Positions 1 to 64,000 of a DNA stretch of 64,000 nt are shown piece by piece. Source of the DNA: Cymodocea nodosa. Taxonomy: Eukaryota > Streptophyta > Magnoliopsida > Alismatales > Cymodoceaceae. The notes below the pieces were generated by a model, which was not told the origin of the DNA, did not search any database, and saw nothing but the letters and a program-made list of their open reading frames with translations. A program made the position numbers and the translations under genes. The stretch is taken from NCBI GenBank assembly GCA_036874045.1, contig JAZBRI010000011.1:10035501-10099500 (forward strand). Reading direction: 5' to 3'. The first letter of the stretch is position 1; each line of letters starts with the position of its first letter.

Positions 1-164
1 ATCATACGCGACGTCGACACGATTAGGATTCGTGCGACACGAGACGCGTGTGAAACGACAAGTTTTACGGGACGCAGGCGTGCAGCCTCTGTGTCGCGCC
101 ACGAATGTGTTGGGAAAAAGCGGTATTAAAACGAAGAAAAACGGAGTTCCAAAGTGAAAGATGG

Positions 165-165
165 C

Positions 166-194
<29 letters not shown>
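165..194. repeat. (GA)n microsatellite in intron 2 of the acyl-CoA reductase gene
   Basis: Uninterrupted GA dinucleotides of about 13 units. On the gene strand they give a CT-rich stretch just after the proposed donor at 207. No exon is visible in the rest of 1-207. Confidence 0.9.
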
Positions 195-197
<3 letters not shown>

Positions 198-207
198 AAG
201 TGAAGAC

Positions 208-531
208 CTCGGGTTGTAAGCGCTGTGCAGCGGAGTCTTGATCGGGAGCTCTCAGGAGAAGGTAGAGCTTCTTGATATTTGGCTGGATCCTGAGAACTTT
301 CTCCAAGAAAACTGTATATATATTCATCGAACACATGAATCTCCATGCATCATCATTACTTGAGCGAGAGGAGACGAACCGTACGTGAAATGAAAAAAAA
401 AAAAAAAAAAGAGGTAATCGGAAATAGATATTAAGCTCTCTGTGTGTACCTTTGGCCAAGAAGCCGGTGGAACCAGTGACGAAGATGGTCCTGTCCCTGA
501 GAGACTCGACAACACCTCGGCCGAAGTCCAT
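208..531 (-). CDS. Fatty acyl-CoA reductase, 5' end (exons 1 and 2, partial)
   Basis: Exon 1 (531 down to 450) starts at ATG 531 and encodes 27 residues containing FVTGSTGFLAK, the N-terminal NAD(P)H-binding TGxxGFLAK motif of plant alcohol-forming fatty acyl-CoA reductases. It ends in AAAG followed by a GT donor at 449. After a 138-base intron with a T-rich tract and a CAG acceptor, exon 2 (311 down to 208) continues in phase with VFLEKVLRIQPNIKKLYLLL, again the family signature. The end of exon 2 is placed at the GT at 207 because the frame then runs into CT-rich, intron-like sequence. The rest of the gene lies beyond base 1. These enzymes reduce very-long-chain acyl-CoA to primary alcohols for wax, suberin or pollen exine. 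The two exons are open with sensible splice sites, so the gene may be functional. The paralogue (MS2/CER4-like) cannot be told from 62 residues. Confidence 0.85.
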
Positions 532-1537
532 GCTCTTCCCCACTAGCTTGCTGGTAAGCACAGAAGAAGCTGGCTAGAAAGGCGTGGAGGGAGAGCAACA
601 AATCAGCACACAAGTACTGGAAGAGGTGTGGAAGAAGGAGAACAGAAGGCCGGTATTTGGTGGCGGAGGAAGAGCAGGAAAGCGTGTCAATGGTGAAGAA
701 GCTTCAACCCCACTCCACTCCACTTCACTGATCGGTGGTAGCAGCAATCACTGCGCTCACATGTCCGTGGACCATCACTTGGTTGAAGAGGATCGTGGAA
801 AATTCATATCAAAATCAATGAAAACGAGATATCATTTTACAATATGGTTTTTTGACATAGGATGCTTTATTTTAGTACTCTCCTGGACGATGATATATGC
901 GAATTTCTTTTGATATTATATTAAAATTTCATCTTAAAATTAATTAACAGTAAAAAAACAAAATACCACGTTATAAGATAAGTTTCGCGACATTATTTTC
1001 TGAAGTATTGGATATTTCATTTCAACAAGTACCAGTTGCGGGCACAGCAAGTGCGGTGCGGTATTTATGGCCTACACTTATTTCTCCACCTAAACAAGAG
1101 ACGAAGAGAGAGTTTCGGCGCCTGGAAAGACTCCCGTCGACGAGATCTCGCAAGTTGGGAGTACCGTAAAGATGGGCTTTGGTGAATCCTCTCCGCCTTT
1201 AAGGAGACCAGCCGACGGGGAGCGGCAGATCTTGCTGAGATCCCCACGCCAGTCTTGACGCCTACCTCCCAACCATACTACTGTATGCATCGTCTCCTTT
1301 GTGCTTTCCGCCCTTTATTTATTGCTTCGGTCAAAAAAAGCCTTTGGATCAAGCCTTCGCTTTCATCCTTACCAGCTAGCTATATATATATCAAATTAAT
1401 GCCATAATTAAGAACTGGAGTCAACATCGTCAATCTTATTAAACATTTACTTGATGTTGATACGAAAATTAAACTTGGCCTTCTGGTCAGCATCATCGGC
1501 AGAACTGAACTGTTCCTTCTCCTTCCTGCGTCTCAAA
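532..1537. other. 5' flank of the reductase gene, no recognised gene
   Basis: This stretch is the presumed promoter and 5' UTR of the minus-strand reductase gene. It has higher GC than the rest of the window, especially about 1040-1300. Short open frames exist on both strands but none resembles a known protein. I saw no convincing TATA box near 550-650 on the minus strand. Confidence 0.4.
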
Positions 1538-1819
1538 TTATAAGAACATTCTTCCTCCACCCTCTGCGTCAAACCTGCTCCTAATATATAACACAAATTT
1601 GATAAGGAAGAAAGGAGATTAATTATTGATTCTTGTCACTAAACTAGCTAGAGCAACATTGTCAAGCCTATCTAAGCAAAGGAGTTTACCAAAAAGAAAA
1701 AATTGTGGACCAGCCTCTACGTTTCGTGATCCCGAGAACAACATTAATTAGGAATTTCTTGAGAAGCTTATCTTCATCATCGTGCTGTAAAGATAATGTC
1801 TTCCACCCGTCGATGGCAC
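1538..1819 (-). CDS. Possible two-exon 3' end of an unrecognised gene
   Basis: On the minus strand an AG acceptor (1821-1820) precedes a 130-base stretch, 1819 to 1690, open in one frame only. It begins AIDGWKTLSLQHDDEDKLL and ends at a GT donor (1689-1688). A second AG acceptor stands just before 1580; joining there continues the frame for about 14 residues to a TAA at 1540-1538. Beyond that stop, a different frame from about 1577 to 1455 is also open, acidic and lysine-rich, so the true 3' structure is unsure. I do not recognise the protein. It may be a real terminal fragment of a host gene, a decayed copy, or chance. Confidence 0.25.
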
Positions 1820-3359
1820 CTGAAAATTAATTTGTTAAAGATATTTTAATTAATATGGGATGATCGATGCTTCAGATTTCTCTCGTCTCTCCGGTCTACG
1901 ATTGCCTGGCATAAATTTCGAAAACGAAATGCAAGCCGAAGAAGTCCATTTTCTGCTTGGAAAATAATTCTCTTTCTAGAAATGATTATCCACCAAACAT
2001 GTCTATTAAATATTGGAATCTCTTCCGACTCTTCACATTTGATTATAAGTTAGTTAATATTATTATTGGTTTTTTTAAAAAATAAACCGTCAAGTTGAAC
2101 TTCGTTTCATGGAATATTGTACTTCATCACGATTTGAATACGTTATTAGCGTCATGTCGTGTCAACAAAAACAAGACGTAGCTCATTAAGATATTCGTAT
2201 AGTTTAATTTGATAAAATTATATTTTTTGATATATCAATTAATGTAAAATCTTTAAATTTTAGAAGTTTGTATTAAAATTAATATACATATATGGTATAT
2301 AATTTTAATATAGACTTTTAAATTTTATAAGTTTTATGTACTAATATTGCAATCGATATATCAATGCCTAATTTTTACTATTGATATAAATGCTATATTA
2401 ATTTTTTTTAAATAATCATGTCAAGTCCACCTACATATTCAAATTGAATCATTTTGACATAATATAAAAAATTGTATCGTGTTGATCAACAACACGATTT
2501 GATTAAACAAACTTGTAAGCATAATCCCACCTAATTTGATTAGAATATTTAAAGCTGATATATCACTGTTACGTGAAACAAAATAAAGAAGACAAATCGA
2601 AATGAAAAGCATTCACTTCCGAAGCCGAAAAAGGAATTTGATTAGATGTTGGTCGGTCTGACGACCAAAAAGAAAAGGAAAATGGTAGGGTTGGGAGAAG
2701 ATGCGAAAAGGGAAGGTTAGGGTAGTCTTGTTTCCATATGATCATAAGGTCCAAGCCCTTTATGTTACAACTGTTACAACCCATTATATATATTTACCCC
2801 CTCTCAAACTTACGGAGGGGGTGATAGATATGATGTTTGTCATGATGATGTAAAATAGATAGTGATTTTGTAAGATCTATGTGAAAATTTTACCTACCAG
2901 AACATTCAATAATTTTCGCCCCGGTAATTGGTCCAAAATCCTGGTCAGTTGGGCATGCTGGCTAATTTTAAAATCAATTTAATATCTGTTAGCAAGTTTG
3001 AGTCATGATTTGAACTGTAAGATTATTTTTAAGTCTGACCTTTGTCTTATTCAAAACCTGTTGAAGAAGAAAATAATTAAGCTAAGGAAAGAAATTAATA
3101 GAGTTTACATCTTGATACAAAATTCAACTGTGGCGTCTAATTTTACCATGAATAGAGGTGAAAGCTATTTTCTTTAGCACACAAAGTTGAGTCATAGGTC
3201 ATGAAAAAATGAAACTGCTTTCTTTTTGTAATAGGAATAATTAAATTAATTTTTAGATTTATCATTTTTCTAAATAAGATAGACCTTCTTTTCCGGATAA
3301 TACATCTAGATCTGAAATTTGTTTTCATTTACTATATTGTGATACATGGGAAAAATTTT
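1820..3359. other. AT-rich intergenic DNA, nothing recognised
   Basis: I see no gene here. The stretch has poly-A/T runs and short direct and inverted AT repeats (for example about 2200-2350). A T-poor block at 2800-2830, with CCCCCTCTCAAACTTACGGA, resembles leader sequence seen near some plant retroelement ends, but this is not secure. Confidence 0.4.
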
Positions 3360-4960
3360 GTCCTTGCTATTGATAATTTCAATTATTTCATTACTTTTAT
3401 TGATAACCATTTTAGAGTTACTTGGGTTTTCTTATTAAAAATGAATCTGAAGTTTTTAAATGTTTTAATAAGATGATATAGACACAATTTAATAAAACCA
3501 TTAAAGTGTTTAGGTCTGATAATCCTAGTGAAATTTTTTCTAGATATTTTAATCAATTTCTTTAAGAAAATGAAATCCTACATCAACATTTTTTTCTTTA
3601 TATACCTTAATAAAATGAAATTGTTGAAAGTAAATACAAATAAATTGTACAAGTTGCTAGAATTTTAAGATATCAAGTGTTTTTGCCCCTTGAATTTTAG
3701 GGTTGTTGTGTTATCATGGCAACTTACTTAATAAATAGAATCCCTACTCATGCTCTTCAAATATAAAACCTCTAAATAAGTGTTTTTGCCAAGTTCTTTA
3801 TAAGAAAATACCTAAATATAATCATCTTAGAAGTTTTGATTATCTTTATTATGCAACCAAACTTAATCCACAAAATAAGTTTAGCCCACGAGCAAAGAAA
3901 TGTTTATTTGTTGGTTGTCCATTTGGTCAAAAAGTATATAAGCTTTTTTATTTAGAAACTAATTTTTTTTATTAGTAGAGATATAAGTTTCTATGAAAAT
4001 ACATAAACTTTCATGGAAATTCAATCATCTCCTTCTACCACAGATGGGTAGGATTTAACCTTTTTTAATGAAATGTATTCAGAGACCAGCAGGTTTCAAC
4101 TTGATTGCGAGAATCTAGAGGCCAACACCTTATTTATAGTGTTATAAGTGTTCTAGTAGCTAGCAGTGTTGCCTATCCCCTATCAAATTACTTGTCTAAT
4201 CATAGACTTTCCTCGTCTTACAAGACTTTCATTAATAATATAGCAAGCATTGTAGAACCAATGTATTAAGTGATATTAATTGGGTTCAAGCTATGGATAG
4301 TGAATTACAAGCCCTCCATGACAACTAGACTTAGGAAATCATGGAGTTAACTAAAATAGAAAACCCATTGGATGTAGATAGATATATAAGATAAAGTATA
4401 AAGTTGATGACAATATAAAAACATATAAAGTTAGATTGGTAGCAATAGGTTATAATCAAAAGGAAGATTTTGATTATAACAAGACTTTTATATTGGTGGT
4501 TAAATATATTACTATTAGGATTTTATTATCACTAGTTGTCATTAATAAATAGAACATTTATCAACATGATATTAATAATGTTTTCCTATATAGGGATTTG
4601 GATTAGGAAATTTACATCACTATTCTTCCAAGATTGAATGAAAATATAATAAGAAATATATTAATTCTATTTCTAGATTAAAGAGATCCATGTTTAAGCT
4701 TTAACAAGTTTCAAGACAATGGGTTGCTAAACTTGTTCATGTTCTTAAACAATTGAATTTTAAAGAGTCATTAGCAAATTATTTTTTGTTTACCAAAACA
4801 AAAAATAATTCCTTTGCTACTATTTTGGTTTATGTAAATGATATAATTATCTCTGAAAGATAAAAGAACATTTGCAGAATAATTTCAAAATAAAAGATTT
4901 GGGACTTCTCAAATGTTTCCTAGGTTGGGAATGTTTTTAAGGGTTTTTCATATATTGCAA
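3360..4960 (+). pseudogene. Degenerate Ty1/copia pol (integrase to reverse transcriptase)
   Basis: No long frame survives, but stepping between frames recovers the copia pol order. FITFIDNHFRVTWVFLL (about 3385-3435) and a nearby RSDN remnant (about 3515) belong to the integrase core. Further on are a VVVLSWQLT/LINRIPTHAL stretch (about 3700-3760), an SFDYLYYATKLNPQNK-like segment (about 3830-3880) and KKCLFVGCPFGQKVYKLF (about 3897-3950). The RT follows with WVQAMDSELQALHDN (about 4280-4328) and YKVRLVAIGYNQKEDFDYNK (about 4425-4485). Gag, protease, RNase H and LTRs were not found. This is an old insertion on the plus strand. Confidence 0.75.
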
Positions 4961-5159
4961 ATATTTGGTACTATAAGGAATCTCTCAAAAGTCAATTAGT
5001 GATTTTACGCCTTACACATTTTAAAAAAGAATGTCTTATTTACATTATATCAATCACATTAAATACATACAATATGAAAATAAGATTTCATTAATTATAT
5101 AAAAGAATAGACAAATACGTAGTACAATTCAAAAGTACAATGAAATAATTTAAAGATAA
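4961..5159. other. AT-rich sequence, nothing recognised
   Basis: Short stretch after the copia remnant. It may be the end of the same old element. No gene or clear repeat seen. Confidence 0.3.
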
Positions 5160-5652
5160 TGGTGATGCTCATTTCGAGGGGGGTTTGATGTTTCAAGTGG
5201 TTTTTAGATATTTTAGATGGAAGTTTCAACATTTTTAGATAGTTTAAATTTATATCTAGGAGCAACAAGTATCTTGATTACTTAGATATTTATTTTTTAT
5301 ATCTAGGTATAGATTACTTTAAACTCATATTTAAGAGTAATTTATGTCTTAGTGCATATAAGGGTATTTTAATCATTTGAGTAACATTAAAGGTCTTATG
5401 GTGATTTTGGGTGCACTTGAGGTGCTTTAGTTGTTTGGGGACCTTTAAGGGCATTTTATTAGTTCAATACCAATTTGGAATGCTTTTGGTAATTTTAAAG
5501 TCAGTAAGGGTATTTTAGTAACTTTAGGGCCAATGGTGTGTTTTGGTAATTTAGGACCCTTATGATGTTTTGGTAGTGGAGATCGCATAAAGGTGATTCT
5601 GATGGTTTTGAAACCCGTAGGAGTGTTCTAGTCATTTTAGGGACCATAAAGA
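5160..5652. repeat. Degenerate minisatellite with core GGTNNTTTTGGTAATTT
   Basis: A G- and T-rich, C-poor block in which a phrase like GGTGTTTTGGTAATTTAGGA recurs in diverged form about every 30-45 bases (for example near 5400, 5440, 5480, 5510, 5540, 5580, 5625). The unit I LTR begins directly at its right edge. Confidence 0.55.
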
Positions 5653-7676
5653 TGTTTATTTAGGGTTGTTAAGTTAAATCATAAACTTGTTTGATTTGTT
5701 TTTATGCTTATATTAATAAATTCTTTTAGAAGTAAACAAACAACCTTTCACACAAATTAGATATTAAGTCCAATTTATATTTTTAACTACAAGTGCACAG
5801 TGTATATTGTATTTGTATGCAAGTATAGGTCGATCCCATAGAGATTGAGTAAGAATTGTGTACTATTTCAAATTTTATATTGAAATTTATATGTATTTAA
5901 TTAAGCACTCCGTTGAGTTACAATTAACTCAACAGACTTAATTCATAGAGTTATGGTTAACTCAACAAACTAACCTCGTAGACTTAAGTTAACTCCACGA
6001 GCTTATCTTTCTAGTTAAATACTACTATTTATAGAAGAATTCAGCCAACCATTGGGTGGTTTCACAGAATGTAAATAACATCAATTAAGCTCTTTAATGT
6101 TAGTTAATTTGAGATTTATCATTAAGCAACACTAACATTCAGACATTTCAAATAGTAATCATTAAAATCTTTAAGTATCTAGACAAATCAATTTCAGTAA
6201 ACAATAAAACTATTTTCTATTTTCTGAATCAAACAAACATAAAACATTCACAATATTGACAATGATAACTTTAATCATGATACAAAACAAACAATACAAC
6301 ACATTACTACTAAATGTACACATAGATAATAAGTTGTTTTTGGTATTTTTGTTTTGATATGTTCCTGAAGATGAGTGAAAGGTAAAATGTAAAAATCTCT
6401 ATCAACAATAAAAATTTCTGTCACTACATGCGACACGATTACACTACTGAAAACTTCATCACTTATAATCTTGCCTCCTCTCCCTATAGAATTACGAACC
6501 AAGAATTGTAAGATGATCTCCTCTTCAGCATACTAGTATCAACTCGAAATCAAGACTAGAAGTTTTCCGATCTCCTGAGATATGAGTTGGTGCTTGATGA
6601 AAATGGCTTCCCTTCCTACGACGCGATCACTCCTCACAATGGTTGTTAGTCACCGTGTTTGGCTCGAAATTGACTCGACATCTAGAAAGTATCCTCACAA
6701 ACCTTCAATGGTAGGTGATTTTGGTGGCGTGGTGGAGCTTCAAGGAACTTCTGACGCTTCCTGTAGTTAGCACGGTTCTCCACTCTTACACAAACTTCTT
6801 TGTCTTTCTCCTCTTTTTTTATATTTCTTTCAGTAGTAATTGCTTCTATTTAAATGATTGATTAGATTTCCTTCATTCATATCAATGATGGTGATTTCTT
6901 CTTCATTCCATGAGTGAATTCTTGCGTGATATGTGCAATCATGGTTTTCCTTCGAATTTCTTGTTTTTGCAACTAATATAGTGGCATGATAGAAAATAAA
7001 TGGTCTGTGGAGTTAGTGTAACTCAATGGACTTACTTCGTTGATTTAACTATAAAACTCGTGTAATAAAGAAATAACTTAACAAGTTCAAATGTTTCGAA
7101 TAGTTATAACTATAAGTATCCAAAACTCACATGTATTTCGGATAGTTATAACTATAAGTATCCAAAACTCACATGTATTTCGGATAGTTAGCACCTAACC
7201 TTCTGAAAGATAACTTGAGTCAAGTTTCCAGATCGTGACATGTGTCCTCAAGTAGTTTTATAATAAAAAGATATTATGGATACTTGCAAACTTAACTATC
7301 CGATGCTCAAATGCATTTTAGATAGTTAGTAGATAACTTACTGAAAATCCACTTAAGTTGTGCATTAAGGTTTCAACACGTGTACTCTAGGAAATAATAA
7401 AATATTCTTTAAGCATTTAAAACATAACTGTCTAGTACATAACTTTTCAAAATAATAGACAATTCAGATACTTAGGAATTAAAAAGCCTACCATTCACCG
7501 ATAGTTCAGAAATGTACTTAATTAATGTTAATTTCCTAAAATTATGCAGATTCTTTCATTAAAGCATATAATAGTGCAATTATAACATAATGGCTTAATT
7601 CTCATATGATACGCTAAATATTATGCAATTAACTATCATTTAATCGTTAATATTATACACTTTTTTATTCTAAACA
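5653..7676 (-). repeat. Unit I 3' LTR (Athila-like, minus orientation)
   Basis: On the minus strand it starts TGTTTAGAAT at 7676, directly after a polypurine tract, and ends in AAACA at 5653. Length is 2024 bases. It matches the LTRs of units II-VI along most of its length. The U5 part (about 5770-5870) holds the GATCGACCT and TGCACTTG motifs shared by the family. The U3 part (about 6990-7560) carries many TAACTATCCGA-like and GAGTTA/TAACTC words. A TATAAAAA box lies near 6815-6825. Confidence 0.88.
7100..7183. repeat. 42-bp tandem duplication inside the unit I LTR
   Basis: Two head-to-tail copies of a 42-base unit beginning ATAGTTATAACTATAAGTAT, nearly identical and therefore recent. Each unit contains one inverted ATAGTTATAACTAT word. 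The other LTR copies in the window do not show this duplication. Confidence 0.85.
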
Positions 7677-7686
7677 CTTCCCCTAT
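7677..7686 (-). other. Polypurine tract of unit I
   Basis: The minus strand reads ATAGGGGAAG immediately before the LTR start TGTTTAG. This is the expected second-strand primer of an LTR retrotransposon. The same tract precedes the unit III LTR. Confidence 0.85.
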
Positions 7687-8333
7687 ACTTAAATTTTGCT
7701 AGTCTCTTAGCAAATTTCTGTTAGTTATAGTAAATTCATACAAAATTTTGAATTTCCATAGAATTTTGCAGCACCATCCTAGTCCTCTAATTAACAAAAT
7801 TACTTGGATTTTAATATAATTACCTCCCCCATACCTACATTTTGCATTGTCCTCAATGTAAAAGATTTTACAGTAAATACAGTAAATGTTAGCAGGCATG
7901 AACATTGTTTCATTGACTTAGCACCTAACTCAACGAACTTAATTCGTTGAGTTACAGAATAACTCTACGAACTAAGTTTGAATATAAATTCAGGATAAGT
8001 AATTAATTACATATCTTGTTCTTTTGTATCTCCTTCAATATCTTCCAACTTTTGATTCTGAAAAACTTTTCATTCACACATAAAAGCAAAATATATAACA
8101 AAATAACAACTTAACAAAACATAAATTGTTAAATTAGTGTCTTGTGTGGAACCTAGGCTTCCATGCCTTTGGTGGCTCACAAGCAAGCTAGTTGGTTTCT
8201 CAAAACAGATACCAACAAATTAGATTGATATTTTGTTTTTCTTCTTTTTTCTAAAAATAAAACAAAAACTAATTTTTTTTTTTAAAAAAATAAATGCAGA
8301 ATACACACAACATTAAAAGTACAAAATCACAAT
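7687..8333 (-). other. Unit I 3' non-coding region between F-box gene and polypurine tract
   Basis: About 650 bases of AT-rich DNA shared with units III and IV, with a CCTTTGGTGGCTCACA landmark near 8165 and GAGTTA/TAACTC inverted words near 7920-7975. It lacks about 1.1 kb present in unit III (26912-28070) at the position corresponding to about 7710. Confidence 0.7.
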
Positions 8334-9473
8334 TTAAGAACATGATTGAAAAGTAGTGACAAATGGAATAAACGTGTTAGTCCAAGCAAACTTTTTAAGT
8401 ATAATTCTTCTTGCTATTAATTATGTTTTAATGCAGTTTGCTTTCCTTTTTAACTTGTAAACTTGTAGTATGTTATCAATACTAAATATAAGTGTGTTAC
8501 CATTAATGAATTGAAATGCAGAAAGGGATCCTCTTCTATTCCAAGATATTGTAGTTGTTTCTATTTCTACATATATTTCAATATATTCCTCTTCCCACTT
8601 CCATTCATTTAGGTTTTTCATAATCCATATTTGAAATTTCATCAATTCATCCCACCATCTTATCAAACATAAAGTAGGATCATCATGTTCAATATACCAC
8701 ATTCCTAATTGAATTTTATCATGTTCTACAGACAGTGGTTTAGCTATATCACTAGGTATAGGCAATATTTCTATAAAGTCATCATTATAACTATCTATGT
8801 TTACTATGTATAAATTAGATCTAAATGCAACTGATATATTTGTGACTAGATATATATATCCATCGAGTATAACATGTATGTTGTTAATTAATGCTTTCTA
8901 TCCTAGATATATTATAGTATTTTCAGTCTAATATCTATTCAGAAAATTATACACACTTAAACATAAATCTTCATCCTAATTTCTAGTTGATCTCCAATAA
9001 TACAATTTTTCTAGAATGGTCGAATTTTTATTAGAAAATGTTAATGTTGACCCACAATTTTCAGTTGGTACTTCAAATCTATTAGGCCTTCCTATATTCC
9101 ATTCTTCTCTAGTGATAGGATTTCTAATCAAAATATCGAGTAACAGAATTACGTACCTTGGTTTGGTTTTGTAAATAATTAATACTTCATCTATCCCCAT
9201 AATATGATATGTTCCTTCTAATGTGTTGGGTGGAATTCCAGTAGTTTCTTCCATATTCAGATATTCATAATTGATTGAACTATGATTAAATGACTTCCAT
9301 AAAAATCCATCTCTAATATTAGTCATCTTTGCAGCTTGTAGTCCATGAAAATATTTTTCTTTAACACATTCTTTAATTTCTTTTGACACACAACACAATC
9401 TGCATAGATCTTTAGCTGATAAGTTACTTAGTACTTCCCTCAGTGTGTCTAGTGGTAATTTCATCAATTCCAT
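8334..9473 (-). pseudogene. F-box/FBA-type protein gene carried by the retroelement, copy 1
   Basis: From ATG 9473 the frame reads an F-box at residues 5-45 (LPLDTLREVLSNL, AKDLCRLCCVSKEIK). An F-box-associated region follows: an ILIRNPITREEWNIGRPNRF block, a VILDGYIYLVTN strand with DSY..FIEILPIP, and LCLIRWWDELMKFQIWIMK with an EEYIEIYVEI tail, the usual order in FBA proteins. Such proteins bind SKP1 through the F-box and recruit targets to SCF ubiquitin ligases. The frame is broken by a stop near 8976, others near 8920 and 8900, and one just after CIKT at 8421; homologous sequence continues to a stop at 8336-8334. It lies between the element's gag and its polypurine tract on the same strand, with no intron seen. 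Full length would be about 375 residues, normal for the family. Confidence 0.85.
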
Positions 9474-9715
9474 TTGTTGTGATTCTGTATAACATAAACA
9501 AAATTTAGTAGAGATAAAATTAACATAGCTACTTACATATCCTCGTAAAGTTAGGTCATAACTCAATGGACTAAGTTCATTGAGTTAAGTAATAACTCTA
9601 TGATACTATTAACTACAATTAAACTTACATTTTTTTTATATTTTTCAATTTTTTTTATTTTTTCCTACTTACTATATTATACATAGTTACTTCAGTCATA
9701 CTGCTTCATTCAGCT

Positions 9716-12440
9716 TCCCTTCCAAAGGAGGTATCAATTTCATTAACAGTTCTATTGATAGGGTTAGACACTACTTACATTGGCAATCCTCCAGTAGGTT
9801 GAACTTCTATTGATTTCTTTTTTCTAGGGGGTATATTTCTATTCATATTATGATTCTGAAATGCAGCATTTCCAAATACATGATCTAGACGATTGTTTAA
9901 TTACTGAATTATCTTTTCTAACTTCTCTATTCTAAATCCTTATTCAATTAATGCTTCATAACTTATATTTTTTTCATTTATATTTTCTCCTCCCTAGAAA
10001 TTATTATTTCTCCAAGATAGGTTCGGGTGATTTCTCCAATTAGGGTTATAAGAATTTCCAAAGTTATCTTTCTAGTTTCTAGCATAAATAATATCTAAGT
10101 CATTAATATTTGCATTCTTTTCTACTAGCTTTTGATTTAATGATAACTCTTCAATTTTCTTTGTTAACTTAGTTAATTTAACTTCAAGCATAGTGCTTGA
10201 ATCTATTTCATGCATTCCCCTTGGCAATATTCTTTTATCTGTAATAGCTTCAGCTGAGTTTTCCCACTATGTAGTTCTTTTTGCAAAGCTTTCTAATTAT
10301 GCCCATGCTTCCTCACTACACAGTTTTAAAAATCTATTCTGATAAGTAGATTCTAATAAAGATTTAGTTGAAGCATCTATGACTTCATAAATTATACCTA
10401 TTAATTATACTTTACTCATTGCATGATGCAGACATTGAGTTAGTAAATCTTTAAATCTTTCAAAATATTTCTAGAATGATTCTCCCTATTTTTGGCTACA
10501 CATTAATATTTCCTTTTTCTTTTTAATGGTTTGATATGTTGAATAATATTTTTCTAGAAAAATAGAGCGAAATTCAGTCCATGTAGAAATTTAATCAAGC
10601 GATAGAGTATATAACCATCTCTTAGCTATGTCTTTTAAAACAAAAGGAATATATCTAAGTTTAATAGCATCAATACTCATGTTCAGCATTTTCATCATTT
10701 GACAAACTTCGTTAAATTCTCTAAGGAAATAATAGGCATCTTCTCTTTCTAATCCATGAAAGTGTGACAATTGACTGATATAATTAGATTTCAGTTCAAA
10801 CCTATCTCCTTCAAAGTTTGGCAATTGAATACATGAAGGTTCATCAACTAATTTAGGATACAAAATTTTCCCTAATGGTTTTTCTACTAGAGCAGCTGTT
10901 CAAGCTTTAATTTTGCCCATTTTTAATGAATTTTATAAGTAATTTTGCATGATATTATATATCTATGGTGGATAAATGATATTAATTATAGGTAATATAA
11001 GTCTTGAAATATAGTGCAATATAGAAATTTAATTAACAAGTGCATCCCCCATTGGATATGATTTTACATGGAACACATTGATTTATTTTGCATGTCCTAT
11101 GTTGGCTAACGTCTCTTGGAGTTCAACTTCCATTAATTGTAGGTAACATATATATGGGAGGAGCTTAATGCAAAAGACCAAAGAAGATGTAAAAAATCAA
11201 AAGTTGGTGGGCTAAACTTTAAAGAAGAGGACATGCCAACACCTTATTGGCCCTCCTAGATCTATGACATCTTATTGGCTTGGTGATAAAACCAAGGTGC
11301 CACATCAAAGAGAGAGAAGACAAAACAACATAAATACAAGGGGAGAGGAATTTCGGCCAACAACTTGGTGCTTCCAACAAGAGAAAGAAAGAAGAGAAGA
11401 AAGCTTGGAGGTGAGGCTTATGCTTGCAAGGAGACCATCCATTGATGCTATTCACCATTCCAAGGGCTAAGGAGAAGACGTCCAAGCTTGGAGGTGGATT
11501 TGCTGCCAAGTTCCATTGAATTCAAAGCTCTAGAGAAGAAGATAAGAAGCTCCTAAGGTAGTGACAACTCCTAGAGTTTATTATTTTCTTGTATAGAAGG
11601 AAGAATTGATGAGAAATGGTGGTGAACATCTCAATTATATGTCTTCTTAGCTAGATAGAGTTCAATGAATGTATATGAATGTTTAATTCTTCTTTTCAAC
11701 TTCTAATTTGCATCCTCTATTCACATGTATTGTTGGGGCTGTTGGTGAGGCTTTCACATGAGTGAATGACACTCATCAATGGTGGCTTGGCGCATTTGAG
11801 AAGAAGGTGTGAATTGAAAGAAGAAGAAAATAAGTGTTGATGTTCATTTGAATGAAGAACCTATCACTTATATCTAGTTGTTAATTTTAATTTCAGTAGT
11901 TAATTGATTTTGTTATATCTTATATAGATCACATTTTGTCCTAATCAATCTCCAAAAAGAATTTCTAATGCAAGTAGTATAGTATAGTTTAGCTAGATTA
12001 GCAAATAGCATAGTTGCATGCATTTAGTATAAATTAGAATAGAGTAGTATAGTCTATTGAACCTTCTTGTTTTATTTTTCTTTCCTTAATATTGATGCAT
12101 TGATATCACTTCTGAAATCACGTGGAACTTGTGTGCATGTTATAATTGAATGAGTTGATAGATTTACAAGTAAAGAAATTGATTCACATCACCATTTTCC
12201 ACTACAAATTGCCTTGAAATTGCATGATTTGTGAGCTTGTGTTAACTTTGATTATTCTACATTCACATGTCATTAATTTACTGAAGTATACCTAAGAGCT
12301 TGAAGAACAAGTTGAGTAATAGTTGATTAAGTCATAAACACAATCCTTGTGGAAGAATGACCTGTATTTGCCATGTACACCAAAAGAACTGTGCACTTGC
12401 AGTAAAGCTTAAGCTAAAAATATAGCTCAACAGCAGCCAT
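9716..12440 (-). pseudogene. gag: Retrotransposon gag (capsid-type domain), unit I, split by an LTR
   Basis: The reading begins at ATG 12440 and is interrupted after two codons by the LTR at 10897-12432; it resumes at 10896 as ALVEKPLGKILYPKLVDEPS. Next come the Athila gag hallmarks: PSCIQLPNFEGDRFELK, FHGLEREDAYYFLREF, IKLRYIPFVLKDIAKRWLY, then a frame with stops through EEAWA and ARN, and NSYNPNWRNHPNLSW, a motif that in Athila follows the zinc knuckle. No CCHC knuckle is present here. It ends at a TGA near 9718-9716. Several in-frame stops (for example near 10590 and 10320) make it a pseudogene. An open frame extends about 25 codons upstream of 12440 (LDFNEILRSVANLSLKEN), so the start could be earlier. 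The gag sits next to the F-box gene rather than after the primer site. Confidence 0.82.
10897..12432 (+). repeat. Solo LTR inserted in unit I gag, with perfect 5-bp target duplication
   Basis: The block starts TGTTCAAGCTTTAATT and ends TATAGCTCAACA. It is flanked on both sides by GCAGC (10892-10896 and 12433-12437), and the host sequence on either side matches the uninterrupted gag of unit IV. Near its 3' end it has GACCTGTATTTGC and TGTGCACTTGCAGT, motifs also in the Athila-like LTRs, which sets the plus orientation. An ATAAATAC box lies near 11330. No internal region is present, so it is a solo LTR of 1536 bases. Confidence 0.88.
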
Positions 12441-12843
12441 ATCTTCGTTCTCCTTTAAAGAAAGGTTAGCTACACTCCTAAGGATTTCGTTAAAGTCCAA
12501 TTTAGAAAATATTTCAGTACGCCTCTATGTTGAATAATACTATGTAGGTGTTCTTACTAATCGTTTAGTGCTAGGAGAATGAGTCCATGTGCTCATAAAC
12601 TCTTAACATAAAGTAAAATTGTAGAAAATTAATTACATACCAATTTGAAGCTTTGTTCTTAGTAAATAGTTGTTGACGAATGAAGTTGAATCAACTGCTT
12701 CTCCTTCCAATTCCCCAACAAATTTTCTTTTTTTTCCTTAAGTGTTGGTAATGAGTAAATAACATTCTATTCTATATTTATAACACACGTCCATAAGGCA
12801 AATAAATCTCGTTACAAGAACGTGTTTTATAATATGCAGTGTG
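12441..12843 (-). other. Unit I spacer upstream of gag (first part)
   Basis: Matches unit IV 38962-39360. It contains the possible N-terminal extension of gag and a short AT-rich leader. The rest of this spacer lies at 14597-15047, beyond an inserted LTR. Confidence 0.7.
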
Positions 12844-14596
12844 TGTATGGATGATATTTGTGCACATTTTTATATGATAATTCATGCATTCTATGTCTTG
12901 AAACTCAAGTTATATGCACTTATACAAGAAAATACATGTTAATCACATTTTTATGACATTGCATGAATATGTGCACAAATGCACCCCTTTAATGCAATTT
13001 TCACGAAACATACTATATGTTCATATGCTTGAATCTATGATTTATTAATTCTTAGGCCAAGAAAGAGATTTTAAAGGTCATCAAGGTATTGAAATAATTT
13101 GATATGGCCACATATATTTTACACACTATGGTTATGAACTTGTGGACATTAAATGCAATAATGTGACATTGGTTATGAATGATTTTAAATACATGTTACT
13201 AATTAATTCATTCATGGATGAACTTACATTTGACATTTGTAAACATGTTAAAATGAATGTTACATACCTTAAAAATAAATATATTTCAAGTTCATAACTA
13301 GAGTTATTTTCGGCTTGTATTACTAACATTACATGCATGACTTAAATGAATTTGATTATAGGTGAATGAGGGCCCTTAGATCAAGCCTTGGGATCATCAA
13401 TCCTTGATGATCAAAAATCTCTATAAATAGGCCTTGTATCCCACAAGTTTTCTCCCCTCTCCCAACTCCAATTTTCGGAATTCCCCTTAGTGCTCCAAGT
13501 AAAGTGAAGGAAGAGCTCCCTTCTTGGTGTCTTCTCCTCCAAACGTCTCTTGGAGGTAAGGTTCTTCCTCTTCTTGTCTTCTCCAATACTTCATTCGGCA
13601 TTCTACATCTTAAGGAGGTGAATTGCTGCTGCAAATCCCCTCTTGTTGGCGCTAAATCCATGGATGAAGCTCCATTGGAGATACACTTGAAGGTATGGAA
13701 ACTTGCATCCAAGAGAGCTCTTCAATTGTTCTACACGTTGTTGTATTCCCTTCGGCTTTGGACATGGAGAATTGCTGGAGAAGGTAGCCATCTCAAGTGG
13801 TGTGAAGCAAGGAGGTGACGTCCCTTGTGCTCAAGCCATTGGAGGTGTGATCTTAAGGTAATGGGAGTAGACATTGGAGTGGAGATGGAGTTGTAATTTA
13901 AATTTCAGTAGTATATGTTTGTTAATTCCTTTGTTTTGTGTATTCCATGTGATTTCCCCTTTGTTATAATGTTGAATTCTTGTTGTTATTTCAATGTTTT
14001 TCAATTCTAAGTTTAGTTTGAGTTTTGTGCCCTCTATGTGTTTGATTTTATGTTTCTTTGTGTGGATTCTTCTCAAATGTTTGTTCCTCTAACTCTAACA
14101 TAGTTTAGACATTTTTTACGTAACTCTAACCTCCTGATTTACTTCTTTTTGATTGTATATAGCTTGAACTTAGTAGATTAGAGCATACATAGATTTAGAT
14201 GTATGATTATAAGTCCATGTATGCTAGTTTTGTAGTAGAACTGGTAGCTTAGCATAGTGTGATGTTATTTTCATGTGTGTAGTGTATTGATTAATTATTG
14301 TGTGTTGCATTCTCTTAAGTGATGGATAGAGGGGGACATGAATGAGGTTTCTCATTACTAATTCAACTCTATATGAAGTCATTTCTAACATACACATGAT
14401 TGTTAAGGTAAACATGTGATGAGAATGCATTTACATAAGGCATATCTATAAACTCTAGTGAATTTTATGTTTAATTGTTGGTCCCTATGGACTCGACCTG
14501 TTCTTACATACTTTCTATAATTGACTCCATGCGCTTGTAGTTATAAATATTAAAACTCAATTGTGTGTTAATTTCATAACATTTAAACCTCGAACA
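12844..14596 (+). repeat. Solo LTR of a second gypsy-like family inserted in the unit I spacer
   Basis: The flanking bases continue the unit IV sequence at about 39360 on both sides, so this block of about 1.75 kb is an insertion. It begins TGTATGGATG and ends CTCGAACA; flanks GTGTG and ATGTG are an imperfect 5-bp duplication, so the ends may be off by a few bases. It has a strong TATA box at 13422. Near its 3' end, CTATGGACTCGACCTGTTC and GCGCTTGTAGTT resemble the U5 motif of the Athila-like LTRs. The short open frames in it have no recognisable product. Confidence 0.75.
13422..13430 (+). promoter_or_regulatory. TATA box of the 12844-14596 LTR
   Basis: TATAAATAG within CTCTATAAATAGGCC, a near-perfect plant TATA box in the middle of the LTR, as expected at the U3/R boundary. 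Confidence 0.7.
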
Positions 14597-15047
14597 ATGT
14601 GGTTCCTATTTTTATGGATACGTGTTCCACATCTAATTTCAAATTTTTAGTAATTACTAAACCCACAAAGTTTTGTTCATGACTAAAAGAATAAACGTTC
14701 AGCTTAATCTACAAACTAACCTTGTTGAGTTACAGTTAACTCAATGGACTAGCCTTGGTTACTATTTCTAACTCAATGAACTAATCTCGTTGAGTTACAA
14801 CTAACTCAACGGACTAGCTTCGTCACTCATTTGCTAACTCCACAAACTAACTTTGTTAAGTTATAGATAACTCAATAGAGTGACCTTATATTTTATTATT
14901 GACCTTGTGGAGTTAAGGTTAACTCAACAAACTAAGTTCATTGAGTTAATACTTAGCAAATTTTTCTAAAATTTACTCCTCATATTAACTTCTATATTTT
15001 TTTTCTCTTGCATTTTATCAACTTAAATAAAGTTAAATACATTTCAT
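14597..15047 (-). other. Unit I spacer (second part) with GAGTTA/TAACTC inverted words
   Basis: Matches unit IV 39361-39680. Between 14725 and 14950 there are at least five GTTGAGTTA...TAACTCAAC inverted pairs with 2-6 base loops, separated by 10-20 bases. Confidence 0.7.
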
Positions 15048-16272
15048 TGAAAGGACCTCTAGATTTTGATAATGCAAAAATTAATGTGACGAAACAAATT
15101 ATATTTCTTAAATATAACAATTCAGCAAAAAGTTAGAAGGTAGAAAAATCAATATAGGTTGTTCAGAAATTGCTGCAAGAGAAAAACAAGATTTTCAGAT
15201 AGTTATCAGGCTTAAGTATCCGAATGAAATGAATCTTTAGTGAGTTACAGGCTTAAGTATCTGAAGAGTCAATTTAAAGTAGTAGAAACATCATCGGATA
15301 GTTAGAAGAATAATTATCTGAAATTATAAGGCCTTCGGAGAGTTTGGAAGATAACTAGTTGAATGATCGAAGAGTTGAGTCACTAACTTTCTGAAAAAAT
15401 CAAGGAAATTGGAAAGTTAGGAATGCTAACTATTCGAAATATAAGTCATTTAATTTCCCACATGTAGAAATCAAGACAGAAGTTTAAAGGGATTTTTTGG
15501 AGAGTTAGAAAGTTAACTATCCGAAAAACAAGAAGTTTCAAAAGGTTACAGATTTAACTATCAGAAAATTACCTCCTAACCTCCTGATCGGTAAGTTATG
15601 AGCATTCTTCGGAGTATTACATAGCTAACCCTCTGAAAGTCAAAGGAAATCAGAAGGTTATCTTGAAATACCTTCCTAAACGATAACTTACCATATTTGG
15701 TTCTGCAATTTCAGTAAGTACAGCAAAATACATCCGTTGGAAGAGAATATGATCATTATGCATAATGTTATATATACAAGTAGCAGATATAACAAGTAGT
15801 AGACAATAGAGTCAGATAGCTTTTGCATATACGAATCTATACACCAAGCTCAACGCATACAGTAGAAAGTCTTCAAGATCACATCTTCAGCAAATGCAAA
15901 CTCAAGTTTAGAAGCTCTCCACGTAATAAACTTTGATTTCTTCAAGCAAGTGGTTTACTGAAGTTCACCAACGGAAAACTTCAAAGATAGGTTGGTTGAA
16001 GGTACGACTAGAAAGCTCAGCTCGATTCATTGGTTCTTGCTTTAACCTTAAAGCAAGTGTTTGTGAAAGCTTAGTGAAGCCCAAGTATCCCTTGGGGGTG
16101 GACTAGTCGTTAGTGGTGAACCACCTAAAATTCGTGTGTGCATTATTTGTTATTGTGTGCTTGCTAAATTTCATTGTCAATTAGTCATTCATTGTTAATC
16201 TCCTGAATTTACATTTAAGTAATCAAAATATTACCTTTCACCCCCCCTCTAGTAAGCCATCAGGTCCTAATA
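15048..16272 (+). repeat. Ty1/copia 5' LTR
   Basis: The left end reads TGAAAGGACC and the right end GGTCCTAATA, an inverted pair degenerate from TGTTAGGACC...GGTCCTAACA. A second copy starts with the intact TGTTAGGACC at 62647. The LTR is directly followed by an initiator-Met primer site and a copia gag. Its first 650 bases are packed with GAGAGTTA and TAACTATCCGAA-type words. A TATATATAC box lies at 15769-15777. Length is 1225 bases. Confidence 0.88.
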
Positions 16273-16274
16273 AT

Positions 16275-16286
16275 TGGTATTAGAGC
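16275..16286 (+). other. Copia primer binding site (initiator tRNA-Met)
   Basis: TGGTATTAGAGC, one base from TGGTATCAGAGC, which pairs with the 3' end of plant initiator tRNA-Met. It lies two bases after the LTR end. Confidence 0.88.
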
Positions 16287-16324
16287 AATGTTGATCTCAT
16301 TAATAGATTTAACCATCTGAGACC

Positions 16325-17325
16325 ATGTCTTTCCACACTATAGAGTATCAAATATCCATCGACCTCTCCTCTTTGATGGTAGCAATTATAGCTACTAGAA
16401 AAATAGGATAAAGTGTTTTCTCAATAGTACAGATGTAAAACTCTAGAGAATGGTTGTACATGATACACCACTTCCAATCAGTCATGAAAGTGACTGGTCT
16501 AAGGAGGATGAAAGAATCATCAAGATGGATGCTCGTGGGCTAAATTCAATTTACTATGCACTAATTAGTGAACAGTATAATAAAATATCTGCATATAAAT
16601 CTTCTCATGAGGCTTGGAAGACCCTTCAAATTACATATGAAGGAACCAGCCAAGTAAAAGATACCAAAATTAGCATTTTGTTAAGAAAATATGAATTATT
16701 CAAAATGCTTGAAAAAGAAAGTATTACTAAATGTTTTCTAGATTCACTGAAATTGTGAATGAACTAAGAGGCCTTAGAAGGGATTTTTCTAATCATGAAT
16801 AGGTACAGAAGATTTTAGGAAGCCTGATAGTTGTATGGAAGCAGAAGTCTACTTCCATACAAGATTCAAAGGATCTAAACAACTATTTAGTCGAAGATCT
16901 GTTGGGAAATCTTCTAGCTCATGAAGTTCAGATGAAGGAATGGAAAGAAGAAGAGGGAGCCATTGAAAGAAAGGCTGAGAAAAAGAAAGAACTAGCTTTT
17001 CCTACAACAGAAGACCAACCAAGCTCGGATGAAGATGAAGTTTTACTACTGGCTAGAAATTTTAGAAAAATGATAAGACAAGGAGGCAAAGCCAGCTCCT
17101 CAAGATCAAAAGTCCCTACATGCTACAAGTGCAAAAAATTGGGACACATTCAACTTTACTGTCCTTTCCAACAGGAGGAGGACAAACAAAAATGGAAGAA
17201 GAAGAATAAGAAGAAAATGGCCATGAAAGCCACATGGGATGATAGCAGCTCATCTAGTAGCTCATTAGACTCAAAGGAAGAGGCCTCTGCAAACGTGTGC
17301 TTTGCTGCACAAGAGATATGCTCTA
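16325..17325 (+). pseudogene. gag: Ty1/copia gag, broken and interrupted
   Basis: The N-terminal copia gag motif RPPLFDGSNYSY (about 16355-16392) is followed by stops exactly where tryptophans are expected (TAG at about 16393 and 16444). Then comes an open stretch with SSHEAWKTLQITYEGTSQVK (16596-16655). After a frameshift near 16740 the frame continues through FTEIVNELRGL and NLLAHEVQMKEW to a CCHC zinc knuckle, CYKCKKLGHIQLYC (17120-17161), then a Lys-rich and Ser-rich tail. The Athila-like LTR of unit II starts at 17326 and cuts the gene. Protease, integrase and RT of this copia element are not in the window. Role in the intact element: nucleocapsid/capsid protein. Confidence 0.85.
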
Positions 17326-19574
17326 TGTTTTGAATGAAAAAGTGCATAATATTAACGTTTAAATGATGGTTAATTGCATAATATTTAGCTTATCATATGA
17401 GAATTAAGCCATTATGTTATAATTGCACTATTATATGCTTTAATTAAAGAATCTGCTTAATTTCGGTGAATTAATGTTAATTTAGTATATTTCTGAACTG
17501 TCGGTAAGTTGCAGGCTGTGAAATTCTTAAGCATCCAAATTTTCTGATATTTCGGACAGTTATGTTTAACATACTGAACATATTTCGGACAGCTATGTTT
17601 AACATACCGAACATGTATCGAATAGTTATGTTTTAAACTACCAAATAGTTATGCCTTAAAAGAATATTTTATTATTTCTTGAAGTACACGTGTTGAAACC
17701 ATAATGCATGACTTAAGTGAACTTTCGGTGAGTTATCTATAACTATCCGAAATTGTAGCTGGGCATCGGATAGTTATATGTGTAACTCTCCGAAATCTCC
17801 TTTTATTTATAAAATAGCTATGGACACGTGTCATGTTCTAGGAAAGTGACTTAAGTGAATTTTCGGTGAGTTATCTATAACTATCCGAAATGCATCTAGG
17901 CATTGGATAGTTAGACTTGTAACTCTCTGAAATGTTTCTTTTATTATTAAACTACTACTGACACATGTCGAGATCTAGTAGATTTACTTAAGTTATATAT
18001 CGGTGAGTTATCTATAACTATTCGAAATGTATCTAGGCATCGGATAGTTAAGTTTATAAGTATCCGAAATGCACTTGAGCATCGGATAGTTAAATTTATG
18101 CATGTGTTTTATAGTTAAATCAATGAGGTAAGTTCGTTGAGTTATCTATAACTCCATAGACTATTATTTTCTAATATGCCACTGTAGCGGTTGCAGAAAC
18201 AGGACAGTTGGAAGGAAAAACCCCGATCGCACGTATCGCGTAGGGAGAAGAAATCATCATCGTTGATATGAATGAAGGAAATCCAACCAACCATTCAAGT
18301 AGAAGTAGTTACCATTGAAGAAATATAAAAGAAAAGAAGAAAAAGAAGTAAAGTGTGTGTGATCGATGGGTATGACTAGTGTGTACAGAGGAGGAGCATC
18401 GAGCTTTTTGTAGACAGTGTTGGCAATTCTCTGAAGTACTACACCAACCACTATCACCACCACATTATCACCACCTTATCACCAACCATCGGAGGTCTAT
18501 GAGGATACTTTCCTGATGTCGGGTCGATTTCGAGCCAAACACAGTGCCTGACAACCACTGTGAGGAGTGATCGCGTCGTAGGAAGGAAAGCCATTTTCAC
18601 CAAGCACCGACTCATATTTTAGGAGATCGTAAAGCTTCTAGCCTTGGTTTCGGGTAGATGCCTGTATGCTGAAGAGGAGATCATCTTGCAATTCTGGACT
18701 CGTGATTCTATAGGGAGAGGAGATAGAATTGTAAGTGGTTTAATTTTCAGTGGTGTAATCGCGTCGCATGTAGTGACAGAAGTATTTATTGTCGACTGAG
18801 ATTACTTTGCATTTCACCTTTCGCCCATTTCCATGTTCATATTAAAACAAAAATACCAAAAACAACTTATCTGTGTTTGTATTTTGTATTTGAGTGTTGT
18901 GTTGTTTGTTTTGTATCGTGATTAATGTTATCTTTGTCAGTGTTGTGATTGTTTTATGTTTATTTTAGTTTTATAGTTTACTGAAATTGGTTCATTCAAA
19001 AGACTTAAAGATTTTAATGGTTACTATTTGAATTATCTAAATGTTAGTATGCTTAATGATAAATCCAGTGTTTACTAACATTAAAGAGCTTAATTGATGT
19101 TATTTACAATATGTGGAACCGCCCAATGGTTGGCCGAATTCCTTTGTAAATAGCAATATTAACTAGAAAATGCAAGCTCGTGGAGTTAATATAAGTCCAC
19201 GAGATTAGTCCGTTGAGTTAGCCATAACTCAATGAACTTTGTCCGTTGAGATAACTGTAACTCAACGAAGAGCTTATTGAATATATAAATTTGATTGTTA
19301 AAAATGAAACAGTTCTCAATTCTTAAGCAATTCCTTGTGGGATCGACCTGTATTTGCACACTAATACAATAGACACTGTGCACTTGTAGTTAAAATACAA
19401 ATTGGAATAAAAATTTAATTTGTGTGAAAGGTTGTTTGTTTTCTTCTAAAAAAAGAATAGACATAAAGATAAATTAACTAAGTAAAAACAGAAGTTAACA
19501 AATCCAAGTTTTTCTAGTGCGTTGCTAGAGATCCAATACAAGTTTTCTAGTGTTGTGCTGGCTAAACACAAACA
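17326..19574 (+). repeat. Unit II 5' LTR (Athila-like)
   Basis: Starts TGTTTTGAATG and ends AAACA, followed by seven bases and the primer site. Length is 2249 bases. U3 (17350-18170) contains a dense series of CGGATAGTTA and TAACTATCCGAAA words and CGTTGAGTTA words. U5 contains GATCGACCTGTATTTGCACA and CTGTGCACTTGTAGTT (19341-19391). It matches the minus-strand LTRs at 5653, 25281, 47620 and 55630. Confidence 0.9.
18324..18331 (+). promoter_or_regulatory. TATA box of unit II LTR
   Basis: TATAAAAG. The same box sits at the matching place in the other LTRs (26060-26067, 48633-48640 and 56860-56867, all minus), so it is the conserved promoter of the family. Confidence 0.7.
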
Positions 19575-19581
19575 AGTTTTA

Positions 19582-19600
19582 TGGCACCGTTGCTGAGGAA
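19582..19600 (+). other. Unit II primer binding site (tRNA-Asp)
   Basis: TGGCACCGTTGCTGAGGAA, degenerate from TGGCGCCGTTGCCGGGGA, which pairs with the 3' end of plant tRNA-Asp. tRNA-Asp priming is typical of the Athila lineage. Confidence 0.85.
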
Positions 19601-19678
19601 TTGAATTAAAATAAGCAATTGTTAGAGCTGTTTCGTTTTAATAGCCAGAGTTGTGTGTTATCTTCTATAATTGAGAAT

Positions 19679-22600
19679 ATGGCATATGCTTATGCTCAAG
19701 GATTTCTGAAACCTGTAGTTAGCATATGTGAATTCTGCAATTCTGAAGGTCACGACATTTCTAACTGTTTGAAACTGAGACGTTTGCAGATGGTTATATC
19801 CCATGAACAACAAATGAATTATCCTCAATATAATAGAGCCGAGTATGAGAATCCTATAGTTTACTCAACTGATGGTTAGTATAGAATGTGTAATATGTTG
19901 AGAGACACTAAAGTTTGGGATAGGTATGATAGACTAGAGCGTAGTATAGAGCAAAACCTAGACAAACTAGAATACTTTATGTGTCAGCAACAAGAAGTCA
20001 ACCAAGTAAACTATAAGAAAGCATATTCAGAACCTAAAATGGATATAATTTACGAAACTGAAAAAACCATAATGAAAATTGATCAAAAATTGAATGCAAT
20101 GAAATTAGATGATCTCAAAAGAAAACTAAAAGCATTGGACGAATATACAATGAAAATACAAGTTATGCAACAGGACAATGAAAATTATAATGTTATAGAT
20201 CTGCATAATTTACAAAATATACAGCAAACAAAAAATATTAATGCAAGAGAATTTAAAAAATGCATTTTAAAACTAAAAACAATTGAAGATCATAATCATG
20301 AAAATGATATACAAAAACATCATGAGAGTAATGAAAATCTAGAAGATGTATGTGTAACATTAAGATCTGGAACTAATATACCACCAAGAACTCAAAATGA
20401 AAATAATATGAAGGTGGATAAGAGTAAAAATCAAAATGATAATGAAAATGTAATAGTTGAAAATCTAGAAATCACTAAAGAACAATCTGAATCTGCTAAT
20501 GAAGCTAAAAATGATCAAACAAATCAAACGAAAGAAAAAGAATCTTTTAAATCACAATCTTTAGCACCCTATCTTGAAAGATTACAACAAACAATACCTG
20601 AAAAATAAGAAAAAATTAGAGAAATTTTTGAAAAAGTACAAGTTAACATTCCTTTATTAGATCTATTGCAGAAAATGCTACCTTGTGCTAAATTTCTAAA
20701 GGATTGGTGTACTAAGAAAAGAAAGCGAAAAGTTCTTAGAAAGGTCTTTTTAGTTGAGCAAAGTAGTTCCCTATTTCTACCACAAATTCCTAAAAAGTTA
20801 TCTGATCCTAGAATCCCTATTATATCATGCACCATAGGAAATACCATTCTAGAAAGAACCTTAATAGACTTAGGTGCAGGTATAAATGTTATGCAAAGTG
20901 ATATATTTGCATCCTTAGGATTAGAAGGCTTAATTCCTACTAGTACGGTTATTCAATTAGGTGATAGAAGTATAATATACCCTAGAGGAAAAATAGAGGA
21001 TGTCTTAATTAAAATCAAAAACTTTATATATCCTATTAATATTGTAATTTTGGATTCCCAACAAATTAAGCATAGAAATAGTGATACATCTTTAATTTTG
21101 GGAAGGCCATTTTTAGCAACATCAGGGGCTGTTATAAATTGTAAAACTGGAGTAATGAAGTTATCATATGGTAATGAGGATACTCAATTAAATATTTTCA
21201 AACTAGAAAGGTTTGAGGAGTTAGAAATGTCCTTACATACCATAGACTTTTTAGAGGATGAAGGAGATATGTTAGATGATGTGATTCAAGAAGAATTAAA
21301 AAGGCAAATCAATTCTGCAACTTTAGAGGAAGGTGAAAGCATAAATATAGAAGGAGATCTGGAAGAAATTAATTTAGAAAATGATGATGTTCAATTAGGA
21401 GCTCTTGTTTCTGATGGGCAACATTTAGAATTAAAACATTTACCTCTTGAATTAACCTATATATTTCTGGAAGAGAAACGAACCTGTCCAATCATTAGTG
21501 CTTCAGATTTAAAAGAGGATCAAATAGCTAAATTAAAAGATGTAGTAAAAAGTTATAAATAAGCAATAGGATGGACTATGATTGATATAAAAGGATTAAG
21601 TTCAACTTTATGTTGTCACTACATATCTTTAGAAGAGAATGCTAAACCTGTTAGAATTCCTGAGAGGATATTAAATCCAAACCTTAAAGAAGTAGTCAGG
21701 AAGGAAATAGTGAAATGGTTAGATAATGACATAATTTATCCGATTTCTGATAGCTCGTGGGTTAGCCCAATCCATGTAGTTCCCAAGAAATCAGGATTAA
21801 CATTTATTAGGAATGAAAGTCAAGACTTGATACTTACTAGAATTCAATCAAGTTGGAGAGTATGTATAGACTATAGAAAGCTGAATGCTGTGACTAGGAA
21901 AAATCATTTTCCCTTACCTTTTATAGATCAAATGTTGGAAAGATTAGCAGGGCAAGAATATTTCTGTTTCCTAGATGGGTATTCAGGTTAAAATCAAATT
22001 CCAGTAGCATTAGAGGATCAAGAGAAAACAACTTTTACCTGTCCTAATGGAACTTATGCTTTTAAGAGAATGTCATTCAGATTATGCAATGCACCAGCTA
22101 CCTTTCAAAGGTGTATGCAAGACATATTTACTAGAATGACTGAAGATTTCTTAGAAATATTTATGGATGATTTTACTATATATGGCAACTCATATGAAGT
22201 TTGTTTAAGCAATTTAGACCAAATATTAAAACGCTGTGTGGAAAAAAATCTAGTTTTAAATTAGGAAAAATGTCACTTCATGGTTAAACAAGGAATAGTC
22301 TTAAGGCATGTTGTTTCTAAGAAAGGGTTGGAAGTAGATAAAGCTAAAATAGAAGTAATTTCTAACATACCAGAACCTAAATCAGTAAAAGATATTAGAT
22401 CATTTCTAGGACATGCTGGTTTTTATAGAAGATTTATTAAAAACTTTAGCAAGATAGCTAGACCTTTAACTAATCTATTAAAAGATGTTCCATTTAACTT
22501 TGATAAAAATTGCAAGGAAGCATTTTTCAGACTTAAAACTAGCTTAATTTCAACTCCTATAATTCAAGCACCTGATTGGAGCCATCTATTTGAATTAATG

Positions 22601-24301
22601 TGCGATGCATCTGATTTTGCTGTAGGAGCAGTGTTGGGACAGAAGATAGAAAAATCTCCTAGAGTGATTCATTATGCAAGCAAAACCTTAATGATGCTCA
22701 AGTTAATTACATAACTACTGAAAAAGAATTATTAGCTGTTGTGTTTGCTTTAGAAAAGTTTAGATCATATTTGATTGGAGCTAAAGTAATAGTATACACA
22801 GATCATTCAGCTCTAAAACATCTAATAAAGAAAAAAGAGACTAAGCCTAGATTGATCCGATGGATATTATTATTACAAGAATTTGATCTAGAAATTAAAG
22901 ATAAAAAAGGTTGTGAGAATGTAGTAGCAGATCATTTATTAAGATTACAAATAGAAAAATCAAATATTGAAATTAAGGATAATTTTCCTGATGAACAATT
23001 AATGACCATCAACACAACACCTTGGTATGTAGACATAGTTAATTACTTAGTTACTGGTTTAACACCTAATGATTGGAATAGACAGGATAAGAAATTATTT
23101 TTCTCAAGAGTAAAATATTACTATTGGGAAGACCCATACTTATTTAAGAAATGTCTTAATCTGGTTTTAAGGAGGTGTGTTCCAGAAACTGAATATCCGA
23201 GCATATTGTCTTTCTATCATGACCAAGCTTGTGGAGGGCATTTTGGTTTAGGGAAAACTGTTGCGAAAATTCTACAATGTGGATTTTATTGGCCAACACT
23301 ATTCAAAGATGCTCATAAATATTGCTTAAATTGTTTAAGATGTCAACAAATAGAAAGAATATCAAAGAGGAATATGATGCCTCTTAATCCTATTGTTGAA
23401 GTTGAAATCATTGATGTGTGGGGAATAGATTTTATGGGTCTATTTCCTATGTCTAATCAATTTAATTACATATTGTTGGGGGTAGATTATGTATCTAAAT
23501 GGATAGAAGTTATTCCTACAAAAAGTAATGACAACAAAGTGGTAATACAATTTATAAGAACCAATATATTTGCTAGATTTGGAATACCTAAAGCTATTAT
23601 CAGTGATAGAGGAACTTATTTCTGTAATAGAAGTTTTGAAGCCTTAATGAAGAAACTGCAACATCATATCATACGCAAATAAGTGGACAAGTAGAAGTAC
23701 AAACAAACAAATTAAATTAATCTTAGAAAAAGTAGTAAATCCTACTAGAACAGATTAGGCTAATAGATTGATAGATGCACTTTGGGCTTATAGAACTGCT
23801 TATAAGACAAGCTTAGGTATGTCACTTTTTAGGCTAGTATATGGAAAAAGTTGTCATTTACTAGTTGAAATAGAACATAAAGCTTATTGGGCATTAAAAA
23901 CTTTGAATACTAATTTAAATCAAGATGCTGAAAATAGAAAAATGCAATTAATTGAATTAGAAGAATTTAGAAATAAAGCTTATTTGAAGACTGTAAGAGA
24001 AAAAGAGAAAATGAAATTCTGGCATGATAGGAAAATTATTCCAAAAAGCTTTGAAATAGGACAAGAAGTATATCTTTATATGGCTAGACTCCATAACCAT
24101 CTAGGAAAATTAAGATCTAGATGGGCAGGACCTTACATAGTTCGAAATATTTATTCTTATGGAGCTATTGAAATTGAAAATCCTAAAAATTAGAATATAT
24201 TTAAAGTAAATGGACAAAGACTTAGACCTTTTCTAAAAATACCAAAAAGCTCCTTTGGAATTATAGAAGTCAGAGTAGAGGACTACTCGAGCTTTACTTA
24301 G
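19679..24301 (+). pseudogene. pol: Athila-like polyprotein (zinc knuckle, PR, RT, RNase H, integrase), unit II
   Basis: It opens with MAYAYAQGFLKPVVS and a CCHC knuckle, CEFCNSEGHDISNC, without the usual capsid domain before it. An acidic, Asn/Lys-rich linker with CVTLRSGT leads to the protease (LIDLGAG near 20870, ILGRPFLATSG near 21100). RT follows with WRVCIDYRKLN, FCFLDGYSG and the catalytic FMDDF (about 22162); RNase H with CDASDFAVGAVLGQ and [10 protein letters not shown]; then integrase with the HHCC finger ([10 protein letters not shown]...CLNCLRC), the DVWGIDFMG and ISDRGT aspartates, and the Athila-type C-terminus [11 protein letters not shown] and FKVNGQRLRP. Breaks: stops at about 19877, 20606, 21560, 21989, 22262 and 24191, a one-base deletion near 22690, and a deletion near 23655 that removes the integrase stretch before the catalytic Glu. 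No chromodomain was seen. Confidence 0.92.
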
Positions 24302-24850
24302 TAAGAAATCAATTTTTATGTAGATAAAATATATATATATATATAAAAATCATTACGATTCAACCGATCGGATCCATCGGTATGACCGGAACATAAAAAA
24401 TATGTATATTAATTTTCAAAAAAAAAATTGTTGGTTTTACCGAAATAGAGTATCGGTTCAACTAGAAAAAAAATTAGGTCTGACCGAAACATAGTATCGG
24501 TTAAACTGGTAAAAAATAGAAAAGCTATTATCTTAAGTATTATTATTATTATATATATCTGTTTGTATGAGAAGTCCGTTGAGTTACGCTTAACTCAACG
24601 AGCTTACTCTGTTAAGTCTTGAGTTAGTCAACGAGCTTATTCCGTTGAGTTAACTGTAACTCAACGGAGTACTATAGCTAAGACTGCGGATGAGAGAGCA
24701 ATAGTTGGTTCTAGAAATGACCCGATTACCCACCTAAACTTAGGGTTTATTTAAACTAAAACCTAGGGTTTTGGGGGCATTATCTGGCAAACCATTTGGA
24801 ATTTAGAACAGTAGAAATCAGAGCGATTCGTGCTGCTATGTAACTCCACG
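24302..24850 (+). other. Unit II pol-ORF3 spacer with inverted words
   Basis: An AT-rich stretch with recurring ACCGA/TCGGT words (24360-24500), then two GTTGAGTTA/TAACTCAAC inverted pairs (24571-24668), then the leader of ORF3. The same order recurs in units IV, V and VI. Confidence 0.75.
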
Positions 24851-25280
24851 ATGAGGAAGATGACACTTGAGTTCTAGGAAGATGTAGTTGACACAGCACA
24901 GTTTTGAAGGAATCAGAGGAATGGCACACGCGACAAAAGATTCGGAATACGACAAGAGAAAAGAGTTGCAGAAGGTAGAATCTAAACTTTTTAGATTAAT
25001 AAGAATGTTAGTAGATTGTGGTATACAAATACCCTAGATAATGGAGACACGAATCAGAGTAGCAACAGAAATTGTAGTTAGTAAAGAAAGAAAAATCAAG
25101 CCGAACAATGAAGTAGCCCTAGAGCTAATCTAGCGCAAGGCCAGATTATGGTTCAAAAGGCGCATTACTGGTCGTGGAAGTTGGGAAATATGGCGGTAGG
25201 AACAAGTAGAGGGAGAATGGGAGGAACCAACTACTGAAAGACCTGTTCCTGAGGAATAGCAGTTAGGACCTCTAGTTCAG
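24851..25280 (+). pseudogene. ORF3 (post-pol gene of the element), 5' part, unit II
   Basis: Starts at ATG 24851 (MRKMTLEF) and is homologous to the ORF3 of units IV, V and VI, sharing a basic motif like KERKIKPNNEVALELI (about 25100-25140) and TERPVPEE (about 25236). There are many stops (for example about 24875 and 25035). It is cut at 25280 by the junction with unit III. The function is not known; the position is where envelope-like genes occur in Athila elements. Confidence 0.7.
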
Positions 25281-26874
25281 CCAATTGAGCTCTTTAATGC
25301 TAGTGAATATTAGATTTGTCATTAAGCAACACTAACATTCAAATATTTCAAATAGTAACCATTAAAATCTTTAAGTATCTAGAACAATTGATTTCAGTAA
25401 ATTGTAATACTATTTTTTGAATCAAACAAACACAAAACATTCACAATACTAATAATAATAACTTTAATCACAATACAAAACAAATAATACAACACTTAAA
25501 TACTAAATATAAACTCAGATAAGTTGTTGTTTTTGGTATTTTTGTTTTGAGATATTCATGAAAATGGGCGAAAGGTGAAATGTAAAAATCTCTATCGATA
25601 GTAAATACTTCCGTCACTACATGCTACACGATTACACCACTGAAAACTTAATGACTTACAATTCTGCCTCCTCTCCTTATAGAATCGCGAGTCTAGAATT
25701 GCAAGATGATCTCCTCTTCAGCATATTGGCATCAACTCGAAACCAAGGTTAGAAGCTTTACGATCTCCTGAGATATGAGTCGGTGCTTGGTGAAAATGGC
25801 TTCCTTTCCCGTGACGCGATCACTCCTCACAGTGGTGAGGCACCGTGTTTGGCTCAAAATCAACCGGACATCAGGAAAGTATCGTCACAAACCTCCGATG
25901 GGTGGTGATTATGGTAATGTTGGTGATGTTGGTGAATTGTTGGTGATGGTGTGGATGATTCAGTGAACTTCCGACGCTGCCTATAGTTAGTGCGGTCCTC
26001 CACCTTTACATACACTGCCACACACTGCCAACCACACCTTCTTCATTTTTTCTCCTCTTCTTTTATATTTCTTCAATAGTAACTACTTCTACTTAAAATG
26101 ATTGGTTGGATTTCCTTCATTCAAATCAACGATGGTGATTTCTTCTCCCTTCCACGAGTGAATTCCTGCATGATACGTGCAATCCTGGCCTTCCTTCGAT
26201 TGTCCTTTTTCTGTAACCGCTACAATGGCATATTAGAAATTAAATGGTTCATGGAGTTACAGATAACTCAACGGACTTACTTCGTTGATTTAACTATAAA
26301 ACACGTGCAATAAAGAAATAAGCTGTTAACATAATGTGTTACCTTAGTATGTATTCATGTAACTCAACACGTACAGTTATGCTAACTTAACGAGTTAAAC
26401 ATGTGCATCTCACGTGATATACTAAAGCATTTAAATTCAACACGTGCATAATTCTAACTTAACAAGTTCAAAAATTTCACACTAACGAACCTAACTATCC
26501 GATGCCTAGATGCATTTTAGATAGTTAACAGATAACTTATTGAAAATCCACTTAAGTCATGCATTATAGTTTCAACACGTGTACTTCAGGAAATAATAAA
26601 ATATTCTTTAAAACATAACTGTCTGGTACATTAAACATAACTCTCTGAAATAACAAAAAATTCGGATACTTAAGAATTTCACAACCTACAATTTACCAAT
26701 AGTTCAAAAATATACTAAATTAACATTAATTCCCTGAAATTATGCAGATTCTTTCATTATAGCATATAATAGTGCAATTATAACATAATGGCTTAATTCT
26801 CATATGATAAGCTAAATATTATGCAATTAACCATCATTTAATTGTTAATATTATGCACTTTTTAGTTCTAAACA
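25281..26874 (-). repeat. Unit III 3' LTR, truncated
   Basis: Starts TGTTTAGAAC... after the polypurine tract at 26875 and runs to 25281, which corresponds to position 56091 of the unit V LTR. The last 460 bases of the LTR (U5) are missing. A TATAAAAG box lies at 26067-26060. It is closest by eye to the unit V LTR (for example the shared GTTGGTGATGTTGGTGAATT stretch on the plus strand). Confidence 0.85.
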
Positions 26875-26884
26875 CTTCCCCTAT
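26875..26884 (-). other. Polypurine tract of unit III
   Basis: ATAGGGGAAG on the minus strand directly before the LTR, identical to unit I. Confidence 0.85.
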
Positions 26885-28618
26885 ACTTAAATTTTGCTAG
26901 TCCCTTAGCAAACTAAGATCTAATTAGTTGGTCATTCTAAAGTGTTAGAATTAATTCTTTACCTAGTTCTTCTTCAAAATAATAAATTAGATTACTATAT
27001 AGATTTTCTGTATGTTTCAGTAATCTGTTTTAATTGTGTTTTCTCCTTTTCAACCTACAAATATACTTAGAATATATGTAAATTACATATAAAATATATC
27101 AACATCACATAGGTGTTAGTTATATTATCGTTTGTTCTTCTTTTTAGCATTTGTTATCCTGAATTTTCCAATATGATTTCCAGAATAAATTTCAAGTACA
27201 TACAAATCAAAACACAATCCAATTCAATATGATTAAGACAAGTAGAATAAAGAATTGTATCTCAAATAAACAACTTCAAAAGTCTATTCTAGATTCATAC
27301 TTCAGCAATTTTAGATAACAGTACATATACTCAATTCAAAAGATATCTGTATTTCACAAAACACTTGTTTCTTTTCAAAACAGTATATACATATTTGTAC
27401 TTTAAAAGTTAATTTGACAAGCTTGAATCATACAAGAGCTTTCTAGTGTACCCATGTATCGAGCTTTCAATCAACAATCCCAGATTTGATCAGGATCTTA
27501 GGTTGCCAGATTTAAAGAGTCCTTTTTTAGGTTAACAATCCTTATATACCTATCTGCTCAAGTACAAAAGGCTCGTGATTAAACAAGTCAATAAACTCTC
27601 AAAGTTTCTTTTTTTTTTATTTTATTTAAAACTAACACAATATATTTATGTATTTCATTAATACAGATGCAATAAAACACAAATCTCATATACTCCTACT
27701 TCTATTATTTACTGAAAATATGAATCCATGTCAATAAGCTCATACTTTTTCTATAGTTTAATAAGCTCTACACATAAATCATTCTACATGTTTAATCAAT
27801 CAAATTAAATGTATCATTGATCATATGTATTTTATTTAATCCAAAAATCAACGTTTTAGCTCTTTCAGGATTTCAGATAATTACTGAGTTTCAATTAAGC
27901 ATTTTGATTTCATTTTAAAATCGTGAAATTTTTAAACTCATAAAATTCAACAACATAAGATACTATATCTAGATTTTTATGAATAATAAAATTTGTAGCA
28001 TCTTATATAAGATTATAAATATAACATTCAAGCAGTCATAGTTCTTAAAAATTTTACAATTTCAAATATCAGATAGTTACAGCAAATTCATAAAAAAAAA
28101 TTTTCAATTTCCATAGAACTTTTGAAGTACCATTCTAATTCCTCTAATTAACAAAATTACATGGCTGTTACTTTAATTACCTCCCCCCCATACCTACATT
28201 TTGCATTGTCAATGTAAAAGATTTTACAATAAATATTGTAATTATAGCAAGCATGAATATTATTTCATTAACTTAGCATCTAACTCAATGAACTTAGTTG
28301 AAATGTAAATTCAAGATAAGTAATCAATTACATACATTGTCCTTTTGTATCTCCTTCAATATCTTCCGATTTTTGATTCTGAAAAACTTTTCATTCACAT
28401 AAAAGCAAAGTAACAACATAACAATTTAACTTGTTAAATCAGTGTCTTGTGTGGAACCCAGGCTCCTACGCCTTTGGTGGCTCACAGGCAAGCCAGTTGG
28501 TTTCCTAGAATAGATACCAACAAACTGGATTGATATTTTGTTGTTTTTTTTTTAGAACAAAACTAAAATTAAGAAAAATGTAGAATACACACAAAATTTA
28601 AAAGCACAGAATCATAGT
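26885..28618 (-). other. Unit III 3' non-coding region
   Basis: AT-rich, no gene seen. Positions 27200-28610 match unit IV 35020-36440 nearly base for base over long stretches. About 1.1 kb of it (26912-28070) is absent from unit I. Confidence 0.75.
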
Positions 28619-29115
28619 TTAAAAACATGATTGAAAAGTAGTAACAAATGGAATAAACGTGTTAGTCCATGCAAACTTTTTAGGCATAATTCTTCTTGCT
28701 ATTAATTCTGTGTTAATGCAATTTGCTTTCCTTTTTAGCTTGTAAACTTGCAGTATGTTATCAATACTAAATATAAGTGTATTACCATTAATGAAATGAA
28801 ATGCAAAAAGGGATCCTCTTATGTTCCAAGATAATGTAGCTATTTCTATTTCTACATCTATTTCAATATATTCTTCTTCCCACTTCCATTCATTTAGTTC
28901 TTTCATAATCCATATTTGAAATTTCTTCAATTCATCCCACCATCTTATCAGACATAAAGTAGCATCATCATATTCATTATACCACATTCCCAATTGAATT
29001 TGATCATATTCTAAAGTCGATGGTTTAGCTATATCACTCGGTATAGGTAATATTTCTATAAAACCATCATAACTGTCTATGCTTACTATGTATAAATCAG
29101 ATCTAACTGCAATTA
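28619..29115 (-). pseudogene. F-box/FBA-type gene, copy 2, C-terminal half only
   Basis: The frame is open from 29115 to the TAA at 28621-28619 and encodes about 165 residues: SDLYIVSIDSYDGFIEILPI, LCLIRWWDELKKFQIWIMK, EEYIEIDVEIEI, and a C-terminus ELIARRIMPKKFAWTNTF ending QSCF. This copy shows the true C-terminus that is broken in copies 1 and 3. The N-terminal half with the F-box is missing, because the PIF element begins at 29116. No stop occurs in what is left. Confidence 0.85.
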
Positions 29116-29284
29116 AGGGGGGGTTTGTGTATACTAAGATTTTGAAGAAAGGAAAGAAATGAAAGTAAAGAAACTATGTAAGTAGTTTGTGTAGATTTGG
29201 AAACTTGGGAAAGTTTTTTAACTTTCCCAAATATAAAAGGAAAAATTTTCCCTGATTTCGGAGACTCTCCCCTTTAAAATCAAG

Positions 29285-29470
29285 GAATCCTCGACCGCCT
29301 GAATGCCTTGATTTCATTTGCTCGAAGCTCGCCGACCGCTCGAAGCTCACCAACCGCTCGAAGCTCGCTGACCGCTCCAAGCTCACCAACCGCTCCAAGC
29401 TTGCCAACCACTCTAAGCTCACCGATCGCTCCAAGCTCGCCAACTGCTCCAAGCTCATTGATCGCTCGAA
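29285..29470. repeat. 18-bp minisatellite, GC-rich, in the PIF 5' region
   Basis: About ten tandem copies of an 18-base unit like GCTCGAAGCTCACCAACC. It stands out as GC-rich within AT-rich DNA. On the minus strand it is an open frame coding a six-residue repeat such as SLERLV, but nothing suggests that this is translated. A GT follows AAG at 29471, so the block may be a 5' UTR exon of the PIF genes. Confidence 0.85.
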
Positions 29471-30338
29471 GGTAATAATTTCATGAAACTTTTGCATAGT
29501 TTATTTCTTGTAGCTAGAACAATACTAACAAATATTATTAGTATTTTATCTACCAAAGTTTAAATTGAGTAACTTTTTATTTCATCCATTCATCACCTCT
29601 AATAATTTCTGTTGTTTGCGGTGGAACTTATTTTATATCAGTCGTCTGAACTTATTTAGTAACATTTGCAAGTAGAAGCTGGAGTTCATGTATATATTTA
29701 TGCATGGGTTTGTTCTTGGAAGGCAGTCTCAAAAGTGTGTATTTTGTTAATAAAAGTTAAAAGTTCATATCATGTTTATATGGTTAGTAGAGATTAATGA
29801 GAAGAGGAAAATTGAAAAAACAAGAAGCAAGATCTTTTGCAAGAACTAAGGTTCTTGAAGATTTAGGATTTTGTTAATATGACTCAATAATTTCTGTTGT
29901 GATCAATTTGCATTAATGAGGTCCTACATTATTTGGATTTTGGTCTAGATAGGAGGTGCTATGTTGGCCTTGCATTAGCAACAAAGCATGCTTGGACCTA
30001 AGAAATCTTAGTGCAGGCTATGTGTTAATTCTTGAATATCTTTTGCTGCTGTTCTTACTTCATTTGCTTCCCATTTCATGATATCCAACTTATTTCTTTA
30101 GTTATATTTTGATTACAAATCCAACAAAAAAAAGTATGAAATTCTTATGTATGCCATTTCATGTGTTATGAATGACTAGTAACTTATTTAAGTTATTCAT
30201 TCTTATCCACTTTTAATGCATGTTGTCATTGAATGAATAATAACTTATATAATTTTTATGTTAATGATTGATGTTGTCATTGTCATCCATATTTCAATGA
30301 TGTATTTTTCATTTATATATATGTTTTGCAAATTAGAT

Positions 30339-31424
30339 ATGGCTACTATAGATAATATAGTACCAAGTAGACAAAGATCCTATACTAGTTGGAATGCAAA
30401 AGTAGATGCCACATTTTTGGGTATATTAGAAGATGTTTTAAATGAAGGGAATGCAAAGACACATGATGGAAAAGTTAAAGTTGAAACATGGAACTCGGTA
30501 ATAGAGAAGTACAATAATGACACAAATGTAGGTATCACAAAGAAAAATGTTAACAGTCGAATTAAAACATGGCGACAGATGTATCGTAACTACACAAAAA
30601 TTATGTCTCAAAGTGGTTGGGGATGGAATTACATACAAGGTCATACTGATATTTCAGATGAAGTTTGGAATGAATTTATTAAGGTAATATTTTTGAATGT
30701 GTTAATATAATTTGTACGTTCTGTATATACTAACATACTTTTAATCTTGCAGAAACACCTAAATTGTGCCCCCCTCAAAGGTAAACCATGTCCTATTTAT
30801 GATCAACTGCAATTGTTATTTGAAAGTAATATGGCTATAGGGAATGTTAGTAGAGACCTTGAAACAATTACTCAAAATGAAGGAGACATACCTATGAATG
30901 AACCAAATGAAATGACACCTCCACCAAATCATTTTCAATACTTCACACCACCAAGTGATAGTCAAATGGATACAGATGGTATCCAACTTCAATCTCCAAT
31001 GTCTTCATCAAGAAGGTTCAATGAGGTGAAAAAGGGAAAATGTCCAAGACCACATGTAGAGTCAGCACAACTAATGACATCTTCATTTAAAGAAGCTACA
31101 TCTGCTATTATGTCATTATGTGAAAAAGAAGAGGATAAAGTTAAAGCTCGACAAGAATATTATGATAATGTAACAAACATATAGAAAGAACAACTTCAGA
31201 TCCAAAAACAACAAGTTAAAGTGCAAGAGCAAATGCTGCATTTCAAAGTGAAACAATGAAGTCTTACAGCACAAGCTATAGAAGCATTATTGCAAATTGA
31301 AAGTCTTACTAATAGTGAGAAATTCAAAGCAATGACGTTATTGGAAAGAAAAGAACTAGCAGAGAAATTTCTTAGCATCCTAGTAGATATGAGGGTAGAA
31401 TGGATTAAGTATCACAACTTATGA
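30339..31424 (+). pseudogene. PIF/Harbinger ORF1 (Myb/SANT-like DNA-binding protein)
   Basis: Exon 1 (30339-30683) begins MATIDNIVPSRQRSYTSW and holds a Myb/SANT-like trihelix domain with spaced tryptophans (SYTSWNAKVDATFLGILEDV, VETWNSVIEKYN, RIKTWRQMYRNY, DEVWNEFIK). A GT-AG intron (30684-30752) leads to exon 2 from 30753 (KHLNCAPLKGKPCPIYDQL). The frame stays open to a TAG at 31182-31184, then continues in the same frame through a Gln-rich helix, a TGA near 31257, and EKFKAMTLLERKELAEKF to a final TGA at 31422-31424. Two in-frame stops make it a probable pseudogene, though the first 258 codons are intact. In active elements this protein helps transposase bind the ends. Confidence 0.85.
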
Positions 31425-31792
31425 ATGTACTTTTCTATTGTTGAGTAATGTTGATGGATGTGATGAACTTTATTATTATGGTGAATAATGTATAATGTTG
31501 AATTTTAGACAATGATGATGACTATTGATTTTCATATGTGAATGCTTTATTGCTTGATATTTTATATAAATCTTGTTATGTGAAATAAATGTTTTTATTA
31601 TTGTTGAAGATTCTTATAGATTTTTAGGAAAATATGTACTAATCTCATTACTTCTTGTAGGTAATAATTATCATGAATGGTATTGATGGTTTGGAATTGT
31701 TAAAGAATATGCTTGAGGAAGAAGAGGAAGAAGTAGAAAGACGATGAACGTTACTTCTTTCACTATGGAACTTCCTTGCAGGTGTTGCATGT

Positions 31793-33057
31793 ATGTCAAG
31801 TACATTGACTAGTACTACACATCGCATTTATAGTAGAGAAGGGCATGACTACATTAGAAGATTATTAGATCCATCATTACCACATCAAGCATATAATTGT
31901 CGAAAAATATATAGAATGAGTCAACATGTATTTCTTAACTTCTGTAATTTGTTACGAAGAGAAGGTGGTATGGGAAATACAAGCAATGTTAGTGTCGAAG
32001 AGAAGTTTGCAATCTTTCTTGTCACTGTTGGTCAAAACCAACGATATGGAGTAACAAAGGAGCGCTTCTCTCAATCTACATGGACTGTTAGTATGTACTT
32101 CAATGAAGTACTTAATGCAATTTTGAACTTGCATAAACAACTTCTTGCAATGCCTCCAACATCAACTCCAAGTAGAATACTGAATTATTCAAATGTGTAT
32201 CCCTATTTTGAGGTAAATATATATTTTCATATGAAATTGATTTGTATATTATTTTTTTCTCATTTTCTTATTCATATGTTAACAGAATTGCATTGGTGCT
32301 ATTGATGGAACACATATTAAGGCAACTATTTATGGACGACAAACAGCAAGATTTAGAAATAGAAAAGGAGAGTTAAGTCAAAATGTTATGGCTGCATGTA
32401 ATTTTGATATAGAATTTACATATATTCTTAGTGGTTTGGAAGGATTAGCTTCTGATGCAAGAATCCTTCAAGATGCCATCACAAGACATCATCCATTCAA
32501 GGTTCCACCAGGTATAAAATGACATTATTGAATATATATTTTTTATTTACACTAATTTTTAATTATATACAGGAAAGTTTTACTTGGTTGATGTTGGTTA
32601 TCCTAATCGACCTGAATTTATTTGTCCATATCGAGGAGTGAGATATCATCTATCTGAATATGAAAATAATAGAGTTCCAGAAAATGCAGTCGAAAACTTC
32701 AATTACAGACATTTACAATTAAGATCAGTGATTAAGCGATCATTTGGAACTGTTAAACATCATTTTGCAATCTTACGAGGACATATGCCGTATCCTTATG
32801 ATACACAAATGAAGATTGTGATGGCTTGCTTCCTATTACATAATTTTATACGTAAAGTTGATAGAGTAGATTTATTAGAAGATCTACAAGATGAGTTAGC
32901 TGAATTTGATCTAGAAAATGAAGAAATTGGAATTGTTGAAGATGAGCTTTCACAGATAGATAGTACATTAGAAATGACACAAGAACGAAGAAAACAAATA
33001 GCAGATGAAATGCGTGACAACACGAAGACTACCATGTGGGATGAATGTGACTTTTAA
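31793..33057 (+). pseudogene. PIF/Harbinger transposase (DDE_4 family), catalytic Glu replaced
   Basis: Three exons, 31793-32212, 32286-32511 and 32573-33057, joined by GT-AG introns, give 376 residues. Motifs in order: YNCRKIYRMSQHVFLNFC (helix-turn-helix region), YPYFENCIGAIDGTHI (first Asp), GLEGLASDARIL (second Asp), KFYLVDVGYPN, and RSVIKRSFGTVK, where the family has IER: the catalytic Glu is Lys (AAG for GAG). An in-frame ATG at 31673 with an acidic stretch precedes a TGA at 31745, so the normal start may be 31673 and the N-terminus is also broken. The enzyme is therefore probably inactive. Role in intact elements: cut and paste at TTA/TAA targets. Confidence 0.88.
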
Positions 33058-33126
33058 ATCATTTCATATGTAACTTTGTCAAATTGTTATATTACAATAT
33101 TTGAATATTTGTATGTTGACAATTTA

Positions 33127-33303
33127 TATTTATGTTGTGAATTATATTTATATATTGGATGTTAGTTAAGAATTTTGAAAAGTAATTGTTTGTGATATGT
33201 TATGTTCAAATAGGTAATACATAATACAACTTTTGTTCAATTTGTTTATGATATTATTAATAAATAAAAATAAGAAGAGTTAATATTTTTTCTTAAAATA
33301 TAA
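33127..33303 (+). repeat. 177-bp direct repeat, left copy
   Basis: Begins TATTTATGTTGTGAAT and ends AAAATATAAG. It matches 34661-34838 at most positions. The two copies flank a 1.36-kb block of unusual repeats inside the PIF element, downstream of the transposase gene. Confidence 0.85.
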
Positions 33304-33339
33304 GTTTTCTTTTTCTTTTATTTTATTTCTAGTCAAATT

Positions 33340-34040
33340 GTTAGACCAGCTTCGGTGCGATCGGCAAAATTTTCTTCATTTTTATTTTTCTTCAGTCCGA
33401 CACTCCGACTAACTAAAGTTTTTTTTTTTTCCTTTGGTTAGACCGAAGTTTGAACTTCGATCTAACCGAAGTTTTTTAGTTTTTTATTTTTTTTCGGTCA
33501 GACCAAATTTTTTCCCTTCAGTTCAATCGAAGTTTTTTAGTTTTTTATTTTTTTTCGGTTAGACCGAATTTTTTCCTTTGGTCCGATCAAAGTTTTTTAT
33601 TTTTTTTTGGTCATAACGAATTTTTTCCTTCGGTCCAACTGAAGTCTTTTAATTTTTTTCGATTTGACCGAGCTTCGGTCTGATCGAATTTTTTTTTCTT
33701 TTATTTATTTTTTTGATTTGACTAACTGAAAGTTTTTTATTTTTTTATTTCTTTCTTCGATCAGACCGAAGCTCAGTCTTCGATCGAACATAAGTTTTTC
33801 AATTTTTTATTTTTTTTTCGGTCAAATCGAAGATCAATCTTTGGTCCGACATAAGTTTTTTAGTTTTTTCTTTTTTTATTATTTTATACTTTTTCGGTCA
33901 AATCGAAGCTCGAACTTCGATTTCATCGAATTTTTTTTCTTTTATTTACTTCTTCAGTTCGACTTACTAAAGTTTTTTATTTTTTTATTTTTTTCTTCAA
34001 TCCGACCGAATTTCAACTTCGGTCCAACTAAAGTTTTTGA
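33340..34040. repeat. Tandem repeat of poly-T plus TTCGGT/ACCGAA inverted words
   Basis: About a dozen diverged units of roughly 50-65 bases, each made of a T-rich run like AGTTTTTTATTTTTTTT and an inverted word like TTCGGTTAGACCGAA. Strand asymmetry is extreme (T-rich on plus). The open frame in it (33841-34062) is a low-complexity by-product. Confidence 0.8.
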
Positions 34041-34415
34041 TTTTTTATATTTATTTTTTTGATTTTAAATTAAAAAAAAATTTACAACATTTTCGATAAT
34101 CAATTCATCATTCAAACACATTATTTTATTTATAAATACATTTATTAATTTTCAATTGGTAATTTTTTATATTTATTTTTTTGATTTTAAATTAAATAAA
34201 ATTTTTTTTTACAACGTTTATGATAATCAATTCATCATTCAAACACATTATTTTATTTATAAATACATTTATTAATTTTCAATTGTTAATTTTTTATTTT
34301 TTTTTTGATTTTAAATTAAAATAAAAATAAAAAAATTTACAACATTTTCGATAATCAATTCATCATTCAAATACATTATTTTATTTATAAATACATTAAT
34401 TAATTTTCAATAGTT
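34041..34415. repeat. Three tandem copies of a 122-127 bp AT-rich unit
   Basis: Copies start at about 34041, 34163 and 34290, each beginning TTTTTTATATTTATTTTT and containing CATCATTCAAACACATTA. By eye they are highly similar, so the array is young relative to its surroundings. Confidence 0.85.
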
Positions 34416-34660
34416 ACTTCAAGTTCTACGTTTAAACAAGTTTGTATTACATTTATTAATTTTTTAACAACTTTTACTTTAACATTTATTAATTTTGTAT
34501 ACATCAACTTTTATGTTTACATTTATTAATGCATATAAGAGAGGTATCATATTCTATTTTTTATTTTTTATTTTCTATTAGATTTCAACTAGGCTCGAAT
34601 TGGCCTAGGCTGGCCTAGCCTGAATTGACCTACGGACCAGCTTGGCCCGGCCGAATAATA

Positions 34661-34838
34661 TATTTATGTTGTGAATTTTATTTATATATTGGATGTTAGT
34701 TAATAATTTTGAAAAGTAATTGGTTGTGATATGCTATGTTCAAATAGGTAATACACAATACAACTTTTGTTCAATTTGTTTATGATATTATTAATAAATA
34801 AATATTTTTGTTTTTGATATTTTTTCTTAAAATATAAG
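34661..34838 (+). repeat. 177-bp direct repeat, right copy
   Basis: Partner of 33127-33303. To its right the sequence continues to the PIF right end at about 35005. Confidence 0.85.
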
Positions 34839-35005
34839 TATTATGAAGTGAAGAAATAGAGTAAATTAAAATTAATTATTAGAATTCTTTGATTAAAAAA
34901 GTATATTTCAATTCTGAACATTCCATTTAGCACAAACCTCCTTGTGAGAATCTTAACTTTCCTAACTTTTTGAGACGTGCATAAACAACCATCATTTCTC
35001 AAGAA

Positions 35006-36446
35006 TCTTAATCCAATTCAATATGATTAAGACAAGTAGAATAAAGAATTGTATCTCCATTAAACAACTTCAAAAGTCAATTCCAGATTCATATTACAGC
35101 AATTCTAGATAACAGAAAATATACTCGATTCATAAGATATCTGTATTTCATAAAACACTTGTATCTTTTTAGAACAGTATATGTATATATATATAAATTT
35201 TTGTACTTTAAAAGTTAATTTGACAAGCTTGAATCATACAAGAGTTTTCTAATGTACCCATGTAACGAGCTTTCAGTCAACAATCCTAGATCTGATCAGG
35301 ATCTTAGGTTGCCAGATTTCAAGAGTCCTTTTTCAGGTCAACAATCCTTACATACCTATCTACTCAAGTACAAAAGGTTCGTGATCAAACAAGTCAATAA
35401 ACTCTCAAATTTTCCTTTTTTTTTTTCAATCAAAATACAAACACAAACAAAACATTAATCACATACTATATATGTATGTATTTCATTAATACGGATGTAG
35501 TAAAACTCAAATCTCATATAGTCCTGCTTCTATCATTTACTGAAAATATGAATCCATAACAATAAGCTCATACTTTTTCTGTAGTTTAATAAGATCTACA
35601 CATAAATCATTCTACATGTTCAATCAGTCAAATTAATTGTATCTTTAATCATATGTGTTTCATTTAATCTAGAATTCACATCTCAGCTCTTTCAAGACTT
35701 CAGATAATTTACTGATTTTTCATTAAGCATTCTGATTTCATTTTAAAATCGTGAAACTGTTAAACTCATGAAATTCAGAAAAAAACATAAGATACTATAT
35801 CTAGATTTGCATAAATAGTAAACTCTATAGCATCTTATATAACCTTCTACATATAACATTCAAGTAGTTACAGTTTATAAAAATTTTACAGTCTCAATTA
35901 TTGGATAGTTACAGCAAGTTCATAAAAATTTTCAATTTTCACAAAACTTTGCAGTACCATTTTAATTCCTTTAATTAACAAACTTACATGACTGTTACTT
36001 TAATTACCCCCCCCCCCCCCATACCTACATTTTGCATTGTCCTCAATGTAAAAGATTTGACAATAAGTTCAGTAATTGTAGCAGACATGATTACAGTTTC
36101 TTTGATTTAAAATTCAAGATAAGTAATTAGTTACATACCTTGTTTCGTTTGTATCTTCTTCTACATATTCTGATTTTTGATTCTGAAAAACTTTTCATTC
36201 ACAGATAAACGCAGAATATAAAGCAAAATAACATTTAACAGATATTAATAAATCAGTGTCTTGTGTGGAACCTTAGCTCCTATGCCTCTGGTGGCTCACA
36301 AGCAAGCTAGTTGGTTTCCTAGAATAGATACCAACAAACTAGATTGATATTTTTTTTTTTTTTTTTTTATAAAATAAAATGAAAACTATATTTTTTCTAA
36401 AAATAAACATAGAATACACACAACATTAAACACACAAAATCACAGC
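35006..36446 (-). other. Unit IV 3' non-coding region
   Basis: AT-rich, no gene seen. It matches unit III 27200-28618 and stops at the PIF right end before reaching a polypurine tract. Contains a C homopolymer run (36007-36020). Confidence 0.7.
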
Positions 36447-37582
36447 TTAAGAACATGATTGAAAAGTAGGAACAAATGGAATAAATGTATTAGTCTAAGC
36501 AAAATTTTTAGGCATAGTTCTTCTTGCTATTAATTCTATTTTAATGCAGTTCTTGTTCCTTCTTAATTTGTAAATGTGTAATATATTATAAATTCCAAAT
36601 ACAAGTGTATTACCATTAATGATATGAAATGCAAAAAGGGATCCTTTTTGGTTCCAAGGTAATGTAGCAGTTTCTATTTCTACATCTATTTCAATATATT
36701 CCTCTTCCCACTTCCATTCATTAATGTCTTTCATAATCCATATTGAAATTTCATCAGTTCATCCCACCATCTTATCAAACATAAAGTAGGATCATCTTCT
36801 TCATTATACCACATTCCTATTTGAATTTTATTAAATTCTGCAGATGGTGGTTTAGCTATTTCTCTCGGTATAGGTAAAATTTCTATATTTTTATCATAAC
36901 TGTCTATGCTTACTATGTATAAATCAGATCCAAATGCTATTGATATATTTGTGACAAGATATACATATCCATCAAGTATGACATGCATGTTGTTAATTAA
37001 TGATTTCTGTCCTAGATATATCATAATATTTTCAGTCCAAGATCTATTCAAAAAATTATACACACTTAAGCGTAAACCTTCACCCCAATTTCCTGTAGGT
37101 CTCCAATAATATAATTTTTCAGGAATTGTAGAATTTTTATCAGAAAATAATAAAGTCAATCCACAATTTATAGTTGGTACTTCATATTTATTAGGTCTTC
37201 CTATATACCATTCTTCTCTTGTTATAGGATTTCTTATCAAAATATCAGGTAATAAACTTGCATACCTTGGTCTCGTCCTGTATATGATTAATCCTTCATC
37301 TATCCCCATAATATGATCTATTCCTTCTAATGTATTGGGTGGAATTCCAGTAGTTTCTTCCATAGCCAGATATTCATGGTTAATTGAACTACGATTAAAT
37401 GACCTCCATATGAATCCATCTCTAATCTTAGTTATTTTTGCAGCTTGTAGTCTTTGAAAATATTTTTCTTCAATATAGTCTTTAATTTCCTTTGATACAC
37501 AACACAGCCTGCATAGATCTTTAGCTGATAAATTACTTAGTACTTCCCTTAGTGCATCCAACGGTAATTGCATTAATTCCAT
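36447..37582 (-). pseudogene. F-box/FBA-type gene carried by the retroelement, copy 3 (nearly intact)
   Basis: From ATG 37582 one frame is open for 283 residues. It has the F-box at 5-45 (LPLDALREVLSNL, AKDLCRLCCVSKEIK), then RPRYASLLPDILIRNPITRE, EWYIGRPNKYEV, LYYWRPTGNWGEGLRLSVYN, VILDGYVYLVTN and EILPIPREIAKPPS, the layout of F-box-associated (FBA) substrate domains. A one-base deletion near 36748 shifts the frame; the other frame continues EWKWEEEYIEIDVEI to a TAG at about 36494, where copy 2 has Trp, and homology runs on to 36447. Two simple lesions separate it from an intact gene of about 375 residues. Same strand and same place as copies 1 and 2: directly after gag. Confidence 0.88.
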
Positions 37583-37734
37583 TTGTCGATTCTGTATAAC
37601 ACAAACAAAAATTTAGTAGAGACAAAAATTAACATAACTACTGCACACCCTCGTGGAGTTAAGGCATAACTCAACAGACTAAGTTTGTTGAGTTAAGGAC
37701 TAACTCTATGATACTATTAACTATAAATAAAAAC

Positions 37735-37758
37735 ATATATATATATATATATATATAG
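37735..37758. repeat. (AT)n microsatellite between gag and F-box gene
   Basis: About 11 AT units, in the 195-base gap between the gag stop and the F-box start. Confidence 0.85.
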
Positions 37759-37777
37759 TTGCTTCAGATATGTTGCT

Positions 37778-38961
37778 TCATTCAGGTACCCTCCTAGAAG
37801 AGGTATCAATTTCATTAATAGTTCTATTGATAGGATTAGGTATTGCTTGTATTGGCAATCCTCTAGTAGGTCTAACTTCCATTGGTTCCTTCTATCTAAG
37901 TGGTATATTTCTATTCTGATTTTGAATTGCAGCATTTCCAAATACAAAATCCAAACGATTGTTTAATTGTTGGATTATCTTTTCTAATTTCTCTATTCTA
38001 GATCATTGTTCCAGTAATGCTTCATAACTTATATTCTTCTCATTTATATTTTCTCCTCCCTAGAAATTGTTGTTTCTCCAAGATAAATTCGGGTGATTTC
38101 TCCAACTAGGATTATAAGAATTTCCCAAGTTATCTCTCTAGTTTCTAGCATAAATAATATCTAAATCATTTATGTTTGCATTCTTTTCTGTTAGCTTTTG
38201 ATTTAATGATAACTCTTCTATTTTCTTTGTTAATTTAATTAATTTCACCTCAAGCATAGTACTCGAATCTATTTCATGCATTCCTCTTGACAATATTTTT
38301 TTATCTACAATAGCTTCAGCTGAGTTTTCCCACTGTGCTATTCTTTTTGCAAAGTTTTCTAAATATGCCCATGCTTCTTCACTACATAACTTTAAAAATC
38401 CATTTTGACAAGTAGATTCTAATAAAGATTTTGTTGAAACATCTATGCCTTCATAAATTATACTTATTAATTGTGCCTTCCTCATTGCATGATGCAAACA
38501 TTGAGTTAGTAAATCTTTAAATTTTTCAAAATATTTCTAGAATGATTCACCCTTTTTTGGCTACACATTAATATTTCTTTTTTCTTTTTAATCGTTTGAT
38601 GTGTTGGATAATATTTTTCCAGAAAAATAGAGCAAAATTCAGTCCATGTAGAAATTGAATCAGGCGATAGAGTATATAACCATCTCTTAGCTGTCTTTTA
38701 AAGAAAAAGAGATATATCTAAGTTTAATAGCATCTATACTCATGTTTGGCATTTTCATCATTTGACAAACTTCATTAAATTCTCTAAGGAAATAATAGAC
38801 ATCCTCTCTTTCTAATCCATGAAAATGTGGCAATTAACTAATATAATTAGATTTCAGTTCAAACTTATCTCCCTCAAAGTTTGGCAATCAAATACATGAA
38901 GGTTCATCAACTAATTCAGGATACAAATTTCTCCTAATGGTTTTTCTACTAGAACAGCCAT
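37778..38961 (-). pseudogene. gag: Retrotransposon gag (capsid-type domain), unit IV
   Basis: Starts at ATG 38961 (MAVLVEKPLG). After a frameshift near 38930 it follows unit I: DEPSCI, FELK, FHGLEREDVYYFLREF, a KRWLYTLS block, then an open stretch (38497-38138) with EEAWAYLENFAKRIAQWE and KLTKKIEELSLNQKL, then the NSYNPNWRNHPNL motif near 38090 and a C-terminal tail ending at TGA 37780-37778. No CCHC knuckle is present between IEELSLNQK and NPNWRNHPN, where Athila Gag normally has it. Several stops and at least two frameshifts. It lies downstream of ORF3 and directly upstream of the F-box gene on the same strand. Confidence 0.82.
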
Positions 38962-40027
38962 CTCTACATTCTCTTTTAAAGAAAGGCTAGCTACACCCCA
39001 AAGAATTTCGTTAAAGTTCAGTTCAGAAATTTTTTTAGTACTCCTCTACGATGAAAATTCCTAGGTAGGTGTTCTTACTAATCGTTTAGTGCTTAAAGAA
39101 CGAGTCCATGTGCTCATAAATAGATAACATAAGATTAATTACATACTAGTCTGAAGCTTTCCATTCAATAAATTCAATAGACATTTGTTGTCGGATGAAG
39201 TTGAATTAGTTGCTTCTCCTTCTAGTTCCTCCAACGCATTCTCCTTTCTTTTAAAAGTGCTGGTAACTCGTAAATAACATTCTGATTTATATATATAATG
39301 TACATCCATAAAGTGAATAAATCTCATTGCAAGAACGTGTCTTGCAACGTGCATCGTGGTTCCTGTTTTTATAGGTACGTGTACCACTACTAATTTCAAA
39401 TTTTGGTAACTACTAAACCGACGAAGTTTCGTTCGTGGTTAAAAGAATAACCGTTTTGCTTAATCCATGAACTAACCTCGTTGAGTTACAGATAACTCAA
39501 CAGAGTGACCTTATATTATATTACTAACCTCGTGGAGTTACGTTTAACTCAATGAACTTACTTCGTTGAGTTAACACTTAGCAACCTCTAAGTTTTTCTC
39601 GTAAGTACCTCTCTACTTTTTCTTCTTTTTCATTCTGCTAACTGAAATAAAGTTAAATCTATGTCATTAATGCATCATTTTAATCAAAAATTCATTTAAA
39701 TCTGAACATTATATAAAGATTTAACTTGCAGGTCATTTTATGTTATACAGAATTTACATTTTACCTTACAACATGTAGAAATTTTTAAGCATCTATCCTG
39801 TCATTCAGCAAATTGTAAATCTGTTAAACATTCATCCATAAAGTTCCACAAATTATATAATATTCAATAAATTCCATTCATTTCACATTCAAAACAAGTA
39901 TGAAAAGTATCTCTGAAAAATTTATATTCATTCATATAAATCAATTTACATTACAATCAAATCAGACATTTTTCATACAATTATATACAAGTAGACGAAC
40001 AATACAATTTAGTCTCTATTCCTAAGT
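38962..40027 (-). other. Unit IV ORF3-gag spacer
   Basis: Matches the unit I spacers. It contains two GTTGAGTTA/TAACTCAAC inverted pairs (39479-39570) and a short frame at 39399-39139 that is only weakly kept in unit I. An in-frame stretch LNFNEILWGVASLSLKEN just before 38961 suggests gag may start further upstream. Confidence 0.65.
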
Positions 40028-42247
40028 TCATTTACTTCCTTCTAGAGTTTTTTCTAATTGAAGCTCTAATTGATTAATTCTTTCTACTGCTCCTGTAATT
40101 CCTCTAGAAGGTACAACTATCTCTACAACTACAAAATTTCTGTTTTCTTTCACTAAAATGGTTCTTAATTTGATTCTTTTTGCTACCCATTTCGTGAAAT
40201 CAATACAATCCACCATCAGTAGTGGAATCAAATCTCCATAAAACAATTTCTTCTTTACTATTTTCAGCTTGGAGATAAAAACTGCAGACCAATTTATTTG
40301 AATTCTATTTACAACTGCAAATGTGACCCATTTGACAAATTGACTTAATTCTATGTCATGGCCTTGTCGTTGATAGACATTCTTAATCAAAATGTTGGCT
40401 ACCTTGTGTGCTTTACCATTTAAATGCTTTTTGTTTAATAAAGGCACACTAGGATTGATAAGTAAACAATCTTTGATTTCCTGTTCAGTCCATTCAATGG
40501 CAGTTGTGTCTTCCAAAATTTTTAGTCCTTCATTCTTTAATTCAAAAATGTTGTGGAGAAGCTCTGGTGTTATCTGTACATCAGTTTCCTCCACGTTTGA
40601 AATTAATCCTCCTTCACCTTCTCTTAAATTTACATAAAAATAGGGCACTAAATTCTCATAAACTACATGCCCTATTTCTTGAGAAATAAACTTCAGTAGA
40701 CCTTGGAATTCAAATAATTCTTTGATTTCTTGCATTCCATCCCAATTTACTAGTCTACTGTAAATAATATCATAACCCCTAATTTCTTGATATTTGATAT
40801 AAGCTTCCTAACTCCAAAAATGTACCTCATTCAGAGCTGTTGTTTCAGTCGGGTAAGGAATGTGACTTTGTTGTTCTAGAGAGGTTTGTTCTTGATTTTC
40901 CTCTTCTATAGGCTGCATCTGAACATTCTCTATAGATTCCTGAATTTCTGTTTCTGTTTCTTTTGTCTGTGGTGGTGAGCCGACAGAACTCTCCACTATG
41001 TCTTGAATTCTTTCCATAAATTGCTAAAGAGTTTCTTGCTCTTCAATGGAATCTGTAAAGTTATTTTTGTCCAAATGGCTTCTTTCAGCCTCTTCATTTT
41101 CTGCTCTTTCTTCTTCCTCCTGACTACCAATCTGCTCTGTTACTGTTCTTTCTGATTCTGTAATAGATTGGGATAGAGTCACAGGCAATTCAGTTTCAGC
41201 CCTAACTTCTGTTCTTTCTTCTTGTACAGGCTATAGATTAATTTCAGCCTATTTTTCTTCTTGTCTTTACTTTTGCTGCTGTAGCTCCTGCTCCTCCTTA
41301 GAATCAGATAGCAGGTTTATAAATATTGGCTCCACAGGCCCTGTTAAAATTGGTACCTTAGATTTAATCTCTTTTTGATAGTCAAGCACTTTCTCTTTTT
41401 CTTTCCTTTTTCTGATTAATTGTGCTTGTTCTTCCTCTTCTTCTTCTGAGATTAAATCTATAAAAGTAGGCTCTGCAAGCCTTCGAGCCACAAGTATTGG
41501 CTCTTCCTGTTTAATTCTCTTCATAATTGTTGGTCTCGAAGGACCAGCCTCAGCCTCTCCTGTAGCACTTGATTTAGTTGCTACCTGATGCTGTTCAACT
41601 TTTATTTTGTACTAGGCCCTCAACTTTTCTTTGACCCTTTTTTTCATAATGGCATCATATAAAATATGTGCCTTAGCTGTAGCTATTTCTTCATTATCAC
41701 CTTGGTCTCTTGCTGTTTTGACCAAGCTAGTAAATTCTTTCTCTTCTTCTTCAGTTCTCAGCCAAGCAAATTCTACTCGTGGCAATGGCTCTGTTGGCTG
41801 AACTAGAGGTCCTGACTGCTGTTCCTCAGGAACAGGTCTTTCAGTAGTTGGTTCCTCCCATTCTTCAGTTGCCTCTTCTTCATTTTCTTTCCTTTCTTGC
41901 TCCTAGATTACCCTTCTAGCTCGTCTACAGATTTGTCTTTTGAATTAGAGCTAGGACTTACGTTGGATTAATTCTAGGGTAACTTCGTTGTTTGGCCTTA
42001 TTTTTCTTTCTTTATTAACTGTAATTTCTGTTGCCACTCTGATTCGTGTATCCATTATATGAGGTATTTGTATATCCAAATCAACCAAAACTTTCCTTAA
42101 GTTAAAGAGTTTTGATTCTACCTTTTGTAGCTCTTTCTCTCTTCTTGTATTCCGAATCTTTTGCTACGTGTGCCATTCTTCTGATTCCTTCAGAAACTAT
42201 GTTGTGCCAACTACCTCTTCCCAAAATTTAGGTGTCATCTTCCTCAT
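40028..42247 (-). pseudogene. ORF3: long post-pol gene, unit IV
   Basis: One continuous frame of 740 codons from ATG 42247 to TGA 40028, broken only by in-frame stops (for example in GTT*FLK, EWHT*QK, LRA*YK). The N-terminal third is basic with KERKIRPNNEVTLELI. The middle is a long Glu/Gln-rich low-complexity segment. The C-terminal 235 residues (open from 40735) are globular: FYVNLREGEGG, PSVPLLNKKHLNGKAHKVAN, FVKWVTFAVVNRIQINW, LIPLLMVDCIDF. This C-terminal block resembles the putative plant transposon protein domain often found next to plant gypsy elements (Transposase_32-like); I infer this from pattern only. I see no transmembrane segment or signal peptide, so an envelope role is not supported. 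Confidence 0.65.
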
Positions 42248-42837
42248 CGTGGAGTTACACAATAGCATAGAATCACTTTGATTTCTAATATTCTAGATTC
42301 TAAATGATTTCCCGGATAATGCCCCCAAAACCCTAGGTTTTAGTTTAAATAAGCCCTAAGTTTAGGCGGGTAATCGGGTCATTTCCCGAACCAACTATTA
42401 CTGTCTCATTCGTGGTCTTAGCTACAGTACTGCGTTGAGTTACAATTAACTCAACAGAATAAGCTCGTTGACTAACTCAAGACTCAACGGAGTAAGCTTG
42501 TTGAGTTAGGCGTAACTCAACGGACTTCCCGTACAAGTAGATATAATAATAAAAATACTACAGATAATAGTTTTTCTTCTTTTTTTTACTGGTTTAACCG
42601 ATACTATGTTTCGATCAAACCTAATTTTTTTCTAGTTGAACTGATACTATGTTTCGGTAAAACTAACATTTTTTTCTAAAAATTAATATACATATTTTTT
42701 TATGTTCCGGCCATACCAATGGATCCAGTTGGTTGAACCATAACGATTTTTATATTTTTAAATACTTTTTTTTTAATGTTTTTAATTTTTAATACTTTTT
42801 TTATTTTATTTATATCAACATAAAAACTGATTTCTTA
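42248..42837 (-). other. Unit IV pol-ORF3 spacer with inverted words
   Basis: Contains the ORF3 leader, two or three GTTGAGTTA/TAACTCAAC pairs (42433-42522) and ACCGATACTATGTTTCGGT-type words (42597-42665), in the same order as unit II. Confidence 0.75.
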
Positions 42838-45800
42838 CTAAGTAAAGCTCGAGTAGTCTTCTACTCTAACTTCTTCTATAATTCCAAAGGAGCTTTTTGG
42901 TATTTTCAGAATAGGTCTAAGTCTTTGTCCATTTACTTTAAATATATTCTGATTTTTAGGATTTTCAATTTCAATAGCTCCATAAGGATAAATATTTCGA
43001 ACTATCTAAGGTCCTGCCCATCTAGATCTTAATTTTCCTAGATGATTAAGGAGTCTAGTCATATAAAGATATACTTCTTGTCCTATTTCAAAGCTTTTTG
43101 GAATAATTTTTCTATCATGCTAGAATTTCATTTTCTCTTTTTCTCTTACAGTCTTCGAATAAGCATCATTTCTAAATTCTTCTAATTCAATTAATTGCAT
43201 TTTTCTATTTTCAACAACTTGATTTAAATTAGTGTTCAGAGTTTTTAATGCCCAATAAGCTTTATGTTTTATTTCAGCTAGTAAATGACAACTTTTTCCA
43301 TATACTAGCCTAAAAGGTGACATACCTAAGCATGTTTTATAAGCAGTTCTATAAGCCCAAAGTGCATCTATCAATCTATTAGCCCAATCTGTTCTAGTAG
43401 GATTTACTACTTTTTCTAAGATTAACTTAATTTGTTTGTTTGCACTTTCTACTTGTCCACTTGTTTGCAGATGATATGATGTTGCAATTTTATGGTTTAC
43501 TCCATATTTCTTCATTAAGGCTTCAAAACTTCTATTACAAAAATGAGTTCCTTTATCACTAATAATAGCTTTAGGTATTCCAAATCTGGCAAATATATTT
43601 GTTCTTATAAATTGTATTACCACTTTGTTATCATTAGTTTTTGTAGGAATAACTTCTATCCATTTAGATACATAATCCACCCCCAACAATATGTAATTAA
43701 ATTGATTAGACATAGGAAATGGACCCATAAAATCTATTCCCCACACATCAAATATTTCAACCTCAACAATAGGATTAAGAGGCATCATATTCCTCTTTGA
43801 TATTCTTCCTATTTGTTGACATCTTAAACAACTTAAGCAATATTTATGAGCATCTTCGAATAATGTTGGCCAATAAAACCCATATTATAGAATTTTTGCA
43901 GTAGTTTTCCTTGAACCAAAATGCCCTCCACAAGCTTGGTCATGACCAAAAGACAATATGCTCGGATATTCAGTTTCTAGAACACACCTTCTTAAAATAC
44001 GATCAGGACATTTCTTAAATAAGTATGGGTCTTCCCAATAGTAATATTTTACTCTTCAGAAAAACAATTTCTTACCCTATCTATTTCAATCCTTAGGTGT
44101 TAAACCAGTAACTAAAAAATTAACTACGTCTGCATACCAAGGTATTGTGTTTATGGTCATTAATTGTTCATTAGGAAAATTATCCTTAATTTTAATATTT
44201 GATTTTTCTATTTGTAATCTTGATAAATGATTTGCTACTACATTCTCACAACCTTTTTTATCTTTAATTTCTAGATCAAATTCTTGTAATAATAATATCC
44301 ACCAGATCAATCTCGGTTAGTCTCTTTTTTTGCTATTAGGTGTTTTAAAGATGAATGATCCGTGTATACTATCATTTTAACTCCAATCAAATATGATCTA
44401 AACTTTTCTAAGGCAAACACAATAGCTAATAGTTCTTTTTCAGTAGTTGTATAATTAACTTGAGCATCATTTAAGGTTTTGCTTGCATAATGAATCACTC
44501 TAAGAGATTTTTCTATCTTCTGTCCCAACACTTCTTCGACAGCAAAATCAGATGCATTGCACATTAATTCAAATGGATGACTCCAATCAGGTGCTTGAAT
44601 TATAGGAGTTGAAATTAAGTTAGTTTTAAGCTTGAAAAATGCTTCTTTGCAATTTTTATCAAAGTTAAATGGAACATCTTTTAATAGATTAGTTAAAGGT
44701 CTAGCTATCTTGCTAAAGTCTTTAATAAATCTTCTATAAAAACCAGCTTGTCCTAGAAATGATCTAATATGTTTTACTGATTTAGGTTCTGGTAGATTAG
44801 AAATTACTTCTATTTTAGCTTTATCTACTTCCAACCCTTTCTTAGAAACAATATGCCCTAAGACTATTCCTTATTTAACCATGAAGTGACATTTTTTCCA
44901 ATTTAATACTAGATTTTTTTTCACACAACGTTTTAATATTAGGTCTAAATTTTTTAAATAGACTTCATATGAGTTGCCATATACAGTAAAATCATCCATA
45001 AATATTTCTAAGAAATCTTCAGTCATTCTAGTAAATATGCCCTGCATACACCTTTGAAAGGTAGCTGGTGCATTGCATAATCTGAATGGCATTCTCTTAA
45101 AAGCATAAGTTCCATTAGGACAAGTGAAAGTTGTTTTCTCTTGATCCTCTAATGGTACTGAAATTTGATTATACCCTAAATACCCGTTTAGGAAACAAAA
45201 ATATTTTTGCCCTGCTAATCTTTCCAGCATTTGATCTATAAAAGGTAAGGGAAAATGATCTTTCCTAGTCATAGGATTTAGCTTTCTATAGTCTATACAT
45301 ACTCTCCAGCTTGATTGAATTCTAGTAGGTATCAAGTCTTGACTTTCATTCCTAATAACTGTTAATCCTGATTTCTTGGGAACTACATGGATTGGACTAA
45401 CCCACGAGCTATCAGAAATCGGATAAATTATGTCATTATCTAACCATTTCACTATTTCCTTCCTGACTACTTGTTTAACGTTTGGATTTAATCTCCTCTC
45501 AGGAATTCTAACAGGTTTAGCATTCTCTTCTAAATATATGTGGTGACAGCATAAAGTTGAACTTAACCCTTTTATATCAGTCATAGTCCATCCTATTGCT
45601 TCTTTATAACTTTTTACTACATCTTTCAATTTAGCTATTTGATCCTCTTTTAAATCTGAAGCAATAATGATTGGACAGGTTCATTTCTCTTCCAGAAATA
45701 TATAGGTTAATTCAGGAGGTAAATGTTTTAATTCTAAATGTTGCCCATCAGAAGCAAGAGCTCCTAATTGAACATCATCATTTTCTAAATTAATTTCTTC

Positions 45801-47483
45801 CAGATCTCCTTCTATATTTATGCTTTCACCTTCCTCTAAAGTTTCAGAATTGATTTGCCTTTTTAATTCTTCTTGAATCACATCATCTAACATATCTCCT
45901 TCATCCTCTAAAAAGTCTATGGTATGTAAGGACATTTCTAACTCCTCAAACCTTTCTAGTTTGAAAATATTTAATTGAGTATCCTCATTACCATATGATA
46001 ACTTCATTACTCCAGTTTTACAATTTCTAACAGCCCTTGATGTTGCTAAAAATGGTCTTCCCAAAATTAAAGATGTATCACTATTTCTATGCTTAATTTG
46101 TTGGGAATCCAAAATTACAATATCAATAGGATATATAAAGTTTTTGATTTTAATTAAGACATCCTCTATTTTTCCTCTAGGGTATCTTATACTTCTATCA
46201 GCTAATTGAATAACCGTACTAGTAGGAGTTAAGCCTTCTAATCCTAAGGATGCAAATATATCACTTAGCATAATATTTATACCTGCACCTAAGTCTATTA
46301 AGGTTCTTTCTAGAATGGTATTTCCTATGGTGCATGATATAACAAGGATTTTAGGATCAGATAACGTTTTAGGAATTTGTGGCAGAAATAGGGAACTACT
46401 TTGCTCAGCTAAAAAGACCTTTCTAAGAACTTTTCGCTCTCTTTTCCTAGTACACCAATCCTTCAGAAATTTAACACAAGGTGGCATTTTCCGTAATAGA
46501 TCTAACAAAGGAATGTTAACTTGTACTTTTTCAAAAATTTCTTTGATTTTTTTTTGTTTTTCAGGTATTGTTTGTTGTAATCTTTCAGGATAGGGTGCTA
46601 AAGATTGTTATTTAAGAGATTCTTTTTCTTTCGGTTGATTTGTTTGATCATTTTTAGCTTCATTAGCAGATTCAGATTGTTCTTTAGTGATTTTTAGATT
46701 TTCAGCTATTACATTTTCATTATCATTTTGATTTTTACTCTTATCCACCTTCATATTATTTTCATTTTGAGTTCTTTGTAGTATATCAGTTCCAGATCTT
46801 AATGTTACACATACATCTTCCAGATTTTCATTACTTTCATGATGTTTTTGTATATCATTTTCGTGATTGTGATCTTCAATTGTTTTTAGTTTTAAAGTGC
46901 ATTCTTTAAATTCTCTTGCATTAGTATTTTCTATTTGCTGTATATTTTGCAAATTATGTAGGTTTATAATATTATAATTTTCATTGTCCTATTACATAAC
47001 TTGTATTTTCATTATATATTCGTCCAATACTTTTAGTTTTCTTTCCAAATCATCTAATCTCATTGCATTCAATTTTTGATCAATTTTCCTTATGGTTTTT
47101 TCAGTTTCGTAAATTATATCCTTTTTAGGTTCTAAATATGCTTCCTTATAATTTAATTGGTTGACTTCTTGTTGCTGACACATAAAGTATTCTAGTTTGT
47201 CTAGGTTTTGCTCTATGCTATGCTCCAGTCTGTCATACCTATCCCAAACTTCACTGTCTCTCAACATATTACACATTCTATACTGACCATCAGTTGGGTA
47301 AACTATAGGATTCTCATACTCGGCTCTATTATACTAAGGATAATTCATTTGTTGTTCATGGGATCTAACCATCTGCAAACATCTCAGTTTCAAACAGTCA
47401 GAAATGTCGTGTCTTTCAGAATTGCAGAATTCACATATTCTAATTATAGGTTTCAGAAATCTTTGAGCATAAGCATATGCCAT
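42838..47483 (-). pseudogene. pol: Athila-like polyprotein (zinc knuckle, PR, RT, RNase H, integrase), unit IV
   Basis: Same layout as unit II. The start (47483) encodes MAYAYAQRFLKP and the CCHC knuckle. Here the codon after TDG is CAG, where units II, V and VI have TAG. Protease with LIDLGAG and ILGRPFLATS (46508-45681 open). RT (45629-44871 open) with WRVCIDYRKLN and intact IFMDDF. RNase H (44834-44307) with ELMCNASDFAVEEVLGQ, where the usual CDAS is CNAS, so a catalytic Asp is probably lost. Integrase (43788-43120 open) with [19 protein letters not shown] and [11 protein letters not shown], so all three catalytic acids are present. Stops and frameshifts between these blocks make it a pseudogene. 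Confidence 0.92.
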
Positions 47484-47590
47484 ATTCTCAATTACAAAAG
47501 AAAACACACAACTCTCTAGCTATTAAAATGAAATAACTCTAACAGTTGCTTATATTAATTCAATTCAATTCAATTCAATTCTAGTAAATT

Positions 47591-47612
47591 CAATTCCCCG
47601 GCAACGGCGCTA
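47591..47612 (-). other. Unit IV primer binding site (tRNA-Asp)
   Basis: The minus strand reads TAGCGCCGTTGCCGGGGA, one base from a perfect match to the tRNA-Asp 3' end. The best-kept primer site in the window. Confidence 0.9.
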
Positions 47613-47619
47613 TAAAACT

Positions 47620-49542
47620 TGTTTGGATCTCCAGTAACGCACTAGAAAAACTATGATTTGTTAACTTTTGTTTTTACTTAGTTAATTTATCTTAATGCTT
47701 ATTCTTTTTCTTTTAGAAGTAAACAAACAACCTTTAATACAATTTAGATATTAATTCCATTTTGTACTTTAACTGCAAGTGCACAGTGTCTATTGTATCA
47801 GTGTGCAAGTATAGGTCGATCCCACAGGGAATTGCTTAAGAGTTTAGAACTGTCCGTTTGTTAACAATCAAATTTATATATTCAATAAGCTCTCCGTTGA
47901 ATTACAGTTAACTCAATGGACAAAGTTCGTTGAGTTATAGCTAACTCAACGAACTAACCTCGTGGACTTAAGTTAACTCCACGAGCTTGTCTTTTCTTTT
48001 TAAATACTGCTATTTACAGAGGAATTCGGCCAACCATTGGGCGATTCCACAGATTGTAAATAACATCAATTAAGCTCTTTAATGTTAGTAAACACTGGAT
48101 TTATCATTAAGCAATACTAACATTCAAATAATTCAAACAGTAACCATTAAAATCTTTAAGTCTTTTGATCGAACTAATTTCAGTAAACTGTAAAACTAAA
48201 ACTAACATAAAACAATCATAACACTGATAAAGATAACATTAATCATGATACAACACAAACAATACAACACTCAAATACAACATACAAACATAGATAAATT
48301 GTTTTTGGTATTTTTGTTTTAATATGAACATGAAAATGGGCGAAAGGTGAAATGTAAAGTAATCTAAATCGACAGTAAATACTTCCGTGATGCGATCACT
48401 CCTCACAGTGGTTGTTAGGCATTGTGTTTTGCTCGGAATTGACCCGACATCAAGAAAGTATCCTCACAGACCTCCGATGGTTAGTGATTGTGGTGGATAT
48501 GGTGGTGGTAATGATGGTTGGTGTGGTACTTTGGAGAATTACCGATACTATTTGTAGAAAGCTCGATGCCTCCTCCTCTGTACACATTGGCTGCCCATCG
48601 ATCACACACTTTTTACTTCTTTTTCTTCTTTTCTTTTATATTTCTTCAGTAGTAACTGCTTCTACTTGAATGGTTGGTTGGATTTCCTTCATTCATATCA
48701 ACGGCGATGCTTTCTTCTCCCTATGCGATACGTGCAATCGTAGTTTTTCTTCCAACTGTCTTGTTTCTGCAACCGCTACAATGGTATATTAGAAAATAAA
48801 TAGTCCGTGGAGTTACAGATAACTTAATGAACTTTCTTCATTGATTTAACTATAAAACACGTGTAGAAATTTAACTATCCGATGCTCAGGTGCATTTCGG
48901 ATACTTACAAACTTAACTATTCGATGCTCAGATGCATTTCAGATACTTATAAACTTAACTATCTGATGCTCAGATGCATTTCGGATAGTTACAAATAACT
49001 CACTGATATATAACTTAAGTAAATGTACCAGATCTCGACACGTGTCAGTAGTAGTTTAATAATAAAATACACATTTTGGAGAGTTACACATATAACTGTC
49101 TGATGCCTTACTGCAATTTCGGATAGTTATAGATAACTCACCGAAAATCCACTTAAGTCATGCATTATTGTTTCAACACGTGTACTTCAAGAAATAATAA
49201 AATATTCTTTCAAAACATAACTGTTCGGCAGTTTAAACATAACTATCCGATACATGTTCGGTCTATTAAACGTAACTGTTCGAAATATGTTTGGTATGTT
49301 AAACATAACTGTCTGAAATATCTGAAAATTTGGATACTTAAGAATTTCACAGCCTGCAACTTACCGACAGTTCAGAAATGTACTAAATTAACATTAATTC
49401 CCCCAATTTAAGTAGATTCTTTAATTAAAGCATGTAATAGTAAAATTATAACATAATGGCTTAATTCTCATATGATATGCTAAATACTATGCAATTAACC
49501 ATCATTTAACCGTTAATAATATGCACTTTTTCATTCTAAATA
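47620..49542 (-). repeat. Unit IV 5' LTR
   Basis: Ends CAAACA at 47620, seven bases before the primer site; starts at 49542 with TATTTAGAATG (TG changed to TA). Length is 1923 bases. U3 contains many CGGATAGTTA/TAACTATCCGA words (48860-49300); U5 has GATCGACCT and TGCACTTGCAGTT. TATAAAAG at 48640-48633. Confidence 0.9.
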
Positions 49543-50163
49543 GGCTTTCAACTTTTCTACAGCTCTCTTTTTGCACCATGCATCAAACACCAGATGTGCT
49601 ATAGCTACTGCCAATTCTTTTGATTCTCCTTGGTCTTTTCCTATTTGAACCAGTTCTTGAAATTCTCTTCTTTCTTCTTCAGTAGAAGGCCCCAAAATTG
49701 CTGCTTGTTCCAATGGCCTTGGTGGTGGAACTAAAGGTCTTGGTTGTTGTTCCTCAAGAACAGGTCCTTCAGCAGTTGGTTCCTCTTATTCTATAGTTAC
49801 CTTCCTTTGTTACTCCCATCTAATTTCTCCCCTTGCACAACCAACAATGTTCCTTTTGAACCATAGTCGGGACTTACGTTGGATTAGTTCTAGGGCAACT
49901 TCGTTATTTGGCCTAATTTTTCTTTCTTTGCTCACAGCAATTTATGTAGCAACCTTGATTCTAGTTTCCATTATCTGAGGGATTTGTATACCCAAATCTA
50001 CTAACTCTTTCCTCTAATAGAAAAGGTCAGATTCTACCTTTTGTAGCTCTTTTTTCCTCGTCGTATTCTTGATTTTCAGCCTCGTGTGCCATTTCTTTGT
50101 ATCTTTAAGAAATTCTGACGTGTCTACTACATTTTCCTAGAACTCAGATGTCATCTTCCTCAT
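49543..50163 (-). pseudogene. ORF3, 5' part, unit V, joined to an LTR
   Basis: From ATG 50163 homologous to unit IV ORF3, including the basic KERKIRPNNEVALELI block and a better-kept C-terminal stretch (49713-49543) with STEEERREFQELVQIGKDQG and KRAVEKLKA. It stops at the LTR boundary, at the codon that matches KEKLRA in unit IV. In-frame stops are present upstream. Confidence 0.75.
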
Positions 50164-50874
50164 CGTGGAGTTACACAACGGAACGAAATTGCTCTGATCT
50201 TTACTGTTCTAAGTTCTAAATGATTCTGTGGATAATGCCCCAAACCCTAAGTTTAGTATAAATAAGCCCTAAATTTAAGCGGGTAATCGGGTCATTTCCC
50301 ACACAAAACTCTCGCTCTCTCATCCGTGGAATTATGGTTAACTCCACGGACTTAACTACAGTACTCCGTTGAGTTAGAGTTAACTCAATGGGGTAAATTC
50401 GTTAACTTATCCTAGACTCAACAGAGTAAGTTTGTTGAGTTATGTGTAACTCAACGGACTTCCTGTAAAGTTATATCTAATAAAAATGCATATAATAATA
50501 ATTTTTACTTTGGTTAAGACCGAAGAATTTTCTGTCTAGCTGATCTTACTTTTTCTACACTTTAAAATTTTCTAGTCAAACCATTATATTCCTCGATTGA
50601 ACCTAAATTACATATATATATATATATATATTTTCTATCAGTTGAATTGATACTGTACTTCGGTAACATCGACATTAAACTAAATATAATATAAATATCC
50701 TTTTTTTATATTTTTGTGTTTCAGTTAGACTGATGGATTCTATCGGTTAAATCGCAACAATTTTTTTTTTTAAATATATTTCGATAAAACCAATAATTCC
50801 TTTCGGTTTAACCGTGATTATATTTAAATAAGGTTTTTTTTTTTTATACTTAGAAAATTTCTTACTAAGTGATT
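50164..50874 (-). other. Unit V pol-ORF3 spacer
   Basis: Two or three GAGTTA/TAACTC pairs (50328-50458), then AT-rich sequence with ACCGA words and an AT microsatellite near 50615-50630. No gene. Confidence 0.7.
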
Positions 50875-53800
50875 CTAAGTGAAGCTCGAGTAATCCACTA
50901 CTTTTACTTCTTCTATAATTCCAAAGGAACTTTTTGGTATTTTCAAAATAGGCCTAAGTCTTTGTCCATTTACTTTAAATATATTTTGATTCTTAGGATT
51001 TTCAATTTCAATAACTCCATAGGGATAAATATTTTGAACTATGTAAGGTCCTACCCATCTAGATCTTAATTTTTCTAGATGGTTATGGAATTTAGTCATG
51101 TAAAGATATACTTCTTGTCCTGTTTCAAAGGTTTTTGGAATAATTTTCCTATCATGCTAGAACTTCATTTTCTCTTTTTCTCTTACAGTTTCTGAATAAG
51201 CTTCATTCCTAAATTCTTCTAATTCAATCAATTGTATCTTCCTATTTTCAATAGCTTGATTTAAATTAGTGTTGAGAGTTTTTAATGCCCAATAAGCTTT
51301 ATGTTCAATTTCTGTTGGTAAATGACAACTCTTTCCATATACTAGCCTAAAGGGTGACATACCTAAGCTTGTCTTATAAGCAGTTCTGTAAGCCTAAAGT
51401 GCATCTATCAATCTATTAGCCCAATTTGTTCTAGTAGGATTTACTACTTTTTCTAAAATTAACTTAATTTGTTTGTTTGCACTTTCTACTTGTCCACTAG
51501 TTTGCGAATGATATGATGTTGCAATTTTGTGGTTTACTCTATATTTCTTCATTAAGGCTTCAAAACTTCTATTACAGAAATGAGTTCCTCTATCACTGAT
51601 AATAGCTTTAGGTATCCCAAATCTAGCAATTATATTTGTTCTTATAAATTGTATTACCACTTTGTTGTCATTAGTTTTTATAGGAATAGCTTCTATCCAT
51701 TTAGATACATAATCCACCCCTAACAATATATAATTAAATTGATTAGATGTAGGAAATGGACCCATAAAATCTATTCCCCACACATCAAGGATTTCAACCT
51801 CAACAATAGGATTAAGAGGCATCATATTCCTCTTTGATATTCTTCCTATTTGTTGACATCTTAAACAACTTAAGCAATATTTATGAGCATCTTCGAATAG
51901 TGTTGGCCAATAAAACCCATATTATATAATTTTTGCAGCAGTTTTCCTTGAACCAAAATGCCCTCCACAAGCTTGGTCATGACCAAAAGACAATATGCTC
52001 GGATATTCAGTTTCTAGAACACACCTCCTTAAAATACGATCAGGACATTTCTTAAATAAGTATGGGTCTTCCCAATAGTAATATTTTACTCTTGAAAAGA
52101 ACAATTTCTTATCCTGTCTATTCCAATCTTTAGGTGTTAAACCAGTAACTAAGTAATTAACTATGTCTACATACTAAGGCATTGTGTTGAGGGTCATTAA
52201 TTGTTCATTAGGAAAATTATCCTTAATTTTAATATTTGATTTTTCTATTTGTAATCTTGATAAATGATTTGCTACTACATTCTCACAACCTTTTTTATCT
52301 TTAATTTCTAGATCAAATTCTTGTAATAATAATATCCACCAGATCAATCTCGGTTTAGTCACTTTTTTTGCTATTAGGTGTTTTAAAGATGAATGATCCA
52401 TGTATACTATCACTTTAACTCCAATCAAATATGATCTAAACTTTTCTAAGGCAAACACAACAGCTAATAGTTCTTTTTCAGTAGTTGTATAATTAACTTG
52501 AGCATCATTTAAGGTTTTGCTTGCATAATGAATCACTCTAAGAGATTTTTCTATCTTTTGTCCCAACAGTTCTCCGACAGCAAAATCAGATGCATCGCAC
52601 ATTAATTCAAATGGATGACTCCAATCAGGTGCTTGAATTATAGGAGTTGAAATTAAGTTAGTTTTAAGCTTGAAAAATGCTTCTTTGCAATTTTTGTCAA
52701 AATTGAATGGGACATCTTTTAATAGATTGGTTAAAGGTCTAGCTATTTTGCTAAAATCTTTAATAAATCTTCTATAAAATCCAGCATGTCCTAGAAATGA
52801 TCTAATATGTTTTACTGATTTAGGTTCTGGTAGATTAGAAATTACTTCTATTTTAGCTTTATCTACTTCCAACCCTTTCTTTGAAACAACATGTCCTAAG
52901 ACTATTCCTTGTTTAACCATGAAGTGACACTTTTCCCAATTCAGAACCAGATTGTTTTCCACACAACATTTTAATACTTGGTCTAAATTGTTTAAACACA
53001 CTTCATATGAAGCTCCATAAACAATAAAATTATCTATAAATATTTCTAAAAAATCTTTAGTCATTCTAGTGAATATGCCTTGCATACACCTTTGAAAGGT
53101 GGCTGGTGCATTGCATAGTCCGAATAACATTCTCTTAAAAGTATAAGTTCCATTAGGGCAGGTGAAAGTTGTTTTCTCTTGATCCTCTAATGCTACTAGG
53201 ACTTGGTTATATCCTGAATACCCATCTAGGAAACAAAAATATTCTTGCCCTACTAATTTTTCTAGCATTTGATCTATGAAAGGTAAGGGAAAATGATCTT
53301 TCCTAGTCACTCCATTCAGCTTTCTATAATCTATACACACTCTCCAGCCTGATTGAATTCTAGTAGGTATCAAGTCTTGGCTTTCATTCCTAATAGCTAT
53401 TAATCCTGATTTCTTGGGAACTACATGGATTAGGATAACCCATGAGCTATCAGAAATCGGATAAATTATGTCATTATCTAACCATTTAACTATTTCCTTC
53501 CTGACAACTTCTTTAAGGTTTGGATTTAATCTTCTCTCAGGAATTCTAACAGGTTTAGCATTCTCTTCTAAATATATGTGGTGACAGCATAAAGTTGCAT
53601 TTAACCCTTTTATATTAGTCATAATCCATCCTATTGCTTCTTTATAAGTTTTGACTACATCTTTTAATTTAGCAATTTGATCCTCTCTTAAATCTGAAGT
53701 AATAATGATTGGACAAGTTTGTTTTTCTTCCAGAAATATATAGGTTAATTTAGGAGGTAAATGTTTTAATTCTAATTGTTGCCCATTAGAAGTTAGAGCT

Positions 53801-55527
53801 CCTAATTGAACATCATCATTTTCTAAATTATTTTCTTGCTGATCTCTTTCTATATTTATGCTTTCACTTTCCTCTAAAGTTTTAGAATTGAGTTGCCTAT
53901 TTAACTCTTCTTGAATCACATCATCTAGCATATCTCCTTCATCCTCTAAAAAGTCTATAGTATGTAAGGACATTTCTAACTCCTCAAACTTTTCTAGTTT
54001 GAAAATATTTAGTTGAGTATCCTCATTACCATATGCTAACTTCATTACTCCAGTTTTACAATTAATAACAGTCCCTGATGTTGCTAAAAATGGTCTTCCC
54101 AAAATTAAAGATGTATCACTATTTTTATGCTTCATTTGTTGGGAATCCAAAATTACAATATCAATAGGATAAATGAAGTTTTTGATTTTAATTAAGACAT
54201 CCTCTATTTTTCCTCTAGGGTATCTTATACTTCTATCAGCTAATTGAATAACAGTCCTAGTAGGGATTAAGCCTTCTAATCCTAAGGATACAAATATATC
54301 ACTTGGCATAACATTTATACCTGCACCTAAGTCTATTAAGGTTCTTTCTAGAATGGTATTTCCTATGGTGCATGATATGACAGGGATTCTAGGATCAGAT
54401 AACTTTTTAGGAATTTGTGGTAGAAATAGGGAACTACTTTACTTAGCTAAAAAGACTTTCCTTAAAACTTTTCACTCTCTTTTTTTAGTACACCAATCTT
54501 TAAGAAATTTAGCACAAGGTGGCATTTTCTGCAATAAATCTAACAAAGGAATGTTAACTTGTACTTTTTCAAAAATTTCTCTAATTTTTTCTTTTTTTTC
54601 AGGAAATGTTTGTTGTAATCTTCCAGGATAGGGTGCTAATAATTGTGATTTAAAAGATTCTTTTTCTTTCATTTGATTTGTTTGATCATTTTTAGTCTCA
54701 TTTGCAGATTCAGATTTTTCTTCATTGATTTCTATATTTTCAAATATTACATTTTCATTATCATTTTGGTTTTTGTTCTTATCCACCTTCATATTATTTT
54801 TGTTTTGAATTCTTGATAGTATATCAGTTCCAGATCTTAATGTTATACATACATCTTCCAGATTTTCGTTACTTTCTTGATGTTCTTGTATATCATTTTC
54901 GTGATTATGATCTTCAATTGTTTTTAGTCTTAAATTACACTCTTTAAATTCTCTTGCATTGTTATTTTCTTTTGTTTGTATGTCTTGCAAATTATGCAAA
55001 TCTATAACATTAGAATTTTCATTTGTGTTGTCCTATTGCATAACTTGTAATTTCATTGTATATTCATCCAATTCTTTTAGTTTTCTTTCCAGATCATCTA
55101 ATCTCATTGTATTCAATTTTTGATCAATTGTCATTATGGTTTTTTCAATTTCATAAATGATATCAATTTTGGGTTTTGAATATGCTTCCTTATAGTTTAA
55201 TTGGTTGACTTCTTGTTGTTGACACATAAATTGTTCTAGTTTGTCCATGTTTTGCTCTATGCTATGCTCTAGTCTGTCATACCTATCCCAAACTTCCTTG
55301 TCTCTCAACATATTACACATTCTAGGCTAACCATTAGTTGGGTAAACCATAGAATTCTCATACTCAAATCTATTATAGTGAAGATAATTCATTTGTTGTT
55401 CATGTGATCTAACCATCTACAATCGTTTCAGTTTCAAACAACCAGAAATGTCGTGACCTTTCAAATTACAGAATTCACATATGTTAACTACAGGTTTTAG
55501 AAATCTTTGAGCATAAGCATATGCCAT
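50875..55527 (-). pseudogene. pol: Athila-like polyprotein, unit V, with a 711-codon open PR-RT-RNase H segment
   Basis: The knuckle region starts at 55527 and breaks at TAG after TNG. From 54309 to 52174 one frame is open for 711 residues: end of protease (ILGRPFLATSGT), RT (WRVCIDYRKLN, FCFLDGYSGYNQV, TFQRCMQGIF), RNase H ([25 protein letters not shown]). The RT catalytic motif reads IFIDNF instead of IFMDDF, so the second Asp is Asn and polymerase activity is not expected. A stop near 52174 and others separate it from the HHCC region (52104-51922) and the integrase core (51825-51394, with [28 protein letters not shown]). The C-terminus is at 51099-50875 (LRSRWVGPYIV, FKVNGQRLRP). Confidence 0.92.
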
Positions 55528-55600
55528 ATTCTCCATAGAATTAAACACACAACACTTTTGCTATTAAAATAAAACAACACTTACAGTTGCTTAGCTTCTC

Positions 55601-55622
55601 AATTTCCTCGACAACAGCGCTA
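55601..55622 (-). other. Unit V primer binding site (tRNA-Asp)
   Basis: TAGCGCTGTTGTCGAGGAA on the minus strand; degenerate by C-to-T and G-to-A changes. Confidence 0.8.
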
Positions 55623-55629
55623 GAAAACT

Positions 55630-57676
55630 TGTTCCGGTTGCTTTAGGTGGAATTAAAGAACTTGTATTGGTTCCCAAGCAACAACACTAAATAACTTGTA
55701 TTTGTTAACTTTTGTTTTTAACTTAGTTAATTTATCTTTATGCTTATCAGTAATTCCTTTTTAGAAGTAAACAAACAACTTTTCACACAAATTAGATATT
55801 AATTCCAATTTGTATTTTAACTACAAGTGCATAGTATATATTGTATTTGTGTGCAAGTACAGGTCGATCCCATAGAGAAATTAAGTAAGAATTGTGTACT
55901 GTTCTATTTTTAATAATATACTTAATGTGTTCAGTAATCCCTCTGTTGAGTTACAGTTAACACAATAGACTAATCTCGTGGACTTAAGTTAACTCCACGA
56001 GCTTAGCTTTTTAATTTAATATTGCTATTTACAGAGGAATTCGGCCAACCATTGAGCGGTTCCACAGATTGTAAATAACATCAATTGAGCTCTTTAATGC
56101 TAGTGAATATTAGATTTATCATTAAGCAACACTAACATTCAAATATTTCAAATAGTAACCATTAAAATCTTTAAGTATCTGGAACAATCGATTTTAGTAA
56201 ACTGTAATACTATTTTCTATTTTCTGAATCAAACAAACACAAAGCATTCACAATACTAACAATAATAACTTTAATCACAATACAAAAGAAATAATACAAC
56301 ACTTAAATACTAAATATAACCTTAGATAAGTTGTTATTTTTGGTATTTTTATTTTGAGATATTCATGAAAATGGGTAAAAGGTGAAATGTAAAAATCTCT
56401 ATCGATAGTAAATACTTCCGTCACTACATGCTACGCGATTACACCATTGAAAACTTAATCACTTACAATTCTACCTCCTCTCCCTATAGAATCGTGAGTC
56501 CAGAATTGCAAGATGATCTCCTCTTCATCATATTGGCATCAACCCGAAACCAAGGCTAGAAGCTTTACGATCTCCTGAGATATGAGTCGGTGCTTGGTGA
56601 AAATGGCTTCCTTTCCTACGAGGCGATTACTCCTCACAGTGGTTGTTAGGCACCGTGTTTGGTTCGAAATCGACCCGACATCAGGAAAGTATCCTCACAA
56701 ATCTCTGATGGGTGGTGATTATGGTAATGTTGGTGATGTTGGTGAATTGTTGGTGATGGTGTGGATGATTATGTGAACTTCTGACGTTGCTTGTAGTTAG
56801 CGTGACCCTCCACCTTTACACACACTACCAACCACACCTTCTTCGTTTTTTCTCCTCTTCTTTTATATTTCTTTAGTAGTAACTGCTTCTACTTTAAATG
56901 ATCGGTTGGATTTCCTTCATTCAGATCAACGATGGTGATTTCTTCTCCCTTCCACGAGTGAATTCCTACATGATACGTTCAATCGTGGCCTTCCTTCGAA
57001 TGTCCTTTTTTTGTAACCGCTACAGTGGCATATTAGAAATTAAATGGTTTGTGGAGTTACAGATAACTCAACGGACTTACTTCATTGATTTAACTATAAA
57101 ACATGTGCAATAAAGAAATAAGCTGCTAACATAATGCGTTACCTTAGTGTGTATTCATGTAACTCAAAGTGTACAGTTATGCTAACTTAACGAGTTAAAC
57201 ATGTGCATCTCACGTGATATACTAAAGCATTTAAATTCAACACGTGCATAATTCTAACTTAACAAGTTCAAAAATTTTGGACACTTATGAACCTAACTAT
57301 TCGATGCCCAGAAGCATTTCGGATAGTTAATAGATAACTTACTGAAAATCCACTTAAGTCATGCATTATGGTTTTAACACATGTACTTCAGGAAATAATA
57401 AAATATTCTTTAAAACATAACTGTCCGGTACATTAAACATAACTCTTTGAAATAACAGAAAATTCAGATACTTAAGAATTTCACAGTTTGCAATTTACCG
57501 ACAGTTCAGAAATGTACTAAATTAGCATTAATTCCCTGAAATTATGCAGATTCTTTTATTAAAGCATATAATAGTACAATTATAACATAATAGCTTAATT
57601 CTCATATGATAAGCTAAATATTATGCAATTAACCACCATTTAACCGTTAATATTATGCACTTTTTCATTCTAAACA
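55630..57676 (-). repeat. Unit V 5' LTR
   Basis: Starts TGTTTAGAATG at 57676 with intact TG and runs to 55630, seven bases before the primer site. Length is 2047 bases. TATAAAAG at 56867-56860. Immediately upstream (57677 on) is ORF3 of unit VI, not a polypurine tract. Confidence 0.9.
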
Positions 57677-58273
57677 ACCCTCAACTTTTCTTACAGAATG
57701 CATCATATAGTAAATGTGTCTTTGCCACAGCCATATCTTTAGAATTTCCTTGGCTCTTAGAACTTTAACAAGCTCTGCAAATTCTCTCCATTCCTTTAGC
57801 ATTGATAGCCCCAAAATTGTTGCTCTTTCTAATGGCCTTGGCGGTGGAATGGATGGTCCTGGCTGCTATTCCTTAGTAGCAAGTCTTTTAACAGCCAGCT
57901 CTTTAGTTGCAAGTTCTTTCACTACTTTCCTCTATTGCTCCTAGATTTCCCACCAAGCATGTCCAATAATATGTCTTACAAACCACAATCGTGACTTGCA
58001 CTGGATTAACTCTAGGGCAACCTCATTATTTGGTCTAATTTTCTTTTCTCTATTTACAACCACTTCTATTGCTATTTTAATTTTCATTTCTACTATTTGA
58101 GGTATTCTAATATCTAAATCTACCAAAACTTTTCTCTAGTAGAAGATATTAGATTCTACCTTTTCTAGTTCTTTTTCCCGTGTCATGTTCTTGATCTTTT
58201 GTCATGTATGCCATTCCTCTAAGTCTCTAAGAAATCTTGTAGTGTCCACTGCTTCCCAAAACTCTAGAGTCAT
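57677..58273 (-). pseudogene. ORF3, 5' part, unit VI, joined to an LTR
   Basis: The usual ATG is changed; the next one lies at 58273 (MTLEF). It shares NREKKIRPNNEVALELIQ (about 58060-58000) and a kept SRLWFVRHIIG block. It ends at 57677 in AAAAGTTGAGGGT directly before the LTR, the same ORF3 position as in unit V. Confidence 0.75.
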
Positions 58274-58388
58274 CTTGTCTTCGTGGTGTGATGGAATGGA
58301 ACAAAATCACTCTGACCTCTACTATTCTAAGTTCTAAATGATTGCTACAGATAATGCCCCCAAATCCTAAGTTTTAGTATAAATAAAT
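58274..58388 (-). other. Unit VI ORF3 leader, short
   Basis: Matches the leader upstream of ORF3 in units IV and V and ends at the insertion site of the LTR at 58389. Confidence 0.6.
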
Positions 58389-60122
58389 TGTTGGATTGAA
58401 TGACTACACAAGAGGGAGGTGAATTGTGTTTTTCAATATTTTCAAAAAAATTGAAACTTCAATATAAAAAAAAACAAATCGAGACACTATTTTAATCAAA
58501 TCATTTTATTCAAGGTTTCAATTACAATATACAATTCAATTCTCCTCAGAAATTGTAGATGCAATTATATAACGATACCATGTTTCATCTAATCAATTTC
58601 ATAACTACTAATAGAGAAAACTAATTTATGAAATTTAAAACATTTCTCCCTGTTTGAGATTTTTCTTCTTCTTCTTTTGCAATTATTCAGTGACGAATAT
58701 CTAACTTTCTTTACTTCACTGAATTTGCTTTCGTCTTCTTCAAATCTTTAGCGACATATATCTGATTTTCTCTACTTCACTAAATTTTCTTCTATCTGAG
58801 AGCTTTTCCTCGAAGAGGTGTTTTCATCCCTGAAAATATATTTCGTTTGGTGTGTAGCGATAATTGATCAATGAGAATTCTATGCCTTTTATACTGTATC
58901 TTCATTTCATGCATATCCTCCATGTTTAATCACTATCAGTTTTCCACTATTCACATCTTCTCTTTTTCCTTCATCGAAATACACACGTTTTCCTTTCGAA
59001 TTTTCTTTAATCATCAATCCTAGATCTCTAAAAAATTTCCTGCAAAATAAACTTTCTCATCCAAAATTTTCCATCAAGTGTAATAACAAGTCGTGTTAAT
59101 GTTAACTAAATGAGTAAAACAAGTATATTTATAACTTAATATATCTAACTCAATGAGTTCATCATGTGCCAAATCACGTGACAAGTACTGTAGCTAACTC
59201 AACAAACTAAGTTTGTGGTGTTACAGTTAACTCAACGAACTAGCTTAACCTTTCTTTTGGAAGGTTAAATGCTAACTCACCGAAAATAGTTTAAGTATTA
59301 GATAGTTAAGTTTTCTAAGTATCTAAAATATATTTTTATCATAAAACTAGTGAGACACGTGTCATGACTTGAAAACATGACTGAAGTTACCTTTTGGAAG
59401 GTTAGATACTAACTCACCGAAAATAGTTTAAGTTTTAGATAGTTACGGTTGTAAGTCTCCGAAAAACTTTAACTCATCGATTTAGTAATAAAAAAATGTT
59501 TTTACAATAAGGTATTTACCACATGCAAGAATAATAACTTTAAGTTTATAATGCTAACTTAGCGCGTTGCCTTAGTGTTCAATATAGCAACTCAACACGT
59601 TTAGTTATGTTAACTTAATGAGTTAAACATGTGCAACTCACATGATACAATATAACATTCATAAACTTTAATTTCACCACATGCACAATACTAACTTAAT
59701 GAGTTCGTCTCTTCATTTTAACCTTTTGTTCACTAACTCAATGAGTTCTCACGTGACCTATTTTAACTTTTAAGCCTATAACTTAATGAGTTCTCACATG
59801 ACCTTTATACAAATAACACATTAACTCAACGAATTGTCTTAACGTGCACTGTACATGATATAGAAAATATAACTTTAAAACATATCATGTTTTACATTAA
59901 AAACACACGTTAACTTAACGTTTAGTTAAATGAAAAGTTAGTATAGCTTAATGACTAGTTATTTAACTTAGTATACTTTCAGATCCATTACAGACAAGTA
60001 TTTATATCAGTAAACTTTTTTTGTATTAATTGATGTTCTTAATTTACTTTCACAAACAATAGTAATTGAGTAAATATGATTACATTTGTTTAGCACACAT
60101 CATCAAAACAAAATACTCAACA
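58389..60122 (-). repeat. Copia-type solo LTR inserted in the unit VI spacer
   Basis: The plus strand begins TGTTGGATTGAATGACTAC and ends AAAATACTCAACA. Flanks TAAAT (58384-58388) and TAAAC (60123-60127) are a near-perfect 5-bp duplication, and the host sequence resumes exactly (CCCTAAGTTT). The GAGGGAGGTGAATTG phrase near 58413 and TGTTGAGTATTTTGTTTTGA on the minus strand are typical of copia LTR ends and set the minus orientation. TATAAAAG at 58893-58886. Its U3 half (59100-59950) carries TAACTCAACGAA, TAACTCACCGAAAA and ATAGTTA words. No internal domain. Confidence 0.82.
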
Positions 60123-60741
60123 TAAACCCTAAGTTTTTGGCAGGTAATTAGGTCATTTTCGCATGCAAACTCTCGCTATCTCACTCACTTCTCCGTGGAG
60201 TTACGGTTAACTCCAAGGACTAAGTCCGTAGACTTAACTACAGCACTCCGTTGAGTTATAGTTAACTCAATGGAGTAAGTTTGTTAACTTATCCTAGACT
60301 CAATAGAGTATGTTTGTTGAGTTAAGTGTAACTCAATGGACCTCCCGTAAAGTTATAACTAATAAAAATACTTATAATAATAAATTTTAATTCAGTCTAG
60401 ACCGAAGAATTTCCATTCTAATCGACTCTTAATTTTTCAACATTTTAGAATTTTGGTCAAACCGTTATATTCCCTCGATTGAACCAAAATTAAATACTTT
60501 CTTTTTTTTCCTACTAGTTGAACTGATACCATGCTTCGGTAAAATTGACATTTTTACTTAATATAATATATATATACTTGTATTTTTATGTTTTGGTCAA
60601 ACCGATGGATCCTTTCGATGTGACTATAACAATTTTTCTTTTAATATATATTCCAGTAAAACCGATAATTTCTTTTAGTTGAACTGCGACTATATTTAAA
60701 ATAAGTTATTTTTTTTCACAAAACAAACATATATCTATTTC
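60123..60741 (-). other. Unit VI pol-ORF3 spacer
   Basis: GAGTTA/TAACTC pairs (60193-60335) and ACCGA words (60400-60665), in the same order as units II, IV and V. No gene. Confidence 0.7.
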
Positions 60742-62214
60742 TTACTTAGTAAAGCTCAAGTAGTCCTCTACTCTTACTTCTTCTATAATTTCAAAGGAAC
60801 TTTTTGGAATTTTCAAAATAGGTCTAAGTCTTTGTCCATTTACTTTAAATATATTCTGATTTTTAGGATTTTCAATTTCAATAGCTCCATAGGAATAAAT
60901 ATTTTGAATTATGTAAGGTCCTACCCATCAAGATCTCAATTTTCCTAGATGGTTATGAAGTCTAGTCATGTAAAGATATACTTCTTGTCCTATTTCAAAA
61001 GTTTTTGGAATAATTTTCTTATCATGCTAGAACTTCATTTTCTCCTTTTCTTTTACAACTTTCGAATAAGCTTCATTCCTAAATTCTTTGAATTCAATTA
61101 ATTGCATTTTTCTATTTTCAGCAGCTTGATTTAAATTGGTGTTTAGAGTTTTTAATGTCCAATAAGCTTTATGTTCAATTTCAACTAGTAAATGGCAACT
61201 TTTTCCATATACTAGTCTAAAAGGTGGCATACCTAAGCTTATCTTATAAGTAATTCTATAAGCCCAAAGTACATCTATTAATCTAGTAGCCCAATCTTTT
61301 CTAGTAGGATTAACTACTTTTTCTAAAATTAACTTGATTTGTTTGTTTGCACTTTCTACTTGTCCACTTGTTTGTGGATTATATGATGTTGCAATTTTAT
61401 AATTTACTCCATATTTCTTCATTAAGGTTTCAAAACTTCTATTACAAAAATGAGTTCCTCTATCACTAATAATAGCTTTAGGTATTCCAAATCTAGTAAT
61501 TATATCTGTTCTTATAAAATGTATTACCACTTTGTTGTTATTAGTTTTTGTAGGAATAACTTCTATCCATTTAGATACATAATCCACCCCTAACAATATA
61601 TAATTAAATTGATTAGAAATAGGAAATGGACCTAAAAAATCTATTCCCCACATATCAAAGATTTCAACTTCAACAATAGGGTTCAAAGGCATCATATTCC
61701 TTTTTGATATCCTTCTTATTTGTTGCATCACTTGTAATTTCATTGTAAATTCATCCAATGCTTTTAGCTTTATTTCAAGATCATCTAGTCTCATTGTATT
61801 CAATTTTTGATCAATTTTCATTATGGTTTTTTCAGTTACATATATGATATCAATTTCAGGTTCTAAATATTCTTCCCTATAGTCTAATTGGTTGACTTCA
61901 TGCTATTCACACAAGTATTATTCCAGTTTGTCCATATTTTGCTCTAAACTATGCTCTAGTCTGCCATACCTATCCCAAACTTCCTTGTCTCTCAACATAT
62001 TGCACGTTCTAAACTAACCATTAGTTGGGTAAACTATAAGATTCTCATACTTAGTTCTATTATATTGAATATAATTCATTTGTTGTTCATGTGATCTAAC
62101 TATCTGCAATCGTCTTAGTTTCAAACAATCAGAGATGTCACGACCTTCCAAATTGCAGAATTCACATATGCTAACTATAGGTTTTAGAAATCTTTGAGCA
62201 TAAGCATATGCCAT
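60742..62214 (-). pseudogene. pol: Athila-like polyprotein with PR-RT-RNase H deleted, unit VI
   Basis: Begins MAYAYAQRFLKPIVS at 62214 with the CCHC knuckle (CEFCNLEGRDISDC; the His is Arg here). A TAG follows TNG. The frame open from 61821 to 61027 runs from the linker (LDEFTMKLQVMQQ) straight into [19 protein letters not shown] and the integrase core ([29 protein letters not shown]). About 3 kb encoding protease, RT, RNase H and the HHCC finger are missing, and the joint at about 61725 keeps the frame. The C-terminus (VNGQRLRP, SSFTK) ends at TAA 60744-60742. Confidence 0.9.
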
Positions 62215-62287
62215 ATTCTCAATTATAAAATACAACACACTACACTCTTAATATTAAAACAAAACAACACTCATAGTTGCTTAGCTT

Positions 62288-62310
62288 CTCAATCCCTAGC
62301 AACAGCGCTT
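62288..62310 (-). other. Unit VI primer binding site (tRNA-Asp), degenerate
   Basis: AAGCGCTGTTGCTAGGGA on the minus strand; still matches the tRNA-Asp complement at most positions. Confidence 0.7.
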
Positions 62311-62317
62311 GGAAACT

Positions 62318-62486
62318 TGTTTGGGGTTCTTAAGTTAAATCATAAACTTGTTTGATTTATTTTTATGCTTATATTAATAAATTCTTTTAAAAGTAAACAA
62401 ACAATCTTTCACATAAATTAGATATTAAGTTCAATTTGTATTTTTAACTGCAAGTGCACAGTGTATATTGTATTTGTGTGCAAGTA
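62318..62486 (-). repeat. Unit VI 5' LTR, only the last 170 bases
   Basis: Matches the left end of the unit I LTR (5653-5822), including TTAAGTTAAATCATAAACTTG and TGCACTTG, and stops abruptly at CAAGTA (62486), where unrelated sequence begins. Confidence 0.85.
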
Positions 62487-62646
62487 CACCATATTAGTTA
62501 TTACACTACAAGCATGAAAATAAAACTACACTACATTATTCTAAACTAGCTACTCTAGATCTAGCATACATGGCCTTATAACCATACGTCTATGGCCATG
62601 TAAGCCTTGATCTACTAAATGCAAGCAAGGAACATTAAGTTCTAAG
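62487..62646 (-). repeat. Fragment of the 12844-14596 LTR family
   Basis: The reverse complement aligns with about 14157-14300: CTTAGTAGAT, ATACATAG/ATACATGG, ATGGTTATAAG, CATGTATGCTAG and TATTTTCATG in the same order. A short piece trapped between the unit VI LTR and a copia LTR. Confidence 0.65.
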
Positions 62647-64000
62647 TGTTAGGACCCTAGTATTTTGATAATGCAAAACCTATGTGAGGAAACATATTGT
62701 ATTTCACATTTAAGTCAATACTGCATTAGATCAAAAGGCTGTTAGAACTATTTCCAAGCAGATGAAAAGATCAAGAAGGTTCCAGATGAACAGATCAAGA
62801 AGAGTCAGCAAAATCGGACAGTTACAGGTCTAAGTATCCGAAGAGCAAGTTTAAAGCAGTAGCAATGCTATCGGACAGTTAAAAGAATAACTATCCGATT
62901 TTACAAAGCCTTTGGAGAGTTATTTAATCAGACAGTTAAAGGGATTGAATGATCGGATAGTTAAGAAGATAACTATCCGGAAGCTTAAAGGATTTTTCAG
63001 AGAGTTACAAGTATAACTATCCAAAAGTTAAGTTATTCAATAAACCACGTGCAGAAATACAGAACGGAAGCTTAAAAGACTTGTTGGAGAGTTATATAAC
63101 TATCTGAGTTTTCTTTTTGGAGAGTTAGACAACTATTCGAGTTTTTCGGTAAGTTACAGACATAACTTTTCAGAACTTAAGTCATTTTATTACGCACGTG
63201 CAAAATGGAGAAAGCCGGCAGTTGAAAGTTTAAATGGGAAAATCGGAGAGTTAGATAACTATCCGAAATTTAAAAGAGAGTTTCGGTAAATTATAGTTTA
63301 ACTATCCGAAACTTAAGTTATTGAATTTCCCACGTGTAGAAATCCAGACAGATGCTCAAATAGGTCTTCGGAGAGTTAGAATGATAACTATCCAGAATTT
63401 CAAAAGAGTTTCGGTGAGTTACAGTTTAACCATCCGAAACTTAAGTCATTGAATTTCCCATGTGCAGAATTCCAAACAGTGGCTCAAATAAGTTTTCAGA
63501 GAGTTAGAAATATAACTATCCAAAATCCTAAAGAATTTCGGTGAGTTACAGGATAACCTTCCAAAACTTAAGTCAGTCTTTTATGCATGTGCTAAATCGG
63601 AAAGTTGACAGAGTCAAGTATTTAACTGTTCGGTGAGTTACAGTTACTCTTCAGAGAGTTGCATAGCTAATTATCCGAAAGAACAGGAAAATTGGTAAGG
63701 TTGACTTGAAACATTTTTCTGAACGGACACTTGCCGTATTGGGACTTGATCCTAATCAAGTACAGAAGAATACATCTGTTGGAGGAAAATATGATCGTTG
63801 CACATATCAAGTATATATACAAAATGCAGACAACAGATATACGGTAGAGCTTACAAGTGAGATTACAGATACAATTACATACAGAGATACAGTATACATT
63901 GCAGATCAATTACTAATATAGAAGAAAGCTCAAATTCAGTTCAACAAAGAATCGATTGAAAGATGGATTTACAAGAAGATTCTTAAAGCTCTCCATGCGC
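62647..64000 (+). repeat. Ty1/copia LTR, second copy, runs off the right edge
   Basis: Starts TGTTAGGACCCTAGTATTTT (intact end) and follows the LTR at 15048: GGAGAGTTA/TAACTATCCGAA words from 62815 to 63690, the ATCTGTTGGAGGAAAATATG phrase (63773; compare 15733), a TATATATAC box (63813) and AGCTCTCCA near the edge. It is longer than the 15048 copy because it has more repeat words. The open frame at 63706-63921 is not a recognisable gene. Confidence 0.85.

Follow-up and report, generated by a model that had tools for sequence, protein, structure and literature searches.

An F-box gene as a regular component of an abundant Athila-like LTR retrotransposon in Cymodocea nodosa

Within the 64-kb stretch of Cymodocea nodosa DNA analyzed here (the window), an F-box/FBA-type gene occurs three times beside retrotransposon sequence, which raises the question of whether these are isolated captures or a constituent of the element itself. 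The three copies are not isolated captures: the F-box gene is, almost certainly, the regular 3′-terminal gene of an abundant Athila-like LTR retrotransposon of ~17 kb. Re-reading of the frames placed all three copies on the minus strand, at the positions given by an earlier sequence-only reading. Copy 3 (36447–37582; F-box domain PF00646, E = 2.9e-10) is open over 36734–37582, encoding 283 aa from the ATG, after which the frame is broken and the tail is open in a different frame (36495–36758). Copy 1 (8334–9473; F-box Pfam E-value 1.3e-10) carries four internal stops, three of them within the first 280 codons. Copy 2 (28619–29173, open) retains only the 3′ half of the gene, and a Pfam search found no F-box domain in it. 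With the frame broken or partial in all three copies, the window contains no intact full F-box frame.

As that reading had described, a gag frame lies upstream on the same strand for copies 1 (10072–10896) and 3 (38138–38958), and copies 1 and 2 are followed by 3′ non-coding DNA, an identical 27-nt stretch containing the polypurine tract (PPT; 7677–7703 and 26875–26901) and, directly after it, an LTR. The 3′ LTR of copy 1 (5690–7676) is followed by internal sequence of the same element type; the 3′ LTR of copy 2 (25282–26874) is truncated. Copy 3 retains a 3′ non-coding region homologous to that of copy 2 (35010–36446), although neither its PPT nor its LTR was found within the window. The capsid-type gag just upstream of copy 3 matches Retrotrans_gag (PF03732) at 38509–38697 (E = 1.5e-6), the only match above the curated cut-off among the window gag frames tested; the gag of copy 1 is assigned by homology to it and consists of pieces without a Pfam match. 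The leader of the gag/F-box module, a conserved module start, occupies 38959–39456. Between copies 1 and 3, DNA identity is 91% in gag, 86% in both the F-box gene and the spacer, and 84% in the 3′ non-coding DNA. All of these features lie on the minus strand. A separate gag-like ORF on the plus strand (16803–17333), with a sub-threshold zinc knuckle, belongs to another element (copia-like by eye) and is cut at ~17326 by the start of an Athila-like LTR.

The gag–F-box–LTR unit of the sequence-only reading is a real arrangement, but it is merely the 3′ part of a ~17-kb element that carries pol. The element ending in copy 3, also on the minus strand, has a 5′ LTR at 47690–49542 that carries a deletion. 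Directly after the LTR leader lies a 5′ ORF (46992–47519) with one stop and a CX2CX4HX4C zinc-knuckle-like motif recognized by eye; neither a Pfam match nor a capsid domain was found in it. Protease-like, RT, RNase H and integrase frames follow at 43120–46607 (RVT_1, E = 3.5e-25; RT_RNaseH, 2.4e-29; rve, 1.4e-14), the protease-like frame being sub-threshold (Asp_protease_2, 19.1 bits against a cut-off of 24.3). After integrase come an acidic ORF (41267–41902), split into two stretches by a stop in this element, and a Transposase_32-like ORF, which occupies the env-like position behind pol (40028–40807; PF20167, E = 1.7e-5, 25.2 bits, below the curated 45). The gene order is LTR, zinc-knuckle-like ORF, PR-RT-RH-IN, acidic ORF, Transposase_32-like ORF, capsid gag, F-box, 3′ non-coding DNA, PPT and LTR.

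This whole order is readable in the window and in two further loci, L015 and L021, for which 10 kb were read further upstream (L032 and L031, respectively); the L031/L021 copy is without the protease and the first part of RT. The L032/L015 element spans ~17 kb, and its LTRs are 94.1% identical across the 800 bp that align, the 3′ LTR being only partly matched. The spacer between the Transposase_32-like ORF and gag is homologous in all six copies compared, with insertions in two of them. Paired LTRs, a PPT at the 3′ LTR and a PBS-like site after the 5′ LTR are all present, as in an LTR retrotransposon. In the window, positions 41613–62488 (minus strand) form tandem units of ~8.04 kb, each with an LTR followed by the 5′ ORF, pol and the acidic ORF; the start of the LTR falls at almost the same position within the acidic ORF in two units, suggesting a nested insertion and then tandem duplication.

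The capsid gag does not stand at the 5′ end of the element. It lies 3′ of the Transposase_32-like ORF in the window, in L015 and in L021; gag queries had no match in the 10-kb upstream stretches of three copies, and a Pfam search of the 5′ ORFs returned no Retrotrans_gag match. For an LTR element, this gene order is permuted, with a constrained capsid gag 3′ of pol and Transposase_32 and a 5′ ORF that keeps the zinc-knuckle-like motif only. With Athila/Calypso-type Ty3/gypsy elements, which carry an env-like ORF, the element has in common the LTRs, the PR-RT-RH-IN order, an extra ORF after pol (here the Transposase_32-like ORF), and 3′ non-coding DNA with a PPT. Two features set it apart from them: the capsid gag is placed behind both pol and the Transposase_32-like ORF, and the 3′-most position is taken by an F-box gene of host type. 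We use the label Athila-like, not Athila, because the capsid gag is not in the 5′ position and the lineage was set by features rather than by RT phylogeny. The label rests partly on general features of that lineage: the Transposase_32 family marks Athila, and the PBS-like sequence after the LTR resembles the Athila/Tat type.

How widely is this arrangement distributed? A search of the genome (374.6 Mb, 28 contigs) with the copy-3 protein gave 137 scored matches among 6,284 first-look candidates, a first-look number that is not a copy count. All 137 cover nearly the full query length at 87–100% identity (E ≤ 2e-167), and they are spread over 20 contigs; 49 are free of stops, and in 22 of those 49 the open frame reaches 370 aa or more. 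With up to three mismatches allowed, the genome contains 1,717 occurrences of a 30-nt F-box-start tag and 3,575 of a 49-nt PPT/LTR junction; both reversed controls gave 0. We rejected a chance resemblance of ORFs on the basis of the tag count against its control, and a single segmental duplication because the scored copies lie on so many contigs.

To place the gene in its context, 20 F-box loci (odd ranks 1–39 of the best 150 F-box domain matches) were fetched with 5 kb on each side. Nineteen belong to the element family, and because of the element a census of F-box genes in this genome may come out too high; the remaining locus, L013, carries a host-type F-box/β-propeller gene with a different C-terminus and no element match. 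Because the matches in L023 and L024 are identical in kind and position, the 19 represent 18 independent loci; the small contig bearing L024 (C28) is probably an unmerged assembly duplicate of the region bearing L023 (C3, near 20.89 Mb). Of the 19 family loci, 15 carry a same-strand gag no more than 1.5 kb upstream, 15 have the 3′ non-coding DNA, 10 have the PPT/LTR junction, and 17 have same-strand LTR sequence downstream. An upstream LTR is found in eight and an upstream Transposase_32 in six, in one of which (L017) it is just 30–39% alike. Seven of eight top F-box loci in a separate look, four of them shared with the 20, were family members. Pairing of 343 F-box places with 100 of the 3,575 junctions yielded four pairs at +2.8–3.3 kb, three other same-strand pairs within 15 kb and one opposite pair. 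In L018, L019 and L028, adjacent F-box elements seem to be joined in tandem through a common LTR, as LTR–LTR recombination would give. The genome-wide search that the sequence-only reading had called for thus bears out its claim of a stable cargo in a multi-copy element family: the fetched loci are mostly element copies with gag and LTR flanks rather than single-locus host genes, and similar copies occur far outside the window.

The linkage was also tested from the other side. Comparison of the best 147 Transposase_32 matches with the F-box lists gave 10 same-strand pairs at +3.2–3.6 kb; the other pairs within 20 kb comprised three in same-strand orientation, one of them at +1.7 kb, and three on opposite strands. 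At the expected distance, 520 bases were read for 10 of the best 14 Transposase_32 loci, the four already paired being left out, an exclusion that biases against the claim of F-box linkage. F-box sequence stood at the expected place in seven of these 10 loci, which had been chosen by Transposase_32 score; it started at +3.25–3.28 kb in six and ~0.3 kb nearer in L058. Two of the remaining loci hold 3′ non-coding DNA of the element there instead, the product of internal deletion, and one holds other DNA.

Has the F-box frame been kept by selection? Copies 1 and 3 differ with a dN of 0.105 and a dS of 0.333 (ratio 0.32), against 0.86 and 0.78 in the shifted frames. Over 20 copies, the pairwise dN/dS is 0.344 (pairs not independent), with 0.604 and 0.891 in the shifted frames; for the C-terminal piece of the F-box gene, the true frame gives 0.449 versus 0.868 and 0.536. 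The ratios are 0.28–0.29 for gag and 0.25 for Transposase_32 (six copies). With this method the neutral level lies below 1, because 3′ non-coding DNA read as codons gives 0.58–0.76. The comparison among element-borne copies proposed in the sequence-only reading thus reveals constraint between subfamilies, but none is visible among the youngest copies. Of the 22 young copies with the longest open frames, 20 make up the young set (open frames of 362–379 aa). In the tree, from which 7 of 44 sequences were dropped for short coverage, a long branch leads to a single shallow cluster of young copies. Their dN/dS is 0.60 (0.45–0.82); since this is no lower than in the shifted frames (0.52 and 0.69), recent change is neutral, with a lower value, 0.24, in the first 60 codons only. 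As young copies change neutrally, we rejected the many open frames as proof of selection.

Fixed differences between subfamilies, from which L011 and L016 were excluded as too divergent, have an N/S of 28/20, against 180/56 for singletons and 100/47 for shared young-cluster changes (Fisher p = 0.04; p = 0.12 at a stricter threshold). No fixed stop occurs in the true frame, versus 6 and 8 in the shifted frames. Judged from these sequence comparisons, the F-box protein was quite probably under selection in the past, and the pattern is consistent with moderate past constraint, followed by neutral decay after insertion.

F-box/FBA-type proteins link a target to SKP1/CUL1. In the element protein, the F-box domain scores 29.4–41.1 bits against the curated PF00646 cut-off of 20.5. 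The C-terminus resembles the FBA type, matching TIGR01640 at 34.2 and 30.0 bits (E = 1.6e-8 and 3.1e-7), below the cut-off of 37.9, and FBA_1 at 18.0 bits at best (cut-off 21.1), a match absent in one of four sequences. AlphaFold models of window-only sequences had a mean pLDDT of 38, with 58–72 over the first 50 residues, and no match by sequence was found in the PDB. No host donor gene was found in a large public protein set (0 of 380 candidates) or in viral contigs, with collections and search modes that are poor for plant genes; an FBA_1 family search of the genome, in a mode uninformative for plant genes, gave no match, and family matches swamp the genome search. The apparent lack of introns had been taken to fit capture through RNA. 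A single exon says little about the capture route, because every retrotransposon copy passes through RNA, and we rejected it as proof of RNA capture. An acceptor-like YAG precedes the ATG by 9–11 nt in 17 of the 22 older loci and in 18 of the 20 young loci, roughly the level expected if only decay acted; it may permit a spliced F-box message, without proving one.

Based on these data, the best overall explanation, to which we assign a probability of roughly 0.7, is that the F-box gene is a regular 3′ gene of the element, derived from a host, kept by selection and encoding an SCF adaptor. The source would have been a host F-box/FBA gene, taken up by an ancestral element and then maintained by selection in the active lineage. 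The position after pol and the splice-acceptor-like sequence before the ATG would suggest a spliced subgenomic RNA as the message. Through its F-box the protein would bind host SKP1, and the FBA-like C-terminus would bring a target to SCF. Its role would probably be that of an SCF adaptor directed either at a host restriction factor or at an element protein; the likeliest target would be a host factor through which the element is restricted or silenced, followed by a protein of the element. This suggests that the element uses the host protein-disposal machinery for its own ends. A counter-defence role is a tentative reading, drawn by analogy because viral F-box-like proteins that act on silencing exist. 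Similarly tentative is the view that the F-box receptor is a permanent accessory gene through which this endogenous-retrovirus-like plant element family, like some plant viruses, would use host SCF to remove a silencing or restriction factor, and that the gene would have helped its amplification to thousands of copies.

Several other explanations have to be weighed against this model. F-box families are large in plants, and the loci might represent a large cluster of host F-box genes into which unrelated retrotransposons have inserted. We rejected this as extremely improbable, since it is contradicted by the fetched loci: gag, PPT and LTR flanks are fixed on the same strand in most of them, non-coding DNA is homologous on both sides of the F-box, the copies are scattered over 20 contigs, and L013, the one host-like gene fetched, has another C-terminus and no element match. 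It is also very unlikely that the carrier is only a short LTR–gag–F-box–LTR element that came to be linked to pol and Transposase_32 incidentally, through nested or tandem insertion. Short elements flanked on either side by LTR sequence do exist (L018, L025, L027 and L023), nested and tandem LTRs are common in these loci, and in five short elements an LTR directly precedes the gag leader. However, the LTR/leader junctions differ in four of these five (among L018, L025, L027 and L028, with L023 close to L025), the Transposase_32–gag spacer is homologous in 6/6 copies, the spacing is fixed genome-wide, and the F-box is found in 7/10 Transposase_32 loci. Some shorter copies have lost pol and kept gag and F-box, and the short gag–F-box elements look like deletion derivatives, mostly from separate losses of pol.

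The gene could also be a passenger of the large element, captured once and copied along without benefit to it. Neutral divergence of the young copies fits this reading, and gene transduction by plant LTR elements is documented (PMC7264820 and PMC13317346, accessible parts). Against it stand the lower dN/dS between subfamilies, the absence of fixed stops, and the presence of the F-box in old and young subfamilies alike and in Transposase_32/pol-bearing loci; moreover, published transductions comprise one or a few copies (PMC7264820, accessible part), against more than 1,700 tags here, and we consider a passenger unlikely. With respect to the target, the main rival to a host factor is a protein of the element itself: the F-box protein would make SCF degrade capsid gag, integrase or the Transposase_32-like protein, timing or limiting particle formation. 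Gag and F-box are both constrained and lie close together in 15/19 loci, but adjacency is no proof of interaction and a host target is equally compatible with the data; we consider such self-regulation unlikely.

Most accounts of genes inside LTR retrotransposons treat them as one-off captures, and the extra ORFs that are conserved mostly lack a recognizable function. The F-box gene resembles the additional ORFs (aORFs) of plant LTR elements in being a conserved, many-copy sense ORF between pol and the 3′ LTR (PMC7264820, accessible part). Antisense aORFs are described there as mostly of unknown origin, without clear database similarity; the element described here, unlike those, encodes a recognizable F-box protein in sense orientation. 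As for conservation, the F-box is present in 7/10 Transposase_32 loci and has a dN/dS of 0.344 versus 0.60–0.89, the constraint not being visible among the youngest copies. Like the transduced genes of maize Bs1, tomato Rider and the rice and sorghum surveys, it is a host-type sequence on the same strand of an LTR element (PMC13317346, accessible part); unlike those, which are fragments or occur in one or a few copies, it has a ~378-aa open frame and more than 1,700 F-box-start tags. Among the papers listed in a literature search, judged by title and start of abstract and with subscription papers mostly outside its coverage, none concerned an F-box gene resident in an LTR element. The accessible part of that 2026 plant gene-capture review (PMC13317346) makes no mention of F-box, and that of a Retand paper (PMC11963269) none of Transposase_32, PF20167 or ubiquitin.

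Among parasites, the polerovirus protein P0 is an F-box-like silencing suppressor that engages plant SKP1, with ARGONAUTE1 as a target in some poleroviruses and SKP1 contact mainly stabilizing P0 in one case (PMC6593998, accessible part). The element likewise carries an F-box-type protein in a parasite genome; the likeness is an analogy only, the P0 motif being F-box-like. F-box and transposon sequences were also joined in Caenorhabditis, where host F-box genes took up a Tc1/mariner HTH domain (PMC12062965, 2025, accessible part), but in the opposite direction, as here the element holds the F-box. In the present case, the extra ORF encodes a recognizable type of ubiquitin-ligase adaptor, is present in such numbers and is common to old and young subfamilies, so that the old question of what accessory genes of plant retrotransposons do becomes directly testable.

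VANDAL elements are DNA transposons. Their VANC protein offers a model of an element-borne anti-silencing gene whose motifs are repeated in element non-coding DNA (PMC5735166, accessible part); VANC is unrelated to the element F-box protein, and the likeness concerns the model only. In many loci, a near-palindromic motif of ~30 nt is scattered through non-coding DNA, in the LTR, in the Transposase_32–gag spacer and to either side of the F-box, its 10-nt half-site words occurring 83 times in 23 loci (a duplicate locus included) versus ~1 expected by shuffling. It may be likened to the VANC-bound motifs (PMC5735166, accessible part). The window also holds a PIF/Harbinger-like transposon remnant on the plus strand (30258–33057), with a Myb/SANT-like ORF (E = 5.5e-12) and a DDE_Tnp_4 nuclease (E = 1.5e-12).
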